DNA of 64,000 nt from Magnetovibrio sp. (GTDB lineage: Bacteria; Pseudomonadota; Alphaproteobacteria; Rhodospirillales; Casp-alpha2). Below the pieces are notes generated by a model, which was not told where the DNA came from, searched no databases, and saw only the letters and a program-made list of their open reading frames with translations. This document shows, piece after piece, positions 1-64,000 of this stretch. The translations under genes and the position numbers were made by a program. The stretch covers positions 129,594 through 193,593 of the forward strand of contig NZFO01000021.1 in assembly GCA_002690705.1 (NCBI GenBank), in the 5' to 3' direction. Each line of letters opens with the position of its first letter. Position 1 is the first letter of the stretch.

Positions 1-2
1 AC

Positions 3-524
3 TCCGGCGACCCATCCCTTTATGGGGCTATCGCAGAGCAAATGCGCCGTCTTGATGCACTTGGTATATCCTATGACGTGACACCAGGCGTACCCGCTTA
101 TGCAGCAGCGGCAGCCGCCATGAAAAAAGAATTGACGTTAGCAGGCGTTTCACAAAGTATTATCCTGACCCGAACAGCGGTCCGATCATCTTCAATACCA
201 CCGGGAGAGGAATTAGCTGAGCTGGGAAAAATTGGCGCTACACTAGCGATCCACTTATCGATCAATAATTTAGCTAAAGTGGTGCGCGAACTTTCACCCC
301 ACTATGGTCTTGATTGTCCAATCGCCATCGCCTACCGTGTCGGTTGGCCGGATGAGTTAATAATCGAGGGTCAATTGTCAGATATTAGGAAAAAGATAAA
401 ATCAACTGGCATCACCCGTACAGCCCTAATTTTAGTCGGCCGCGTACTAAAGCCTGATGACTTCGATGACAGTCGGCTTTACGCCTCCGACCACCATCAC
501 ATTCTTCGACCACGAAGTTCCTAA
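3..524 (+). CDS. cobM: Precorrin-4 C11-methyltransferase, 5' end outside the window
   Basis: C-terminal part of a CobM/CbiF-type SAM-dependent uroporphyrinogen-III methyltransferase-family protein, which methylates C11 of precorrin-4 in corrin ring synthesis. The frame is open from the window edge: the first codons read SGDPSLYGAIAEQ, the conserved SGDPxxYG segment of the SAM-binding domain, followed by the TPGVPAYAAAAA motif and the late GRVL strand. About the first 80 residues lie upstream of the window. The first ATG (position 42) is internal to the conserved domain and is not the start. It converges with cobK, overlapping its end by 4 bases. The adjoining cobK and cbiD support the assignment. 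Confidence 0.93.
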   Translation, partial: SGDPSLYGAIAEQMRRLDALGISYDVTPGVPAYAAAAAAMKKELTLAGVSQSIILTRTAVRSSSIPPGEELAELGKIGATLAIHLSINNLAKVVRELSPHYGLDCPIAIAYRVGWPDELIIEGQLSDIRKKIKSTGITRTALILVGRVLKPDDFDDSRLYASDHHHILRPRSS

Positions 525-1264
525 ACCTGATGTGCGATCCACGCAATAACGTCCTCAATTGACGTGGTACTGTCGCCTTCGCTAATTGAAGGTGGTGTAA
601 TCAAAATAATCGGGCATCCGATCCTTTGAGCCACTAGAATTTTTTCTGGGACACGCCCACCCGACGCCTTACTCACCAAAGTATCGATATTGTGGATTTC
701 AAATAATTTCCGCTCGTGCGCGTCATCAAAAGGTGGACGACCAATCGTCAAATCATAATATTTTAAAGGCAACTTGTTTGTCGGAGGGTCAACTAACCTT
801 ACAAGAAACCAAATCGACCCTATTGAACTGAACGCTGAGACAGTCTGGCTTCCTGTTGTTAAAAATGTTCGCTTTGAGATCTGCTTTAAAATCTCGGCAG
901 CTTCATTCAAGTCCTCAGTTAGGTACAAATACTCACTAGCTGGCAAATTCCAATTCTCGCGTAATAAATTTAGCTTGGGCGTATTCATCTGTCGCGCTGC
1001 CTCAGATGCATGGGCCGAGATTTTTTGCGCAAATGGATGGGTCGCATCAACCAGGAGGTCAATTTTATTCTGACGTAGATAACCTCTCAAGCCATCCACG
1101 CCCCCAAAGCCACCGACGCGAACCTTGCCAGATACGTCAGGATAACGGGCTGTGCGGCCTGCCCACGAGGTGGTGACGTCTACTCGACGACTAAACCTAT
1201 CGACAATTCTGTCAGCTAACAACCGCGCCTCAGACGTGCCACCGAGGATAAGGAGCCGTTTCAT
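521..1264 (-). CDS. cobK: Precorrin-6A (cobalt-precorrin-6A) reductase
   Basis: A 247-residue protein of the CobK/CbiJ family, which reduces the precorrin-6A macrocycle with NADPH. The N terminus MKRLLILGGTSEARLLAD is the family's Rossmann-type opening, and the DATHPFAQKIS and SKASGGRVPEK segments are conserved in it. Length is normal for the family. It is translated after cbiD on the same strand: its ATG overlaps the end of cbiD by 4 bases, so the two are probably translationally coupled. Choosing between the cobalt-late and cobalt-early substrate needs the full cob gene set, most of which is outside the window. Confidence 0.93.
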   Translation of the reverse strand: MKRLLILGGTSEARLLADRIVDRFSRRVDVTTSWAGRTARYPDVSGKVRVGGFGGVDGLRGYLRQNKIDLLVDATHPFAQKISAHASEAARQMNTPKLNLLRENWNLPASEYLYLTEDLNEAAEILKQISKRTFLTTGSQTVSAFSSIGSIWFLVRLVDPPTNKLPLKYYDLTIGRPPFDDAHERKLFEIHNIDTLVSKASGGRVPEKILVAQRIGCPIILITPPSISEGDSTTSIEDVIAWIAHQV

Positions 1265-2364
1265 TTAGGCGCTGACGCGTCGCCGCTCGCATGACCAATC
1301 AATTTACCTTCACGGTCAAAAACTATCACGTCGACCTCCATATCTCCCGCAAGCGTCGCCAATGCCGTCCCCCGCGCCATCGCTGCAATTGAGTTCGCGA
1401 TCTTTAGGTTATCCTCTTTAGCAATATTTAAAGCCTCCAGCGCCGTATTTCCCCCAGCAATTCGTTTCACGGTATTTTGACTCCCGCCAGCACGGCGAGC
1501 TATTTCAGCCAAGCCACGCATGTCCACACTTGAACGGCCCGAATGCAGGTCTAAATGGCCTTGCGCAAGTTTAGTCAACTTACCAAAACCTCCAACCAGA
1601 GTCAGACGTTCAACAGGCTTACGACGGAGATACTTTAGAAGACCGCCTGCGAAATCACCCATGTCAATTAGAGCTTGCTCTGACAAATTAAACATTTTCT
1701 TTATCGCGGATTCCGATGTCGATCCAGTTGCGGCAGCGATATGCAATATGCCCTGCGCAAGTGCCACGTCCACACCCCGGTGTATGGAGTCGATCCATGA
1801 TGCGCAAGAGAATGGGACCACAATGCCTGTTGTTCCTAATACTGATAATCCACCTTTAATTCCAAGTCTACCGTTCATAGTTTTTAAAGCCAGTTTGTTA
1901 CCGCCAGGAATAGAGATGGTAATGTCCAGATCAGGTTTAGCTGTATTTGAGAGTGCTTCGCAAAGATTTTCGGAGATCATCTGGCGTGGCCCGGGGTTGA
2001 TGGCGGGCTCTCCAACAGATAACGGTAATCCTGGGAGGGTTACCGTACCAATACCCTCTCCGGCATGAAACTGGATGCCTTGGCCAATTACGCCCCTTGC
2101 CACGCGCACAATAACCTCTGCACCATGCGTGACATCCGGGTCGTCTCCAGCATCTTTAATGATGCCAGCTTCAGCCCAATTATAACCACTGGATTGTCTT
2201 GATAGTTTAAAAGTTGGTTTCTGGCCATTTGGGAGAATTATTGTTACTGGGTTTTCAAAATTCCCAGTAATTAAAAATGAAAAAGCCGCTCGCGCAGCCG
2301 CAGACGCGCACGCACCGGTGGTCCAGCCTTTTTTTAGGTTTCCCTCTGGTTTGCGAGCCATCAT
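1261..2364 (-). CDS. cbiD: Cobalt-precorrin-5B (C1)-methyltransferase CbiD
   Basis: A 367-residue CbiD-family enzyme, which methylates C1 during ring contraction with loss of the two-carbon unit. The family signature KKGWTTGACASAAARAA lies at residues 11-27, and the GGFGKLTKLAQGHLDLHS segment in the C-terminal half is typical. ATG codons at 2364 and 2361 are both possible starts. CbiD is the anaerobic-pathway counterpart of CobF, yet it sits next to CobM and CobK-type genes, so the locus looks like the mixed pathway known from several alphaproteobacteria. It is divergent from the Sco1-type gene with only 46 bases between the starts, which must hold both promoters or a shared control region. 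Confidence 0.94.
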   Translation of the reverse strand: MMARKPEGNLKKGWTTGACASAAARAAFSFLITGNFENPVTIILPNGQKPTFKLSRQSSGYNWAEAGIIKDAGDDPDVTHGAEVIVRVARGVIGQGIQFHAGEGIGTVTLPGLPLSVGEPAINPGPRQMISENLCEALSNTAKPDLDITISIPGGNKLALKTMNGRLGIKGGLSVLGTTGIVVPFSCASWIDSIHRGVDVALAQGILHIAAATGSTSESAIKKMFNLSEQALIDMGDFAGGLLKYLRRKPVERLTLVGGFGKLTKLAQGHLDLHSGRSSVDMRGLAEIARRAGGSQNTVKRIAGGNTALEALNIAKEDNLKIANSIAAMARGTALATLAGDMEVDVIVFDREGKLIGHASGDASAPK

Positions 2365-2410
2365 AGAGGTAATGTATCTATCTACTCAGCAAAATACGAG
2401 AGTTTGCATA

Positions 2411-3142
2411 ATGGTTAAATCTAAATTTTCTAATCAGCTATCAAAACCTGCCGAGGGGTCTGGAAAAGAGACCGGAATTAAACCCACCAAATCAGCTCCG
2501 AAAAAAAGTGGTCTCTTGGGGTTAGTTATCGCAATTTTCCTCGTTGGCACAAGTCTTGTGGTTCTGGTCTTAAATCGTCATTTTGAAAACGAGCTTGGCA
2601 TGAGCGAAGGCGGTGTAATTCGAGGGTCAGAATCTAGAGGTCAAGCGACTATAGGCGGACCTTTTCAATTGACAGATCACCATGGGAAAAAAGTCAATGA
2701 ACGAAATTTTAGCGGCAAATACATGCTAATTCACTTTGGTTACACATATTGCCCTGACATTTGCCCTGCGACACTAACAGAAATTTCTAATACATTAGAC
2801 AACCTTGGGGAGTTAGCAGAACAAATTATCCCAATTTTTATTACAGTTGACCCAGAGCGTGACACGCCTGAGCAATTAAGGGAATATGTCTATCATTTTC
2901 ATCCACGTCTGGTTGGCTTGACAGGTAGCTCCCAAGAAATCAGAGCTGTTACTAAGCTTTTCCGAGTATATCACTCAAAAATTGAGCCCGAAACCTCAAA
3001 TCGGGATCCCGATGACTATTTGGTTGATCACAGCGCCCTAGTATATTTCATGGGACCGAATGGGGAATTTGCGCGTCACTTTAGCCATACCTCAGATGCC
3101 GAAACAATGGCGAAACGAATTAAGGAAACAATCAACCCTTGA
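2411..3142 (+). CDS. SCO1/SenC/PrrC-family copper chaperone
   Basis: A 243-residue membrane-anchored thioredoxin-fold protein that delivers copper, or maintains thiols, during assembly of the CuA centre of cytochrome c oxidase. One N-terminal transmembrane segment (about residues 34-55) follows a Lys/Ser-rich cytoplasmic tail. The copper site is visible as YCPDICP (Cys114, Cys118) and His207 in the DYLVDHSAL motif, with the conserved TVDPERDTPE between. The frame runs upstream to 2318, but that would overlap the divergent cbiD start, so ATG 2411 is preferred. Its stop overlaps the TTG start of cobB, which couples a respiratory assembly factor to a cobalamin gene. Confidence 0.92.
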   Translation: MVKSKFSNQLSKPAEGSGKETGIKPTKSAPKKSGLLGLVIAIFLVGTSLVVLVLNRHFENELGMSEGGVIRGSESRGQATIGGPFQLTDHHGKKVNERNFSGKYMLIHFGYTYCPDICPATLTEISNTLDNLGELAEQIIPIFITVDPERDTPEQLREYVYHFHPRLVGLTGSSQEIRAVTKLFRVYHSKIEPETSNRDPDDYLVDHSALVYFMGPNGEFARHFSHTSDAETMAKRIKETINP

Positions 3143-4488
3143 ACGCGAAACTAAACCTGTCGACCGGGACGAAAGGCCTTGTCATTGCCTCGCCTAAATC
3201 AGGATCCGGCAAAACATTAATTACCTTGGGGCTACTCCGGCATATAGCCAATACTGGAATTGATGTGGTCTCTGCAAAGGTTGGTCCTGATTATATCGAT
3301 CCAGCCTTTCATACCGTGGCCAGTGGACGACCATGTCGTAACCTAGATTCTTGGGGCATGCGCCCCAAAACTCTGAAAAAAAACCTCGATAGGATAGCTG
3401 TTGACGGGTCCATAGTAATTTGTGAGGGAGTAATGGGTTTGTTTGATGGCGCAAGGGTTGATCCCACGGAACAGTCTGGTTCGACAGCAGACATTGCCCT
3501 TTTTACCGGTTGGCCTGTCGTTCTTGTTGCGGATGCGGACGCCCAAGGGGCATCTGCAGCAGCCTTAGTTCGCGGATTCGCTACACATCATGAAAAACTT
3601 CAAATAGCAGGGGTGATTTTTAATCGTGTAGGTAGCGAGACCCATGCAGAAATTCTAATTTCCAGCATGACAAATTCATTGCCCCATATACCCGTCCTAG
3701 GGTGTATTCCGCGTGGTGAGGCTCTATCCCTGCCTTCTCGGCACCTAGGATTGATCCAAGCGATTGAACACCCAGACCTAGAAGTATTTATTGAAAATGC
3801 GGCCACCATTGTCAAAAAAAATATAGATATAACCGAAGTCTTGGCACTGGCTTACAGTAGCTATAATAAACAAAAGGACTGTAATTTAGCATTGCCCGTT
3901 CTTGGACAGCATATTTCCATTGCCAAAGATGACGCTTTTAACTTTGTTTATCCGCACGTATTGGAGGGGTGGCAAGATATGGGAGCCGAAATTTCAACAT
4001 TCTCGCCCTTAGCTAACGAGATACCAAAAGCATGCGCCGATGCTATTTACTTACCCGGGGGTTACCCTGAACTATACGGCGGCCAATTAGCAGCCAACAG
4101 GCTTTTTATCTCCAGCTTAATTAAAGCAGCTGATAAAGGAGTTTCTATTTTTGGCGAATGCGGAGGCTACATGGTTTTAGGAAGAGGTTTGGTAGACGCT
4201 AGAGGCACACGACATACAATGGCCGGTCTCCTAGCACTCGAGACCAGTTTCGAACACCCGCGCCTGCATCTCGGCTATCGTAATGCTCAGCTAGCCACTG
4301 ATAGTCCTCTGGGATCAAAAGGCAGTAATTTCCGGGGACATGAATTTCATTATTCTACTATAATATTTGAGGATAATACGAACCCACTATTTGTAATTTC
4401 TGATGCCGCTGGCAGTAAATTAGGAACGTCAGGCCTCCAGAATCGTTCCGTAATGGGATCATTTATTCATCTGATTGATCAACACTGA
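3139..4488 (+). CDS. cobB: Cobyrinic (hydrogenobyrinic) acid a,c-diamide synthase
   Basis: A 449-residue CobB/CbiA-family enzyme, which uses ATP and glutamine to amidate the a and c side chains of the corrin ring. The N-terminal dethiobiotin-synthetase-like ATPase domain begins GLVIASPKSGSGKT (P-loop) and carries KVGPDYIDPAFH and GVMGLFDG. The C-terminal class I glutaminase domain shows YLPGGYPELYGGQLA, the nucleophile region FGECGGYMVLG and the GSFIHL end. Translation starts at a TTG whose last two bases are also part of the upstream TGA stop. Normal family length and no disruption. The CobB versus CbiA label depends on the timing of cobalt insertion, which the window does not settle. Confidence 0.94.
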   Translation: MNAKLNLSTGTKGLVIASPKSGSGKTLITLGLLRHIANTGIDVVSAKVGPDYIDPAFHTVASGRPCRNLDSWGMRPKTLKKNLDRIAVDGSIVICEGVMGLFDGARVDPTEQSGSTADIALFTGWPVVLVADADAQGASAAALVRGFATHHEKLQIAGVIFNRVGSETHAEILISSMTNSLPHIPVLGCIPRGEALSLPSRHLGLIQAIEHPDLEVFIENAATIVKKNIDITEVLALAYSSYNKQKDCNLALPVLGQHISIAKDDAFNFVYPHVLEGWQDMGAEISTFSPLANEIPKACADAIYLPGGYPELYGGQLAANRLFISSLIKAADKGVSIFGECGGYMVLGRGLVDARGTRHTMAGLLALETSFEHPRLHLGYRNAQLATDSPLGSKGSNFRGHEFHYSTIIFEDNTNPLFVISDAAGSKLGTSGLQNRSVMGSFIHLIDQH

Positions 4489-4592
4489 TTATACAGTTTA
4501 ATATAAGTCCAACTCACTAGGGATTACGCGGAATTACTGCACGCACCATCTCAACAAAGTAGGCACTATTATTGAGACAAAGAGGAAAGCCT

Positions 4593-5054
4593 GTGAAGCT
4601 CCAGAATTTAAAAATCGGTAAATCGGCACAATTTTGGAAACAAAAGAGTCTGTCTGAGACGACCCGCGAGGAGTGGGAGTCACTTTGTGATGGATGTGGA
4701 AAATGTTGCCTAAATAAGCTAGAGGATGCCGAAACAGGGCAGATTTATCACACCAATGTGGCATGCCGCTTGTTAGATAACACCACCTGCCGCTGCTCGA
4801 GTTACACGGACCGCAAACGATTTGTCCCTGAATGTCAAATCCTTACTCCTCAGAACTTGAAACGTTATTCGTGGCTACCCTCAACATGCGCCTATCGATT
4901 AGTGTCAGAGGGTTCCGATTTGCTATGGTGGCACCCCCTTGTATCAGGTGATCCTGAAACGGTTCACAAGGCGGGTATTTCCGTGCGTGGTCGCGCGGTA
5001 TCAGAGCGCCACACAAATGATTTAGAGAAACATGTGGTCAGCTGGCCCGAATAG
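4593..5054 (+). CDS. UPF0260 (YcgN-type) cysteine-cluster protein
   Basis: A 153-residue member of the UPF0260/YcgN family, related to the YkgJ-type cysteine-cluster domain and of unknown biochemical role. Conserved cysteines occur in CDGCGKCC, in [12 protein letters not shown] and in PECQILT; the segment [11 protein letters not shown] and the late SWPE end are also family features. GTG 4593 is preferred over TTG 4572 because a purine-rich GAGG lies about 7 bases before it. It stands 38 bases before the aldolase gene and may share its transcript. The cysteine pattern suggests bound metal or an iron-sulfur cluster, which is inference only. Confidence 0.88.
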
Positions 5055-5092
5055 CTTTCACACGCAATCTCATATTGATAGGAGACTAAAAC

Positions 5093-6016
5093 GTGACCCT
5101 AAAAGAAGACCGATTTACCGGTGTGCTGCCAGCGGCACTGACACCATTAAAAGACGATCTAACACCTGACGATGCGCTGATGGCCAAACATTGCCGCTGG
5201 CTATTGGATAATGGAGCTACGGGACTTGCTATCCTTGGCACCACGGGCGAGGCGAATTCACTCTCACTAAAAGAACGAATCCGTATTATCGATAGCTTGG
5301 TCGAGGCTGGAATTCCCGGCTCAGCCCTTATGCCAGGCACAGGAGGCTGTTCAATTACGGATTGCGTAGAGCTAACACGGGTTGCGGTAAACGCGGGGGC
5401 CGGTGGGGTATTGATGCTACCCCCATTTTACTACAAGAACCCGAGTGACGAGGGATTATATGCCTTTTTTTCCGAGGTGATACAGCGTGTGGCTGATAGT
5501 CGATTGCAAATCTATCTTTATCATTTCCCACAAATGTCAGCGACACCGATTAACTTTAATCTAATTGAAATGCTTGTGAGAGTTTACCCCGATACAATTA
5601 CTGGCATGAAAGATAGCTCAGGTGTCATTGACAACATGACCGGTGCAGCGAGAAATTTTCCCGAGTTCCACGTGTTAAGCGGCGCTGACGATCTCTTATT
5701 ACCATTGTTGAAAGAAGGCGGAGCGGGTGCCATTACAGCTTGCGCAAACGTTTGCGTATCTACCCTTTCAGAGATTTATATGGGGTTCCAAAATGGTAAA
5801 GACGTTTCTAACTTGCATTCACAAGTTGCCGCAATCCGTAAAACTATAGCTAAATTTCCACTGTCTGCCGCGCTCAAACAGTTAGTCAGCAGACATACCA
5901 ATAATGATCAATGGCTTCGCTTGCGCCCACCTTTGGCATTATTATCAGATGCTGAAGTTAAACAGCTCTATGCAGAATTTGACTCCATTGGATACGACTT
6001 ACCTGAGGCCGCGTGA
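5093..6016 (+). CDS. Dihydrodipicolinate synthase/N-acetylneuraminate lyase-family aldolase
   Basis: A 307-residue class I aldolase of the DapA/NanA family. The Schiff-base lysine is Lys173 in ITGMKDSSG and the catalytic tyrosine is Tyr143 in IYLYHFP; the GTTGEANSLS loop near residues 49-58 is the family's pyruvate-binding motif. DapA itself usually has YNVP where this protein has YHFP and is usually near 290 residues, so a catabolic 2-keto-acid aldolase is more likely than lysine biosynthesis. Start is GTG 5093, preceded by AGGAG. The stop overlaps the start of the next gene by 4 bases. Confidence 0.9.
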   Translation: MTLKEDRFTGVLPAALTPLKDDLTPDDALMAKHCRWLLDNGATGLAILGTTGEANSLSLKERIRIIDSLVEAGIPGSALMPGTGGCSITDCVELTRVAVNAGAGGVLMLPPFYYKNPSDEGLYAFFSEVIQRVADSRLQIYLYHFPQMSATPINFNLIEMLVRVYPDTITGMKDSSGVIDNMTGAARNFPEFHVLSGADDLLLPLLKEGGAGAITACANVCVSTLSEIYMGFQNGKDVSNLHSQVAAIRKTIAKFPLSAALKQLVSRHTNNDQWLRLRPPLALLSDAEVKQLYAEFDSIGYDLPEAA

Positions 6017-6735
6017 GTAGGTTACTTAATAAGGAATACAGACTAAATATCAGTGGACGCGATATACCTGTTCGGTTGCGCCGTAATCGGCTCGCGAGGA
6101 AATTAATTCTTCGCACGGAAACCTCACGACCCGACAGTAAGTTCGGGGTCGTCCTGACGCTCCCGAATGACATATCCGAATTAAAAGCATTTAACTGGGT
6201 AAAAACACAAATCCATTGGATAAATTTGCAACTTCAAAAATCCCCTGAACGGGTGGTATTTAAAGATGGCATAATTATTCCGTTATGCGGAGTTAATCAC
6301 GTGGTCCGCCACAGACCTAGCGCGCGGCGCGGGGTCTGGGCGGAGGAGGGGCTTATCAATGTCAGCGGTCAAATTGAATATTTACCTAGACGTTTGACTG
6401 ATTGGCTTAAGAAACAGGCGAGAAAAATAATCACGGAACGCGTTACGGAAAAAGCCGCTGCAGCAAATGCCAATTATGGGCGCATTTCGGTCCGGGATAC
6501 ACGCACTCGTTGGGGTTCCTGCTCATCTAATGGCAATCTAAATTTTTCATGGAGATTAATACTAGCGCCACATTATGTTTTTGACTATGTCGTTGCGCAT
6601 GAGGTCGCACATCTTCTAGAGCATAATCATGGTACCCAGTTCTGGAAGCTTGTCGATACGCTGACCGATGAGCGCAAGAGAGCAAGCGCATGGCTGGTTA
6701 GATATGGTTCTGACCTACACCGCTATGGCGGATGA
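6013..6735 (+). CDS. YgjP/DUF45-family (SprT-like) zinc metallopeptidase
   Basis: A 240-residue protein of the YgjP/UPF0127-neighbour DUF45 family, often called M48-like. The zinc site is HEVAH (His196, Glu197, His200) with a third ligand His206 in HNHGTQFW. The family block TRWGSCSSNGNLNFSWRL ends near residue 181. No signal peptide or membrane segment is seen, so it is probably cytosolic. Start is a GTG that overlaps the aldolase stop (GTGA), indicating coupled translation. The physiological substrate of this family is unknown. Confidence 0.9.
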   Translation: MSRLLNKEYRLNISGRDIPVRLRRNRLARKLILRTETSRPDSKFGVVLTLPNDISELKAFNWVKTQIHWINLQLQKSPERVVFKDGIIIPLCGVNHVVRHRPSARRGVWAEEGLINVSGQIEYLPRRLTDWLKKQARKIITERVTEKAAAANANYGRISVRDTRTRWGSCSSNGNLNFSWRLILAPHYVFDYVVAHEVAHLLEHNHGTQFWKLVDTLTDERKRASAWLVRYGSDLHRYGG

Positions 6736-7034
6736 ACCAATAATTACGAAATTTATTGTACGGGCCGTAGTTTCCGAAATAAAGGCCTTGTCCTCGATAT
6801 GAGTTTTAATTTTTACACAAGGTATATGTCACTCCTCATTAGTTATTTAAAATTACTTTGCTTCAAGATTTCATATGTGAGTTCATAGCATTAAGATCTC
6901 GATTAGAACGTCGTTCATTTTTTTGTCATGCTTCGGTTGTTCATTAAAAATAGATCCCAACATTATCAATTTCGATTTCCGTTCAACAACACTGTGCTTT
7001 ACAAGCGTTATTCAGAACTCGTCGTACTTTTTCC
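6736..7034. other. Intergenic, no gene seen
   Basis: AT-rich spacer between the YgjP-type gene and the yjbQ pseudogene. Short open frames here lack a recognisable family, and the longer frame beginning at 6928 runs into the pseudogene and shares no family with its own first half. I see no hairpin with a T-tract. Confidence 0.5.
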
Positions 7035-7457
7035 ATGCGCCAAGCATAGACGGAACTTACGTTTCAAACGTCTGGTCAAGGTCTCACAAACATTTTACGC
7101 AACCTCACAAGCTGGTAGTCAGTTCAGGATATTGAGAGAGGGCTTAACGATCTTTTGCGGGCATACTTCTGCATCGCTTACTCTCCAAAAATATGCAGAT
7201 CCAGACGTTCAAAGGGATATTCAGACGTTTTTAAGAAACTCGTCTCCGAAGACCCATCCCTTTATCGCCACATCACTGAAGGGCGAGACGACATGCCCGC
7301 GCATATGTAAACCGCCCTGACTGACGTCTCCCTAAAACTACCTGCCAGCGACGGTTTTATGGTTTTGGAAACATGGCAAGGAATTTACCTATTCGAATAT
7401 CGCCATGACCCACACAGCCAACAGTCAATCCTACACTCAGTGGGCGTTTCATCTTAA
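7035..7457 (+). pseudogene. yjbQ: Decayed YjbQ/UPF0047-family gene
   Basis: A UPF0047/YjbQ gene (secondary thiamine-phosphate synthase fold) can be followed end to end only by switching frame. It opens with MRQA, stop TAG (7047), then TELTFQTSGQGL, a second TAG (7116) and SVQDI. Near 7131 the frame shifts and reads REGLTIFCGHTSASL, the family's core motif, then YADPDVQRDIQTFL. Near 7230 it shifts back and reads SEDPSLYRHITEGRDDMPAH, stop TAA (7308), TALTDVSL, ETWQGIYLFEYR and a final TAA at 7455. At least three nonsense codons and two frameshifts rule out a working product. The similarity over nearly the whole length points to an old gene in decay, not a chance match. Confidence 0.85.
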
Positions 7458-7625
7458 ACGGTTGTCATCTTGTCTGATAGCTAACATCGGTCCATAGTAT
7501 TTTTATATCCAAGATGAATGACGATCAATAGCGAGCGGCATACGCAGGACGCATTACAAAATGCTTTGACTACATTATTGAGTGATTGAAGAACCTGTAT
7601 AGATCCGTTCCAATTGGCTATCACG

Positions 7626-8360
7626 TCACCCAATAAGGTTAACTAATGCTCCACGCATTAGATTGTGCGATCCAAGGTTACTAAAAATTCGCACCATAAA
7701 CTGTTTATTAAAGTCAAGCGAGCCATCCACAACGCGTTGAAGACTCTCCAGAGTTGCAAGGCGAGTTTCTGCGCGACTGATCGCCCGTGTGACTGCTGTC
7801 AAGGCCTTGTTAATGCCACCATTAGCTTTGAGGTTAATGCCTAAAAGACCAAGTCCAACGCTGTCTAGTGGTTGCGCCATAACCTCCAACCCACCACCAA
7901 AAGCCGTTGTTTGCAATCGGACCGCCCCATTCAAAGAAGAAATTAAGTTGACACCAGAAACAGCTGTCTTTTGCACCAAGCGGTCGATATCACTCAGAAT
8001 ACTATCAATCTGCACTTGAATATTGATAACTGAAACTCGGGTCCAGCCTCTGTTAAGCAAATTAACGTCGGGACTCGTCAAAGATGAGGCGGCTAAACGG
8101 ATACCATCACGCAAAAAATGCAGTCCGCTTGTGATACTTATACCAGCCGATACGGCTTCACGTAGAGCTTCGCGCGCATCGTTAAGATTTAGCCCAGAGC
8201 GAACCTGCTGGTATCGAGATGGCGTCACCCCTTGCGGCCTAAATATGCCCTCCTTTGCAGCCGAAATTTCGGGTATAACTGGTATCGGAGACACTCGCTG
8301 CCGCAATGCCATAGACCCAGTCTGCACAAACTCTAATCTCAATACTGGGCTGATTTCCAT
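7626..8360 (-). CDS. Flagellin-like domain protein, isolated gene
   Basis: A 244-residue protein with flagellin-family helical signatures: NIQVQIDSILSDIDRLVQKT followed by AVSGVNLISS resembles the conserved flagellin N-terminal core, and the C-terminal part INKALTAVTRAISRAETRLATLESLQ with a terminal LVNLIG resembles the flagellin C-terminal D0/D1 helix. The usual N-terminal start is replaced by about 60 proline-containing residues without a signal peptide. No chaperone, hook or motor gene lies nearby. It could be a minor filament or flagellin-like surface protein, or a gene left behind. No disruption is visible. Confidence 0.7.
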   Translation of the reverse strand: MEISPVLRLEFVQTGSMALRQRVSPIPVIPEISAAKEGIFRPQGVTPSRYQQVRSGLNLNDAREALREAVSAGISITSGLHFLRDGIRLAASSLTSPDVNLLNRGWTRVSVINIQVQIDSILSDIDRLVQKTAVSGVNLISSLNGAVRLQTTAFGGGLEVMAQPLDSVGLGLLGINLKANGGINKALTAVTRAISRAETRLATLESLQRVVDGSLDFNKQFMVRIFSNLGSHNLMRGALVNLIG

Positions 8361-8807
8361 GCCGTTGTGCTCAATCCAATTTTCAAAACCTTGTAAAATT
8401 ATCTACAAAATAAACAGATTTTATCTATGCTGAGGGATAGCGACAGCAACTCCCCAGCGTGATTCAATCAAGGCTCTCAAATAGAATTTTACTAGATAAA
8501 AAAACTTACAAATAAATATTGTATAAAAAGCAGTGCATTTATCAAAAAGCGACAGCTTTAATATATTTAAGCGGCACAAAAACATTTTGACAAGGTCCCA
8601 TTATCGATACACACATTAACTATATTTGAACATTATATTTGTAGTTCATTAAAGGAAGAAGATTGGTTTTTCGAACTAATGGGCCTGTGTGTGATGACAT
8701 GATACCCATTTCAGTTACTGGAAATGTCTTACAGAGGAACACCATAGAGCCTGCCGACAAGAATATCCTCAATCAGATCAATTAATAGAGACTGAGAAAT
8801 TTCGAAA
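8361..8807. other. AT-rich intergenic region
   Basis: About 450 bases between divergent genes: the flagellin-like gene on the minus strand and the aldolase on the plus strand. It is very AT-rich and should hold both promoters. No open frame with a recognisable family or clear hairpin was found. Confidence 0.5.
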
Positions 8808-9563
8808 ATGAAATTTAAGAAAAGGTTATTGAACCCCAATAATAAGCTTTTTCTCGAGATATGTGTAATTCCCTCACCAGTCGTTACCCAAGCTCTCGCA
8901 GCAGCTGGAGCGGATGCTATAATCGTAGACCAAGAACATGGTGCTGTCAGTAGCGATAAACTGCATTCAATGATCGCTGCAACTGCTGGGACAAACTGCG
9001 CACCGTTGGTACGGGTAGCCGAGAGACGCCCGGAATACGTCAAGGTCGCTTTGGATCTTGGGGCAGAGGGCGTGGTGTTTCCCCTGATCAAAAATGTTCA
9101 AGATGCACAGTCGTGTGTTTCAATGCTGGACTACCCCCCGAAAGGTAGCCGTGGCTGGGGACCCTTCATTGCACACTCGCGATGGTCTGTAGATTTGCTG
9201 GATTACAAAAAAGCTTACGGAGAGGGATGTGTTTGTATCCTTCTGATTGAAACGATAGAAGCAGTGCAGAATATTTACGATATCTGTGAAGTCGATGGTG
9301 TTGATGCTGTTTTTGTTGCAAAATTTGATTTATCAACTGCGTTAGGTGTTTCAGGTCAATTTGACCACATAGACTTTATATCTGCCATTACTCGTATAGA
9401 AGATGCAGCAAAAAAAACAAAAACTCCACTCGGAGGTGGGCCCGTTCGGGATAAGGTTGAATTTAATGAGTACTGTAAGCGAGGTTATCAGTTATTCGCT
9501 AATTTTGATGTCCTGAGATTAAAGCAAAGCGTTCACGAAAATCTGTCATGGAGAAATTTTTAG
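8808..9563 (+). CDS. HpcH/HpaI-family (class II, metal-dependent) aldolase
   Basis: A 251-residue TIM-barrel aldolase of the HpcH/HpaI family, which splits 2-keto-hydroxy acids to pyruvate and an aldehyde. Visible family features are IIVDQEHGAVS (catalytic/metal region, about residues 38-48), LVRVAERRPEYVKVALDLGAEG and FPLIKN, the PPKGSRGWGPF loop, and ILLIETIEAVQN, which supplies the metal-binding glutamate. The C-terminal region is a little short and divergent compared with the 4-hydroxy-2-oxo-heptanedioate aldolases. It stands alone, so its substrate cannot be read from neighbours. Confidence 0.87.
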   Translation: MKFKKRLLNPNNKLFLEICVIPSPVVTQALAAAGADAIIVDQEHGAVSSDKLHSMIAATAGTNCAPLVRVAERRPEYVKVALDLGAEGVVFPLIKNVQDAQSCVSMLDYPPKGSRGWGPFIAHSRWSVDLLDYKKAYGEGCVCILLIETIEAVQNIYDICEVDGVDAVFVAKFDLSTALGVSGQFDHIDFISAITRIEDAAKKTKTPLGGGPVRDKVEFNEYCKRGYQLFANFDVLRLKQSVHENLSWRNF

Positions 9564-10118
9564 GGTCCAAAATTATCAATTAAATTCGTAAGTTAATCTA
9601 GCCTGAAACAAATGCTTAAGTGATTTGTCTGCAACTTATTCTTATTATGGGTAATACCATCTTTACGAAGGTACGGCTTCGAATTAACGAAATACTGGAA
9701 ATATGCATAAGAATTTAACACAGCTAACTAATGGCATGTCGATAACAAGGGCTCTATATCGTTTTTAACTGCCAAAAACTCTGCTCCGAACTTAGTTTAA
9801 AAGCGCCGGGCAAAACCCAGTGCAACGAATCTTATCCTCACGATCTTGATCAATATCTTTTATTTTACGATGGTGGACTGCCATTCGAGTTCGAGCAAAC
9901 TGATCGGCTCCAGATAAAAAATATCGGGCGAGGGATGTCATTGAGGGAGCTGCCATTTCAGTTCATGCTCCATGTTTTGGAAAAGAAGGAGCCCCCATTA
10001 TTGTCGCTCAAAAAATATGGTAACTCGATCTCTAGTGAGTTTTTGTTTGCACTCACCCCCTCCTCGCGCTTTATTCGATCTTGCGAATAGTAAGACCCAG
10101 ACTAACGGACGTATAATC
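9564..10118. other. Intergenic, no gene seen
   Basis: About 550 bases between two plus-strand genes. A frame open from 9972 runs into the next gene, but its first 49 codons have no family likeness and precede the conserved methyltransferase start, so I treat them as leader. No terminator-like hairpin was clear. Confidence 0.5.
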
Positions 10119-11009
10119 ATGAAGCAGCAAATCACATTACTCGATGGTGGGATGGGACAAGAACTATGTCGTCGCAGTGGGAAACCGGCATCACCGCTTT
10201 TTTCTACTCAAGCCATGATTGATAACCCAGATATGGTTGTTGAACTTCACTCTGATTATATCCGCGCCGGCGCCGATGTAATCTGCTTAAACGCCTACGC
10301 TTCAACCCCCGAGCGTTTACACAGGGACGCTGATATTTCTCTCTTTGAACCACTTCAGAAAGCTGCCGCGGCCGCTGCTCTGAAGGCTCGAGACCAAACA
10401 CAAAAATCTGTTTTGATAGCTGGTTGTCTTCCCCCTCTCATGGCCAGTTACCATGCTGAATTAATACCAGAGGAGGCTCAAGCTATCGAGAGCTACGAGC
10501 GAATTGTTAAACAGCAAGAAACCGCAGTGGATTTATTTATAGCAGAAACAATGTCGTCTATTTCCGAGGCACATTATGTCTGTAGAGCTGTGGCTAAAAC
10601 ATCAAAATCAATTTGGGTATCTTTTACGGTTGATGATTCTGATGGTACATTACTTAGGTCAGGAGAGGCTCTGAAAGATGGAATAAAAGCGGCAGTTGCA
10701 GCCAACGCCGAATGTATTCTTGTGAATTGTTCCTCTCCCGAGTCAATTAGACAAGCAATGCCTATACTTTCAAAAAATGAGACCTTATTTGGTGGGATGG
10801 CTAATACTTTTGTCTCAGCAGCGAAGCTAAAGGCTGGAGAAACGGTTGATACACTTGTTACAAGAAATGATCTCGGACCAGATGAGTATGCAGCTCACGC
10901 GCTCAGCTGGGTAGAAGATGGTGCAACTCTCATTGGAGGATGTTGTGGCGTTGGCCCCGGTCATATTGCTGAAATTCGACGCCGAATCGATATGATTTCA
11001 TCACAATAA
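10119..11009 (+). CDS. Homocysteine S-methyltransferase-family protein
   Basis: A 296-residue zinc-dependent methyltransferase of the MmuM/BHMT family, which moves a methyl group from S-methylmethionine, a betaine or a related donor to homocysteine. The N terminus ITLLDGGMGQEL and the AGADVICLNAYASTPERL segment are typical. Zinc ligands are visible as the cysteine in VNCSSPES and the pair in IGGCCGVGPGHI near the C terminus. ATG 10119 is chosen because the domain begins directly there. The donor is not shown by sequence; the betaine-type importer 2-5 kb downstream makes a betaine or sulfonium donor possible, which is inference. Confidence 0.9.
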   Translation: MKQQITLLDGGMGQELCRRSGKPASPLFSTQAMIDNPDMVVELHSDYIRAGADVICLNAYASTPERLHRDADISLFEPLQKAAAAAALKARDQTQKSVLIAGCLPPLMASYHAELIPEEAQAIESYERIVKQQETAVDLFIAETMSSISEAHYVCRAVAKTSKSIWVSFTVDDSDGTLLRSGEALKDGIKAAVAANAECILVNCSSPESIRQAMPILSKNETLFGGMANTFVSAAKLKAGETVDTLVTRNDLGPDEYAAHALSWVEDGATLIGGCCGVGPGHIAEIRRRIDMISSQ

Positions 11010-11169
11010 AATAACGACTTTGGTTTCTAGGGGTGTTTACAGTGCTCACTGCACTATATTAAAAGTCCGCCTAAATAGCATACATAATATTTTTGAAGCT
11101 TATGCTTGCCGCTTTAAATGCTTTAACTGAAGCGCTAAAAATATTGATACAACAACTAAGAAGCTTGGC

Positions 11170-11730
11170 TCAGTTCTTTTCAAAATTGATAATATTATGC
11201 ACGTGGTCCACCCGTTCCTGCCTCACATCAATATCATTTGGCATCCAATATATTAGATCTTTGGGGGCTAATCTGTTTACTAGCCCCTCAACCAAGGACT
11301 GAAATTTTAACTGCAGCCAGCAATTTGTCGAACGAACCCCATCCTCTTGAATATCAAAGACCCCCCAAGGCAACATTATAATACGGTCATAGTAAGAGAG
11401 ATCTTTTTGAACACGTTTAAAAAGATCTTTAGAGGATTTTTCTTCATTCCAAAAACCGTAATGAAGCCAAAATGCTAAAAAGTCTATTGGGCAGCGATCT
11501 TGGACAAAACCATCTGAACACTTTGTGACTTGGTCAATGGCCTCTGAATACAGCTCAACAATCAACAAGCTCTGGGCGGCGCGGGATAGGTCCTGAAAAA
11601 CCAATCCATCTTCGCAACGACTTCTAAAACTTTCTTCAAGATACGGTAAATTAAGTGACTTAGACAAAGCCATGGCCAAGGATGACTTTCCAGTTCCCGC
11701 GCTACCGGAGACCGCAAGTTTAATTGTCAT
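11170..11730 (-). CDS. NadR/AAA_28-like P-loop nucleotide-binding protein
   Basis: A 186-residue single-domain P-loop protein. Walker A is GSAGTGKSS (about residues 8-16), and the DRCPIDFLAFW segment near residue 80 matches the DRxxxD lid/switch region of kinase-like ATPases related to the NadR ribosylnicotinamide kinase domain. No membrane segment. ATG 11730 begins the first strand of the fold; a TTG three codons upstream is also possible. It lies 9 to 18 bases after the end of the ABC ATPase gene on the same strand and probably shares its transcript. The substrate is unknown. Confidence 0.7.
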   Translation of the reverse strand: MTIKLAVSGSAGTGKSSLAMALSKSLNLPYLEESFRSRCEDGLVFQDLSRAAQSLLIVELYSEAIDQVTKCSDGFVQDRCPIDFLAFWLHYGFWNEEKSSKDLFKRVQKDLSYYDRIIMLPWGVFDIQEDGVRSTNCWLQLKFQSLVEGLVNRLAPKDLIYWMPNDIDVRQERVDHVHNIINFEKN

Positions 11731-11748
11731 TGGGACCAAACGCCTGTT

Positions 11749-12786
11749 TCATTTAGCGACCCGGGGCACAAGCGCTTTGACCAAATTTGTCATCTCAAGA
11801 ATACCAACAGGGACGCTGCCTTTTGTCACTATATAAGAATGGGATGTTTCACCACTCGAACGTGCAATCACGCTCTCCAAGGTATCATTAAAATCGACCT
11901 CACCATGCGCGTGGGGCGTTAGTTCACCATTAATCGGTGTCATAATTGAACGCACTCGCAGGACTCTCGCACGATTAATATCGCTGACAAAATCTTCAAT
12001 ATAGGGATCATTCGGGTGAAGCAAAATGTGTTGTGGATCACCTTTTTGAACGATGTATCCATCCTTCAGGATAACCAAGTAATCGGCAAGCTTTAAGGCT
12101 TCATCCAGATCATGAGTAATAAAAACTATTGTTTTGTTAAGCTCTGTTTGCAGCTCTAAGAGGAGGTCTTGCATGTCTGTGCGAATTAGTGGGTCCAAAG
12201 CCGAAAAAGCTTCATCCATCAACATGATAGGAGAATTAGAGGTTAATGCTCGACTGATCCCAACACGTTGCTGCATGCCGCCCGAAAGTTGGTGGGGATA
12301 GTGGTTTTCATAACCTTGTAATCCAACCCGGTCTAACCATTTCTTAGCTTCTCGTGCAGCCTCCTTGGGATCAGCCTTGCGAACCTTCAACAAAGTAGCA
12401 GCATTTTCAACAACAGTATGGTGAGGAAAGAGCGCAAATTTTTGAAATACCATTGACATAGTCTCTCGACGTAAATTACGAAGCTTGGTCTCGTCGAATG
12501 CAAGAATATCATCACCATCAACCTCAATCTCACCAGCTGTAGGTTCAATCAAACGGTTTAAGTGTCGAATTAAGGTTGATTTGCCCGAGCCAGACAAACC
12601 CATAATTACGGTAATTTGCCCATCTACCATTTCCATGTTGATGTCTTGTAGGCCCAGGACATGATCATACTTTTCCAATAAATCTGATTTGCTAACTCCA
12701 TATCTAATATGATCAAGGGCAGAGCGAGCCTGTGTTCCAAAAATTTTGTATAGATTGCGGATCGAAATTTTTACAATATTTTCCAC
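11749..12786 (-). CDS. proV: Quaternary-amine (glycine betaine/proline) ABC importer, ATPase
   Basis: A 345-residue ProV/OpuAA-type ATPase that powers uptake through the adjacent permease. Walker A is GLSGSGKST, the signature LSGGMQQRVGISRAL and Walker B IMLMDEAFSALDP. The KKFALFPH Q-loop region reads MVFQKFALFPH, typical of betaine importers. After the ATPase core, about residues 275-345 form a CBS-like regulatory tail (VRSIMTP ... VIARSSGETSHSYIV), which in OpuA senses ionic strength. Start is GTG. It is the third gene of a proX-proW-proV order. The exact substrate among betaines, choline, carnitine or sulfonium analogues is not decided by sequence. Confidence 0.92.
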   Translation of the reverse strand: MENIVKISIRNLYKIFGTQARSALDHIRYGVSKSDLLEKYDHVLGLQDINMEMVDGQITVIMGLSGSGKSTLIRHLNRLIEPTAGEIEVDGDDILAFDETKLRNLRRETMSMVFQKFALFPHHTVVENAATLLKVRKADPKEAAREAKKWLDRVGLQGYENHYPHQLSGGMQQRVGISRALTSNSPIMLMDEAFSALDPLIRTDMQDLLLELQTELNKTIVFITHDLDEALKLADYLVILKDGYIVQKGDPQHILLHPNDPYIEDFVSDINRARVLRVRSIMTPINGELTPHAHGEVDFNDTLESVIARSSGETSHSYIVTKGSVPVGILEMTNLVKALVPRVAK

Positions 12787-12802
12787 TGACTAGCTTAACC
12801 TC

Positions 12803-13843
12803 TTAATATTTTTCAGCGGTATTTATGCGGTCAAGCGCCGCTTTTGTAACGCGATCAAGAATAATTGCTAGTAAAACGATCCCCAAGCCAGAAATTAAAC
12901 CAACCCCGAGCTCAAGATTTCGTATCCCCCTCAGAACAAGCACCCCAAGCCCCGGTGCTGATACAAGGGAGGCAATTACGACCATTGCAAGGCTCATCAT
13001 GATTGTTTGGTTTACCCCGGCCATAATGTTTGGCAACGCTAGGGGAATTTGAACTCCATAGAGCTTTTGCCTACTCGTCATCCCAAATGAATCTGCCGCC
13101 TCAATAACATCCTTATCGACCAGCCGAATACCAAGATCAGTCAGCCGAATTACTGGAACGATGGCATAAAGGATAATTGCAATACCATATAATTTTGGTT
13201 CTGTAACCGAAAAGAGAAAGATTAGTGGAATAAGATAAACGAATGGGGGTAACGTTTGCAGCATATCCAGAACAGGAATAGTCATCCGCTGCAAAGTATT
13301 ATTGCGTGACATTGCAATCCCGATGGGAACGCCAAGTAGCACACATAAGACGGCACACACAAAAATTATAGCTAACGTTTGTATGGCATAATCGTAAAGG
13401 TCAATCGCTGCGAGAAACATAAGACACAATGCGACAAACCCCACTAACTTTACGGATTTAGATGCAAAATAGACAACCCCCATCAAAACAGGGATCATTA
13501 TCCACCATGGCATACCTTCAAACCCAACGAGAGCTGCCTCTAAAATCCAGCTTAGAGGTTGGGTCATAGGATCAAGCACAAATCGCAAAACACTCTTTAT
13601 GGCAAGAAAGGCCTGCTCCAAGCCCGCTGTAAGATCGCGAGATTGGGGAAAATTCGGACACGCTTTATGTAAGGTATCCATGGATGGGAAAGGGAATTCC
13701 CAAAGCGACAACTCTTCACCCGACTGACCTCTACTCTTGGCCAGAAGTTCAGCCATCGACATCGGGCGGTCACCGCCTTGCTTCGCTAAATCGCACCAGG
13801 CTCGCAAACCAAGCCCGTCAAATATGAAATCATAGGTCGCCAT
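12803..13843 (-). CDS. proW: Quaternary-amine ABC importer, permease
   Basis: A ProW/OpuAB-type inner-membrane permease of about 346 residues (ATG 13843; a GTG eight codons upstream is also open). The first about 100 residues are a long soluble tail, as in ProW. They are followed by membrane segments and the EAA loop ADSFGMTSRQKLYGVQIPLALP, which docks the ATPase. The motif PIGIAMSRNN and the QTLPPFVYLIPLIFLF helix are typical of betaine permeases. Sixteen bases separate it from proV, consistent with one transcript. Confidence 0.92.
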   Translation of the reverse strand: MATYDFIFDGLGLRAWCDLAKQGGDRPMSMAELLAKSRGQSGEELSLWEFPFPSMDTLHKACPNFPQSRDLTAGLEQAFLAIKSVLRFVLDPMTQPLSWILEAALVGFEGMPWWIMIPVLMGVVYFASKSVKLVGFVALCLMFLAAIDLYDYAIQTLAIIFVCAVLCVLLGVPIGIAMSRNNTLQRMTIPVLDMLQTLPPFVYLIPLIFLFSVTEPKLYGIAIILYAIVPVIRLTDLGIRLVDKDVIEAADSFGMTSRQKLYGVQIPLALPNIMAGVNQTIMMSLAMVVIASLVSAPGLGVLVLRGIRNLELGVGLISGLGIVLLAIILDRVTKAALDRINTAEKY

Positions 13844-13912
13844 TTTTAGGATGCTGCCTAACAACACGTTTGCAGTTAGTTTTGTCCGAGTGTAGTCGGT
13901 TTCGAGTGTGTT

Positions 13913-13945
13913 AAAAGAGACGGAACTGCGTTAGCCCCGCCTCTT
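13913..13945 (-). terminator. Hairpin between proX and proW
   Basis: On the minus strand AAGAGGCGG pairs with CCGTCTCTT (nine pairs, one G-U) across a loop of about 13 bases, followed by TTTT. It lies just after the proX stop and before proW. Intergenic hairpins at this place often let the binding-protein message accumulate above the membrane components. Confidence 0.55.
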
Positions 13946-13954
13946 TACTTGGAT

Positions 13955-14983
13955 CTACTTCAGAATTGCTGACAATTTCTTATTTGCATTAGCGCTAACC
14001 CACTTCGACCATGTACCTTTCTCTTGCTTTAAGAAACGGACAGCCGCTTCTTCTGCGGAAGCTTTTTTATCTTTTTTCCACGCTAAAAGACCATTCATAG
14101 TACCCACATCAAAACTCACTTTACCCATGAGACTCGCAATCGCAGGTTCTCGTTTTTTAAATGCCGCTGTGACCACCGTTAGGACTGGGGCCGGCGGAAA
14201 GTCGGAAATCCCCGGATTTGGGGTTCCTTTATTCTGGTTTGCCGTATGAATTTTCGTGTCTATTTTACCTATAGATAATTTTTTCATTGGGTACTTGCCA
14301 AGCACTGCGGTTGGCCCCCAATAGTATCCGAACCACGGTTTCTTATCATCGTAGGCAGCAGCAATCGATGTCGCTAGAGTTTCACCAGATCCATGATTAA
14401 AAACCTCAATACCAGCGGCCTCCATTTTAAGAGCTTTTACCAAATTATCATTTACCTTTCGGCAACCCCACCCATCTGGGCAATTATTGAAACGCGCGCC
14501 AACTAATTTTGGGTTGGCAAGAACGTCTTTTACGGTTTTCAATTCAGGGTGCTTTTTCGCTAAATACTCTGGGATCCACCAACCCTCGAGTCCACCCGGG
14601 GATATGACCTCAGATAGGCGCTCAACTTTACCTGCAGATTCCATTTTTTTATAAACATCACCTGAAGAATTTAGCCAGAGCTCAGTGACGATGTCGGGCT
14701 CCCCGTTCTCAGCTAAAGATGCTACGGCAGTGGTTGTCGCAGATGGCACTTTCGTTACCTTGCATCCATAACCTTGCTCCATAAGAAACTTTGAAACTTC
14801 AGTGATTATTTGTGATGAAGCCCAGTTCATCTCGGTAATCGAGACTTTACCGCAGCTTGCCGCGCCTGCCGAATTTGAAATCATCATCGCTCCAGCAATA
14901 GCGCCTACTATTCCGACGCACACCCCCCTCAGTTTTGAGGATGTTAACCTATTTTCTTTTGGAAAAAATTTTTGTTGTCTCAT
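13955..14983 (-). CDS. proX: Quaternary-amine ABC importer, substrate-binding protein
   Basis: A 342-residue periplasmic OpuAC/ProX-type binding protein. A signal peptide covers about residues 18-41, ending near NSAGAASCG. The conserved EMNWASSQIITEVSKFLMEQGYGC and EPDIVTELWLNS segments contribute the tryptophan-rich pocket that binds quaternary ammonium groups; KPWFGYYWGPTAVLGKY and GWWIPEYL give further aromatics. It is followed by a hairpin and proW. The next upstream genes on the strand are a dehydrogenase and a DUF3726 protein, suggesting that the imported compound may be metabolised as well as used as an osmolyte. Confidence 0.9.
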   Translation of the reverse strand: MRQQKFFPKENRLTSSKLRGVCVGIVGAIAGAMMISNSAGAASCGKVSITEMNWASSQIITEVSKFLMEQGYGCKVTKVPSATTTAVASLAENGEPDIVTELWLNSSGDVYKKMESAGKVERLSEVISPGGLEGWWIPEYLAKKHPELKTVKDVLANPKLVGARFNNCPDGWGCRKVNDNLVKALKMEAAGIEVFNHGSGETLATSIAAAYDDKKPWFGYYWGPTAVLGKYPMKKLSIGKIDTKIHTANQNKGTPNPGISDFPPAPVLTVVTAAFKKREPAIASLMGKVSFDVGTMNGLLAWKKDKKASAEEAAVRFLKQEKGTWSKWVSANANKKLSAILK

Positions 14984-15032
14984 AAAGAAACTCCGTTTTG
15001 TTTAGGTTAGGTAAAATTCGTTAGATCCCGAC

Positions 15033-16067
15033 TCATTCGTTTGGCCGGGTTGTAAAAGCTTCCAATCGCGCAATTAAGTTTTCATCTACATGAATCCCCC
15101 CCATCACGCTGCGAGAGCGGCTCAAAAGACGCTGACTTCCGGGAAGACGAGCCCCAGGCTGGCTTTCAATAGCTTTCTTAAGGTCTCCCATATTAAAGTC
15201 AAATTTACCCCCTGAAAAATAATCAGGTGCAATAGCTACAAAAAACTGGCCCGTCCGCGGAGGTCCTCCAGCATTGCCACCAAATTGACTGGCGTCCTTA
15301 CCTAGGGTGGCTCCAGCTAACACAGCAGCAAAAATTTCAACCATTAGTCCAATACCAAAGCCCTTATAACCTCCGCTAGGCACCATACTACCTTTTAAAG
15401 CTGCCTCCGCATTGGTTGTCGTGTTACCCTCAGCGTCGAGAGCCCAGCCAGCCGGAAGCTGCCGACCAGCTCGAGCATGCATCATAATTTCGCTTTTGGC
15501 TACAACACTTGCTGACTGATCGATCACCAGTACAGCCTCAGTCTTTCCATATGAATTAGCCGCACCGGGCACTGCGAGAGCAACGGGATTGGTTCCAATC
15601 ACCGGCGTAAAGCCGCCGACCGGAGAAATCGAGGCAGGGGCGTTGGTAAATCCAAGGCCTAGCAAACCCCGTTCTGCTAAATATTCTACGTGATACCCAA
15701 GAACACCGCAATTATATGAATTTCTAATCGCCAGTCCAGCGATACCAACTTCATGCGCTAAGGGAACAAGGCTCTCGAAACCAGCTTCAATAGCTGGATG
15801 AGCAAAGCCACACCCAGCGTCTACCACAACGGCCGAAGCGACAGGTAGCTCCACCTTTGGGACCGCCAAGCCAAGGACCTTTCCACATTGCACGTGCTCA
15901 CAGTAAGTCGGCAAGTAAACAAGACCGTGGCTTGCAATCCCATCTCGTTCCGCAGCAGTAATGGCTCGAGCGACGGAAACCGCGGATTCTTCCCGCACTC
16001 CGGTGCTTTCAAGAGCACGACGGGCAAGGTTCTCGACAGCTGTCAAAGTAATCTTTCGAAGAGGCAT
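15033..16067 (-). CDS. Malate/L-lactate/ureidoglycolate dehydrogenase-family oxidoreductase (Ldh_2)
   Basis: An NAD(P)-dependent dehydrogenase of the Ldh_2 family, which also includes delta-1-piperideine-2-carboxylate reductase. Family marks are the ERDGIASHGLVYLPTYCEHV helix (about residues 45-65 with the conserved SHG), IRNSYNCGVLGYHVEYLAERGLLGLGFTNAPA and the GTNPVALAVPG nucleotide region, and the PSGGYKGFGIGLMVEI segment. Length of 344 residues is normal. ATG 16067 is annotated; a TTG at 16079 overlapping the upstream stop is an equally open start. It sits in one minus-strand run with the DUF3726 gene and upstream of proX, so the substrate may derive from the imported amine. Confidence 0.88.
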   Translation of the reverse strand: MPLRKITLTAVENLARRALESTGVREESAVSVARAITAAERDGIASHGLVYLPTYCEHVQCGKVLGLAVPKVELPVASAVVVDAGCGFAHPAIEAGFESLVPLAHEVGIAGLAIRNSYNCGVLGYHVEYLAERGLLGLGFTNAPASISPVGGFTPVIGTNPVALAVPGAANSYGKTEAVLVIDQSASVVAKSEIMMHARAGRQLPAGWALDAEGNTTTNAEAALKGSMVPSGGYKGFGIGLMVEIFAAVLAGATLGKDASQFGGNAGGPPRTGQFFVAIAPDYFSGGKFDFNMGDLKKAIESQPGARLPGSQRLLSRSRSVMGGIHVDENLIARLEAFTTRPNE

Positions 16068-16075
16068 ACTTTCAC

Positions 16076-16771
16076 TCAATCAACATCGACTAGTCCGGCA
16101 CCCGCCCCGGACATACGCGACTGCTCACTCGAGGGGACCAGACATCTGCGAAAGAAGGAGTCCAGCCCGTCCCACGCATAACGATCTACTGCGACACCAT
16201 CCTGAATTATCTTAGCGCCAAACCTTGTCATGCTTACCGGGTCAATGGTGATCCCTCCAATCCATTCCTTCGCGCAATCAAGACTAGAATCTAATACCAC
16301 CACATTGGTTGGGCCTGCGCCAACGATTGTTTTCAAGTCGACTGCATCGAGGGTCACCGTACCGTCTCTCCTTAAGTTAAACCTAACCCCGGGCCATTTA
16401 ATTACACGGGACCCTACCCGAAGAGCCGCTAGAAAGCATGCGACAAGTAGTGGATTATCGACATTCTTTACTGTGATAAATCCTTCGGTGCCCATGCGCA
16501 ATCGGGTATAATCTGCTAGCGCCGAACCCACAAGGACTGAGGATAGTCCGTTTCTGCCTGTAAACTCAAGCCCCTCTCCTTTCTCAACTAAGCTGATAAA
16601 GCCAAACTCGAGCCGTTCATCTAAGAGTTTAAGAGATGATAATGCTATCGGTAAAGGGTCAATACCGAGTCTTGGCATCCACTTAACCGCTTCTGAAAAG
16701 TCCTCCGCAACCCCGAATGGAACCCCCGCGCCCACAGCTCCACGGGTGACTAAAAAAGTAATCTCATTCAA
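16076..16771 (-). CDS. DUF3726 protein
   Basis: A 231-residue cytoplasmic protein resembling DUF3726. The opening (SLNEI... GAGVPFGVAEDFSEAVKWMPRLG) matches the family's N terminus, and GAGPTNVVVLDSSLD with the C-terminal WDGLDSFFRRCLVP are characteristic. No ATG fits the start: TTG 16771 is used, and the family consensus suggests that two or three upstream codons (V, S) may also be translated. DUF3726 genes commonly adjoin Ldh_2 dehydrogenase genes, as here, so the two probably act on one pathway. Function is unknown. Confidence 0.75.
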   Translation of the reverse strand: MNEITFLVTRGAVGAGVPFGVAEDFSEAVKWMPRLGIDPLPIALSSLKLLDERLEFGFISLVEKGEGLEFTGRNGLSSVLVGSALADYTRLRMGTEGFITVKNVDNPLLVACFLAALRVGSRVIKWPGVRFNLRRDGTVTLDAVDLKTIVGAGPTNVVVLDSSLDCAKEWIGGITIDPVSMTRFGAKIIQDGVAVDRYAWDGLDSFFRRCLVPSSEQSRMSGAGAGLVDVD

Positions 16772-16794
16772 AGATACGATTAATGGAGATCTTG

Positions 16795-18468
16795 TTATGC
16801 GAGGACCTCCGGTTTAACAGGAAAGGCCCAACCATCTCCCTCGGCGTCACACAGTTCGTGTGGCATCGGCGCACCTTGAAACATCGTTATCCGGGTCCAG
16901 AGGTCTGATTTCGGATCAAATTTTGATGCTCCAAAAAAAGCGAGTTTAAAACGTAATAGATCAATTGGGCGCACGTCAGAGGAAATCAGGCTGTCATAAA
17001 TTTCACCGTATGGAAACCGTGCCGTAGTCTGAACACGGCGCACAATATGGCGAAATTCAGGACGTCGTATCAGAAAAGCCGCGATGCTGGTATGTGGGTC
17101 GGCATTCATGAGTTCCGCCTCAAGGGCAGCAACATCTCGTCCAATTGCAAGAGGCATTTCCCACTCAACTCCTAATCCACAATAGCGATTGCTGAAACGA
17201 GGCTCCAGTTTATCCTCTGAATAGTACCAGAAGTATTGCTGCTCCTCGGACGTTTTATAATCGCGCTTTAGCGCCCAACAGTAATTGTTCTCAAGTAAAT
17301 TTAATACCTCAGCAACCGTCATAACTGGATCAAAAACCTCTGCCCGATCAGCGCACATAGTGTCTGCTAAATCGTCTATCAGGTCTCCATGCGGTTCTAA
17401 AATCAGGCTGGTAATTAACTCTTGTCCTTCAAGAGAATAGGCACTCTCTGCCAATAAATAAAGTGCGTTCCAAGGATGCTCTTGAGAGAGGATATCGGTG
17501 TTCAGCAAATGATCTTCAAAATTAACCATTTCACTACGTAACTTGGTAATCCGACACGCTTGAACTTTGTCCTCGACTACCCACTCCTCAAGGTATCGGT
17601 GAATTTGGTTTGTAAGCTTATATAAAATATCACATTGTTGAGAGGTCACTGATGGCAAGTTACGAACTCTCATCAACGCGGTTTCACGAGCAACAACCCA
17701 ATTATTAATAAGCTCAGGGTGTTTGACGAGAAATGGTGCCATGCCCAACCCAGTAGAATTACCTATTCCCAGGAACCGTTTGATCGCCGGATGCAACGCG
17801 ACAGCGCGCCTCCCGCCAGTTGACCGAGCTACGTGTTCCACAAGATCTATGGTGAACCAGCGTATAAGGTAAACTGCGAGCATTTCGACCTGAAACGGCC
17901 CACGCATTTCCGGCCGCTGCGCAATCTTTTCATTGTCAGCACAGCCATATTTCCCGCTACCATACACCGCAGTAGTGCGCATGAGGTACCCAACATCCGA
18001 CAGAAAATCAATATCCGGTTGTCGTCCCACAGCGAGTGCATCCACAACGTGTTTAAAAGCTCGCAAGCTTTTGTTGGCTCGTGCGACGGAGAGCTCCTTA
18101 GTCGTGAAACGTCCAGACTCTTGCCTCGGCGTATTCTCTGCTAATCTTACAAGATCGGCCTCTGTGGGGACCCCATCAAACAGATTGAAAGTAGCATCCC
18201 AAGCCTCAGCTATCACACGGTCTGAACGCTGCCCGGGCTCCAACTCTCTAGTAAACGCAACCAAGGAATAAGTGCGAGTAGGGGTGCGCGCAGCATAAAC
18301 AGATGTACCATAGCCCTCCGCATCAACATCGAAAATTAACCGCTCAAAACCCCAGCGCTCGCCTGCCATGCGACGAACGAGGCTGCGCATAAAACTCAAT
18401 CGGTTATGGTGAGATGCGCCCATGCGCTTCAATCTCATGACATCTCCGGGTCGCCTTGAATCCACCAT
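16795..18468 (-). CDS. Conserved hypothetical protein, 557 residues
   Basis: I do not recognise a family. The protein is soluble, without signal peptide or membrane segment, and fairly rich in Arg, Trp and acidic residues. Blocks such as MRTTAVYGSGKYGCADNEKI (about residues 168-187), LGIGNSTGLGMAPFLVKHPELI (about 233-254) and NRYCGLGVEWEMPLAIGRD (about 426-444) look like conserved glycine-rich functional segments. Its ATG directly follows the TAG of the M19-family gene with no gap, and it ends 23 bases before the DUF3726 start, so it belongs to the same transcript and probably the same catabolic pathway. It looks intact. Confidence 0.7.
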   Translation of the reverse strand: MVDSRRPGDVMRLKRMGASHHNRLSFMRSLVRRMAGERWGFERLIFDVDAEGYGTSVYAARTPTRTYSLVAFTRELEPGQRSDRVIAEAWDATFNLFDGVPTEADLVRLAENTPRQESGRFTTKELSVARANKSLRAFKHVVDALAVGRQPDIDFLSDVGYLMRTTAVYGSGKYGCADNEKIAQRPEMRGPFQVEMLAVYLIRWFTIDLVEHVARSTGGRRAVALHPAIKRFLGIGNSTGLGMAPFLVKHPELINNWVVARETALMRVRNLPSVTSQQCDILYKLTNQIHRYLEEWVVEDKVQACRITKLRSEMVNFEDHLLNTDILSQEHPWNALYLLAESAYSLEGQELITSLILEPHGDLIDDLADTMCADRAEVFDPVMTVAEVLNLLENNYCWALKRDYKTSEEQQYFWYYSEDKLEPRFSNRYCGLGVEWEMPLAIGRDVAALEAELMNADPHTSIAAFLIRRPEFRHIVRRVQTTARFPYGEIYDSLISSDVRPIDLLRFKLAFFGASKFDPKSDLWTRITMFQGAPMPHELCDAEGDGWAFPVKPEVLA

Positions 18469-19479
18469 CTACGGGGTCACTCCAGCGGCAAACGAGTTTT
18501 CAAAAAAGTTTAGCCAATTGCCACCCGCAATACGCGCAACATCATCGTCTGAAAAACCCACCGAGTGCAATCCTTTAAGAATGCCACCAAAATCTGTGTT
18601 GTTACCAAACCATAATGGCTGGTCTGGAAAACCCGGAAGCGTCGACGATCCCTCCCCAAAATCCGTGTCCCGTGTCCAAGTGCCATTTCGCATCCAAGCA
18701 ACAATACTGTCCGGTTGATCTTGGCAAAGATCAGACCCAAACCCAATATGCTCAACACCCACGAGATCAGCAGCCCGAGCCACCATGGCGCAAAAATCAT
18801 CCAGTGCGCAATTACTCCCATTTTTCAAGTGATGCGGGTACATCGAAAAACCTAGCATGCCGCCGCTAGACCCCAACGCCCTCAATACAGTATCAGATTT
18901 ATTGCGCAATGCCGGTTGCCAAGATGCTGGATTAGCGTGCGTAATGGTGATTGGCCTCTCCGAGACCTCAATAGCCTCTAGCGTCGAACGTTCAGCCGAG
19001 TGGCTCATATCTATGACAATGCCAACCCGGTTCATTTCTCGTATTACCTGACGACCCATGCGAGTAATTCCAGGATCTTCATCCTCATAACACCCAGTGG
19101 CCAAAAGGCTCTGATTATTGTAACTGAGTTGCATAAAACGCGCGCCTAATTGATAGCAAATTTCAACTAAGCCGACGTCGTGCTCAATGGGTGAGCAGTT
19201 TTGAAACCCATAGATAATTGCGGTTTTACCCTCATGATGAGCTCGACGGACATCATCTGCTGTGCGACCCGGTAAAATTAACTCCGGGAACTTCTCGAAG
19301 CGCCGGTTCCAATCAATCAGGTTTTGAATGGTTTCTTTAAAATTCTCATGGTAGCAAATTGTTACATGAACAGCCGCGACCCCGCCTTTATTCATTTCCC
19401 GAAAAATTTTTTCAGACCATAAACTATACTGCAAACAATCTATGATGAGGGGCTGCGCTTTCATCACAAGTTTTGCCAC
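18469..19479 (-). CDS. Membrane dipeptidase-like protein (peptidase M19 family)
   Basis: A 336-residue protein of the renal dipeptidase/M19 amidohydrolase family. Family segments include VRRAHHEGKTAIIYGFQN, LGARFMQLSYNNQS, the MSHSAERSTLEAIEVSERPITITHANP block with two candidate zinc histidines and HIGFGSDLCQD with the catalytic aspartate. Odd point: the N-terminal DxHxD-type zinc motif is replaced by IIDCLQYSLW, so the first metal ligand pair is absent, and activity as a classical dipeptidase is doubtful. Start is GTG 19479 with AGGTGA a few bases upstream. It heads the minus-strand run of dipeptidase-like, unknown, DUF3726, Ldh_2 and ProXWV genes. Confidence 0.85.
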   Translation of the reverse strand: MAKLVMKAQPLIIDCLQYSLWSEKIFREMNKGGVAAVHVTICYHENFKETIQNLIDWNRRFEKFPELILPGRTADDVRRAHHEGKTAIIYGFQNCSPIEHDVGLVEICYQLGARFMQLSYNNQSLLATGCYEDEDPGITRMGRQVIREMNRVGIVIDMSHSAERSTLEAIEVSERPITITHANPASWQPALRNKSDTVLRALGSSGGMLGFSMYPHHLKNGSNCALDDFCAMVARAADLVGVEHIGFGSDLCQDQPDSIVAWMRNGTWTRDTDFGEGSSTLPGFPDQPLWFGNNTDFGGILKGLHSVGFSDDDVARIAGGNWLNFFENSFAAGVTP

Positions 19480-19884
19480 ATGACTTCACCTGTGTAGATA
19501 TTTGTTGCTTTTTTGGGAATCCTATCAAAGTTTTTGAATATTTTTTTAAGCACTTACACACGCTCCCCTGCGTATTACTTAAGACTGCGTAATAATTTAC
19601 GAAATAACACCCTTAATCCTAAGCGCCTATTTCCAGTGTTCTCTTACTTAGAAATATAATTCATCCCTGCGATATACCTTGTGCGGACAACCGTCAGTTG
19701 ACAAGGTTTTTTTACGAAAAACAGCGAGCACAAAGTTCGCCAATAAGACAGTCATTAACTTCCAGTCTTAATTATTACTTTCAAAGAGCGCGTTCCGTCT
19801 AAAAAGGCGTCTCCTTAAAAGCCCCAAATACAAAGTAGAATAATCAGCACAGAACCGATATTGTAGCCTGCGGTAGTTAGGGGC
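19480..19884. other. Intergenic, likely promoter of the M19-ProXWV run
   Basis: About 400 AT-rich bases upstream of the M19 gene and downstream of the 2OG oxygenase gene. I see no gene and no strong hairpin. A promoter for the catabolic run is expected here because no gene precedes it closely. Confidence 0.4.
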
Positions 19885-20658
19885 CTAAGAGGTATAAGAA
19901 CACCAATCAGGGCATTTTTGATTTTTCGTAGCATCAAACCATTGAGCGCGCTCACTCTTATTTTGGCACCAAATGATTAAGTTAAACCTCTCTCCCTTTC
20001 TAATAGTCTCCACATAGTGCCGGTTTTTCCCATGATGCAGTATCATTTTACCTTTCTTGTGCTTAATGAGGACCCGTTCATGTTCCCCTGATAAGGTATC
20101 GATATGCGTCGTGCACCGCTGACCTTCAAACTGCAAGTCAGAACCAACAAAACCGTCGTTTAAGCACAAGTTTATTGTTAAAAAGCTGTCGTCTACATGA
20201 AATCCTAAGTCTCGGTCTAGGGAAATCCCGTAACGAACTACATAACTATGAATTGAGTCGATAGTCTTAAGGAGAGCCCCCGGTAATACGTCAGGAGCGA
20301 TCTTTTTAAAGAAAAAATTAGTGAAAGAAGATATAAACGGCTCAAGCCCAATTTCATTAGTGAGTATCGCATTCTTATGCATCGAGTTTGCTTGAGTTAT
20401 TTGGTTCACAACATCAGAATTTTCATGCTGTTTTATGCGACTCAATATTAGATCACAAAACGCATCATTGACTATTTGACCATGGAAAATCCCGGCGCCT
20501 GCGTTTGAAAATTGAGCCGCATAATTAGGGTCATTGGCAGAAGCCGGCAAAAGGTAGTCGGGACTAAATTTAACGATGAGAAACCTCGCAATTTGATACA
20601 AGATTGGAGTAAACAAATAAGCAGCTAGCCACTTCGGGGTTAATAGAGCGTAAATCAA
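19885..20658 (-). CDS. 2-oxoglutarate/Fe(II)-dependent oxygenase (prolyl-4-hydroxylase-like)
   Basis: A 257-residue protein with a double-stranded beta-helix iron site: His154 and Asp156 in LGFHVDDSFLT, a distal His214 in GKNRHYVETI and the 2-oxoglutarate-binding Arg224 in KGERFNLIIW. The segment GSDLQFEGQR fits the family's GGxLxF strand. The N terminus has a hydrophobic stretch (about residues 10-30) that may be a membrane anchor. Hydroxylation of a protein or amino acid is the family's typical reaction; the substrate here is not known. It is flanked by long spacers and appears to be a single-gene unit. Confidence 0.78.
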   Translation of the reverse strand: MIYALLTPKWLAAYLFTPILYQIARFLIVKFSPDYLLPASANDPNYAAQFSNAGAGIFHGQIVNDAFCDLILSRIKQHENSDVVNQITQANSMHKNAILTNEIGLEPFISSFTNFFFKKIAPDVLPGALLKTIDSIHSYVVRYGISLDRDLGFHVDDSFLTINLCLNDGFVGSDLQFEGQRCTTHIDTLSGEHERVLIKHKKGKMILHHGKNRHYVETIRKGERFNLIIWCQNKSERAQWFDATKNQKCPDWCSYTS

Positions 20659-20980
20659 GGCCTTTAAGAAATACTTTAATATTACTGAGAACGTTGGTGT
20701 CTTAACATAACCCGTGGACGAATACGGGATATCGCTATTAATTATCTCTCAAAGATCATTGAGTATAGATTTTAGGATTTACCCTGAGACCATTGCAAAA
20801 TAATACAGCAAGAGGGTGACGGAACCAATTTGAGAAACTCTTCTGATCACTTTGTGGCGAAGATGGTAGAAAATTCTGTTTTCCAAAGCTTCTAAGGTCC
20901 CTACAAGTCTAATTCCACCCCTTTAAACATGACAAGAGTGAGTCCAGACATGTGCTGAACAAGATTTACGAGGCGAACCC
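20659..20980. other. Intergenic between divergent genes
   Basis: About 320 bases, AT-rich, between the 2OG oxygenase gene (minus strand) and the broken transporter gene (plus strand). No open frame or hairpin that I can support. Confidence 0.4.
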
Positions 20981-21859
20981 GTGAACGACAGAGAAGCACT
21001 ACCAAGTTTTACAGCAAGCAGCAGTCCCCTTCGCTGGGCAGTCTTAACAGGGGTTTGGTTTGGTTTACCTCCCTCTGCTTTGGACTCACGGTGGTGATTT
21101 TGGCACCACTAGGTGCAGAAATCACAACCGGCCTTGGGCTCAATCATTCACAAATGAGGGGCGAGCTTGGCGCTTGGCAACGTGTTTATATTGGCTCCGC
21201 TATTCCACTTGGGATTCTCTCAGACCGTGTCGGCGTGAGGCGAGGCCTAATCATTGCTTTTACGATGATTATAATTTTTGTTATACTCCGCGCAAAGGCG
21301 GAGATCTATTGGAGCCTATTTATGGCCATGGCCGTGTTAGGTTCGGGTGGACCATTAGTCTCGGTTGGTGAACCTAAAACGATCGGTTTGTGGTTCAAAC
21401 GTCGCACCCGCAGCATGGTAATGGGGATCTACATGACATCACCGATTTTAGGCTTCATGGCAAAACTTTCTTTAAACTAATGAGCTATTAATGCCGCATG
21501 AAAAATTGGTTGCCGGAAGTACTGTGATCCAGGGGTTTGGATGCGACCACTGCAGGTTTCATGGCATCAGTACCTGTCGTGTCTACCGTTTTTTCGTCGC
21601 TCGCAATTCCTAAGTTTGCCATTCCAAAAAGACGTGTATGGATTTTGGGGCTTCTCAATATCCCTAAAGTGGCGACAGAACCAACCAGGGTTTTCGGCGG
21701 CATATTTTTTCAGTGGCAGAAATCAGAGGTGTAGGCGGACCAATTTTAATGAATATCGTCTCAGACTTCAGCGGCGGATTTCCAGCCGCTCTCTTCATGC
21801 TTACAGGAATGAGCGTTGCGCTTTTTTTGTTGCTACTAACACTTCGTACACGCCAATAA
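20981..21859 (+). pseudogene. Broken MFS transporter gene
   Basis: Remnant of a major facilitator superfamily transporter. GTG 20981 starts MNDREALPSF and reaches the first membrane segment (RWAVLTGVWF), where the pentamer GGTTT is present three times (21052-21066); removing one copy restores the frame into VWFTSLCFGLTVVILAPLGAE. The next piece keeps the loop motif GILSDRVGVRRG and stops at 21480. After lost sequence, NWLPEVL is followed by a TGA where CGA (Arg) would fit, then SRGLDATTAGFMASVP continues until about 21670. A last piece, RGVGGPILMNIVSDFSGGFPA, gives the final helices and ends at TAA 21857. The gene has one frameshift, nonsense codons and at least two internal deletions. Confidence 0.85.
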
Positions 21860-22130
21860 TACTGGCATGCACAATGGTTCCCTCCTGGATAGTTTTACAT
21901 TAGACCACCGTCATATTACTCTTGTTCTGGGTTCTTTAAATCGGTTCTACCAATATTTTTTTACGAAAAATTGCCCTGCCTTCGAATTTAGATTGTTCCT
22001 AACTTGATAAAAATTATTTTTTCCCAATAAGCCTATCGTTTCTTAAGAAGATAATCTGAGAGGGAATAGCTTAATCCAAGTAAAGCTATGGAATTGATAT
22101 GCCCGGCACGGTGTTGTCGAGGCAGAATAA

Positions 22131-22922
22131 CTATCGCTTGGGAAGTTGCTTCTGGCATAGCGCGCAAATAAATGCTCGCCTGCCATTAATAAAGATTTTA
22201 GTGATGGGTCCCCTGCACTTAGGGCAAGCCTTTTGTGCGAAAATATTAAATTTTTCTCGGGATTTACTTGGATTTGCAATCGCTATGTCAGTGGTCAAAA
22301 TAGCATTTTTCTTGGCACCAATGTTTAGTAGTAAAGCCGCATCATCCCACAACGCTTCTAACTGTTTCTGATTTAGGTCTCTTCCTCGGATGTCCGGATG
22401 TAACTTTTGCCGCCACAATAATTCGGTCCTGTAGATATTACCGATACCAGCGATTACAGATTGATCCATAAGTAGTTTACCAATAGGAACCCTACTATTT
22501 CTTATCCGATGAAAAACTCGCTCAGGTTCAGCATCCTCTCGCAATGGATCCGGCCCAATTCTATCAATAAGCTGTTCAATCTCGGGGGCTCTCAATAACT
22601 CACAAATAGTCGGGCCGCTAATATCAATGACGTGAGTGGCACTTATAAGACGCACCCGCACCGAGTTCTTTGCATCCTTAATTGGCCGTTTGTGTACCTT
22701 TATACGGCCGAAAAGACCAAGATGAATGTGCAAGTAGTAATGTTCAACGAAGCGATAAACAAGATGCTTACCATAAGCCTCAACCCTTATACACTCTCGG
22801 CCATTAAGCTTTTGGGCCCCCTCAACAAAACGGCCTTGGGGCGAGGAGAGGTTAACCACACGCCCCTTTAGCATATTATCGTGTTTTCGGGCAGCGGCGT
22901 GAATGGTATGGCCTTCAGGCAT
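22131..22922 (-). CDS. Formamidopyrimidine-DNA glycosylase/endonuclease VIII-family protein
   Basis: A 263-residue Fpg/Nei DNA glycosylase-lyase for oxidised bases. ATG 22922 gives the mature start Pro-Glu-Gly-His, where Pro2 is the Schiff-base nucleophile and Glu3 the general acid; the frame upstream of it (to 23006) is not conserved. HxTH-region motif DQSVIAGIGNIYRTELLWRQ and the C-terminal zinc finger CPKC...CALCQ are intact. The opening PEGHTIHAAAR and length resemble the Nei2-type enzymes more than classical Fpg (PELPEVE). It is transcribed away from the ABC exporter genes. Confidence 0.93.
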   Translation of the reverse strand: MPEGHTIHAAARKHDNMLKGRVVNLSSPQGRFVEGAQKLNGRECIRVEAYGKHLVYRFVEHYYLHIHLGLFGRIKVHKRPIKDAKNSVRVRLISATHVIDISGPTICELLRAPEIEQLIDRIGPDPLREDAEPERVFHRIRNSRVPIGKLLMDQSVIAGIGNIYRTELLWRQKLHPDIRGRDLNQKQLEALWDDAALLLNIGAKKNAILTTDIAIANPSKSREKFNIFAQKACPKCRGPITKIFINGRRAFICALCQKQLPKR

Positions 22923-23290
22923 GTTTAATCTTTTCGCTCTTCGTAAAACGCTCGCAGAGGTGCCGTGAGCCTCATAGATCCCACGCGATACCTGACTTAG
23001 CTCCACCCCGCCCAGGAGGCAAGAATTATCAATTGTAATGCCAGCTCAAACGGCTTCACGCTGAAATACGCACAGTGTATCATTTCTATGGTATACCGAT
23101 TGAGACACTGGTTTTATGGTACAGATAGCTAACGCTGTTGCACACAGTCTTTGATTGCGCGAGAAAACTCTGAAACCCCCATTATGGCGTCAGCGATTGG
23201 AAGTATCGAATTTTTGATTTAACTTCAATACCACTTGGATGCAAAAATATTTCCGTTGCAGGCGGGGCTGCATGTGCCATATGTGGGTAC
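22923..23290. other. Divergent intergenic region
   Basis: About 370 bases between the nei-like gene (minus) and the ABC ATPase gene (plus). It probably carries both promoters. The first part is open in the nei frame but lacks family conservation. No other gene is supported. Confidence 0.4.
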
Positions 23291-24217
23291 ATGGAACAAT
23301 TCGTATCAGTGTCCAATCTCACAAAAACCTACGCTTCGGGATTTCAAGCGTTGAACAATGTCAGTCTTGACGTTCGCGAAGGCGAGATTCTGGCGCTGCT
23401 CGGCCCAAACGGAGCAGGTAAGACTACACTTATATCAATCATTTGCGGGATCGTGAACGCCACTTCGGGGACAGTTACCGTGGCCGGTTACGATAACGTA
23501 AAAGACTACAAAAAAACCCGAGCTTTAATCGGCTTGGTACCACAGGAGTTGACAACTGACTCATTCGAAACTGTAAGCGCTACAGTCAATTTTTCTAGGG
23601 GCTTATTTGGTAAACCACCGAACACTCACGTTATTAATAAGGTCCTCAAGTCCCTCACTCTTTGGGACAAACGCGACAGCATGATTATGGCACTGTCTGG
23701 CGGTATGAAGCGCAGGGTTCTCATCGCAAAGGCGCTCTCGCATGAGCCACGTGTTCTGTTCCTTGACGAACCGACCGCAGGCGTTGATGTTGAGCTCAGA
23801 AGAGAGATGTGGAAAGTCGTCGAAGAATTACGCACTGAGGGTGTCACCGTAATCCTAACGACCCACTACATTGAAGAGGCAGAGGCGATAGCAGATCGGG
23901 TCGCAGTAATCAATCACGGGGAAATAATCTTGGTTGAGGAAAAGTCAGAAATGATGCGTAAAATGGGCAAAAAAAGGTTAGAATTTGAGCTAGTATCAAC
24001 TTTAAATGAGGTGCCTCATACTCTCGACGCTTATGATCTAAGTCTGTCAACAGATGGACTCAGGCTCACCTATACGTATGACACCAACGCTGAACGCAAA
24101 GGTATAACCGCTTTAATGGGAGATCTTTCTGCAACAGGTATCCGTTACCGCGACATGGAAACGCAGGAGAGTTCACTTGAAGAAATTTTCGTCAATTTAG
24201 TAAGAGAGCCTAGATGA
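23291..24217 (+). CDS. ABC-2-type exporter, ATP-binding protein
   Basis: A 308-residue ATPase of the ABC-2 (multidrug/YadG-like) class. Walker [10 protein letters not shown] (about residues 36-44), signature [15 protein letters not shown], Walker [13 protein letters not shown] and the switch TTHYIEEAE are all present, so it should be active. The C-terminal about 80 residues are the usual ABC-2 extension ending in [15 protein letters not shown]. Its end overlaps the permease start by 4 bases, showing coupled translation. The exported compound is not known. Confidence 0.93.
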
Positions 24218-24975
24218 ACATCCACGGGGTGCTAGCCATTTATCGTTTCGAGATGGCCCGAACACGACGGACGATATTGCAGAGTATTGTATCACCGGTG
24301 ATTTCAACCTCACTTTATTTTATTGTCTTTGGTTCCGCTATTGGCTCTCGCATCAATGAAATTGATGGGGTCACATATGGTTCATTTATCGTGCCCGGCT
24401 TGATCATGCTGACCTTGCTAACTCAAAGTATATCCAATGCTTCGTTTGCCATTTATTTTCCAAAATTTGTGGGCACGGTTTACGAATTACTCTCGGCGCC
24501 CATCTCTTTTTTTGAGATCGTCCTTGGGTACGTTGGAGCAGCTGCTACGAAATCAGTTATAGTGGGGCTTATTATTCTTGCTACAGCTGGCTTTTTCGTA
24601 CCGTTGGAGATTGCTCATCCGGTATGGATGTTGGTTTTTCTCTTACTCACTTCAGTGACATTTTCTTTATTTGGTTTCATTATTGGAATTTGGGCCGATA
24701 ACTTCGAAAAGCTGCAACTGGTTCCTCTACTCATAATGACACCATTGGCTTTTCTTGGTGGAAGCTTCTATTCCATCGCCATGCTACCTCCAATCTGGCA
24801 AAAAATCTCACTTCTTAATCCCGTGCTCTACCTCGTGAGCGGTTTTCGTTGGAGTTTTTTTGAGAGTCAAGATGTGAGCGTCGCTTTAAGCCTTACGATG
24901 ATTTTGTTTTTCCTGATGGTCTGCGTCGCAATCACGGCATGGATTTTTAAAACTGGATATAGGTTAAAATATTAA
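24214..24975 (+). CDS. ABC-2-type exporter, permease
   Basis: A 253-residue YadH-like ABC-2 permease with six predicted membrane segments and the ABC-2 signature near the C terminus ([33 protein letters not shown], split by a re-entrant turn). It partners with the overlapping ATPase gene upstream. Such pairs export drugs, lipids or polysaccharide precursors; no nearby biosynthetic gene identifies the cargo. Confidence 0.92.
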
Positions 24976-25169
24976 AACATATGTCTTGAAACCAAAACTG
25001 TGTCCAACGGAGAAATGTAATGACTTGAGAAAAAATTCGTCCTCAAAAAAATGTGTCCCTAAATGGGGATAAGCGTTCAGGAGCAAGACTAATATGGTTA
25101 TTTTGTAATTTTTATACTAAACTGCATAGCTCCACAATGCAGCGATTGTGCAAGGAATTTTGGTTGGAA

Positions 25170-26030
25170 ATGAGAAGCTCAGTTTTTATTTTTTTGGCTT
25201 TTATGGCCGTAATGCAAACAGGCTGCAAAACGATACCTTTGACAGCATCAAGTGAGTCCAGTGTCGTCTCCCTTGCCCCATGTTCCGCAAATAGTAACAG
25301 CACTGAAGATTGTGCAACCACTCAAACGAATGCGGACAAAGGGAAATATGTCGGCGAATTTAAGGGTGGTAAGCGGCATGGAAAAGGTACCTATACATTT
25401 ATCAATGGGGACAAATACGTTGGGGATTGGGACAATGGACAGTTGCATGGGCAAGGTACTCTCTCGTTCGTCAATGGGGACAGTTACGTAGGTCAGTTTA
25501 AAAGAGGCGAGCGAAATGGGCGCGGCAAGCTTACCCTTGCTGATGGGGTAAAATACATTGGCGAATGGGAAAATGGACAAAGGCATGGCCAAGGTACCCA
25601 CACTTATGCTAATGGAGATGAATACGTGGGCGAATGGGAAGATGGGCAAAGACACGGTGAGGGCACTCACACTTATGCCAATGAGGACCAATATGCTGGC
25701 GGGTTTAAAAATGGTAAACGCAACGGGCGCGGAACTTACACCTTCACCAATGGCGATAAATATGTCGGTCAGTTTCAAGATGGCAGACGACGGGGGCAAG
25801 GTACCTATACATTTACCAATGGGGATAAATACGTCGGCGAATTCCAAGACGGGAAACGGCATGGTCAAGGCACCCTTGTTTTTGCCAATGGGGACAAATA
25901 CGTCGGTGAATTCAAGGATGGTAAAAAGCACGGACAAGGGACTCACATGTATGCGAATGGCGATAAATACATCGGTCAATTTAAGGATGGTAAAAAGCAC
26001 GGGCAAGGCACAGTGACTTATTCAAAGTAA
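25170..26030 (+). CDS. MORN-repeat lipoprotein
   Basis: A protein of about 286 residues with a lipoprotein signal: MRSSVFIFLAFMAVMQTG followed by Cys19 as the acylated residue. A Ser/Thr-rich linker of about 35 residues leads to ten tandem MORN repeats of 23 residues (consensus KYVGEFKDGKRHGQGTYTFANGD), filling the rest of the protein. MORN arrays form extended beta-sheets and usually bind membranes or partner proteins. A lipidated MORN protein would sit in the outer or inner membrane facing the periplasm. ATG 25137 and 25053 upstream are open but would bury the signal peptide. No neighbouring gene suggests a role. Confidence 0.82.
   Translation: MRSSVFIFLAFMAVMQTGCKTIPLTASSESSVVSLAPCSANSNSTEDCATTQTNADKGKYVGEFKGGKRHGKGTYTFINGDKYVGDWDNGQLHGQGTLSFVNGDSYVGQFKRGERNGRGKLTLADGVKYIGEWENGQRHGQGTHTYANGDEYVGEWEDGQRHGEGTHTYANEDQYAGGFKNGKRNGRGTYTFTNGDKYVGQFQDGRRRGQGTYTFTNGDKYVGEFQDGKRHGQGTLVFANGDKYVGEFKDGKKHGQGTHMYANGDKYIGQFKDGKKHGQGTVTYSK
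25344..26027 (+). repeat. Ten 69-base tandem coding repeats (MORN)
   Basis: Ten direct repeats of 69 bases (the last one 63) encode the MORN units. The last two or three are the most similar at DNA level (for instance AAGGATGGTAAAAAGCACGG occurs in both of the last two), which suggests recent unit duplication at the 3' end. Confidence 0.88.
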
Positions 26031-26192
26031 GCTGACTTACCGTGTTACCCAGTTGGACACGTGTAAGCGGGTGGACGTAGACAACTCCTCATCAAGCTGT
26101 ATAGAACTACTTCAACCAAACGACTTGCGTTCCAACCCTTGCTGAATAATAAAATATTATACCGTGTGAGTTTTCACAGATAACATTAAATG

Positions 26193-26232
26193 AATGGCGT
26201 CCAATAATATTGGTTCACTGGACGTCATTTTT
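26193..26232 (+). terminator. Rho-independent terminator-like hairpin
   Basis: AATGGCGTCCA pairs with TGGACGTCATT (11 pairs, one G-U) around a loop of about 15 bases and is followed by a T-run. It lies 160 bases after the MORN gene and ahead of soxS, and would separate the two transcripts. Confidence 0.6.
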
Positions 26233-26279
26233 GACTAATTATACAAGACTCATCGAGTTAATATTGATAGCTTATAAAT

Positions 26280-26717
26280 GTGTTTTCATATGTAACAGCA
26301 ACTCGAAGCCTCCTGTGGCTCAGCCTCGCAATCTTGGCAGTACCTTTTTCTTTGAAAAGTAGCGATGCGGTTGAATTGTTGATGTTGACGACACCTAGTT
26401 GCACTTGGTGTGAGCTGTGGGAAGAGGAAGTTGGTGTTATTTATAATCTTACCCCGCAAGGGGCAACTGCCCCTATTCGCCGTGTAGACTTTGACAATAA
26501 AGATCTTGTAAGCTTTAAGCTACCGGTAATTTATACGCCTACTTTTATACTTTTCGTTAAGGGACAAGAATTAGGGAGGATAACCGGATATCCTGGGGAG
26601 GACCATTTCTGGATGTTATTGGATGAACTTTTGAAAAAGTTAACAAATCTAGAACGCCCAAAATGCCCCGATCTTCCTCACAAAAAAGCTCAGATCAATG
26701 GGAACAAGCCATGTTAA
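26280..26717 (+). CDS. soxS: SoxS-type periplasmic thioredoxin
   Basis: A 145-residue exported thioredoxin-like protein that keeps the Sox carrier or SoxY in its reduced, active state. A signal segment covers about residues 9-30. The active site is CTWC (Cys41, Cys44). The following pattern APIRRVDFDNKDL, YTPTFILFVKGQELGRITGYPGEDHFW is that of SoxS rather than general thioredoxins. Start is GTG 26280. Its 3' end overlaps the haem-binding-like gene by 7 bases. Together with the regulator downstream it forms a soxS-hbpS-arsR unit convergent with the sox structural genes. Confidence 0.85.
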   Translation: MFSYVTATRSLLWLSLAILAVPFSLKSSDAVELLMLTTPSCTWCELWEEEVGVIYNLTPQGATAPIRRVDFDNKDLVSFKLPVIYTPTFILFVKGQELGRITGYPGEDHFWMLLDELLKKLTNLERPKCPDLPHKKAQINGNKPC

Positions 26718-27214
26718 AAAACATCGTCCTAATTGCCACATGCCTAACACTATTTACCTCCACTGGCCAAACCAGTGATAAGCTCGGTTTAGTTTCATTT
26801 GAGGTTATGACTATCGAAACAGCGTTAAAGTTAGCGCAGGGAACGTTATCTGATTGTCGAAAAAAGGGTTATCAAGTAGCCGTTGCTGTTGTGGACCGGT
26901 TTGGTAATCTGCAGGTTACGTTGCGTGACCGTTTTGCAGGTGGACATACGCCTGAGACGGCCAGGCGGAAAGCTTGGACCGCCGTGAATTTTCGGACTGA
27001 TACACTGACATTATCAAAGGATACAAAAATTGGGACACCGGCTGCAGGAGTTCGGTTTATCAACGATGCCTTAATGGTTGGCGGCGGAGTGCCAGTTCAG
27101 TCTGGGGGGTCGGTAGTTGGTGCCATTGGGGTGTCAGGTGCGCCCGGGGGACCAAGGGATGATGAATGCGCAAGAGTTGGTATTGAGACCATTACAGATC
27201 TTTTAGAGTTTTAA
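26711..27214 (+). CDS. GlcG/HbpS-family protein with signal peptide
   Basis: A 167-residue protein of the GlcG/HbpS (DUF336) family, whose members bind haem or corrinoids. ATG 26711 begins a signal peptide of about 22 residues (MLKNIVLIATCLTLFTSTG), so the product is exported. The domain shows the VAVAVVDRFGNLQVTLRDRFAGGHTPETARRKAWTAVNF core (split here across the family's central strand), VPVQSGGSVVGAIGVSGAPGG and a D-E-C-A-R motif. The start overlaps soxS, so it is probably co-translated. Similar proteins occur near sox genes and may act in haem delivery to SoxXA, but this is inference. Confidence 0.8.
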   Translation: MLKNIVLIATCLTLFTSTGQTSDKLGLVSFEVMTIETALKLAQGTLSDCRKKGYQVAVAVVDRFGNLQVTLRDRFAGGHTPETARRKAWTAVNFRTDTLTLSKDTKIGTPAAGVRFINDALMVGGGVPVQSGGSVVGAIGVSGAPGGPRDDECARVGIETITDLLEF

Positions 27215-27217
27215 AAG

Positions 27218-27246
27218 CTTGAGTATCCACGTCTTGACCACTCAAG
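27218..27246. promoter_or_regulatory. Inverted repeat upstream of the arsR-type regulator
   Basis: CTTGAGT and ACTCAAG form a perfect 7-base inverted repeat with a 15-base spacer, 21 bases before the regulator start. It could be an operator for autoregulation or a weak hairpin ending the soxS-hbpS message. No T-run follows, which favours the operator reading. Confidence 0.35.
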
Positions 27247-27267
27247 ATTTAGATTTGGCACGTATTT

Positions 27268-27600
27268 ATGGATGAATTATTAGAAAATGCGAAACGCGCA
27301 AGTCGATTTCTTAAAGCAATCGCGAATGAAAATCGGCTGATCATTCTCTGCAGCTTGGTTGACGGAGAGAAAAGTGTGAGCGAACTAGAGACTGTTCTTG
27401 GGATTCGCCAACCCTCATTATCACAACAATTGGCACGTCTCCGCTCAGAAGAACTGGTTGCAGCTCGCAGGGACTCAAAACACGTATACTACAGGCTAGC
27501 AAGCGAAGAAGCTAAAAAGATAGTCGAATTACTCTACGTTATGTTCTGTGCTAGCCCAAGCGCACAGAAACAACCTACTGTCAAAAATCTTAACAAATAA
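27268..27600 (+). CDS. ArsR-family regulator, BigR/SqrR/SoxR type
   Basis: A 110-residue winged-helix repressor. The recognition helix is RQPSLSQQLARLRSEELV, typical of the family. Two cysteines, Cys28 (IILCSL) and Cys94 (VMFCAS), are placed as in the persulfide-sensing BigR/SqrR/YgaV and SoxR/sHdrR repressors, in which reactive sulfur links them and releases DNA. It probably controls the sox and sHdr genes that follow. No other regulator is seen in the island. Confidence 0.85.
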   Translation: MDELLENAKRASRFLKAIANENRLIILCSLVDGEKSVSELETVLGIRQPSLSQQLARLRSEELVAARRDSKHVYYRLASEEAKKIVELLYVMFCASPSAQKQPTVKNLNK

Positions 27601-27740
27601 AGTCTATAATTTTAGTGGGCTGGCGAAACCGCGCTTCTCGAACATACCGTCCAAACAACGCATAATATCCGCACTCTAGTGGTGCCTCCTCAAAGCACAG
27701 GGTTCTGAAGAACTCTCACGAAATTTGATGACTCGACGGA

Positions 27741-27772
27741 AAAAAATAGGCCTCCATTTAGGAGGCCTATTT
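27741..27772 (-). terminator. Strong terminator of the sox/rhodanese transcript
   Basis: AAATAGGCCTCC and GGAGGCCTATTT form a perfect 12-pair stem with a 5-base loop. On the minus strand the stem is followed by a run of T residues (complement of 27741-27746), so it should end the transcript of the rhodanese gene. It also lies between convergent genes and could act in both directions. Confidence 0.8.
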
Positions 27773-27806
27773 ACACCCAAGTAAAATTCGGGAATGAAGC
27801 GATAAA

Positions 27807-28400
27807 TTAGGACATTTCGCCTTCAACGACTGTAAGACCTAGAGACTGCCACCCCTGCATTCCATTCCGATAATACAAGAGTTTAGATGCGGGATAGCCC
27901 TCCCGGAGCATTGCTCTGATAGCTGTGGGCGATTGGCCACACCAAAGACCATTACAAAATAAAAGCACTGTCTTAGCATTGGAGCAATCCCAACTCGCCC
28001 CTTTTTTACATCCCAGTTCGTTTAACCGGCTTGCGACTTGGGTATAGGGGATATTCTTAGAGCCGGGGATAGTACCCTTCACATGCCATTCCACGGTACG
28101 AGCATCAATTATCAATCCACCGTTTTTCATATACTTAATAACTTCTAGTTCACCCACGGTCTCAACGCCCGGAGCAACTTTTTGGGGTTGGACACAAAAT
28201 GGCGGGCATTTCCGTGACGTTTTAGCAAAGGCCGGGTTAATAACAGCGTTGTTATCTTGATTTCGAACAATTTTGACCGGCCCATTTTTTGTCTGAACGG
28301 TGATAGACATTATATCCTTAGTAATTCCGACCGGTTCAGCGTTTGCAACTATTGGCGCCAGAAATACCGCCGCCAAAATTATACTTAATAGTTTTCCCAT
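27807..28400 (-). CDS. Periplasmic rhodanese-domain protein
   Basis: A 197-residue exported sulfurtransferase-like protein. A signal peptide ends near residue 21 (ANAEP). Residues about 85-195 form one rhodanese domain, with IDARTVEWHVKGTIPGSKNIPYT and the active-site cysteine Cys149 in LLFCNGLWCGQSP; the loop is longer than in classical CRxGx[RT] rhodaneses. An extra CPPFC pair (Cys65, Cys69) precedes the domain. AGGAG lies just before the ATG. It is the last gene of the sox run before the terminator and could move sulfane sulfur in the periplasm. Confidence 0.83.
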   Translation of the reverse strand: MGKLLSIILAAVFLAPIVANAEPVGITKDIMSITVQTKNGPVKIVRNQDNNAVINPAFAKTSRKCPPFCVQPQKVAPGVETVGELEVIKYMKNGGLIIDARTVEWHVKGTIPGSKNIPYTQVASRLNELGCKKGASWDCSNAKTVLLFCNGLWCGQSPTAIRAMLREGYPASKLLYYRNGMQGWQSLGLTVVEGEMS

Positions 28401-28438
28401 GTTTTTCTCCTCCCATTAAAATTGTCTACAACTACAGT

Positions 28439-28633
28439 TTAACAACCTTCGTCGTCATCATCATCATCATCATCAGACGTCGGTTTCTTCTTCTCTTTGA
28501 CCTCGGCAAGCTCCAACCAAGTATCGGTATTTGTTGCATGAACACACGTTCCAAACGTGAGCAAAAGCGTGATTGCGAACATGTAACAGAATTGTTTAGC
28601 AAAACTAATGTTGTGGTGTAGCTTAAATTCCAT
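28439..28633 (-). CDS. Small exported protein with poly-Asp tail and C-terminal Cys
   Basis: A 64-residue protein with a likely signal peptide (hydrophobic residues about 17-33, cleavage near THATN-like CVHATN), a short middle (TDTWLELAEVKEKKKPTS) and a tail of eight aspartates followed by Glu-Gly-Cys at the very end. The Asp run is coded by a GAT/GAC triplet repeat (28451-28475 on the plus strand). A GAGG ribosome site lies before the ATG. It sits between ccdA and the rhodanese gene in the sox run. I know no family for it. A flexible acidic tail ending in a thiol suggests a metal-binding or sulfur-carrying peptide, which is speculative. Confidence 0.6.
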   Translation of the reverse strand: MEFKLHHNISFAKQFCYMFAITLLLTFGTCVHATNTDTWLELAEVKEKKKPTSDDDDDDDDEGC

Positions 28634-28912
28634 TCAAAACCTCTTAAAATTACTTGGGTACTTTTATTGCTTAGCCTTCGTAATTCATTTGCCGCGACTT
28701 AATAACACCAGCCTATTATCAACAAGCTTTTATAATAGCCATCACCAAACATAAAATTCTAGTTTTTTTTTCTAGCTCAACATTGATTTTATAAATTTTT
28801 TTAAACAATTACAAAAGAATGAGCTAACTATCGATTTTCCCAAAATTAGAGTTATTTCCGGAAACCAAAAAAGTTTTAGCTTGCTTTACCTTTAAACCAC
28901 CGAAGTGGCAGC

Positions 28913-29656
28913 TCAACCAAAAGTCGCCAAGCCGGGAAATATCTCAAGAAGCCAATAAGCGATTTCAGAAAAGCCGCCTGTTAGGAATAGGGCACCAGTC
29001 GATACCAGAAGGATACCAATCCCCCATTCGACACTTTGCATATGGCGTCGGAACCGCTGTATGAATCCAAGAAATGGTCTAACAGCAAAAGCTGCAAATA
29101 AAAATGGTATTCCCAAACCAAGGGAGTACGTTCCCAGGAGCGATATTCCATAGAAAACCGAATCTTCACTTCCAGCGATAAACAGGATAGATGCTAGGAT
29201 TGGACCCACGCAAGGAGTCCATCCGAAAGCAAAAGCCAAGCCTATAAAATAAGCGCCAATAAATCCAGCCGGTTTAACCTGTGCATGGAAGCGAACCTCA
29301 CGATACAATAGTGGGATTTTGAGAAATCCCAAAAAATGAAGTCCCAGGAGGATAATAATCACACCGGCTATCTGAGCTAATAGATCGAAATAATCTGCCA
29401 GAAACTGGCTTAACGTAGATGCCGTGGCGCCAAGGATCACAAATATAGTTGAAAAACCCAGCACGAAGAAAAGGGCTGAGAGAAATACCCGACGCATCAC
29501 CGCGGAATTAATAGCTTCACAGCCGGTTACTTGAGCAAGAGTGACCCCACCTAAAAAGCAAAGGTAGGGCGGTACTAATGGCAGAACACATGGCGATAAA
29601 AAACTTAACAAACCCGCGCCAAGTGCACCGGCGAAAGAAATATCGATCCCACCCAT
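28913..29656 (-). CDS. soxV: CcdA/SoxV-type thiol-electron transporter
   Basis: A 247-residue six-helix membrane protein of the CcdA/DsbD family that carries electrons from cytoplasmic thioredoxin to periplasmic thioredoxins. The redox cysteines are visible in LSPCVLPLVPPYL near the N terminus and GWTPCVGPILA near residue 145. Twelve bases separate it from soxB. In sox clusters this protein (SoxV) feeds SoxW and SoxS, both present in the window. Confidence 0.9.
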   Translation of the reverse strand: MGGIDISFAGALGAGLLSFLSPCVLPLVPPYLCFLGGVTLAQVTGCEAINSAVMRRVFLSALFFVLGFSTIFVILGATASTLSQFLADYFDLLAQIAGVIIILLGLHFLGFLKIPLLYREVRFHAQVKPAGFIGAYFIGLAFAFGWTPCVGPILASILFIAGSEDSVFYGISLLGTYSLGLGIPFLFAAFAVRPFLGFIQRFRRHMQSVEWGIGILLVSTGALFLTGGFSEIAYWLLEIFPGLATFG

Positions 29657-29667
29657 TACTTACACAC

Positions 29668-31356
29668 TTATCCGGCCCCCAAAACTCGAATATTGTTATT
29701 ACTCGGAACGGAGATTGTTTTCTTCTCTGAAATGTAGTGACTCAACAAGTCATAAATCGGAGGGCCCTCAGTCCCCTCGTTTACAGAAGCCCAACCGCTT
29801 ACCACGTAATTTTTATGAGGGTCGACGGGCTTCCCATTTCGTAACTGCGTCATCTCTGATATGCGCTGACCGATAGGTTTAGAAACATCAATAGAGTAAC
29901 TAAGCCCGCCAGTGCGGACCATGTCTCCGCCCTGTTGATAATAGGGGTCTGGATTAAATAGATTATCTGCAACATCTTCCAAAATATCTTTTATCCGCTT
30001 GCCTGTCATTTGGACCCTATACACATTAGGGTAAGTTATCGCAGTATGATTATATACCATTTCCTGTGTAATTTTTTGTCCAGGCAAAACGGTTGCTCCC
30101 CATCTAAACCCGGGCGATAACGCAATCTCAGAGTCTCGCCGCTCTAAAAGAGCCTCACATATTAAGTCATCAAAAGTTCCGTTGAAATTACTCCGACGGT
30201 ATAACAACGAGTCGGTGGTTCCTAGCTCTTTTGAAAGTTCTTTTTCAAACGGTGCGCGGACCTTTTTTATAAGCGAGGCCATTTCCTGGTCTACTGATAT
30301 CACATCAGACAAGACCGGTATTAACCTAAACGCGTAATCTTGGATTTCACCGCGAGCCACGTCTAGGTCCAAACGGGCCAGAAACTTACCGTGTGACCCG
30401 GAAGCGACCAAGAGAGTTTGACCAACCTTTTCTACTGTCGGAATTGCATCATGAGTGTGCCCGGTCAGGATAACATTAATTCCAGACACTCTGGAGGCTA
30501 GTTTGCGATCAACATCAAATCCGTTATGACTAAGAAATACAATTAAACCAGCGCCATCGGCTTGAGCCTCGCGGACACGCTTTTGGACCAAACGTTCTCG
30601 GATTCCAAAAGACCAGTTAGGCATCATGTATCGGGGGTTAGCTACCGGCGTATATGGGAACGCCTGTCCAATAACGGCAATTTTTATTCCCCCTCGCTCA
30701 AAGGTTGCAGTTGATTCAAAAACAGCCTCTTCCCATTCGGTGTCACGAATGTTTCCCGCTAAAAAGGGAAAATCCAACATCTCCGTAAGTTCTTTGACAC
30801 GCTTATAACCATGGGTAAACTCCCAATGCGCCGTCATAGCGTCAACACCTAGCGTGTTCATGACTGCAACCATATCTGACCCACTTGTCTCCATTGATGT
30901 AAAAGAACCTTGCCAGGTATCGCCCCCATCTAGAAGCAGAGTATTATTTGGTCTCGATGCGCGAATGGCCTTAACCAATGTCGTCATCCGGTCAAGGCCA
31001 CCGACCTTGCCGTAAGACCTAGCCAAATTATTAAAATCTACACTGGAGAAAGCGTACGCCTCTGCTGATCCAGCCTTTAGACCAAAATACGAGAGGAGTT
31101 CTTTTCCGGTGATGTGGGGAGGCAGGCCACTAGCGTTACCAACGCCAATATTGATGGATGGCTCGCGAAAATATATTGGTTTCAATTGGGCATGACAATC
31201 AGTGAAATTTAACAAAGTCACCTGACCAACAGGATCAAATTTCAGCAAGTCCCGCTCAGCAATCGCAAGCGGTTTAGCTGGCGCCAATCGTGAGTGTCCG
31301 AAAGTCATTGCAGACACAGCTGTTGCTACTTGAAGGAATTGACGCCTATCCATCAT
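29668..31356 (-). CDS. soxB: Thiosulfohydrolase SoxB
   Basis: A 562-residue dimanganese hydrolase of the 5'-nucleotidase superfamily; it cuts the terminal sulfonate from SoxY-bound S-sulfocysteine as sulfate. A twin-arginine signal starts MDRRQFLQVATAVSA. Metal motifs are LLNFTDCHAQLKP, LLLDGGDTWQGS, FLSHNGFD and ILTGHTHD; the SoxB marker segment reads AHWEFTHG. Starts upstream at 31398 are open but begin before the Tat motif; ATG 31356 is chosen. SoxB, with SoxXA and SoxYZ, supports thiosulfate oxidation. Confidence 0.97.
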   Translation of the reverse strand: MMDRRQFLQVATAVSAMTFGHSRLAPAKPLAIAERDLLKFDPVGQVTLLNFTDCHAQLKPIYFREPSINIGVGNASGLPPHITGKELLSYFGLKAGSAEAYAFSSVDFNNLARSYGKVGGLDRMTTLVKAIRASRPNNTLLLDGGDTWQGSFTSMETSGSDMVAVMNTLGVDAMTAHWEFTHGYKRVKELTEMLDFPFLAGNIRDTEWEEAVFESTATFERGGIKIAVIGQAFPYTPVANPRYMMPNWSFGIRERLVQKRVREAQADGAGLIVFLSHNGFDVDRKLASRVSGINVILTGHTHDAIPTVEKVGQTLLVASGSHGKFLARLDLDVARGEIQDYAFRLIPVLSDVISVDQEMASLIKKVRAPFEKELSKELGTTDSLLYRRSNFNGTFDDLICEALLERRDSEIALSPGFRWGATVLPGQKITQEMVYNHTAITYPNVYRVQMTGKRIKDILEDVADNLFNPDPYYQQGGDMVRTGGLSYSIDVSKPIGQRISEMTQLRNGKPVDPHKNYVVSGWASVNEGTEGPPIYDLLSHYISEKKTISVPSNNNIRVLGAG

Positions 31357-31431
31357 TACGTATATCTCAAAAAAAACAGGGGATGCCGATAAATGCATCC
31401 CCCAAGGTTGATTCTAAGTTAGCCTGGGCTT

Positions 31432-32232
31432 TTAGTTCCGGAGTGCCGGCGTTTCAATAGGTAGCCCCCGCGCTCGCCATCCCGCATAAAGCTCCAAATT
31501 AACATATTCGTCTGAACCGTACTTGTAGGGTTTAGATCGCACCTGCTTATTGCATCCACGAAAGCGTCTATGCAATGACCCGACCTTCTGCCATTTCAGT
31601 CGATAGGTCGGGAAACTATGGCCTTGCCCTTGAGAGAGCATATCCGCGCGAATTCGGGTCCCGGGATAGGCCTCATGGCAACTTCCACATGACATATCCA
31701 ATTGGCCACGCCTTTCATTATAAAATGCCTTACCCTTTTCAAAGAATGGGGCTGCTGAACCGTCAACTTTGACGTTCATGGGCATACCACGTGACTGGTG
31801 TCTCACATAAACTGTCATCGCCAATAACTGACCCTTTTCCCATTTCCAAGGTGTAGCCTGCATTTGGCCCGTCCGACAAGTGTTTATCTGTTGCTCAATG
31901 TTTTTGAGCTTCCCAAGACCTATGTCAAATTTGGGATAAACCGCTCCTACCCCTCTCATCGTAACCGACGCATCCTGATGGCATGAAGCACAGGATTTTC
32001 CTGCTTTCCCATCCACCATAGACCACAGAGCTTCACCCTCATCCACAAGGGCCATACCAGGATTCTGAAAGTCATCATCTTGCATTGCTCGAGTTTCTTT
32101 TGTGCGATAGGTGTATCCGCTTCGCCGGTCTTCAACCTGATATTTCCCCCACTCCCCAGCATGCCCCGTCTCGTGCACTATTCCTAGCGCGAGGGCGAGA
32201 CCAATAGAGAAAACTATAAATTTACACGCCAT
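31432..32232 (-). CDS. soxA: SoxA, diheme c-type cytochrome
   Basis: A 266-residue periplasmic cytochrome that with SoxX attaches thiosulfate to SoxY. Signal peptide to about residue 25. Two CxxCH haem sites are present, CASCH (Cys81-His85) and CGSCH (Cys182-His186), so it is the diheme type; the active-site cysteine ligand is Cys227 in RRFRGCNKQVR. Length is normal. It lies between soxZ and soxB on the same strand. Confidence 0.97.
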   Translation of the reverse strand: MACKFIVFSIGLALALGIVHETGHAGEWGKYQVEDRRSGYTYRTKETRAMQDDDFQNPGMALVDEGEALWSMVDGKAGKSCASCHQDASVTMRGVGAVYPKFDIGLGKLKNIEQQINTCRTGQMQATPWKWEKGQLLAMTVYVRHQSRGMPMNVKVDGSAAPFFEKGKAFYNERRGQLDMSCGSCHEAYPGTRIRADMLSQGQGHSFPTYRLKWQKVGSLHRRFRGCNKQVRSKPYKYGSDEYVNLELYAGWRARGLPIETPALRN

Positions 32233-32243
32233 GTCATGAGCCC

Positions 32244-32576
32244 CTAACCGGTAACCATAATTTTCGCTGACTTCGTCCCAACTTGCCCTTTGTCGTCCGT
32301 CCAGCTGAAATCAAGTGATCCTGATTTCTCAGCTCTAACATAAAAAGACATGTAAGGATTGGCAGAAATTGCTGGGTGCCAGTTCGATGAGAACACTTCC
32401 TTACCATTATAATTACATGCAAACTTATTTATGATAAACCGTGGGATTTTTTTTCCAGTCTTTTTATTCTTTCGTAAACCCGTCTCCATTTTATGAGTTA
32501 CAAGAGTTTTTACCTGAAAAACTTCGCCCTTCTTTGCTTTTTTGGGAACCTTTATACGGGCTTTAAAATTTGCCAT
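32244..32576 (-). CDS. soxZ: SoxZ, sulfur-carrier partner of SoxY
   Basis: A 110-residue immunoglobulin-fold protein that pairs with SoxY. Motifs KARIKVPKKAKKGEVFQVKTLVTH (split in two conserved strands) and the C-terminal FSWTDDKGQVGTKSAKIMV are typical. ATG 32576 follows a GGAGG ribosome site; the longer open frame to 32612 would overlap soxY. No signal peptide: SoxZ is exported with SoxY through the Tat signal of its partner. Confidence 0.96.
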   Translation of the reverse strand: MANFKARIKVPKKAKKGEVFQVKTLVTHKMETGLRKNKKTGKKIPRFIINKFACNYNGKEVFSSNWHPAISANPYMSFYVRAEKSGSLDFSWTDDKGQVGTKSAKIMVTG

Positions 32577-32599
32577 CTCTAGCTCCCTCCTCCGTAAAT

Positions 32600-33079
32600 T
32601 CAACCGCCACACCCGCCAATTGTCACCTTCACTGGTGCCTTGGCCATGAAAACGGATCCAGTATTCGTTTGCGCGACCGCAACGACATTCTGGGTCTTAA
32701 TCATTCGCATCCGCGTGTTAGCCTGAGCTTTACCAGAAGCGGGGGAAAAATGGAATGACGCTACTTCTGGGCTCGGATTTTCATCAGCAAAAATATGCAC
32801 GCTTTGTACGTGGTCTGCATCGGTCATTGGGCTGTCGACCGTAAAACCTATTGGAACAGTGTTTCCATTTTCAGCGATTTGTGGGGCTTCTATGGTAATC
32901 CGTCCCTCAGTCATTTTTTTGTCACCAATCAACTTCTTGATTTCTGATGCAACAGCCTTTGCATCTGCATAAACCAACCCGGGAAGCATACTAGTTGATA
33001 AAAGAGCTAGGGCTCCCGAACCACAAATTCTAAGTATGTCCCGACGATTTACCGGCTTCATTTCAATCCTTTGAACCAT
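32600..33079 (-). CDS. soxY: SoxY, covalent sulfur carrier
   Basis: A 159-residue protein with a twin-arginine signal (VNRRDILRICGSGALALL) and the C-terminal swinging-arm motif Gly-Gly-Cys-Gly-Gly, whose cysteine carries the thiosulfate-derived sulfur. ATG 33079 is preceded by AGGAG; ATG 33061 is an internal alternative. With no SoxCD gene in the window, the sulfane sulfur left on this cysteine must be removed in another way, probably to the cytoplasm for the sHdr system. Confidence 0.97.
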   Translation of the reverse strand: MVQRIEMKPVNRRDILRICGSGALALLSTSMLPGLVYADAKAVASEIKKLIGDKKMTEGRITIEAPQIAENGNTVPIGFTVDSPMTDADHVQSVHIFADENPSPEVASFHFSPASGKAQANTRMRMIKTQNVVAVAQTNTGSVFMAKAPVKVTIGGCGG

Positions 33080-33115
33080 ATCTATCTCCTCACGCAGGCG
33101 TTTTATTTTGTATAT

Positions 33116-33607
33116 TCACTTCAAAGTCATCAAGTAAGCAACTACATCTTCAACTTGTTGAGCGGAGAGGATCGTCTTCCCCTTAAATTTTTTATGAACA
33201 CGATTAAAGCCGGAATTTCTGTAGAAAGCCGGCATGATTGTATCTTCATTTATGAATTTTGCATTCACGAGTAAGAGTCGAAGTTCACCCTCTTGGTAGC
33301 GGCTCGCAACACCATTTAACTCTGGGCCCACTTCACCATGGTAAGGCTGTTCTGAAATCGGCATTACGTGACAGGCAAGACAGTTTCCTTTTTTACGGTT
33401 TATCACGACTTTCCGTCCATTGGCCGGATCGCCTTTTTTACCAGTCAAACTTTGCAAGATTGCCGGTACATTTAAACTCGGCAGGCTGTCTTCATCCACG
33501 ACAACATATTGAACGATTTTTGACGACTCAACTGCATTAGCGATGGAAAACCCATGAGCGACTAAAGCAACCAGAAATGCCGTTACCAAGACAAATTTAT
33601 GAGTCAA
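33116..33607 (-). CDS. soxX: SoxX, monoheme c-type cytochrome
   Basis: A 163-residue periplasmic cytochrome c with a signal peptide (to about residue 25) and one haem site CLACH (Cys76-His80). GEVGPELNGVASRY and the C-terminal QQVEDVVAYLMTLK helix are normal for SoxX. Translation appears to start at TTG 33607 behind a strong AGGGAGG site. It is the first sox structural gene; 228 bases separate it from lbpA, so the sox genes may have a promoter of their own there. Confidence 0.95.
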   Translation of the reverse strand: MTHKFVLVTAFLVALVAHGFSIANAVESSKIVQYVVVDEDSLPSLNVPAILQSLTGKKGDPANGRKVVINRKKGNCLACHVMPISEQPYHGEVGPELNGVASRYQEGELRLLLVNAKFINEDTIMPAFYRNSGFNRVHKKFKGKTILSAQQVEDVVAYLMTLK

Positions 33608-33635
33608 ATGCCCCTCCCTAGATACCCTAGCATGC

Positions 33636-33664
33636 CCAGAGTTTTACCAAAGCGAAATCTCTGG
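33636..33664. promoter_or_regulatory. Inverted repeat upstream of soxX
   Basis: CCAGAG and CTCTGG form a perfect 6-base inverted repeat with a 17-base spacer, about 30 bases before the soxX start. The place suits an operator for the ArsR-type repressor, but it does not share sequence with the repeat ahead of that regulator, so the assignment is weak. Confidence 0.3.
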
Positions 33665-33835
33665 ACCAAATAAAGTAAGCCTCTTTACAGTTAAGCAATG
33701 CCCTGTCAATTAGTTGTGTTTTCTTTAGTCTACTCAATAAATACACGATATCAAACGCAAATAACCCTAAAATCTCTCCCTGCGAGTGCTGATTATTCGC
33801 AACTTTTTATCTACATCAATTATAAAATATCAAAT

Positions 33836-34276
33836 TTATTGGCATCCATCGAAGCCATCAGCCTCCATTTTCGCATCATAGGGGCCTGCAACTTCAGAGC
33901 CGCTCGTCAATTCACCTTTCATACCGTCCCAATCCTCAGGACGTATAATAACAAACCAACCCGTACCGTACGGATCTTCATTAACCATGTCCGGTTTATC
34001 GATCAGGCTTTCATTAATCGCAATCACTTCGCCACCTGGAGCCACTTTAGCTGGCCCAACCCATTTGCCTGACTCAATCGTTGCGCAAGATTTACCCGGC
34101 TTTACAGACCTTCCTACTCTTTTTGGCGTAAAAGCTACAAGTTGGCCGGCCAAAGCCGCCGCAACCGAAGTCATTCCGATTTTTACGGTGCCATCACCCT
34201 GATCTTCGTACCAAATATTGTTTTCAACGTCATAAAGCAAATGGTCAGGCAAGTGACAGCCTCTCACGTCAGGCAT
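33836..34276 (-). CDS. lbpA: Lipoate-binding sulfur-oxidation carrier LbpA (GcvH-like)
   Basis: A 146-residue GcvH-fold protein. The lipoylated lysine is Lys71 in CATIESGKWVGP, where normal glycine-cleavage H proteins have an ESVK-type motif; ESGKW(V)GP is typical of the sHdr-linked LbpA. It is the lipoamide-bound sulfur carrier of the sHdr pathway, handing intermediates to the sHdr complex. Three bases separate it from the upstream unknown gene. No glycine-cleavage genes are nearby, which supports LbpA over GcvH. Confidence 0.93.
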   Translation of the reverse strand: MPDVRGCHLPDHLLYDVENNIWYEDQGDGTVKIGMTSVAAALAGQLVAFTPKRVGRSVKPGKSCATIESGKWVGPAKVAPGGEVIAINESLIDKPDMVNEDPYGTGWFVIIRPEDWDGMKGELTSGSEVAGPYDAKMEADGFDGCQ

Positions 34277-34279
34277 AGC

Positions 34280-34708
34280 TCAGCGATCCTCTTTTCTCGT
34301 GTGTGTGCGCACAGGACGAGATGAGCAACAAAAATCTCCCAATCTATCCTCCTCTATTTTCCCTTGAACAAACAAACACAAATGTTTGGCGACCATTTTT
34401 GCCATCCTTAGACGTTCCAAAGACGCCACGTGAGTCGGTTCGTCAAGAATAAGGTTGTGATGGTAGACCAACTCTCGGCATGTTTCCCGGCAAGCATTAA
34501 AACTGGGATCACCTTTTGCGCCTTGTCGATGCAGTGCTAACAGCCGGAACCCCTCGCGTTTTGATTTCGTTGGCTTTTCTCCGCGCGCTCCATTCCAATT
34601 TTCAAGAATACGCTCGCCCCAGCCTAACATTGCTATGGCACCAATTACCGCATTTTCATGGGCACTGGCGGATTCGATACCATTCAAAATAGTTTCAAAT
34701 GGGGTCAT
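34280..34708 (-). CDS. Conserved sHdr-linked protein of unknown function
   Basis: A 142-residue soluble, mostly helical protein with four cysteines including FNACRETCRELVYHHN (CxxxC near residues 72-76) and a CC pair near residue 125. I do not recognise a family. Its ATG overlaps the shdrB2 stop and its end is 3 bases from lbpA, so it is translated with both. This close coupling suggests a role in carrying sulfur between sHdr and LbpA or in assembling the complex; that is inference from context. Confidence 0.75.
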   Translation of the reverse strand: MTPFETILNGIESASAHENAVIGAIAMLGWGERILENWNGARGEKPTKSKREGFRLLALHRQGAKGDPSFNACRETCRELVYHHNLILDEPTHVASLERLRMAKMVAKHLCLFVQGKIEEDRLGDFCCSSRPVRTHTRKEDR

Positions 34709-35634
34709 GCAACGCCCTTTTCTTTAAAATATTTTAGAGAATCGGAGACGTTTTCATGGATACCAACCTTGCGTGCACTCAAACCAAGAGCCAATCCCAG
34801 TAATTGAGTAAAGTAAACGATCTTAGAATTTGTTTTTTTTCCAAACCGTGTTTCAGCCCTAATCTGATGCATTTCGAGACCAGAATGGCAAGTGGGGCAT
34901 TCGGTCGCAATAACGTCTGCCCCGCACTCATCGGCCGCTTCCAAGAGGTTCGTTACCAGCTTTGTCGAAGTGTCAGAATCCGATAGTGTGTGAGCTCCGC
35001 CACAGCAGGCTGTCTTGAGCGGGTAGTCAACAATTTCAGCCCCCGCAGCCTGTAACAAATCGTCCATGAAATGAGGTTTTAAAGTTGACTCCGAACCGGG
35101 ACCTTGATCCTTTTCAGGGAAGATATGGCGGGGCCTTGTGTACATGCAACCATAATAATTGGCTACCTTAATCCCTTTCAAAGAGTTTTTTACCCGCTCT
35201 TTAATGCCATCCTCACCAATAGAGCGTTTAATCCAGTCTAAAGCGTGAATCGTCTCGATACTTCCCGGTTTGTAGGCGTCATGCCCAGCCTTTTTTGAGA
35301 GCCGTTCAGTTACTGCGACATTCTCAGGATCATTCTCTAAGTCATATTCGGCTTTCTTTAAATTATGATAACAGCCGTTGCACGGTGCCATTACAGTATC
35401 AAAGCCCATATCTTCACTGGCTATAGACATGACGCGCGATGACAAATACGTCTGAATCTTGGGGTCAATATTTTTAACTTCCATGGCTCCGCAGCAATTC
35501 CAGTCCTTTACATCTACCAGTTCTAACCCCAGCTTTTTCCCGAGGGCTCGGGTCGAACGATCATAGGCGTGACCAGTGCCCTCCAATGCACAACCAGGAT
35601 AATATGCAACACGCTTTAAATTTTTATCACTCAC
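34705..35634 (-). CDS. shdrB2: sHdrB2, heterodisulfide reductase B-like subunit
   Basis: A 309-residue protein with two CCG domains that hold noncubane iron-sulfur clusters as in HdrB. Motifs are YYPGCALEG, WNCCGAMEV, APCNGCYHNL in the first half and NYYGCMY, TACCGGAH, TECPTCHSGLE in the second, so both cluster sites look complete. Start is GTG overlapping the shdrC2 stop. It is part of the cytoplasmic sHdr complex that oxidises LbpA-bound sulfur. Confidence 0.93.
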   Translation of the reverse strand: MSDKNLKRVAYYPGCALEGTGHAYDRSTRALGKKLGLELVDVKDWNCCGAMEVKNIDPKIQTYLSSRVMSIASEDMGFDTVMAPCNGCYHNLKKAEYDLENDPENVAVTERLSKKAGHDAYKPGSIETIHALDWIKRSIGEDGIKERVKNSLKGIKVANYYGCMYTRPRHIFPEKDQGPGSESTLKPHFMDDLLQAAGAEIVDYPLKTACCGGAHTLSDSDTSTKLVTNLLEAADECGADVIATECPTCHSGLEMHQIRAETRFGKKTNSKIVYFTQLLGLALGLSARKVGIHENVSDSLKYFKEKGVA

Positions 35635-36392
35635 TTAGCAGCTCCTTGATCATCACTTTCTGGACCCAACCCTAGCGCCTTACGTTTGAACAAATCACGT
35701 TCTAATACATATTCCTCGATTGCCGCTCCAGCCTTTGACCAATTTCGAGTACGTGGTCGAACAAAATTTGCCAACCCCATAGTAAACAAGAGCTTTAAAG
35801 GGAGGTGACGTATTAGACGTTTGACCAACTCCAAAAGCCAATCTTGCATTAAAGGCTGTCCTGTGCGCCGAAAGAACCCACGGATTATTCGGCTCTCCTC
35901 AATTTTTCCCGTAGCAAATATCTGCTCCGAAAATTCTTCATCAAAATGCATTGAAGGTGACTTTGGAGTATGTCCCTTGAGTTCCAGCCAATGCGATAAC
36001 GCTTTCATCACCCCCTCAGGCTGGACATCGCGAGGACAGACATAAGTGCATTTGTTGCACGAAACACACTGCCAGATAATGTCTTTGTCACGCAGCAATT
36101 CCTGCTCCATGCCCATCCGCACTAAGTAGATCCAAAACCGTGGATTGAAATCCGGATTGATCTCATTCACCGTGCATGAATTTGTACATGAACCGCATTG
36201 CCAACATCGATGAATGTTTGCCCCGCCGGGCAATGCTGCGATCTCATCTTCAATGTCTTCATTGTAATCCGTAACAACTCTGGATTCTATAAACGTACTC
36301 CAATGCCCGGACACATCGATCCCGTCAATTTCCAACTCATCATTGGTTATAATGTTTTCTGGCCGAATGAGATTTTGTTCATGTATGGGCAT
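35631..36392 (-). CDS. shdrC2: sHdrC2, 4Fe-4S ferredoxin-like subunit
   Basis: A 253-residue HdrC-like protein with two 4Fe-4S motifs: Cys63, 66, 69, 73 (CWQCGSCTNSC) and Cys109, 112, 115, 119-120 region (CVSCNKCTYVCP). The chain is longer than archaeal HdrC, with about 60 residues before the first motif and a helical C-terminal part. It transfers electrons within the sHdr complex. Ten bases separate it from the upstream unknown subunit gene. Confidence 0.92.
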   Translation of the reverse strand: MPIHEQNLIRPENIITNDELEIDGIDVSGHWSTFIESRVVTDYNEDIEDEIAALPGGANIHRCWQCGSCTNSCTVNEINPDFNPRFWIYLVRMGMEQELLRDKDIIWQCVSCNKCTYVCPRDVQPEGVMKALSHWLELKGHTPKSPSMHFDEEFSEQIFATGKIEESRIIRGFFRRTGQPLMQDWLLELVKRLIRHLPLKLLFTMGLANFVRPRTRNWSKAGAAIEEYVLERDLFKRKALGLGPESDDQGAAK

Positions 36393-36402
36393 TGAAATAA
36401 GC

Positions 36403-37266
36403 TCAATTCATCGCTTCTAAATCATTTAATTTAAGTCTCTTTCCATTGGCAAGTTTTACTCGAGTGCGACCACTGTCCGGATCAACTCCATCAAGTCCGA
36501 GCATTCGGCGCGTAAATTCCAAAGGATCTAATTCTGATGAAAAGTCCGTGCGAAGGAAGCTACCCCCCTGCTCGGAGATATAATCTGCATATATCTGCGC
36601 TAACAACAGGTCCGCATAAATCAGCACATCCCGAAAAACTCCATTGGAAGAGAGAAACTGGCTAAGCTCCTCCCGAAGGACCAGATGGGTCTCAAAAGTA
36701 TCGCGAACATCTAACGTTATGTGATCAATATCCTTCGCATACCAAATTTCACGAATAACCCCGGTATTTGACGATTGGTCCCAAACCCAACGGGTCATTA
36801 AGGGGTACTTCTCCATGTTGCTGAAGTGCAGTAATTCTGCAGCTAAATCACGAACCCAACGATGCAATTTATCCTCAGAAAACTGTCCACAAAAGGCCCG
36901 GATCCGATCATCAACATGCCTTTTATCCCCACCTTCCGCTAACAAAGCAACAACTGAATCTTTTAATCGCGAAAAATCGTCAGTTTCAATCCAACTGCCT
37001 ATACGCCGCCGCACAGGCGCTATGAACGCGCACAACCCAAGAAAGGTCTCTTTATCCAAGTTAGCAATTGCACTGGGGCTCAACACTTGCTCAAAGATTG
37101 ATTTTTTAAACTTAACCGCCGTGACAAATGCTTCAATGCCCCCATGGCTGTCACTAGAATTTAGCACCTTCTCGAAGCTTGAAGTGATACGAGGACCACT
37201 TAATTCAAGTACCGGACGAACCTCATCAGGAATGCGAACATCAGTTGATTTTGAAAATCCAAACAA
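36403..37266 (-). CDS. sHdr-cluster hypothetical protein between shdrA and shdrC2
   Basis: About 287 residues, soluble, without cysteine motifs or a family I recognise. In other sHdr loci a gene of unknown function also occupies the place between shdrA and shdrC2, so it is probably a constant part of the system. Start choice matters: TTG 37299 overlaps shdrA, but TTG 37266 has GGAG seven bases upstream (within the end of shdrA) and gives FGFSKSTDVRIPDE as the N terminus; I prefer it. The part HFSNMEKYPLMTRWVWDQSSN and IREIWYAKDIDHITLDVRD look conserved. Confidence 0.82.
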   Translation of the reverse strand: MFGFSKSTDVRIPDEVRPVLELSGPRITSSFEKVLNSSDSHGGIEAFVTAVKFKKSIFEQVLSPSAIANLDKETFLGLCAFIAPVRRRIGSWIETDDFSRLKDSVVALLAEGGDKRHVDDRIRAFCGQFSEDKLHRWVRDLAAELLHFSNMEKYPLMTRWVWDQSSNTGVIREIWYAKDIDHITLDVRDTFETHLVLREELSQFLSSNGVFRDVLIYADLLLAQIYADYISEQGGSFLRTDFSSELDPLEFTRRMLGLDGVDPDSGRTRVKLANGKRLKLNDLEAMN

Positions 37267-37270
37267 ATCT

Positions 37271-38320
37271 CTACTCCGCCGCCTCGGGCAACCCTTCAAC
37301 TATCGACAGCGCGGCCAAAGCTGCACCTTGGGCCTGGGCTATTGAATCATCGATAGTTTCTGGACCAGTCGCCGCACCCGCGACAAAAACTCCCTCCCGA
37401 GACGTTCGCGCAACGCCCTCGTATGTATTCTGACAGTGAATATGCCCATGTTTTTGTAACTGTACGCCAAAAGTCGATGCTATCATGACATTCTCTACAT
37501 TTGGATCCATACCAATCGCATGAACAACCAGATCAAATGGTATAGTGATCGGGCGTTTCACAAGGGTATCCTCGCCTTTTACGATTAAGCGCTCCCCATC
37601 CGATGTAACCTCGGCTATGCGGGCTTTTATGTACTTGACCTTAAATTCCTCCTGAGAGCGCCAATAATACAAATCTTCGTAAAGCCCAAAAGTACGGATA
37701 TCCATGTAATAGATATAGACGTGGCAGTCTGGCAGTTCCTCTCGAATTTCCATCGCCATATTAGAGGATACAGTACAGCATATTTTAGAGCACCACTCCC
37801 TCCCAATCTGACGATCACGTGAACCCACACATAATAAAATCGCAACACGTCTGGGTTTTCTCCCATCAGAAGGACACCGGACGCCTTGGCCACTCGACAT
37901 CATCTGCTCGACTTGGGTCGTGGTTACAACGTCCTGAAAGGTGCCAAATCCCCATTCTGGCTTATTTACGGAGTCAAAATGCGTGAATCCTGTACAAAGA
38001 ATAGCCGCCGCTGCCTCGACGGTATCTTCGTTACTTAACTTTGCTGTAAAATGGCCCGGCTGACCGTCAAACGCAGCAACACTCAGCCCAGTCCGGATCT
38101 CTACATTTTCACTGGCTTCCACCCGAGACACCATTCCACCGATTGCGTCCTTCGCCCACTCACCGGTGGGCACTAGCTTTGCGTATCCAGATAGAATCGG
38201 TGCGCCCCCAAGTTGATTTTCTTTTTCGACTAAAATGACCTTCTGTCCTACGGCCAATAGAGCTTGTGCGGCAGCAAGACCCGACGGCCCACCGCCAACA
38301 ACTAAAATAGGTTTTGACAT
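37271..38320 (-). CDS. shdrA: sHdrA, FAD-binding HdrA-like subunit
   Basis: A 349-residue flavoprotein. The dinucleotide-binding motif PILVVGGGPSGLAAAQAL begins at residue 4, and a second conserved end GVFVAGAATGPETIDDSIAQAQGAA closes the FAD fold. A cysteine cluster (VGSRDRQIGREWCSKICC, about residues 165-185) matches the iron-sulfur region of HdrA. It lacks the extra ferredoxin domains of methanogen HdrA, as usual for sHdr. ATG 38320 is chosen; the longer frame to 38401 overlaps shdrB1. Confidence 0.93.
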   Translation of the reverse strand: MSKPILVVGGGPSGLAAAQALLAVGQKVILVEKENQLGGAPILSGYAKLVPTGEWAKDAIGGMVSRVEASENVEIRTGLSVAAFDGQPGHFTAKLSNEDTVEAAAAILCTGFTHFDSVNKPEWGFGTFQDVVTTTQVEQMMSSGQGVRCPSDGRKPRRVAILLCVGSRDRQIGREWCSKICCTVSSNMAMEIREELPDCHVYIYYMDIRTFGLYEDLYYWRSQEEFKVKYIKARIAEVTSDGERLIVKGEDTLVKRPITIPFDLVVHAIGMDPNVENVMIASTFGVQLQKHGHIHCQNTYEGVARTSREGVFVAGAATGPETIDDSIAQAQGAALAALSIVEGLPEAAE

Positions 38321-38330
38321 AATATTACCT

Positions 38331-39680
38331 TCAGCCCACTGCCGGTTTTTGAAATCCTGGCCCAGATGTAATTCTAAGTCTTGGATCATAGAGGCGCTCA
38401 CCTTTACCCTGCTTGACCTCTTCTAAGTAAGCTTCGAATTCGGATTTTGCTTTTTCCCAATCGACACCAATCTTCTCGAGAAGGCCCTCAAATGCAGATG
38501 CATGCCAGTGAAGTTGCACAATCTTGTAGGGGTCCGCCCCACAGGCTATTGCAGCAAACTGGCAATCGGCCATCACAGGTAATGAGACATCTTTACCAAC
38601 AGCTTGCCCAATCCACTGGTTTTTGTCGAGAGTAGTGATACAACCTGTGTCATGGCCGATCATTACGTCAGCTTTCGCCTCTTCGACGGCAACTTTAATT
38701 TTACGGTCAATTGCAAAAGAACGCGTAAACTCGCGTTCGGAAATTATATGCCGGAAACCAAACCCACAACAATCATACCACGTAGAGTAGTCGATTACTT
38801 GTGCGCCCAGCGCTTCTATAAGACCGGTGGATACAGCAACTCTATTTCCCTCTAAAATCTCATCATCATAGATCGCATCCTCAGGAATCATTTTATAGAC
38901 ATGGCAAGCTGGATGGATGGTTGCCCGAACCCCACTCACATCAATTTCACGCATAGCGTTGATTTCTGGTCGCATCACATGTAGCCATTCTGAGTAATGA
39001 ACAATCTCTTCAGGAATTAGAAGCTTTCCATCAACGAGACGGCCAAGCTTGTCTAAAACCTTTCGTACACGCTCACGTAATTCTGCCGAATGAAGCAGGA
39101 ACCCGCGAATTTCTTTATAATTGCCGAAAGATGTTCCGCAGTGCACGAGTGGATAAAAATGACCATCCTCGTGTCCCTGAACTTTGCCAGATACATATGC
39201 TTGGTGGAAGTTTCTCAGAAATACAGCGGCTAAACTCTCTACATTTCCTATACCTGAACCATGGTAGTTCCAAGCTGTACACGAGGTTTGATCCGTTTCA
39301 TCCAAATAAGAAGTGCCAAGTCGGTTCTGAAGCCATAGCAATGAAGTTGGGTACCCTGGAATATTTCCACATTGGCCGCAGGACTTGTGATGCCAAAGTT
39401 GCGTAGTTGGAATTTTTTTATCCCAACCGAACAGAGTTTTGACCATCTTTGGCTGATGTGCATTCGTAATACGATGAACTGCGATCTCACCATCTTTTTC
39501 AAGCTGCCACATGATGTCACGGACATCCTCAACCCGCTCCTTATTGGTAAGCATCGACCGCTTGTCGACGCGCGCCTCAACCCAAGCTGTTGCCGCCCGA
39601 GCATCATCAGGGGACAGTTTGGCATTATTCCATTCACTACCATGCCCTGTAAGGCGCTCACCACAGTTAGAATCATTCAT
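38331..39680 (-). CDS. shdrB1: sHdrB1, heterodisulfide reductase B-like subunit
   Basis: A 449-residue HdrB-like subunit. CCG-type cluster motifs are KSCGQCGNIPGY (about residues 97-108), HPACHVYKM, WYDCCGFGF and HDTGCITTL, and a second cysteine pair lies near CQFAAIACGADP. It is larger than sHdrB2 because of an N-terminal extension and loops, as in other sHdrB1. A GGGAG site precedes the ATG. Catalytic subunit of the sHdr complex in the cytoplasm. Confidence 0.92.
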   Translation of the reverse strand: MNDSNCGERLTGHGSEWNNAKLSPDDARAATAWVEARVDKRSMLTNKERVEDVRDIMWQLEKDGEIAVHRITNAHQPKMVKTLFGWDKKIPTTQLWHHKSCGQCGNIPGYPTSLLWLQNRLGTSYLDETDQTSCTAWNYHGSGIGNVESLAAVFLRNFHQAYVSGKVQGHEDGHFYPLVHCGTSFGNYKEIRGFLLHSAELRERVRKVLDKLGRLVDGKLLIPEEIVHYSEWLHVMRPEINAMREIDVSGVRATIHPACHVYKMIPEDAIYDDEILEGNRVAVSTGLIEALGAQVIDYSTWYDCCGFGFRHIISEREFTRSFAIDRKIKVAVEEAKADVMIGHDTGCITTLDKNQWIGQAVGKDVSLPVMADCQFAAIACGADPYKIVQLHWHASAFEGLLEKIGVDWEKAKSEFEAYLEEVKQGKGERLYDPRLRITSGPGFQKPAVG

Positions 39681-39727
39681 ATTTAACTCTCCCTATCATC
39701 CCTAGCAAAAGTTGAGGTGATTAAAAT

Positions 39728-40468
39728 TTAATCGTCTTGGTCTTCAAGCCAGTCCTCATAGTCTTCACGCTTTTCATCCATAATGTCTGAAATTACATCA
39801 AACAAATTCTCGTCGATAGTTTCCAGCTGCTCAAGAACGCCAGTCATCTCCCAAATCGTGTAGAGTTCAACCGAAGTTTTCAAATTTACTTCCCAAGCGG
39901 TCTCCGTGGTATTCAACGTCGGCATGGGAATAGCTTGGCGCAGTAATTTTAATGGGGCGTCAATCTTGGCAATATTTGGCCCCCAATCTGCAAAGTGCTC
40001 GGGATTGATCATGTCCGGGGCCAACTGATTACCAGTTGAAATCAACTTTAACATCACCCTGCTAAATGGCCTAAGCACATCCTTGGCCGATTGCATGCCG
40101 TGCTTTATGGCAACTTCACGCATAATCATAACAAGGCCGCCCGGTGAATTTCCAAACGGACATCGCGCCGCGCAGGTATAACACTGGGCGCATGACCAGA
40201 TTTTTTCCTGCATTGCATCATAAATACCTTCAAGATTCTCTGTCCACAAAAGCTGAACAATCTCTCGAGGCGAAAAATCGTAATAATGTGCAGCAGGACA
40301 GGTTGCAGTGCAAATGCCGCAATTAAGGCAACCGTTCAACTCATGATCAAACCTTATATCCTTTTGGATATCCACAAACACTTCTTCAAGATCGTTGCGG
40401 TTCATTATTGGCGCTTCGGATACAGGATCGCCAATATATTTTTGAATACGAGTGGTTCCAGACTGCAC
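39728..40468 (-). CDS. shdrC1: sHdrC1, 4Fe-4S ferredoxin-like subunit
   Basis: A 246-residue HdrC-like protein. Two 4Fe-4S motifs are complete: Cys47, 50, 53, 57 (GCLNCGICTATCP) and Cys93, 96, 99, 103 (SCAQCYTCAARCP). The acidic C-terminal tail (EDWLEDQDD) is notable. Start is GTG, with AAGG about 8 bases before it. It follows dsrE by 11 bases and opens the shdr run. Confidence 0.92.
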   Translation of the reverse strand: MQSGTTRIQKYIGDPVSEAPIMNRNDLEEVFVDIQKDIRFDHELNGCLNCGICTATCPAAHYYDFSPREIVQLLWTENLEGIYDAMQEKIWSCAQCYTCAARCPFGNSPGGLVMIMREVAIKHGMQSAKDVLRPFSRVMLKLISTGNQLAPDMINPEHFADWGPNIAKIDAPLKLLRQAIPMPTLNTTETAWEVNLKTSVELYTIWEMTGVLEQLETIDENLFDVISDIMDEKREDYEDWLEDQDD

Positions 40469-40479
40469 TTTGTTACCTT

Positions 40480-40860
40480 TTAATAGGTTAAGACCCGGGT
40501 ATTATCGTCTTCCATAACCTGTTCGATCACATGGGCACCACCCACAATTCCCTCACATTCAGGGATCAAGTCGGTCTCTGTCATATCGAAAAGATCTAAA
40601 TTCGGGGAACAGCAGTAAAATTTACATCCGGCTTCGTGGGCGTCTTTTATGAAGTCATAAACAGTTTTTGGGGAGCCTTCTTTAACGACTAATTGCTCAG
40701 CCACGCCGATTTTCATTAATTGCCCCGCAGTGGCGGTACAAATAACTTCCACTTCATAATCCATAGCTGCCGCCACAGTCGCTTGAAAAAATGGCGCCCC
40801 AAGCTCCTCCCCATTACGAGGATCTGTATTCACCATTATGATGACAAGTTTTTCTGCCAA
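40480..40860 (-). CDS. DsrE-family sulfur-transfer protein
   Basis: A 126-residue DsrE-like protein (DsrE3 type) of the kind found with TusA and sHdr genes; it passes cytoplasmic sulfane sulfur between TusA and later carriers. The reactive cysteines are Cys83-Cys84 in GCKFYCCSPNLDLF. The start is TTG 40860, since no ATG precedes the first beta strand (KLVIIMVNTDP). It is followed by shdrC1 at 11 bases. Confidence 0.87.
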   Translation of the reverse strand: MAEKLVIIMVNTDPRNGEELGAPFFQATVAAAMDYEVEVICTATAGQLMKIGVAEQLVVKEGSPKTVYDFIKDAHEAGCKFYCCSPNLDLFDMTETDLIPECEGIVGGAHVIEQVMEDDNTRVLTY

Positions 40861-40966
40861 GGCTTAAAATCCTGTTTTAAAAAAATCCCTTATAAAACTA
40901 TGAAGAGGTGTAGATGTATTACCCAAGAAACACAATATATAAAAATTGAATATGTGACAAGCAGTG

Positions 40967-41719
40967 TCAGGCTACGTTTCCCATCCATCCCGCTCTTTGG
41001 ACCACCCCAGTCATTATTAACACAAGGGCATCCTCGATGGCTTTTTGTTTCTGCCGCAAGATTGCAAGCTCACTGCCAATATTATTTGGAGACTCATCAA
41101 ATTCCATTACGAGATCCTCAATCATTGCAACTTTTAAGCCCGGGTGGCCAGCGAAACCAAAACAATTTTCAGCCACCTGAAAAACCATCGCATTTCCCTT
41201 ATTGTCCTCCGCCAAGACCTCAGCGTGGGGAGGGACCTCAAAAGCATCCCGCATGTATGTTGCAACCGGGAATGTCTCAGGTAAATAGCCGTTTAAAGCC
41301 CTTTTGTCGGTGCGACGAGCTTCTTTCACACAAAACTGCAGCGGTGAACTTGACACCATGCCGCCACTTGCCAGCGCCAAAATTTGGGCGCCAAGTCCAA
41401 TGCCCAAAACTGATGTGCCCTGTAGCATGCAATCACGAACCAATTGGACTTCTTCTTTAAGAGTTGGCAAATCACAGCAGCCAGCCGACCCCCATGGACC
41501 ACCGCCAAGAAGAACTATACCATCGGTGAATTTTACTGTGGCGGGCAATCGGCCTTCCGACGTATGCGGACGCATATATGTAAACCCGATGGATCGACCC
41601 TCAAGATGATCTTCTATTAAACCCAAATATTCACTGTCTGTATGCTGAATAACATATAGCGAGCGTCGTTTAATAGCAAAACCAGCATGATTTCGGCCTT
41701 CAATTTCCTGCAGGCTCAC
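40967..41719 (-). CDS. Class I glutamine amidotransferase-like protein lacking the catalytic Cys
   Basis: A 250-residue protein with the class I glutaminase fold: the oxyanion strand GIVLLGGGPWGS, the nucleophile elbow VLGIGLGAQILA and the late GFAGHPG. In active enzymes the elbow reads GxCxGHQ; here residue 108 is glycine and residue 111 alanine, so the nucleophile and the following His are lost, while the distal histidine near residue 193 remains. It is therefore probably not a glutaminase, perhaps a binding or regulatory protein. Its GTG start overlaps the slpl(AB) stop (GTGA), which ties it to lipoate attachment. Confidence 0.82.
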   Translation of the reverse strand: MSLQEIEGRNHAGFAIKRRSLYVIQHTDSEYLGLIEDHLEGRSIGFTYMRPHTSEGRLPATVKFTDGIVLLGGGPWGSAGCCDLPTLKEEVQLVRDCMLQGTSVLGIGLGAQILALASGGMVSSSPLQFCVKEARRTDKRALNGYLPETFPVATYMRDAFEVPPHAEVLAEDNKGNAMVFQVAENCFGFAGHPGLKVAMIEDLVMEFDESPNNIGSELAILRQKQKAIEDALVLIMTGVVQRAGWMGNVA

Positions 41720-42780
41720 CCCGAAACAGCCTCGACGAGGACTTCCCGGATATCTTCTGGAGCCAATGTAATAGCATCAACCATTGTTTTCGCAAAAAAT
41801 CTGTCTACCGCCGCTCTCAAGTCTTTTTTCTCTACTCCTCGCAAATCCGCCTCCAAGTCGAAAATCACTCGCGGGGGGGTCACAAAAAAATCCCCCGTAA
41901 TTAAAACTTCGCGAATTCTCTGGGATGATGGCCCTTCCAATCGCACAAATACCGTAATGGTGCCACCCGATCCATGGTGACTCGCGCTCTGCGTTCCTGT
42001 CTGATCATGTAGACCATCAATACTATAGACAAATTCGTCTCTGCCAATCTCTGTATCATGAATCTCTTTTGCCCGTAGTTCTTCTATCTCACTCACCGCA
42101 CCCTCATTGATATCAATCCGAAGATATTCCGCAAAGCCCTCCAGCATATGTTTCTGGATAGTCAACAAGCTTGGTAAGTTTTCACCGATTTGAGTGCGCA
42201 ACGTGGTAACCCTTTGAGCAACATCATCGAGATTACGCTTGGCAAGTTTGGCCTGGGGCACGTTAAGAGTATTCAGCATATCTTTGGGGTTCATATCAAT
42301 TAAAAGTGTTCCTTGATAAAATAGAACGTCACCATCAAAAAAACCGCCGGTTCCACATATTTTTTGACCATTGACTTCAATGTCATTGCGCGGTCGATAT
42401 TTCGTATCAACACCAAGACGAGATAAGCCCGCAGCGGCGGCTTCGCAGATGCACTTCGCCGCTGTATTTAAATCACCAATGCCGAGATGGGCTCGCTTGA
42501 AAACCAACTCCCAACCCAATTGGCCCTCGTCAAAATATATGGCCCCTCCCCCCGTAATCCGTCGAGCAATTCCAATACTTTTTTTTCTACAATATTCGAG
42601 TTTAATTTCGCGCCTGAGATCCTGATGGAGGCCAACTAATGCCGTTGGCGGAAATCGTAAAAAGCGGATAGTATCTGGAATATCATCGGCCAGTCGACTA
42701 TCAATCAAAGCCTTATCAAAAGCGATATTATCTCGACCGCTGCGGAGCCCGGTATTAATAACGCGGAATTCGGGGGCCAT
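41716..42780 (-). CDS. slpl(AB): Lipoate-protein ligase sLpl(AB), sHdr-associated
   Basis: A 354-residue LplA-family ligase with the small LplB-like domain fused at the C terminus. The catalytic domain shows RRITGGGAIYFDEGQLGWELV (lipoate/AMP loop, split across residues 94-114), NDIEVNGQKICGTGG with the catalytic lysine, and FYQGTLLIDM. The C-terminal domain begins near residue 270 (ITVFVRLEGPSSQRIREVLITGDFF, in two strands). This form is specific to LbpA maturation, attaching octanoate or lipoate before LipS1/LipS2 sulfur insertion. It lies in the same run as lipS1-lipT-lipS2. Confidence 0.92.
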   Translation of the reverse strand: MAPEFRVINTGLRSGRDNIAFDKALIDSRLADDIPDTIRFLRFPPTALVGLHQDLRREIKLEYCRKKSIGIARRITGGGAIYFDEGQLGWELVFKRAHLGIGDLNTAAKCICEAAAAGLSRLGVDTKYRPRNDIEVNGQKICGTGGFFDGDVLFYQGTLLIDMNPKDMLNTLNVPQAKLAKRNLDDVAQRVTTLRTQIGENLPSLLTIQKHMLEGFAEYLRIDINEGAVSEIEELRAKEIHDTEIGRDEFVYSIDGLHDQTGTQSASHHGSGGTITVFVRLEGPSSQRIREVLITGDFFVTPPRVIFDLEADLRGVEKKDLRAAVDRFFAKTMVDAITLAPEDIREVLVEAVSG

Positions 42781-42898
42781 ATCCTAACCATTCAATCTGT
42801 AAAAATTAATCCATAATCTAAACGCTGATGTTAGCGGTTCAAGTCAATACTATAACTGATTAAACGGCGTATGGATTTGATATTTGTAAGGGATGAGA

Positions 42899-43819
42899 TT
42901 AATTCGACCTTTTTCGTTGTCGTAGAAGAGTTACTCCGGAAATAAAAAAATTTAACGCGAATAATAGGAAAATTATCAGTGCTAATTTAGTTGTTAATAC
43001 TCGGTGATCATGGGTCCATCGACCCATATGAATTGGATAACCAATGACGAAATGTCCACTTATCAGAAAGTTGCGGGGATAGGTTGCAAACCACGTAGCT
43101 TGGCGAAGTTGTAACACAGGTGTAGAAATATGACCCGATTCGAACAATATCTGTGTGGTCGGGCCTCGCACCTTTTCACCGATGAAGTGAGCAGTATATG
43201 GGCCATAATCTACGTCGATGGTACTCTTTGTCCCAGATTTAAATCGTTTTAGTATATCTGCCATGCTTAATATTCTTCTGCTATCGTGGTCACGAAAGAT
43301 TGCTGCGTGTTGCACGTCAACAACCTCCCATTGATTATTTTTTGGATTATAGAATTCTGCGACAGAATGACCCTCGCCGGGCGGCCAGCCGGACGGCAGC
43401 AAGTGCCACTCTCTAGCTTTAAGTCTTTGCGACCAAGCCGCAATGATAAAAAGCATCGTTGCATCGGTGCACAAAAGTGTTTTGACTTGAGCCTGAGCCA
43501 ACCACCTTTCGAAGGTTATATTCTCATACGAAGGCATACCGCGGTCTTTACCTAAAGGGCTATATTCGCGAATGGTGTTTAGGGTGGCCCTAAGCCCAGC
43601 ATCAGTTGTGATGTCGGCCCAATCAAGTTCGAGATTTCCATTTAAACGCCCATCCTCGAAGGCGGGAGTGAAATTTCCGTGGTCATTAACAAGCTCCACC
43701 AATTGTAGTGGCAACGGAATAAAACGTAAGTAGTAGCGGTCGAACCAAACATGCAGTCCACTAACAACCAAAATGACAAGTGTAACGCTGAGGGTACGAC
43801 TTGAAGTTAAAAGTGTCAT
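42899..43819 (-). CDS. Membrane-anchored transglutaminase-fold protein
   Basis: A protein of about 306 residues with membrane segments at both ends (about residues 8-24 and 280-300) and a soluble part between, probably periplasmic. The central region has a transglutaminase-like cysteine-histidine-aspartate triad: Cys117 in TLLCTDATML, His151 in PGEGHSVAEFYNP and Asp168 in QWEVVDVQHA. ATG 43819 is preferred over TTG 43825. It is transcribed between lipS2 and slpl(AB), with gaps of 55 and 118 bases. I know no sHdr partner of this fold; it may be a passenger gene or an unrecognised member of the system. Confidence 0.72.
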   Translation of the reverse strand: MTLLTSSRTLSVTLVILVVSGLHVWFDRYYLRFIPLPLQLVELVNDHGNFTPAFEDGRLNGNLELDWADITTDAGLRATLNTIREYSPLGKDRGMPSYENITFERWLAQAQVKTLLCTDATMLFIIAAWSQRLKAREWHLLPSGWPPGEGHSVAEFYNPKNNQWEVVDVQHAAIFRDHDSRRILSMADILKRFKSGTKSTIDVDYGPYTAHFIGEKVRGPTTQILFESGHISTPVLQLRQATWFATYPRNFLISGHFVIGYPIHMGRWTHDHRVLTTKLALIIFLLFALNFFISGVTLLRQRKRSN

Positions 43820-43874
43820 AATCAATTAAAGCTCGGCAGATTCTCATACAGTCTTAGTGATGAATTAATTACCA

Positions 43875-45146
43875 TCAAAGCTCCTTCGACGGGAGCGACA
43901 AATATGACTTTAACTGTCCTCTTATTTTTTTTAAATCACTCTTTTGCGGCTGAAAGGGATAGCTTGCAATATTGCTTGGGGGAGAGTCCCCATAGGGCCG
44001 ATCACATGCTGAAATATCATCAGCAAACTTTCCCGGGCAACCCGAAGTGCGGAAGGCAATTCCTGCATTGATGATAGTGTCGAGCTCTCTTTGGCCTAGG
44101 CCAAAATCACTTACTCGACCATGCTCATCAAATGCCATCTGCTCAACCCGCACCCCCGCGTAATCGATAAGATATCGCGCCAGCTGAACACGGCGCCACT
44201 GATCACGTGGCGTCGCAGGAAGATGGTCCATTAACGAACCTTTCTCTGGAAAAAAACAAAACATATGTGAATGTCCACCCATATCGACTAATTCCTGGAC
44301 TAGACTAAGAACCTCGTACTCTGTCTCACCCATGCCGACGATAATATGCGCACCAAATTTTTTCTCCCCAAAAATGTCTCTTGCGTCGTTTAAAATTTCC
44401 CAATATTTTCGCCACGAGTGTGGCGAATTGACCCCTCTCCCTCTGGTACGGTCGAATAAATAGGGCGTGGCCGCGTCAAGAGCGACTGTAAAAATATCAG
44501 CCCCTGTATCTCTCAGCAACTCAACATCTTTCCGATTCATCGTGGTTGGGTTTGATAGGATTGAAATTGGAATTTGGTCCGCCGGTACTCGTTCTGTCCA
44601 CTTTTTTAAAACCGTAACTGTATCTGCATCTGAATTGGGGTGTGTGATCATCGAGATGCACATGCGATGAAAAGAGGAATTTTCAGGATCACGCGCGACA
44701 ATATCAACCAACTCCTCCATAGGTACAGCCGGCCAATCAACGCGGATAAAATTCCTATCAGCATAATCGCGGTCGGCTTCCCGATGACGAGCGAGGCCGC
44801 AGTATGCGCAATTAGCGCGGCAGCCTTCTGGATAAGTTAACAACAAATTTAAACACCGCGTGCACGAGCAACGATGCATATTTCCATTCATAATACCAAG
44901 AGTGATAGCCGCCGCTGTCGATAACTGCACGTATTCCGGTGACCGCATGTGCGGAGTTAAAATATTGTAGTTCGGCTTGTAAATGCCTCCGGGAGCTATG
45001 CCGTTTGCCTTTACACGACCTCCGTTACGTGACGCTTTGTCTGCCTCTTGCGGCGGTCTAGGGGCCATTTTTTCAAAAGCATTGAAATCTATACCCGCTT
45101 GACTCTTATCAGATGGAGTTCGACCTTCCGGTTTCATACACGTCAT
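43875..45146 (-). CDS. lipS2: LipS2, radical SAM lipoate-assembly enzyme
   Basis: A 423-residue radical SAM protein of the LipS2 type; with LipS1 it inserts the two sulfur atoms into octanoyl-LbpA. The radical SAM cluster ligands are Cys109, Cys113 and Cys116 (GCRANCAYC), and an auxiliary cluster probably uses Cys93, Cys95 and Cys98 (RCSCTRC), the sacrificial-type cluster expected of lipoyl synthases. The GMGETEYEV segment is a SAM-binding feature. The N-terminal about 55 residues are low in structure. Located in a lipS1-lipT-lipS2 order. Confidence 0.92.
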   Translation of the reverse strand: MTCMKPEGRTPSDKSQAGIDFNAFEKMAPRPPQEADKASRNGGRVKANGIAPGGIYKPNYNILTPHMRSPEYVQLSTAAAITLGIMNGNMHRCSCTRCLNLLLTYPEGCRANCAYCGLARHREADRDYADRNFIRVDWPAVPMEELVDIVARDPENSSFHRMCISMITHPNSDADTVTVLKKWTERVPADQIPISILSNPTTMNRKDVELLRDTGADIFTVALDAATPYLFDRTRGRGVNSPHSWRKYWEILNDARDIFGEKKFGAHIIVGMGETEYEVLSLVQELVDMGGHSHMFCFFPEKGSLMDHLPATPRDQWRRVQLARYLIDYAGVRVEQMAFDEHGRVSDFGLGQRELDTIINAGIAFRTSGCPGKFADDISACDRPYGDSPPSNIASYPFQPQKSDLKKIRGQLKSYLSLPSKEL

Positions 45147-45179
45147 AAATATGCTCTTTTCACTCTAGTATTTATTAAT

Positions 45180-46253
45180 TTACGTTGCCCAGTATTCGTT
45201 ATAGGCAATCCATGTTCGGCGTAGCTCACTCGGTATCGGCGTGCGATTTCCTGAATGAAAGCCCAATATTTCCTGTCTACGCCTTAACGCACGGTTCATA
45301 GAAATGTCAAATATATCACTTAACTCATCGACGTAATCCTCACCAGCACTGCAATCTCCCCCGACCGATGAGGCCGCAGCCTCTCCAGCTAATTCCCCAG
45401 AAATAACCGCCGATGGGATTCCAGCCCCAGTAATTGGATTCGCAAGCCCTGCAGCGTCACCTGCAAGAAATACTGCGACCTCCCCCAATCGACCGCAAGC
45501 CTTAACCATTCCCCCAACGGGGATTTCTCCACCCGTATGGCCTAGGACAGCATTGCCAATCCGTCGTTCACGAAGTAACCGCTTCCGCATGGTTTCCAGT
45601 AATGGTTTCAAATGCCCACGAGCAGCGGGCGAGACACCAACCCCAATATTTGCTCTGTCTCCTTTAGGAAACATCCAGCCGTAGCCTCCAACAATATCTG
45701 CACTGAGGAAAATATCTGTTCCTCGGTGTGGCTCCAAAAGCGGTACTGTCATCTGGCGCGCAGCAACAAGAGAGGAATTAGAGTGGCCAATGGCATAACC
45801 GACCGCGGAGCGAGGACCATCTGCTCCAATAATGACCTTAGGGTATACGCGTTTCCCTGATGACAATAATGCCGTGCCGTCCGGTGCTATACTGCGGAGA
45901 ACAAGACCAAACTGGCAGTCCGCGCCCTTATGCCGCGCATTGGCAATTAAGTCCCGATCAAATTCGCCCCTATCAATCATTTGGCCACGAAAATCATCGC
46001 GGCTATCCGGCAGCCCATTCTCGACGAACGTAGTCATTTCTCTTATCGACTGCCGTCGAACCACCTCTGACGTCTTTATTTCCTGTCCCATAAGTGCCGG
46101 TACAAATTCAGCACATTGAACCGGCTCTCCGGGGCGTTTACGTCGATCAATTGCAAGAACACTTAAATTAGCTTCGGCAGCTTTCCTCGAAGCACAACTT
46201 CCGGCCGGGCCAAGACCAATAACGAGCACATCAACGACTTGAGAATTATTCAT
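45180..46253 (-). CDS. lipT: LipT, geranylgeranyl-reductase-like FAD oxidoreductase
   Basis: A 357-residue flavoprotein with the GGR/FixC-like fold: DVLVIGLGPAGSCASRKAAEA binds FAD at the N terminus, VIGADGPRSAVG and FLAGDAAGLANPITGAGIP are the second and third FAD motifs, and GGYGWMFPKGDRANIGVG is a family strand. LipT is thought to supply electrons to the LipS1/LipS2 reaction. ATG 46253 is chosen; a frame open to 46415 overlaps lipS1 and has no domain. It is flanked by lipS1 and lipS2. Confidence 0.92.
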   Translation of the reverse strand: MNNSQVVDVLVIGLGPAGSCASRKAAEANLSVLAIDRRKRPGEPVQCAEFVPALMGQEIKTSEVVRRQSIREMTTFVENGLPDSRDDFRGQMIDRGEFDRDLIANARHKGADCQFGLVLRSIAPDGTALLSSGKRVYPKVIIGADGPRSAVGYAIGHSNSSLVAARQMTVPLLEPHRGTDIFLSADIVGGYGWMFPKGDRANIGVGVSPAARGHLKPLLETMRKRLLRERRIGNAVLGHTGGEIPVGGMVKACGRLGEVAVFLAGDAAGLANPITGAGIPSAVISGELAGEAAASSVGGDCSAGEDYVDELSDIFDISMNRALRRRQEILGFHSGNRTPIPSELRRTWIAYNEYWAT

Positions 46254-46281
46254 GTGCCATACCCCCTGAACATCAAGACAC

Positions 46282-47289
46282 TTACCTACCAAGTTTAACT
46301 GAGCAGCACGCATGCTCTTGATGATAAGGCCGGCCGATAGCTTTTGCCAAAGCAACCATCCCGTCAGCGGGAAAAGCAATGCCATCCAGCCCGGCCAATA
46401 CGGCATAAGAGTCAATGACTCTCCGGTTCATACCTGCGGGCCGGGCGCATCCCAACAAAACCTCCTTATCAATAAGCCGACGACGGGCCTCAATAAACAC
46501 CTCTCCCACAGCAATAGTTGACGGCGTTATGAAGGTTCCGTTTTTTGCATAAAATGGCATAACAACGACAAGAACAAGAGCGTGTATATCGTACCTTCCG
46601 CATATATCCAAGGCAGTTGGCTCGCCCAAAATTTCGCCGTAGTGCAGACCAATAACTATATGTGGGACTATCTCCATCGAAGTTGAGCAAAGAGCAGACA
46701 ATGTAGCTTCAAAGTCGTCAACAGACCTATCCAAATGGTACACATCTCTGATGGTTGCTTCAGAACCAATAACATCCATCATTGCGGTATCGACACCTGC
46801 AGATTCCATAAGCTTTGCTCTTGTCTCGTCGAGCAATGCAGAATGGATAGCAATCCGGAGATGCGGAAACTCGTGCTTTAATCTCTCAATGGTTGGGAAA
46901 TAGCGGTCATAGGCGATTTCATTACGCCGATTTGAACCTCCAGACAATAAAAAGCCCTGCAAATTTTGCAAAGTAATCAAATCTCTTACCTTTTGTTCCA
47001 GGATTTCCGGCGATGTTGCAGGTATCATTGGATCAAGTATATTTGCCTGACAATGATCACACATCAGCGCACATGCCCCAGCAGTAATTGAGAAAGCGGG
47101 AAAACTGTTCTTTGAACAGCCACCCAGTTCCTCAGAAGAAAATTCCTTGAAAGTTGGTGTTGAAAACCGAATTGGCCTGGCAGCAAAATCACCGACAGAT
47201 CTCTGGAGAGAGTCTACAAGCCCCTTATCGAAAGATGCAGTCTCAAGTGGTTCAATTCCCGCTGCGGCGTCAAGCCAAATAGCACTCAT
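46282..47289 (-). CDS. lipS1: LipS1, radical SAM lipoate-assembly enzyme
   Basis: A 335-residue radical SAM protein of the LipS1 type. The cluster ligands are Cys73, Cys77 and Cys80 (CALMCDHC), within GACALMCDHCQANILDPM; a nearby Cys58 (GGCSK) and the C-terminal cysteines (GCARP, ACC near the end) may bind an auxiliary cluster. It inserts the first sulfur into the octanoyl chain. Twenty-eight bases separate it from lipT. The gene starts 32 bases after the HDAC-like gene, so the upstream triad probably shares its transcript. Confidence 0.92.
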   Translation of the reverse strand: MSAIWLDAAAGIEPLETASFDKGLVDSLQRSVGDFAARPIRFSTPTFKEFSSEELGGCSKNSFPAFSITAGACALMCDHCQANILDPMIPATSPEILEQKVRDLITLQNLQGFLLSGGSNRRNEIAYDRYFPTIERLKHEFPHLRIAIHSALLDETRAKLMESAGVDTAMMDVIGSEATIRDVYHLDRSVDDFEATLSALCSTSMEIVPHIVIGLHYGEILGEPTALDICGRYDIHALVLVVVMPFYAKNGTFITPSTIAVGEVFIEARRRLIDKEVLLGCARPAGMNRRVIDSYAVLAGLDGIAFPADGMVALAKAIGRPYHQEHACCSVKLGR

Positions 47290-47321
47290 AGCGTAACCTT
47301 TTCTTATTCACTCCAAGCCAC

Positions 47322-48425
47322 TCACATCAGGGCAAGATCCTTAATTTCCGTCCTAATTGGCAAGTCCTCAGTCTCATCAGCGATTGAATTTAGCCAATTA
47401 GGATTAATATCCTCCTCGTCAACGAGATCAGAATCAAGGCTATGTAAAATATTAAGTGCCGAGGAAGTCATCGAGTCATAAACATCATAGTTAGCAAGAG
47501 ATGCCCATAAGCCAGCCCAGCATCGGATCACGGTCCAAGGGTTATAACCTCCCCCGCCCAAGACGATCGTCCTTGGCGCGATATCACCTATTGCGGAGAC
47601 TGCCGACCAGAGAGCAGTATTTGTGAGCTCCATTTTGGATAGAGGGTCCCCAGCTAACCCGTCCGCACCACACGTAACAACAACCGCATCCGGTGCAAAT
47701 TTTTCTGCGAGTGGCAAAACTATTTCATCAATTAAAAAATTTAGCTCTGAGGCGTGGAAGCCTCCCGGCACGGGAAAATTCCAAATATTGTCTGATGAGT
47801 TGCTCTCAACGCCGGAATATGGCCAGCGGCTTTTCTCATGAATGGATACCGTGGCTACGCGGGGATCATTAATAAAAGCTGCCTCCACACCATCACCATG
47901 GTGAGCATCCAAATCTAAATAAAAAACTCGAGGCACCCCCATATCGAGGAGACGTAATATAGCTAATACAGGATCATTAAAGTAACAAAATCCACTCGCA
48001 CGATTGGGTCGGCCATGATGTGTGCCCCCAGCTGGATTATAAGCACACCCACCGCCCAACACCCACTCTGCAGCATATATTGATCCACCGCAGGTCATTG
48101 CACCTCTCTCGAACATTCCCGAAAAAACCGGGTTCTCTATTGTTCCTAATCCATAAATCTCTCGGGTCTTGGCTCCACTTTTCCCGGCTTTATCGACCTT
48201 TCTCACAGCATCGATATAAGCTCTCGAATGATAGCGCCCCAAGTCTTTAGGACTCGCGGTAGGACTGTCAACGTAGTTCTCTGCGTTAAACCATCCCATT
48301 TGACGACATAAATCAGTAACAGCACCCACTCTTGGAATTGATAGGGGATGGTTCTTGCCGTATGCCACTTTCCCGTATATCTCACTCCCAATAAAAATTG
48401 CACCTTGGTGACTGTTTGTTATCAT
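47322..48425 (-). CDS. Histone-deacetylase-family (AcuC-like) amidohydrolase
   Basis: A 367-residue arginase/deacetylase-fold protein. Zinc ligands are Asp173, His175 (DLDAHHGDGV) and the later Asp in CGADGLAGDPL; the catalytic His136-His137 pair is in GGTHHGRP and the tyrosine-containing GGGGYNPWTVIRCW end is intact, so it should be active. ATG 48425 overlaps the diiron oxygenase stop (ATGA). AcuC-like proteins deacetylate acetyl-CoA synthetase or small amides; polyamine amidohydrolases share the fold. Its position between an oxygenase pair and lipS1 suggests a small-molecule or LbpA-linked substrate, which is inference. Confidence 0.9.
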   Translation of the reverse strand: MITNSHQGAIFIGSEIYGKVAYGKNHPLSIPRVGAVTDLCRQMGWFNAENYVDSPTASPKDLGRYHSRAYIDAVRKVDKAGKSGAKTREIYGLGTIENPVFSGMFERGAMTCGGSIYAAEWVLGGGCAYNPAGGTHHGRPNRASGFCYFNDPVLAILRLLDMGVPRVFYLDLDAHHGDGVEAAFINDPRVATVSIHEKSRWPYSGVESNSSDNIWNFPVPGGFHASELNFLIDEIVLPLAEKFAPDAVVVTCGADGLAGDPLSKMELTNTALWSAVSAIGDIAPRTIVLGGGGYNPWTVIRCWAGLWASLANYDVYDSMTSSALNILHSLDSDLVDEEDINPNWLNSIADETEDLPIRTEIKDLALM

Positions 48426-49294
48426 TTCGCACCGCCAGTCGCCCTGCAGCTGACGGACAACCATCCGTCACGACTCACAAGGGAAAGTGCTGACCTCGCA
48501 CATTCCGCTGCCAACCTTTTCCGCGTTACGTCGTTTTTCAAAAGCCGCGCGATACTAGTTGGATTAGATAATCCAGCTCGTTTTAAACTCTCAGCACTAG
48601 GGTACATGGTTGCATCAAGGAATAAATTGAGGAGCCATTGGAGTGTTCGCGAGAAGAGCCAACGCCTTTGCGAGCTCATTCCGGACAATCGCCTCGCCAG
48701 AAACTGACGCGCAGCTGCTATATGGCGGGCTTCTTCACGATGATGAAAAGCTAGAACCTCCTCAGCGAGGGGACAAACGGTCTCTTTTTGGCTGTGTATC
48801 AGCCGGAGGGCTCGGGTTGCAAAATTATCAGTTACGGTCTCACCAATGTACGCCATCGCCCAAAACTCTGCCGAGTCAATTTTAAGCTTTTTTGCCACAG
48901 ATGTTAGAATGCTTGTTCCCTCCAATTGTGGGCGAATACCATCTCCCGCACGGTCAATCATCTCTAAAAACATTAAACTGTGGCCGCACTCTTCACGAAC
49001 CTCCTGTAGCATAACCCGCGCTTCAACGGGCTCTAAGCTCAACAACCCAGCCTCAGTGACCCGGTGTATTAAAAGTCCCTCCAGCCAGAGGCCTGCCGCA
49101 CACAGACGGGTAAACTCTGCCCGGCTTAACTTCAGAAACTCCTCGTCATCAAAAAGTGAATTAAGTTCGCAACCCAAAAGCAAGCTCCGGGGTAACCACG
49201 GTAATCCCGAGTCCACTGAGGTCCACTTTATACTCGTCAAGGGGTCTCGATAGGGCCGACCGTGCTTTGTTATTCTATCCAATACAGCGCTCAT
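48422..49294 (-). CDS. AurF-type diiron oxygenase-like protein
   Basis: A 290-residue ferritin-like protein with ligands in the pattern of p-aminobenzoate N-oxygenase AurF: Glu72 (WLEGLL), Glu102 and His105 (EECGHS), Glu152 (IGETVT), then His184, Glu188 and His191 (HHREEARH), the HxxxExxH end of that family. The C-terminal about 85 residues add a basic helical part. Family members oxidise amines or C-H bonds with molecular oxygen. It overlaps the flavin monooxygenase gene upstream and the deacetylase gene downstream by 4 bases each, a strong sign that the three act together. Confidence 0.78.
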   Translation of the reverse strand: MSAVLDRITKHGRPYRDPLTSIKWTSVDSGLPWLPRSLLLGCELNSLFDDEEFLKLSRAEFTRLCAAGLWLEGLLIHRVTEAGLLSLEPVEARVMLQEVREECGHSLMFLEMIDRAGDGIRPQLEGTSILTSVAKKLKIDSAEFWAMAYIGETVTDNFATRALRLIHSQKETVCPLAEEVLAFHHREEARHIAAARQFLARRLSGMSSQRRWLFSRTLQWLLNLFLDATMYPSAESLKRAGLSNPTSIARLLKNDVTRKRLAAECARSALSLVSRDGWLSVSCRATGGAK

Positions 49295-50364
49295 TCAGCT
49301 GCTTCTCCGACGGATAATGTAAGCGGGGACACTTTGATTTTAGGCATGACTTCACACATTATAAGATCTAGAGAACGTGAAATTTCAGTTGCGCTGAGGT
49401 CTCCTCCGCCCATCACCAAAGACACTCGATCCACCCCAAATTCATTCAATGTCGCCAAGCGTCTTAAAAGATGTTCGGGGCTTCCAACGCAAGCAAGGCC
49501 CAATGTCTCCAAAATATTGAGATTCAAAAGACCCTGCAGCATAGGAGTTATCCAACCCAGTTTTCTATAGTGCTCATAACCAGCAACCTGCTTTACCATC
49601 ATGGTCCGAGTTACATCAATAAGTCTCTGGTAGGCCCATTTTATGCCAGGTTCAGCTCTTTTGCGAGCCACCTCATGGTCTTCATCACAATAGGCAGCTA
49701 TTGTGTACGAAATTCGGCCTTTCGGATGAGCAGCACGGTAGCGCTTTAAATCAGCCTTGATCATCGGCCATGGCTTAAATGGCCCCGTCAAGACCCCTAA
49801 TTTTAAGTGAGCTGCCAATTCAAAACTCTCTGGACTGACAGCAGCCATCCAACCTTCAAGAAGTCGACTCGAAGGCTTTGGGTTTAGAACGAATTCCTGA
49901 CCATTACGATGGTAAACTCCTGTTCTCAACAAATAACGCAATGTGCTCAAACGATCGCAAAACATCTCACGCGTTTCCTCTGGTTTTATTCCAAATCCAT
50001 CAAGTTCAGTTTTTGTCACCCCGCGCCCAACGCCCCACATCACGCGGCCGCCAGACAAAACATCCAATGTTGCTAATCTCTCCGCGACCCTTACGGTATC
50101 ATGAACTGGAAGGGGTACAATTGCGAGCCCTAAGCGAATTGAAGAGGTTTCACGGGCAACAGCGGCTAAAAGTAAATCTGGAGCAGAGCTAATGCTGTAG
50201 TCCCCGAGAAAGTGGTGTTCAGGAAGCCACAAAGCCCCTACTCCGAAACTATCTGCGGTCTTCGAAACCGAAATTAAATCATCATAAACACTAGCTTCTG
50301 AGGGTTGTGCCCCCCCCAATGAAGCCGGCGGTCGAGCGAGCTCAAGGAACAGATCAACTTCCAT
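49291..50364 (-). CDS. Luciferase-like (LLM) flavin-dependent monooxygenase
   Basis: A 357-residue FMN- or F420-dependent monooxygenase of the bacterial-luciferase family. Family segments are ALWLPEHHF (about residues 44-52), LGLAIVPLPVHDTVRVAERLATLDVLSGGR with WGVGRGV, and the C-terminal LGLACVGSPEHLLRRLATLNEFGVDRVSL, each shortened here. The WLPEHHF motif is that of luciferase-type monooxygenases that use reduced flavin. It begins the minus-strand run that ends at the sox terminator, starting opposite soxW. Substrates in the family include alkanesulfonates and dimethyl sulfide, but nothing here proves a sulfur substrate. Confidence 0.88.
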   Translation of the reverse strand: MEVDLFLELARPPASLGGAQPSEASVYDDLISVSKTADSFGVGALWLPEHHFLGDYSISSAPDLLLAAVARETSSIRLGLAIVPLPVHDTVRVAERLATLDVLSGGRVMWGVGRGVTKTELDGFGIKPEETREMFCDRLSTLRYLLRTGVYHRNGQEFVLNPKPSSRLLEGWMAAVSPESFELAAHLKLGVLTGPFKPWPMIKADLKRYRAAHPKGRISYTIAAYCDEDHEVARKRAEPGIKWAYQRLIDVTRTMMVKQVAGYEHYRKLGWITPMLQGLLNLNILETLGLACVGSPEHLLRRLATLNEFGVDRVSLVMGGGDLSATEISRSLDLIMCEVMPKIKVSPLTLSVGEAAE

Positions 50365-50507
50365 GGGGTGCTGACCCCCTCCTGGTTAGTGTTTATAGAA
50401 GGGTCTCTATATGACTTATACTTTACACATTTTGAATATGTCATGTACCATTGTCCAACAAAATCGTTGGGTGTAATAAATACAAATAGATTTAAGGGAG
50501 AAACCTC
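50365..50507. promoter_or_regulatory. Divergent promoter region of the sHdr/lip run and soxW
   Basis: 143 bases separate the monooxygenase gene (minus) from soxW (plus), so both transcripts start here. It contains an inverted repeat CCAAC/GTTGG (50455-50470) and an ATG-adjacent AGGGAG ribosome site for soxW. It is the most likely site of control for the whole lip-sHdr run. The exact promoter elements cannot be fixed by eye. Confidence 0.5.
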
Positions 50508-51137
50508 ATGAAAACACCAAGCAGTCTGCTAAGACTGGTTGTTATTTTCACCATTATGTGGTCAGTCGAGAGCGGCGCTAACGAAAAAGAACTTCTGCCC
50601 GAAATCGAGCCTAACGAGGAAGGCGTCTATGTTCAGCCCTGGTTTTACAAATCATTCTTGGATCTAAGGGAAGACATTCAAGACAGTGCAAAAGTAAACA
50701 AGCAATTAGTAATTCTATGGGAACAGCGCGGCTGTCCGTACTGCCGAGAGATGCATCGGGTAAATTTTCGTAATCCAAAAATCGTTGAGTACATCCGGGC
50801 TAATTTTAACATTATTCATTTAAATCTGTGGGGCGACAGAGAAGTTATAGACATCGACGGATCAGCCACAACCGAGAAAAAGCTTGCTCGAAAATACCGC
50901 GTTCAATTCACACCCACACTCCAGTACTTTCCTCTCGAAATCGATAAAACTTTGAAGCAACCTGGCCACGAGGCAGAAGTCTGGCGATTATTGGGATATT
51001 GGAAACCCTTTCACTTCCTGAACTCTTTCGTGTACGTAAAAGAGAGAGGTTACGAGACCCAGCCAAATTTTCAGCGTTGGCTGCAAGCGCGTGCCAGAAA
51101 ACTCGAGGCCGAGGGCAAAGCAGTCGAACTTTGGTAA
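50508..51137 (+). CDS. soxW: SoxW-type periplasmic thioredoxin
   Basis: A 209-residue exported thioredoxin-fold protein. Signal peptide to about residue 24; active site CPYC (Cys76, Cys79) in ILWEQRGCPYCREMHRVNF, the SoxW signature. SoxW receives electrons from SoxV/CcdA and reduces Sox components. AGGGAG precedes its ATG. It is convergent with the YeeE-type transporter gene, 22 bases apart. Confidence 0.88.
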   Translation: MKTPSSLLRLVVIFTIMWSVESGANEKELLPEIEPNEEGVYVQPWFYKSFLDLREDIQDSAKVNKQLVILWEQRGCPYCREMHRVNFRNPKIVEYIRANFNIIHLNLWGDREVIDIDGSATTEKKLARKYRVQFTPTLQYFPLEIDKTLKQPGHEAEVWRLLGYWKPFHFLNSFVYVKERGYETQPNFQRWLQARARKLEAEGKAVELW

Positions 51138-51159
51138 TCAAGGATAATTGTCTATTATT

Positions 51160-52260
51160 TTATTGTCGGGCAAAAATTGCTCTAAGGGCTCCACTATAGG
51201 TGCCTTCCTCCATATATTTCATACCAAAATAGCCACCAAGTAAAATTGCCAAAAGCGCTAATAGAGAACCTGCAGCCAGCGTCGACATTCCTGTAATCCC
51301 CTGACCAACAGTACACCCCAGTGCCATGACCCCTCCAATACCCATGATTGAACCTCCAATCATATGGCGCAGCATATCATTGGGGTCCGTAAACGCCTCA
51401 ATCCTAAAGTCTCCAGTTAATTTGGCTGATATAAAAGATCCAAAGATGACACCAAAAACAACGGCAACGCCGAAGTTTATTGTCGAGCCAGTAAACGTCA
51501 TGAGATATTGTATGCTCTCGCCTACTGGTGCAACAAAACTCAGGGAGGTTAGGGGCGTCGGCTCAAAATCGTCAACACCCAATACTCCCGTTACGTACCA
51601 AGCTGCAGGCACCATAAGCCCAATAAATAATCCGCCTATTAAATCAGTTTTCGATGCTCGAAATTCAGCACTTTTAAAAACAAAACCCAACAGTCCGCCT
51701 ACAATTATAACTAGAATCCCGAGGCGCGCAGCTAAGTCCGTAAACCCGAACAAGTGAATAAATGCCGGCAGGCTTTGATCAGTCATCCCGAATATTTCCA
51801 AGTTTGTGTTGAATGCATTTTCAATTTCGACACGAGCTAGACCAGTGATGCCGCGGAGAGTCATATATGCAAATATACCTATAAATAACACGACCACCAG
51901 CGATTTTAGATTTCCAGCACCAAGGCGAACTAACGTTTTGTTCCCGCAACCCCCAGCTAAAGTCATGCCAAAACCGAAGAGTAGTCCACCAATGATAGCA
52001 CCCACCCAACCAAGATTGGGATTCAAGTAAATTGAGTTACCAAGATCTAGTATACCAGATATATGGAGCGCCTGACTTCCGATGATAGCAACGGCAATGG
52101 ATAGCATCCAAGCCCGAAATCGATTCCAATCTCCCATGAAGACAACATCTGAAATTGCACCCATTGTACAAAAGTTTGTCCGCTGCGCGGTTATACCAAA
52201 AAAAAGACCCAGAACAAGACCAAGAAAAGAGACAATAAATATCGTGGGAATGTCTTCCAT
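51160..52260 (-). CDS. soxT: YeeE/YedE-family (SoxT/PmpA-like) sulfur transporter
   Basis: A 366-residue membrane protein with about nine helices and two homologous halves. Each half carries the cysteine motifs of thiosulfate/sulfur transporters: TNFCTMGAI and AGGCGNKTL in the first half, and LGCTVGQGITG in the second. It is likely to import sulfane sulfur (or thiosulfate) to the cytoplasm, the step needed between truncated Sox and sHdr. The symbol is given by context. It diverges from tusA over 255 bases. Confidence 0.85.
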   Translation of the reverse strand: MEDIPTIFIVSFLGLVLGLFFGITAQRTNFCTMGAISDVVFMGDWNRFRAWMLSIAVAIIGSQALHISGILDLGNSIYLNPNLGWVGAIIGGLLFGFGMTLAGGCGNKTLVRLGAGNLKSLVVVLFIGIFAYMTLRGITGLARVEIENAFNTNLEIFGMTDQSLPAFIHLFGFTDLAARLGILVIIVGGLLGFVFKSAEFRASKTDLIGGLFIGLMVPAAWYVTGVLGVDDFEPTPLTSLSFVAPVGESIQYLMTFTGSTINFGVAVVFGVIFGSFISAKLTGDFRIEAFTDPNDMLRHMIGGSIMGIGGVMALGCTVGQGITGMSTLAAGSLLALLAILLGGYFGMKYMEEGTYSGALRAIFARQ

Positions 52261-52515
52261 TTCATTTCCTTTCGAACAATCAAATCGGCTAAATATTCAA
52301 TAAACGTCGGACAAAATTGCATGTGTATGCGTTCTTGCTGTAGCTATCTCAATCCCTAGTAGTTCAAGGATTCGAGTAGAGCAAATCTTTTTAAAATCCA
52401 TCCCGCGAATGCCCAATAATCTCTTGCGCTCATATGATGCTTTCTTTTACATACCACACAACAAAGGATGTTAAAATTTTGACGCAAACACTTGAGTTAA
52501 TAAAGCGAGGCTTAC

Positions 52516-52740
52516 ATGGCTACAGAAACTATTGATACGTCAGGTATGAATTGCCCGATCCCGATCTTAAAAGCAAAGAAAGCCATTAAAACAATGGATG
52601 TTGGCACCACGCTTGAGGTTATTTCTACAGATCCAGGCTCAGTTCGTGATTTTGAGGCATTCAGTCGAGCTACGGGAAATCCATTGCTAGAGTCTATAGA
52701 AGAAAACGGCGTTTTTCGTTTTACACTTGAAAAATCCTAA
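52516..52740 (+). CDS. tusA: TusA-family sulfur carrier
   Basis: A 74-residue TusA/SirA-fold protein. The acceptor cysteine is Cys13 in the CPxP motif (MNCPIPILKAKKAI). The second conserved segment DPGSVRDFEAFSRATGN and FRFTLEK are normal. It receives sulfur from the importer or rhodanese and passes it to DsrE/LbpA. It is transcribed away from the transporter gene. Confidence 0.94.
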   Translation: MATETIDTSGMNCPIPILKAKKAIKTMDVGTTLEVISTDPGSVRDFEAFSRATGNPLLESIEENGVFRFTLEKS

Positions 52741-53089
52741 GGGTCCTCCGAATCTAGCACCAAGGCTGCTGAACGTAAAGAACATAGTAAGAACTTTAGT
52801 TGAGTTTAGCCTATTTCCTTCAATCAATTATCTACATTCCACAAATAAGATTAGTCCAACAAAATATTGTTTTCATATTACCAAATAATCAGCAAAAGTA
52901 TTACAATTATGTGTCCAAATGACTTAGAATTTATCATGTCGGGCGGTAGTCGAAGAAGGAGCCGTAGACGCTATTTGAGGACAGCTAGGTAGGATTAGTT
53001 TGCCAAATCCGTACCCCATTTCTAAAAAACTCAATACCTAATGGCCGAGACGCCGCTTGGGCTAAATAACACAACGAGAGTTTGAGAAT
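52741..53089. other. Intergenic, no gene seen
   Basis: About 350 AT-rich bases after tusA. No family-like frame and no strong hairpin was found. It marks the end of the sulfur island on this side. Confidence 0.4.
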
Positions 53090-53437
53090 ATGCTCCGATT
53101 CCTATTATGCTTTATGTCTGCTTTTGTTCTTCTAGCAGTTAGACCCCACGCTGAGGTGTGGAAATGTTCAGTTAGTGAGGGATGGTCAACAGATCTTAAA
53201 ACCATGATTCTGTCCCGCGATAATGCGTCTTTCATCGCCGATTCGGTATTTTCGGAGCGTTATGAAATCATTTACGAGAGTGATAGAGAAATTCATCTTT
53301 ATCGAAATGAAATAGGGTCAGTCATGACCGCAATAAGTCTATTCAAAGAGACTTCGGAATTGTTGGAGTTGACTTTTTATCCGCCTTCTGGCGGCAGATC
53401 CCGGCATACATCAGGTGGAACCTGCATAGTGCGTTGA
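53090..53437 (+). CDS. Small secreted hypothetical protein
   Basis: A 115-residue protein with a signal peptide (MLRFLLCFMSAFVLLAVRPHA, first 21 residues given in part) and a mature part starting EVWKC and ending GGTCIVR; the two mature cysteines probably form a disulfide. No family recognised. Isolated between long spacers. The frame is intact with a plausible start. Confidence 0.55.
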   Translation: MLRFLLCFMSAFVLLAVRPHAEVWKCSVSEGWSTDLKTMILSRDNASFIADSVFSERYEIIYESDREIHLYRNEIGSVMTAISLFKETSELLELTFYPPSGGRSRHTSGGTCIVR

Positions 53438-54054
53438 AAAAAAGGGTTAGTAGACTTCAGACTAATATTCATGAGAGTCTACTTGTACTGAGGATACTGA
53501 AACCATCCACAATTGATTAAAAAATGTCGCTCTAGTACTGTTACTCCTACAATCATAACTTTTTTGTCTGCAAGATGCCGTTATCAAGTTACAGCTTACT
53601 CTGCACTTTTGCCCATGTGGTTAAAAATTAATATGATATTGGGACACTTGGATTTAATTTTTTGTCTACTGACTAAAGCGAAGGATTATTTCCTCAATCC
53701 TGACTGTGTAACGTCTACGCAGCGCTTTGCGAACCTTATAACTGCTATTTTGTGGATAAAAAAGGACGAATTCTTCAGCGTCAAACTTTACGTAAACATG
53801 CAGTAACACAATAATTTAAATTTTTTCCATCGAAAAAAGCTAGTACTAACGACTGCCAATGCCTGATCAGCGCCCAAAACGATCGTAGGGTCCGCGTTTT
53901 GCCACTCTTTCTCACCCCATGCGTCAATAAATTTTATTCGCAAACACCGGATTCATATGCTGGAACGAATTAGTTTTTGGGGGCAAAAGAAGAAACTTTA
54001 TTTCTTTTTAGCAAATTCATAGGTATCTAAGCATGCCAGATAGGGGGCCCGATT
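53438..54054. other. Intergenic, only a doubtful frame
   Basis: About 600 bases. A frame of 97 codons (53513-53806) is open, but its sequence has no signal, domain or usual start context, so I do not call it. No hairpin with T-run is clear. Confidence 0.4.
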
Positions 54055-54219
54055 ATGCGATGGATCATGCGGTTAATTTATTCAACCTTAGTATTTGCAG
54101 CAGGTTGGCTTTTTAATTTTGTGTTTGATATTCAGTTTGCCCTTGGCGTCGTCGCCGGCTGGCTCATGCGCGAGGGTTATGCCAATGTTGGCAGCATTTT
54201 GCTGGACTTAATTAAGTGA
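54055..54219 (+). CDS. Small membrane protein overlapping the Sel1-repeat gene
   Basis: A 54-residue frame (start MRWIMRLIYSTLVFAAGW) with one long hydrophobic helix (about residues 6-36) that is likely to cross the membrane. Its TGA overlaps the GTG start of the next gene (GTGA), a pattern of coupled translation that argues for a real gene. No family recognised. Confidence 0.55.
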   Translation: MRWIMRLIYSTLVFAAGWLFNFVFDIQFALGVVAGWLMREGYANVGSILLDLIK

Positions 54220-54707
54220 GACCTTCTTTTACGGCTCTCTGCATTACATCTGTTGTGCTTTCTAGCAGCATGGGATCAACTTTAGCTGCAAATTTCAACA
54301 TGGGTTTAGATGCAGCAAAAAAAGGAGATTATGCAGGTGCCTTGCTACAATGGGTTCCTCTTGCTGAACAGGGTGACACGACAGCCCAGATTAATTTGGG
54401 CGTGATGTACGAGGATGGAAAAGGCGTACCGAAAAACTATCAGACTGCCGTGAAATGGTACAAACTTGCAGCGGAACAAGGAGATCAACGGGCACAAATT
54501 AATCTCGGCCTGATGTACGCTAAAGGCAAAGGTGTCAAATCAGATAACATTTCAGCACACATGTGGTGGAGTGTTGCGGCTGTAAATGGAGACGAGGATG
54601 CTTCGTCCAATATAGCCATTATTACTAAACAAATGAGAGCTGAAGATATTCGTAAAGCGCAGAAGCTTGCGCATGAGTGTATTCTGAGGAGATATAAAGG
54701 GTGTTAA
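54216..54707 (+). CDS. Exported Sel1-like repeat (SLR) protein
   Basis: A 163-residue protein with a signal peptide (cleavage near residue 24, TLAANF) and three Sel1-like TPR-type repeats: the second reads AQINLGVMYEDGKGVPKNYQ TAVKWYKLAAEQGD as two helices, the third AQINLGLMYAKGKGV and the last AHMWWSVAAVNGDEDAS. Such repeats bind partner proteins in the periplasm. Start is GTG coupled to the small membrane protein gene upstream. Confidence 0.82.
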   Translation: MRPSFTALCITSVVLSSSMGSTLAANFNMGLDAAKKGDYAGALLQWVPLAEQGDTTAQINLGVMYEDGKGVPKNYQTAVKWYKLAAEQGDQRAQINLGLMYAKGKGVKSDNISAHMWWSVAAVNGDEDASSNIAIITKQMRAEDIRKAQKLAHECILRRYKGC

Positions 54708-54882
54708 CTTAACCCCGCTCTCATTGCTACCTGCAAATGATGCAAAGAACTTTTTATACGCCTAGTAATTGTGCTCCCCCTCAAACTTCAGAACCCGGCA
54801 AGAGCTTAATTGAAGGACTATAGTAGCCGCACTTTACAAACTGGCTTCTTAGAGCTGGGCTTTAGTAATTCGATGAAAAAAG

Positions 54883-55335
54883 TTAATCTCCAACAACATC
54901 ACGAGCTATACCTTTTAAAAGTAATTCAACCTCTTGCATCGAACCATCAGGAAAATCCCTGTGACCAATTAGAACTTTTTTATTTACGCCAATATTTTCG
55001 ATGACAAAAATATTATAGGGGCAGTGAACAATGTTGAATGGGTTACTCTCCATAGCTCGGCGCGAAATAGATGCGGAGCAAAAAACGAAAATCTTGGCAT
55101 TAGTGAAAATATCTTGCTTCCCACCCACATCATTTTTAGTGCGGGCTAACATCTTCCCGATATGACTTACATAATCAATTGTCAGTCCACGCTCAACAAT
55201 AGCCTCTCGAACCTCAAAAATTGCATCCTCAAAAGAGCCATCGTACTCATATACAAAAGCATCGCTGGACCTCGCCGGATTTAGCGAGACCAGCATCAAC
55301 ACCCCCATAAAAACTAAGCCCCCTAAAACTCTCAT
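54883..55335 (-). CDS. Exported DUF302 protein
   Basis: A 150-residue protein with a signal peptide (to about residue 24, SSDAF) and a DUF302-like domain: FEDAIFEVREAIVERGLTIDYVSHIG, then KIFVFCSASISRRAMESNP and VIENIGVNKKVLIGHRDF. The family's role is unknown. ATG 55335 is chosen since GAGGTG lies just before it; the frame upstream to 55425 is leader. Confidence 0.75.
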   Translation of the reverse strand: MRVLGGLVFMGVLMLVSLNPARSSDAFVYEYDGSFEDAIFEVREAIVERGLTIDYVSHIGKMLARTKNDVGGKQDIFTNAKIFVFCSASISRRAMESNPFNIVHCPYNIFVIENIGVNKKVLIGHRDFPDGSMQEVELLLKGIARDVVGD

Positions 55336-55923
55336 AGCACACCTCTTATTATAAAGAAAAAATAGCCTTGAATTTTGCCAAATCAAATAGAATGGTGTCA
55401 AAATCGTTTTAAATTTAGCTACCATGCAATGATGGGGGTTTTTGCCAAATCATATTTGTTAGTGAGCCGGACTTGTAGAGGCGAGATAACACCTTCACAT
55501 GACTCAGATGTGAATTCACTACTATCGACGATAAACTCAGCAAGCCGAAAATTCGTACGCCCCGATTGTTATTTTTACTTAGTGATAGACAGGATACGAG
55601 GTTCATGAGCACGATTATACGGTTAACACCGGGAAGAGTTAACATGGTTGAAAAAGGGAAGGGAAAAAACAAAAGGTCTAACTGCAAAAATTAATTGTTA
55701 AACCAAAGTAGACCCATCTTTGAAAAGGCCATGGGCTAATTTCACCCGATTACCTGTTTTCTATTATTGAAAAGTTTTAGATTCACCAGTAGCCTTCTCC
55801 GCCTAGTTTCACCACTGGTTTTTACGGTCACAGTCGTTGTAGAAAAACGGTGAAAAAACTGCGCGCACCCGAGTTCAAAATAAGTAATCCAAATTTTTAA
55901 TTAAACTACAACATCTTTTTATA
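55336..55923. other. Intergenic, no gene seen
   Basis: About 590 bases between divergent genes. Short open frames have neither family nor signal. The region is expected to hold promoters for the DUF302 and TauD-type genes. Confidence 0.4.
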
Positions 55924-56982
55924 TTGGATCCAACATTGAATAATATCCCCAAACGACTCGTGGCTGGCCCTGATGTCTGGCACGCAGATATGCTTGCTGC
56001 GGACAACAGATGGACTCATATCTTAAATGACTCTGACCGAATCGAACTTCACAACGCACTAAATCAGGTAAAAGCCTCAGGTCTAAATATTTTTCATTTC
56101 GATCGCACAGATTTTAAGCTGCCAAGACTTGGCTCTCGTATACGAGAAATTATGGAAGATGTGGAGAGAGGGCGAGGCTTAGCGCTCCTCCGCGGTCTAA
56201 ACATCGATAAATATAATTTAAATGATTTAACACTTCTTTACTGGTGCCTTGGCGTCCATATGGGCAAACCGATAAGCCAGAACGCGCGTGGCGATTTAAT
56301 TGGAAATGTTCGGGATACTGGTAAAAGTTACGATAGCCTTAACATTCGTGGTTATACCACAAACGCTGCGCTACCACCACACTGTGATCCTGCAGACATA
56401 GTTTCGCTCCTATGCGTAGAAGCCGCGCCAATTGGTGGCCAAAGCCTGATCGCAAATGCCCCGGCAATTTTTAATGAAATAATGTCAAACGATCCAGAAT
56501 TACTGGAGCCTTTATTCAGGGGCTTCCATTTTGATTTACGCGGGGAGGGAACTACGGGCGAGATTAATGAGGTGACAAGACACCGCGTTCCAGTCTTCCA
56601 CTGGCTTGCTGGGCGTTTATCGTGTCGATACAACCGCCGTACTATAATCGATGGGCAAAACAAGGCGGGCAGGCCTTTGAGCGGGCTAGAACTTCGTGCC
56701 ATAAACCGCGTTGCCGAATTAGCCGAGGACGATCGCTTTCGTTTTGAAATGACACTCTTACCCGGTGATATTCAAATTTTATCCAATCACACAGTATTGC
56801 ATTTCCGTCGCGCCTTCGAGAATCATAAGACAGCAAGTTCTGAGCGACATTTATTACGATTATGGGGTAATGTTGACGAAGAATTAGCGCGGCCCTTGGA
56901 GCCAGAATTCGCCGAACGCCTTAACAACGGTCCTCGTGGTGGGGTATTCATCACGGAATCCCACGCAGGCTGGGTTCCATAG
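55924..56982 (+). CDS. TauD/GBBH-family Fe(II)/2-oxoglutarate dioxygenase
   Basis: A 352-residue TauD-superfamily dioxygenase. Iron ligands are His153 and Asp155 (PPHCDPAD) and a late histidine, probably His293, in NHTVLHFRRAF; the 2-oxoglutarate arginine follows in RHLLRLW. The GLALLRGL strand near residue 84 is a family feature. Start is TTG 55924; no ATG precedes the domain. The substrate is not decided by sequence: family members act on taurine, betaines or other small acids. Confidence 0.85.
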   Translation: MDPTLNNIPKRLVAGPDVWHADMLAADNRWTHILNDSDRIELHNALNQVKASGLNIFHFDRTDFKLPRLGSRIREIMEDVERGRGLALLRGLNIDKYNLNDLTLLYWCLGVHMGKPISQNARGDLIGNVRDTGKSYDSLNIRGYTTNAALPPHCDPADIVSLLCVEAAPIGGQSLIANAPAIFNEIMSNDPELLEPLFRGFHFDLRGEGTTGEINEVTRHRVPVFHWLAGRLSCRYNRRTIIDGQNKAGRPLSGLELRAINRVAELAEDDRFRFEMTLLPGDIQILSNHTVLHFRRAFENHKTASSERHLLRLWGNVDEELARPLEPEFAERLNNGPRGGVFITESHAGWVP

Positions 56983-57295
56983 ATGACGCGTAAAGCCCTT
57001 AATCGCATAGATAACTGAATGGTAAAACCTCTCTGTGTTGTTTTAGGAGTCCGAAACAATGCAAAATAACAGCTAGGAAGACTATCTTGTTAACTATTAC
57101 CACCCAAAATGAGAGAAAGATCGAGCTTTTAGAGATTCTTGCAGAAGGGGCAGGAAACATTCTACTTAACTTGCGCATCTGTCTAATACAGGAGGATACG
57201 GAGGGCTCATAGCCAAGTGGCGCCTTTGGCTTACATTAAGGAAAATATCCAAATGATAGCGCTATGCAATAAGCCCGGGTAAAGGAACATGTGAA
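56983..57295. other. Intergenic between two dioxygenase genes
   Basis: About 310 bases without a supported gene. It contains no clear terminator, so the two dioxygenase genes may or may not share a message. Confidence 0.35.
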
Positions 57296-58108
57296 ATGAA
57301 TGGCAAGCACTCAACTATCGCTAAGGCTTTTATTTCCGATGGGTTTTTTTGCCCTATTACTGTAATGTCTGAAACAGATGCAAATTCCTACCTAAGGCAA
57401 CTTGAAATAGCAGAGTCGAAACATTTCGCATCCGATCAGTTCAAAATGGGTTTGCGTAGATATTCTAATTTACTTCTACCATTCGTTGATGAAATTACCC
57501 GAAAGACCGAAATTACCGACTTTATAGCAGAGATTTTAGGACCTAATTTGCTCGTACTTGATGCACCATTTTTTATTAAAGAACCAAATAGCTCAAGTTT
57601 CGTGTCGTGGCATCAAGATTTACATTATTGGGGCCTAGAGAGTGATGAAGAAGTCACAGCCTGGGTCGCTTTGACACCAGCAACCACCGATAATGGCTGT
57701 ATGCGTTTTATTGCAGGCTCGCAAAACCAGCGTATAGATCATCACGATACATTCCATGGCGATAACTTGCTGACTCGTGGCCAAGAAACTTTGATCAAGG
57801 TTGACGAGAGCACAGCTACTGATGGACAACTTTTACCCGGACAAATGTCTATCCATCATGGACGCATTCTTCATGCTTCTCATCCCAATAACACACATGA
57901 GCGTCGGATTGGAATTGCAGTCCGCTATATTCCCACACACGCTCGTCAAGGACCCGGCAGTAATATGTCGGCTATGTTGGTTCGCGGAGAGGATCGGTTT
58001 CATAATTTTCATCTTTGTCGCCCACCTTCAGGAGTTTTGGAGGAGAGAGATATCCAACAATGGATGGAAATATCCGAGGCGCGAAACACAGTTATGATGA
58101 ATCGCTGA
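57296..58108 (+). CDS. Phytanoyl-CoA dioxygenase (PhyH)-family protein
   Basis: A 270-residue PhyH-type 2-oxoglutarate dioxygenase. His106 and Asp108 (SWHQDLHYWG) with a distal histidine near 188 (SIHHGRILHASHPNNT) make the iron site; Arg204 in HERRIGIAVRY binds 2-oxoglutarate. VTAWVALTPATTDNGCMRFIAGSQ is the family's central strand pair. The HQDLHYWG form is typical of ectoine-hydroxylase-related PhyH proteins of unknown substrate. Confidence 0.87.
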   Translation: MNGKHSTIAKAFISDGFFCPITVMSETDANSYLRQLEIAESKHFASDQFKMGLRRYSNLLLPFVDEITRKTEITDFIAEILGPNLLVLDAPFFIKEPNSSSFVSWHQDLHYWGLESDEEVTAWVALTPATTDNGCMRFIAGSQNQRIDHHDTFHGDNLLTRGQETLIKVDESTATDGQLLPGQMSIHHGRILHASHPNNTHERRIGIAVRYIPTHARQGPGSNMSAMLVRGEDRFHNFHLCRPPSGVLEERDIQQWMEISEARNTVMMNR

Positions 58109-59008
58109 GAAGACCACTAACCATACTAGTCTTCCACCTGCTGTAATTGATGTGTAATTTGAACTCTATCTGGAACATTTTCTAATTGTCCTAGTCAAGA
58201 TTCTGTAGCCGTGTAAATATAGTGGAAGCCCTATTTTAGAGGGGGCCATTTACATTTATTACACATCCGATCCAACATTTCCGTTAGCTCATTCAAAAGT
58301 TGTAGGGACTATTGCTTTATCTCAGTTCAACAATAATACAATGTCTTCAGGCCTCTTTATTAATTGGGAGGCGCAACACTTTTTTCAATCTATTGTATGT
58401 AAAAGAGGTAAGCCACGAGTTCCAAACATTTACTTGATTTTAGAAGCTATAGCAGCCAAGACTCTACTTGGCGCAAAATCCGCAGGAAAACATTTGCTTG
58501 CCAACCTTAACCCAAGTCGATCTCTAAAGAAAAACTCGTTCCCTTGCCGTTCGGATGAGATCTGGATGATACAGTGCTTCAGTCATATCTGCCTCCTGTC
58601 TGACGTTCCTTAATAATTTATTAGCGGTTCGATTGGCTTCGATAACATTACGCCGAGCATTTAGCACTAGAACCGGAAGCTTTTCGAAAATACTCCAAGG
58701 GAGGGGCTTCGTCATGAATTTCGGTAACTGAGACATAATAGTCCAAGTGTCAACCTCTAAAGCCTGTATAAGTTTATATGTGTAACTATTCGTCGGTTGT
58801 CTAAGGCGCACATAATTTAAAAGAAATATCCGACCCGTTAATCGAATGGTACCACAGGACTGCGAACCAATAACACCTGGTACCAAAATTGTATTGGGTG
58901 CTCGAACGTATCGCTGATCAGCTTGCAAGCTCGTATCGCTGGTCCCTCTGAATGTTTGTTACATGACAGCCCGGCAATAACTGCAAACTCCTTAAGTGCC
59001 AGTGTCCG
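58109..59008. other. 900-base region without a supported gene
   Basis: Mostly AT-rich. A minus-strand frame (58524-58928, 134 codons) includes SIFEKLPVLVLNARRNVIEANRTANKLL, which resembles a short PAS-like core (split: residues near 80-107). The rest has no family and the start is unclear, so it may be a gene fragment. The other frames here look like shadows. Confidence 0.35.
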
Positions 59009-59854
59009 TCAGTCGATGATGATAAAAGTCCGGACCTCAATGCTCTCCCGCGGCGGTGCGGCCGGGTCCTGGTTTGGTAATTGAAATGCCCCATGCGGCG
59101 CGAAATGGGACCCTTCAGGATCGGCTGAGTCCCATCCTTTGATAAGAAATACCTCGTCACGTTCCATTTCTGAAGCAAAATACCAACGGTGATTGAGGCT
59201 ATGAGTAAGGTGGTAGATTTCACCAACCCGAGCCGGGAATACTTGGTCTGTTGCGATCAAATCAGCTTTTTTGATAGAAGAAGCATCAGCCAACGCCAGC
59301 GGTGCGCGTTGCACCGGCCCCACGGTCGGTCTCCAGACATTAACCTGAATAATACGTGACCCGGATTCCAGAAGACGCTCACCTTGTGATTCTCCGACGC
59401 TATCTTTCAAGCGCTGTGGCCCGCTTTTCGGTGTGTAATCAACATGCACACGCGGTGCCGGCAAACGCGCACCATCCAAATTTTCAGCGCCTTGACCACC
59501 ATCAGAACGACGCGTTGAGTCGAAGATCACAACGTGCGATGCTGCAAAACGCTCTTTGAGGAGTGCTTCGATTTCCGGATAGTATAAGTCTTGAACAGCC
59601 GCATCATCTTTGAAGTCATTGAGCATTGTAGGTCTGGCTAAAAACTCAAAGCCTTCACACTCAAACTCAGGGGGCGTTGTCTTCTGACGAACATCGGCGA
59701 TCCTGACGACCCGATGTTCGACCTCAAAGAAAATCTTCGGCTCTCCACCGGTATAAGCAGCACTATGATACGATGGCTTTTGCTCTTGCGGTAAAATAAA
59801 ACCAAGCGCCGCCTCCACCCCACCTGTTCCGGGACCGGTCATATCCTGTGGCAT
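59009..59854 (-). CDS. CmcJ/NvfI-family oxidoreductase
   Basis: A 281-residue protein of the CmcJ-like family (7-alpha-cephem hydroxylase/methoxylase subunit and fungal NvfI oxygenases). Family segments are RVHVDYTPKSGPQRL (candidate iron His and Asp), RIIQVNVWRPTVGPVQRAPLALAD, YFASEMERDEVFLIKGWDS and APHGAFQLP ... RESIEVRTFI, the last holding the distal His and the Arg. The reaction is probably an oxygenation with 2-oxoglutarate; substrate unknown. No antibiotic genes nearby. Confidence 0.85.
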   Translation of the reverse strand: MPQDMTGPGTGGVEAALGFILPQEQKPSYHSAAYTGGEPKIFFEVEHRVVRIADVRQKTTPPEFECEGFEFLARPTMLNDFKDDAAVQDLYYPEIEALLKERFAASHVVIFDSTRRSDGGQGAENLDGARLPAPRVHVDYTPKSGPQRLKDSVGESQGERLLESGSRIIQVNVWRPTVGPVQRAPLALADASSIKKADLIATDQVFPARVGEIYHLTHSLNHRWYFASEMERDEVFLIKGWDSADPEGSHFAPHGAFQLPNQDPAAPPRESIEVRTFIIID

Positions 59855-59908
59855 CTCGTAATCCTATATCTCACTCAACACATCCAGTAATGGGATTCCA
59901 CCTAATCA

Positions 59909-60382
59909 CTAATTTCGGTTCGGCGGAGATGCCGAAACATCATCTGGCAACCCCCCCTCGTAAATCGCTTCTCCTTTTGGAATCTTGGTCCAATCCTGAT
60001 GTGACCGCACATAGATATAGCGAAAGTCGTGCTTGTGGCGGCTGACAATGGATGGGTCATCCAGCGTTCCGGCGTCGATCGCCTGTGCGGTTGGTCGCCG
60101 TTCTTGCACGAATCCGATATTAGTCCCGCATCTTTCGCAAAACTCAAGGTCTAGCCACCGCCCAGAGTCATTAATACTGCGATAGGACTTGAGGGTACCA
60201 GCGGTCAGCTCGAAGTTTTCCGCCTCCCATTTCGGGATCATCGCAAACGAGGAGCCGGTTCGGCGTTGGCACCACTCGCAATGACAAACAACGACAATAT
60301 CTGGATTACCTCTCACGTTGTATCTAATATCACCGCACAGACACCCCCCCTCATAGATCTCGTCCCCAGAAGTACATATCAT
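59909..60382 (-). CDS. GFA-family (CENP-V/GFA domain) protein
   Basis: A 157-residue zinc protein of the glutathione-dependent formaldehyde-activating (GFA) fold. The cysteines are GGCLCGDIRY, CHCEWCQRRTGS and CERCGTNIG, forming the structural and catalytic zinc sites. ATG 60382 is used; the frame open to 60448 is not conserved. Members remove S-hydroxymethyl adducts or are of unknown role. It follows in the same direction as the CmcJ-like gene, 54 bases upstream of it. Confidence 0.87.
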   Translation of the reverse strand: MICTSGDEIYEGGCLCGDIRYNVRGNPDIVVVCHCEWCQRRTGSSFAMIPKWEAENFELTAGTLKSYRSINDSGRWLDLEFCERCGTNIGFVQERRPTAQAIDAGTLDDPSIVSRHKHDFRYIYVRSHQDWTKIPKGEAIYEGGLPDDVSASPPNRN

Positions 60383-60722
60383 TAAACTGCTCCCCTTAAC
60401 TCCCCACGATTCATTAAAAATATTCAAAAATATACATGCTGTCATCATATAAATCTATCACGGGTATTGATGTGGTCCATGGCGGAGAGAACCGCCAGAG
60501 AAAAGACAATACGAGATATTAGAGAGAGAAGTGTCCTATTAATTAATCTTTGTACGTAAACATATAAATTGGACGATCACCAGACGGGCTTTGATCAACA
60601 ATTTTCCTTCGGTTACTCCCCATAGAGACCTTCTATTAAGTCCACCTTTACCACTATCTTGCGGCGTTTTGAGCGCTGCGTTAATATTTTTTGGTTTTAT
60701 TATGATTTAGGAGGTTTCGCAC

Positions 60723-61583
60723 ATGAGTGCTATCGAGGTTCAACCAATTTCGGGAGCTTTAGGCGCTGAAATTCTCAACGTTGATTTAAGTGAACACCTT
60801 AACAACGACCAGTTTAATAAAATTCATCAGGCATTCCTCGATAATCTGGTAGTCTTTTTTCGTGATCAAGACTTAACACCAGGCCAACACGTTAGGTTTG
60901 CTAAGCGTTTTGGCGAGCTAGACATCCACAAATTTATCCCCGGGCTTCCCGAAAACCCCGAACTGATCCCAGTGATTAAGAGCGCCGGTGACACTAATAG
61001 TAATTTTGGGGGGATCTGGCACACAGACGTTAGTTTTCAAGAACAACCTGCATTGGGCTCGCTGCTTTATGGGCGCAAAGTTCCGGAATATGGCGGTGAC
61101 ACAATTTTTTCTAATATGTACTTAGCCTACGAGCGGCTATCTAATGGTCTTAAGAGGACTATTGCAGATCTGCGGGCAATACATACGGCTGGACAAGTGT
61201 ATGGCGTTGACAAACGACAAGAGTCCATTCAACGTTTTGCTTATGGCGATGAATCAATGAACGTGCGATTTGGCGCTGATGCCGAAGAAGAAGTTTCACA
61301 TCCAGTTGTTCGGATACATCCAGAAACAGGAAAAAAAAGTTTGTTTGTTAACGAGGTATACACGACCCGATTTGAGGGTTGGACAATCGAGGAAAGTGCT
61401 GGTTTGTTGAAATTCTTATTCAACTGGTCAACAAGACCCGACTTTACTTGCCGTTTCCGCTGGCAGCAGGGGTCGATGGCGTTTTGGGATAACCGGTGTG
61501 TCCAGCATTATGCTCTAGACGATTATTACGGGTTCGATCGGATCATGCACCGGGCAACTATTAGGGGTGATAAGCCTGTCTAG
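60723..61583 (+). CDS. TauD/TfdA-family dioxygenase
   Basis: A 286-residue alpha-ketoglutarate-dependent dioxygenase close to the taurine dioxygenase group. Iron ligands are His100, Asp102 (IWHTDVSF) and His262 (NRCVQHYALDDY); Arg277 (HRATIRG) binds 2-oxoglutarate. The N terminus EVQPISGALGAEILNVDLS is typical of TauD. AGGAGG precedes the ATG. If its substrate is a sulfonate, released sulfite would feed sulfur metabolism, but this is not shown. Confidence 0.9.
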   Translation: MSAIEVQPISGALGAEILNVDLSEHLNNDQFNKIHQAFLDNLVVFFRDQDLTPGQHVRFAKRFGELDIHKFIPGLPENPELIPVIKSAGDTNSNFGGIWHTDVSFQEQPALGSLLYGRKVPEYGGDTIFSNMYLAYERLSNGLKRTIADLRAIHTAGQVYGVDKRQESIQRFAYGDESMNVRFGADAEEEVSHPVVRIHPETGKKSLFVNEVYTTRFEGWTIEESAGLLKFLFNWSTRPDFTCRFRWQQGSMAFWDNRCVQHYALDDYYGFDRIMHRATIRGDKPV

Positions 61584-61733
61584 TGACTAAAACAAAACAA
61601 TTAGTCGTGGGTCCTTAAATAATACAATTGAGGTTTGGAAAAGAGCCATGAGATTAAGCAATGACCAGAAGGTAACATTAAACAGCGCTCTCAACTAAAA
61701 ATATTATAAATAAAATTGATAACCAAGAGACCA

Positions 61734-61835
61734 ATGAAAACCCTAATAATTACCTTAACATCAATATTTTTCTCAGTCTTTATGCTTTCCATACTATTAA
61801 ATGCAGAGAGATTTTTATTGTATGACATTGCGTGA
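61734..61835 (+). CDS. Possible 33-residue membrane peptide
   Basis: A short frame starting MKTLIITLTSIFFSVFMLSIL, nearly all hydrophobic, with ATG start but no clear ribosome site. A single membrane helix would be formed. It overlaps the upstream edge of the next gene's open frame. Low support. Confidence 0.25.
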   Translation: MKTLIITLTSIFFSVFMLSILLNAERFLLYDIA

Positions 61836-61882
61836 TACATGGACACGACGAAACAACAACTTTATTATTTTGTGAGACAGAC

Positions 61883-62176
61883 TTGATTTCTAAATTATTC
61901 TATAAAATCGCTAAATTTACTGCTGGTGAATTAGCCCAAAATCCAGAACTTCAGGCTAGGGCAAGAAAGATCGTAAAAGAGCATCTTGTTCCTCGAGCAA
62001 AAGCTGGATGGGAAAAGTCCAAGCCTAAACGCGAAAAAGCAAGAGCTATTGCTGTTAGCACTACAAAAGACATCGCGGAAGCGGCTCGTGATACCAACCC
62101 ATTAAAATATCCTAAAAAATTCCTCTCTGAAACATCAAAAAAAGTACGGGATAGAGCAAAGCACCTATGCCCTTAA
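61883..62176 (+). CDS. Small basic helical protein of unknown function
   Basis: A protein of about 97 residues (TTG 61883; a longer frame starts at 61832). It begins LISKLFYKIAKFTAGELAQNPELQARAR in two helices and is rich in lysine and arginine, with a repeated helical pattern (KAGWEKSKPKREKARA). No signal peptide. No family recognised; a membrane-surface or nucleic-acid-binding role is possible from its charge only. Confidence 0.5.
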   Translation: MISKLFYKIAKFTAGELAQNPELQARARKIVKEHLVPRAKAGWEKSKPKREKARAIAVSTTKDIAEAARDTNPLKYPKKFLSETSKKVRDRAKHLCP

Positions 62177-62299
62177 CAAATTGAATTTTCTCATTAATCG
62201 CTAGGTTTAGGTCCTAATGCGTATATAAGAAAGCAATAAGAAAGCGGGAGTACGATAGTTTATCAGCAAATCAACCTCCGTATTGGTGAAGACATTAGC

Positions 62300-62593
62300 T
62301 TACAGGCTTCTTGTAGAAAACATAGATGTGGTCGAGCGAGTACAGTGACAAAGCGTGTTAGTTTTGCATGTTAAGTTCACGGTGTCCTCCACCCAAACAC
62401 CCTTTGAAAAAACTGGTCTATACGTGAGAGGCAGATTGAAATTTTCTTTGCCTGTAAGGGGGACATTAAGATGCCAAAAATCCATCCGCTCCAGAGCGAA
62501 AGCTGACTGACGCAAATTTTCCTCGACATATTTACCGACCCAGAGGCCGTAAAAGCTTTTTCCAGCCAAATCAGAGACAGTGTTTTTTTGCAA
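62300..62593 (-). CDS. Doubtful frame downstream of the PhzF gene
   Basis: A 97-codon frame (TTG start) 21 bases after the PhzF-type gene on the same strand. The first part (SFYGLWVGKYVEENL, LERMDFWHLNVPLTG) looks protein-like, but the end (CHCTRSTTSMFSTRSL) does not. It may be the remnant of a gene. No family recognised. Confidence 0.25.
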   Translation of the reverse strand: MQKNTVSDLAGKSFYGLWVGKYVEENLRQSAFALERMDFWHLNVPLTGKENFNLPLTYRPVFSKGVWVEDTVNLTCKTNTLCHCTRSTTSMFSTRSL

Positions 62594-62614
62594 AAATATA
62601 GAATAACGCCAACG

Positions 62615-63451
62615 TCAGTATCTTACTTGACCGTCAACACAGATGATCACGTCACCACCAACCCAAATATCATTATAACGTTTTTCAACATAGACGCGCC
62701 CTCTCCGGCCAAGAATAGTGCCTTGCGAGACCACATAACGATCCTTCATCATGCCAGAATGAATCAACCACATAGCGAGGCCCGCATTCAAGCTACCAGT
62801 CACTGGATCTTCATTTATGCCTGCAGGAACCGCGAAGCCTCGGACCTCAAGGTCACATTCACCTCCATCAGGATAAGGCCCCACAACACCCACCATGTCC
62901 CCTGATAAAGCTCGCAAATCTGGGGTTAATTCTAAAACCTTTTGTGCTGAATTCAGCATAATAACGCTCCAATTGGGGCCATTGGCCACCCATTGATGAG
63001 CGACAACATCCGTTTTTTTTAACCCAAATGCTGCTGACAAACGGGTTAGGTCCCTCTCATTCAGCGGTCCTGTTTTGCTTAACGGTGGAGCTCGAAAGGC
63101 CAACCGATCTGCCTCTCTCTTTATATAAATGAGGCCAATACCGCATTCCTGCTTAATTACATCATCGTCTCTTGCCAGACCGCCAAGGGACAACCAGGAG
63201 TGACAAGTTCCTAAGGTTGGGTGTCCGGCGAAAGGCAGCTCGTTTTCAGGGGTGAAAATACGGACTTTATAATCTGCATCAGGATGCGATGGGTCCATAA
63301 TAAAAGTGGTCTCAGAGAGATTGGTCCAATGGGCAAAGCTCTGCATCTGTTTGACTGTCCACTTGTCCGCCCCATGCACAACAGCCAGCGGATTGCCGTG
63401 TAAGGGCTGATTAGTGAATACATCAACTTGTTGAAATTTATAAGTTTTCAT
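62615..63451 (-). CDS. PhzF-family isomerase/epimerase-like protein
   Basis: A 278-residue PhzF-superfamily protein (diaminopimelate-epimerase fold). VDVFTNQPLHGNPLAVV opens it, the catalytic glutamate is in NLSETTFIMDP (near residue 47), FAGHPTLGTCH is the conserved GHPT motif, and DPVTGSLNAGLAMWL the second-half motif. Most bacterial members have no known substrate. It is the last gene on the window's right side. Confidence 0.92.
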   Translation of the reverse strand: MKTYKFQQVDVFTNQPLHGNPLAVVHGADKWTVKQMQSFAHWTNLSETTFIMDPSHPDADYKVRIFTPENELPFAGHPTLGTCHSWLSLGGLARDDDVIKQECGIGLIYIKREADRLAFRAPPLSKTGPLNERDLTRLSAAFGLKKTDVVAHQWVANGPNWSVIMLNSAQKVLELTPDLRALSGDMVGVVGPYPDGGECDLEVRGFAVPAGINEDPVTGSLNAGLAMWLIHSGMMKDRYVVSQGTILGRRGRVYVEKRYNDIWVGGDVIICVDGQVRY

Positions 63452-64000
63452 ATGCTACTGCTTCCTCAAGGTTCAGGGCAGGGATAACGATCATTAATGC
63501 ATAATCACAATCTACCATGAATTGGAGCGCATTCATCTGCAATAACACGAACGGGCGCCTAATAATACGGGTGTAAAACGCATTTTTTGCCTCTGAGGGC
63601 CATAAATTGCCATGACCCAGTTCAAAAATTTAATGAAATGCCGTCCTTAAAAAATACATCAAGGCCTCTCACTTTTATCGAACGAACATTTATTAGGTGT
63701 CTCCCTTGCTATCTCAGACGGCTCCGAGAACATTAAACTGGCACTAAAAAAATGGGGGAGGGAGGGAGGCCTAAGAATTAGAATTGGCAGACTCGGGTAG
63801 GTCGGGCAAAGAGCTGGTGTGTTCTGCTCTCACGCAGAAAATGAGTGCTCCAGCTTGATTTAAGCTGCTGCCATCACATCACGTGATAGAAGATTGGTGT
63901 AGAATATTAAAACCATTGCACAAGTGGTCATGATAACTGGGTCTCTTTCAGAGAGCGAACGATTTACTCTGCAGCAACAGAGCTTACGTAGGATTTCTCG
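63452..64000. other. Intergenic to the window edge
   Basis: About 550 bases upstream of the PhzF-type gene without a supported gene. The promoter of that gene should be in the first 100 bases. A purine-rich GGGGGAGGGAGGG patch lies near 63754-63768. Confidence 0.4.

Follow-up and report, generated by a model that had tools for sequence, protein, structure and literature searches.

Gene content of the locus

The window, that is, the whole 64,000-nucleotide stretch of Magnetovibrio sp. DNA that was analysed, holds a sox-shdr island in which three minus-strand genes stand ahead of lipS1. They encode a luciferase-like monooxygenase (LLM), an AurF-type diiron protein (AurF) and a protein of the histone deacetylase fold (HDAC), and soxT and soxW adjoin the LLM and AurF genes. 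All three open reading frames (ORFs) are intact. An earlier note had described successive 4-base overlaps followed by lipS1 after 32 bases, and the ORF coordinates bear this out. The HDAC start was placed at the internal ATG at 48425, which gives the 4-base overlap; the longest ORF would begin at 48464. The genes of the locus are listed below.

49291..50364, minus strand: LLM, luciferase-like monooxygenase, 357 aa, with EHHF and GPFKPW motifs (ORF, PF00296)
48422..49294, minus strand: AurF-type diiron protein, 290 aa, 4-base overlap with LLM (ORF, PF11583)
47322..48425, minus strand: HDAC-fold zinc amidohydrolase of the lip-linked kind, 367 aa, 4-base overlap with AurF (ORF, PF00850)
46282..47289, minus strand: LipS1, radical-SAM lipoyl synthase subunit (NF053742 match and synteny)
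45180..46415, minus strand: LipT, FAD oxidoreductase (longest ORF; the true start lies inside)
43875..45146, minus strand: LipS2, radical-SAM lipoyl synthase subunit (NF053743 match)
41716..42780, minus strand: sLpl(AB), lipoate/octanoate:protein ligase (ORF, family profiles)
40967..41719, minus strand: LipX, a GATase fold that lacks the nucleophile Cys (ORF, family profiles)
33836..40860, minus strand: probable DsrE3, sHdrC1-B1-A-H-C2-B2, a small hypothetical gene and LbpA (sHdr operon and lipoate-binding target)

LipS1 matches NF053742 with E=7.6e-54 and 183 bits (cut-off 230) and LipS2 matches NF053743 with E=2.7e-55 and 188 bits (cut-off 270). Both fall under the NCBIfam equivalog cut-offs, and the names LipS1 and LipS2 are based on best match together with synteny. 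LipS1, LipS2 and the ligase are clustered with shdr and lbpA, the arrangement by which the sLpl(AB)-LipS1/S2 system is recognised. In the passages of Tanabe 2023 (PMC10332631) that describe the operon, the same order of lipS1-lipT-lipS2-slpl(AB)-lipX is found beside shdr and lbpA, while the window adds the HDAC gene upstream of lipS1 as well as LLM-AurF.

The HDAC protein and the lip operon

The HDAC belongs to PF00850 (E=3e-67, 227 bits against a gathering score of 27.9). Residues H136, H137, D171, D173, H175, D255 and Y294 are invariant in all 23 lip-linked HDACs, the window's included; the earlier note had called the zinc site of the window protein intact. By comparison with HDLP and human HDACs, we take these residues to include the His-His pair, the Asp/His/Asp zinc ligands and the catalytic Tyr. 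The fold is closest to HDLP from Aquifex aeolicus, also a PF00850 protein (Z 44.8, 359 aligned residues, rmsd 2.3, 32% identity in the structural alignment), which differs in its operon context and in having Met where the window protein has Thr135 before the His pair. HDLP and the class I HDACs are the closest solved relatives, and acetyl-lysine is the usual substrate of both. The residue set of a classical zinc deacylase (H136, H137, D173, H175, D255 and Y294) is complete, and the zinc and catalytic residues are shared with HDLP and the classical bacterial deacylases (PMC11532494). In a tree from which 11 of 54 rows had been left out beforehand as near-copies, a 100/100 branch splits the lip-linked HDACs from 20 paralogues that are not linked to lipS1. 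When a distant outgroup serves as root, the HDACs linked to lip do not form one clade, and the HDAC of locus L052 lies nearest the paralogues. That locus, from a genome with the HDAC but no AurF match (G026), also holds an opposite-strand LLM-family gene near lipS1 with 31% identity over 121 residues; it was not counted.

Among 44 LipS1 loci viewed, the HDAC gene lies upstream of lipS1 at 22 (19 directly, 3 with soxT between) and was not seen there at the other 22, one of which (L127) has too little upstream room to judge. Its presence follows operon order: 22 of 30 LipS1-(LipT)-LipS2 loci have it and 0 of 13 LipS1-sLpl loci do, the order of the remaining locus not being in view. At L016 no gene is seen after lipS1. 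The HDAC also goes with LipX, being present at 17 of 21 loci where LipX is in view and at 1 of 17 where it is not, a count in which 6 of the 44 loci end too early and the view of L129 stops inside lipS2. The HDAC gene is thus a frequent but non-universal member of the lip operon.

The three genes had been described as a single triad, and on this point the comparison of loci argues otherwise. Half of the HDAC-lipS1 loci (11 of 22) come from genomes without a match to the AurF profile, so the partner of the HDAC is lip rather than AurF; conversely, at 5 loci AurF directly precedes lipS1 and the HDAC is missing. At L132 an upstream AurF fragment is present, yet it falls under the score limit of the 44-locus comparison. 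The triad as one unit was accordingly rejected. The three genes are two units, the HDAC with the lip operon and LLM with AurF, which travel together.

The kinship with HDLP and the class I HDACs would fit an ordinary AcuC-like protein-lysine deacetylase that regulates a lip or sHdr enzyme by taking off acetyl groups and has no part in octanoate or lipoate chemistry. However, what is conserved beside the HDAC gene is the lipS1 operon, which has an acyl-lysine as its own product, and no lysine acetyltransferase was recognised beside the HDAC gene among the labelled neighbours, which are those homologous to genes of the window. An ordinary deacetylase is on balance improbable, though it deserves serious attention.

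The LLM and AurF proteins

LLM matches PF00296 with E=5e-45 and 154.6 bits (gathering score 27.9). It has this family in common with bacterial luciferase/alkanal monooxygenase, along with the EHHF motif, which we take to be luciferase-like; GPFKPW is its own motif relative to bacterial luciferase. The best PDB match is 8cbb (E=2.7e-21), and the top two PDB matches were deposited as alkanal monooxygenases. Among 25 listed of the 30 NCBIfam models matched, LLM is under the cut-off of every LLM model, the best match being a secondary-metabolite LLM subfamily. It reaches 24.2 bits on TIGR03565 (alkanesulfonate, SsuD; cut-off 518.2) and 24.3 bits on TIGR03860 (NtaA/DmoA; cut-off 279.7), and its identity as a sulfonate or dimethyl sulfide (DMS) monooxygenase was rejected on these scores. 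A beta-type LLM scores highest on an F420-dependent subfamily, also under cut-off, which is not luciferase chemistry; its scores of 46 bits for alkanesulfonate and 42 bits for SfnG are far under the cut-offs. In the LLM alignment (A5), row L047 was disregarded as a wrong-strand frame. The LLM match in genome G214 (Sulfuriferula multivorans TTN, locus L029), which carries AurF, LLM and LipS1, crosses one TGA, and the LLM ORF at locus L045 has 350 aa.

The AurF-type protein matches PF11583 (E=1e-29, 104 bits against a gathering score of 29.6). The diiron ligands E72, E102, H105, E152, H184, E188 and H191, noted earlier as intact in the window, proved invariant in all 27 alignment rows, the window's included. 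With the diiron N-oxygenases AurF and CmlI, the protein shares PF11583 and the intact ligand set at 12-18% identity. Its fold is ferritin-like, as in CmlI (Z 19.6, 263 aligned, rmsd 3.4), and R2lox and ribonucleotide reductase R2 also reach Z 16-18; the phmmer E for AurF in the PDB is 0.22. No N-oxygenase context was recognised around the gene. As neither LLM nor AurF is close to a characterised enzyme, fold and context are the basis for guessing at an octanoate step for the pair.

Distribution of the LLM/AurF pair

Throughout the 27 genomes reached through AurF, LLM is present in 27, LipS1 in 26 and sHdrB1 in 24, although the loci are often unlinked. LipS1 has a background of 8 in 388 genomes (phylum sample, the window's genome included), for a p of 4e-33 that is inflated by related genomes. 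In the order sample of 199 genomes, strong AurF occurs in 5, LipS1 in 6 and both in 5 (Fisher p=2e-9, likewise inflated), and among 185 genomes of the order LLM (E<=1e-40) occurs in exactly the 5 with strong AurF. A chance neighbourhood was rejected on these two tests. The earlier note had proposed that the link to sHdr and lip genes would be accidental if the genes were widespread without them or if close relatives had other neighbours; AurF is not so distributed, and gene order around the three genes is largely kept in relatives. Weak AurF matches in the LipS1-negative genomes G147 (27% identity), G386 and G483 (E about 1e-26) were taken as another subfamily. In the other direction, some genomes with LipS1 gave no match to the AurF profile: in the phylum sample, where all candidates were scored, the 7 others that carry LipS1, and in the class sample 9 of the 10 that carry it, though there absence is less sure because at most 6 first-look candidates were scored per genome. 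Genomes G212 and G215, which may be incomplete, have AurF, LLM, LipS1 and LbpA with no sHdrB1 match, which places the pair a little closer to lipoate than to sHdr in its distribution.

These data bear on an organosulfur branch, as the earlier note had suggested, in which LLM and AurF would attack a sulfide, sulfone or sulfonate and deliver the sulfur to sHdr while the HDAC trims an amide. Organosulfur oxygenases are among the known LLM enzymes. Both genes lie inside the sox-shdr island, sHdrB1 accompanies most AurF genomes, and the beta-type LLM gains slightly on the window's with the alkanesulfonate and SfnG models, though it is far under their cut-offs. Against this stand the very low scores of the window LLM, the HDAC genes that precede lipS1 at loci without AurF, and the two possibly incomplete genomes that keep LipS1 and LbpA without an sHdrB1 match. 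Beyond position, no positive evidence for such a branch was seen in the analysis, and it is considered doubtful.

A second proposal, also rather unlikely, is that LLM and AurF, joined in the beta/gamma-type genomes by an SDR-like protein, produce or alter an undescribed small molecule or cofactor that sHdr needs and that is unrelated to octanoate, such as an electron acceptor for sHdr or a modified lipoyl group. AurF and CmlI form nitro groups in natural products, the best NCBIfam match of the window LLM is the secondary-metabolite subfamily, and of the 16 beta/gamma-type genomes viewed, 12 have an SDR-like gene after LLM. However, no other conserved biosynthetic genes were seen around the pair among neighbours that were assessed mostly by clustering. 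At the one stand-alone AurF locus scanned (L031, Sulfuriferula), the neighbours are P-II, NAD synthase, succinyl-CoA ligase and thymidylate synthase, all housekeeping genes that offer no chemical clue. In several genomes where AurF stands alone, LLM adjoins mla-type genes, which is read as chromosomal location only.

A possible role in lipoate supply and removal

Taken together, the association of the HDAC and LLM/AurF with lip genes suggests unrecognised steps in the supply or removal of lipoate. According to passages of Tanabe 2023 (PMC10332631), the lipoate assembly pathway begins with free octanoic acid, and sLpl(AB) takes octanoate or lipoate in free form only, having no transferase activity; those passages name no bacterial source of the free acid, and the main text contains neither 'histone deacetylase' nor 'deacetylase'. 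The earlier statement that no known lipoate step needs these enzymes was thus too strong. Given a ligase that takes only free acid, we propose hydrolysis of acyl-lysine by the HDAC and, with less assurance, supply of the acid by LLM/AurF.

The locus would then be an extended lipoate-assembly island with two accessory units, serving LbpA, which carries the lipoyl group in the sHdr sulfur-oxidation complex. The HDAC may use zinc to hydrolyse acyl-lysine on LbpA or on lipoyl domains, as a deoctanoylase/delipoylase that would either release free octanoate or lipoate for sLpl(AB) or edit mis-acylated LbpA. With no HDAC seen upstream of lipS1 at 22 of the 44 loci, free-acid supply and editing cannot depend on it everywhere. 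LLM and AurF may work as a pair that depends on O2 and belongs with this lipoate system too. Less surely than for the HDAC, they would make or recycle free acid with O2, perhaps oxidising a medium-chain precursor by alkanal-monooxygenase chemistry to an acid that sLpl(AB) loads. An ordinary thioesterase, or uptake, could also provide free octanoate, which counts against a supply role. From the linkage, co-occurrence, predicted folds and intact residues we infer the substrates, the O2 use and the assignment to one pathway, and the combined reading is held tentatively, with clearly less than even confidence. Its more specific form, in which sHdr sulfur oxidisers have a dedicated zinc HDAC-fold acyl-lysine eraser for the lipoyl arm of LbpA and many of them an O2-dependent LLM/diiron route to free C8 acid as well, so that lipoate supply is independent of LipB and ACP and the two units are alternative or additive, is a long way from probable.

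Enzymatic removal of lipoyl groups from lysine has a precedent in the lipoamidases CobB and SrtN (PMC5596343), which are NAD-dependent sirtuins acting on PDH, KDH and GCV, whereas the window HDAC has a zinc HDAC fold and LbpA as its proposed target. The literature searches made found no published description of a lip-linked HDAC or LLM/AurF; within that literature 'deacetylase' was mentioned once, in a membrane-vesicle study, and the main text of a bacterial deacylase survey (PMC11532494) has 0 occurrences of 'lipoyl' and 'octanoyl'. If the proposal is true, a zinc-type delipoylase would, within the literature searched, be without precedent among bacterial HDACs, and the sulfur pathway would gain an off switch at its cofactor. 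Through their link to the lip genes, the hydrolase and the two oxygenases become concrete, testable candidates for the source of the ligase's free acid.

The lip locus

The genes for the luciferase-like monooxygenase (LLM), the AurF-type diiron protein (AurF) and the HDAC-fold zinc amidohydrolase (HDAC) lie upstream of lipS1 and are listed here with two genes further along the same strand.

50364-49291, minus strand: LLM
49294-48422, minus strand: AurF-type diiron protein
48425-47322, minus strand: HDAC-fold protein
42899-43825, minus strand: inserted protein between lipS2 and sLpl, 308 aa, family not assigned
40967-41719, minus strand: LipX

On the minus strand of the window, the HDAC is followed by LipS1, LipT, LipS2, the inserted protein, sLpl, LipX, DsrE3, the sHdr genes and LbpA. 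The coordinates bear out the 4-base overlaps among the first three genes and the 32-base gap to lipS1 described in an earlier note, and the metal ligands it named, like the catalytic residues, are intact in the window and invariant across the relatives aligned. Its proposal of a single triad tied to the sHdr and lip genes is partly supported, surviving as to the link but re-cut as to the unit. The reading that emerges has two parts: an HDAC-fold protein belonging to the sHdr-associated lip operon, and LLM paired with AurF, the pair being coupled to genomes with LipS1. By eye, the inserted protein appears transglutaminase-like with membrane segments; it has no Pfam or NCBIfam match, and none of the other 43 lip loci contains a gene labelled as its homologue.

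Tanabe 2023 (PMC10332631) uses neither "histone deacetylase" nor "deacetylase" in its main text, and the 2018 eLife paper (PMC6067878) lacks "luciferase", "monooxygenase" and "deacetyl". Searches of the main texts of open-access papers for these gene combinations gave nothing on these genes; annotation in a supplementary table is possible.

The HDAC gene and the lip operon

Across 44 LipS1 loci, the window's included, counts are non-independent since several loci are close relatives. The HDAC gene lies upstream of lipS1 in 22 of them, directly in 19 and with soxT between in three (L107-L109), and all 22 fall among the 30 loci with the order LipS1-(LipT)-LipS2. It is absent from five loci where AurF is directly upstream of lipS1 (L015, L016, L019, L131, L132), from four of the window's class (L111-L114) and from 13 with the order LipS1-sLpl-LipT-LipS2 (L068, L117-L127, L129), among which L127 is too short upstream to judge. 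Half of the HDAC loci (11/22) belong to genomes where the AurF profile gave no match. At L107, L108 and L109, sulfur import (soxT), deacylase and lipoate genes are joined in one run.

The HDAC also tracks LipX, occurring in 17/21 loci with LipX in view against 1/17 without. In print, LipX is a putative glutamine amidotransferase. At the aligned position where, by motif, the GATase elbow would carry its nucleophilic Cys, 16 of 17 rows have Gly and one has Glu, two rows being the same gene; because this Cys is missing, LipX is probably not an active amidotransferase.

In a tree of 43 HDACs, the 20 paralogues without a link to lipS1 are set apart by a 100/100 branch; when a very distant outgroup is used as the root, the lip-linked proteins, also 20 rows, do not form a clade. 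The HDAC structure model (pLDDT 83.7) matches HDLP (Z 44.8, 359 aligned, rmsd 2.3) but has Thr135, ahead of the His pair, where HDLP has Met. Since 22 of 28 unlinked paralogues share Thr (the others have Gln) and Met occurs in one of the lip-linked rows, this residue is not lip-specific, and no sequence feature deciding acyl preference was found. A further HDAC gene in the window's genome (C9:70392-71498, L133) belongs with the unlinked paralogues and is 49% identical.

Distribution of LLM and AurF

The AurF model (pLDDT 87.5) aligns best with CmlI (Z 19.6, 263 aligned, rmsd 3.4), followed by AurF (Z 17.3-18.3) and R2lox (Z 16.0-17.6). Given these scores, the predicted fold is ferritin-like, with AurF/CmlI the likeliest kin though not the only ones.

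One genome from each of 84,980 species was scanned with two patterns derived from the window's AurF sequence and four others, giving 29 AurF loci, a count that may miss more distant relatives. Window-like loci, mostly Rhodospirillaceae, Magnetovibrio and Alphaproteobacteria, conserve the order LLM-AurF-(HDAC)-LipS1. In L033, L035 and L039 (recorded as Burkholderiales, Bordetella and Proteobacteria, respectively), AurF and LLM adjoin the shdr operon on the side of LbpA; in the remaining distant loci, within the DNA viewed, AurF is solitary or paired with LLM, apart from shdr.

Two of the 29 loci, L012 and L019, belong to order-sample genomes (G165 and G134), both with LipS1; the other 27 were tested separately. 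An LLM relative is present in 27/27 (38-71% identity; split over two contigs in G206), LipS1 in 26/27 (partial in G210, on two contigs in G220) and sHdrB1 in 24/27. The one genome without a LipS1 match (G203, L017) is a metagenome bin, and its contig stops soon after HDAC. The sHdrB1 misses are G212 and G215, both with LipS1 adjoining LbpA, and G202 (L016), whose contig ends at LipS1 and which is apparently order-sample genome G098.

In the order sample, 5/199 genomes give a strong AurF match (E<1e-70) and six have LipS1, with five having both; G147 adds a weak AurF match without LipS1, and G026 has LipS1 without AurF. The five with strong AurF are also the ones with LLM (E<=1e-40), out of 185 order genomes. 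Among 367 class-sample genomes, the AurF profile matched the window's genome and, weakly, two that are LipS1-negative; LipS1 occurs in ten. LipS1 is present in 8/388 phylum-sample genomes; one of these is the window's, and the AurF profile matched nothing in the remaining seven. By these sample counts AurF and LLM nearly imply LipS1, not the reverse; LLM/AurF is accessory to LipS1 genomes.

Among the 16 beta/gamma-type genomes viewed, 12 have an SDR-like gene following LLM (L044 8765-10718 and L033 10840-12862, for example), labelled by PF01370 in L033 and by clustering in the rest. Where apart from shdr, the LLM-SDR pair lies near mla-type genes in several of these genomes.

Possible functions

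Because sLpl(AB), according to Tanabe 2023, takes only free octanoate or lipoate, the free acid needs some source. As a zinc amide hydrolase of the lip operon, the HDAC could release or edit octanoyl- or lipoyl-lysine, a reading of moderate strength; bacterial delipoylation is known in sirtuin form (PMC5596343). LLM and the diiron protein might conceivably oxidise a C8 precursor to the acid. The two best structural hits of LLM are deposited as alkanal monooxygenases, but the top score of a beta-type LLM, under the cut-off, is to an F420 subfamily, which counts against C8 oxidation. All four combinations exist at LipS1 loci or genomes: both units, HDAC without AurF, AurF without HDAC at the locus, and neither at the locus. 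Alternative or additive routes would give this pattern, and so would independent accessories.
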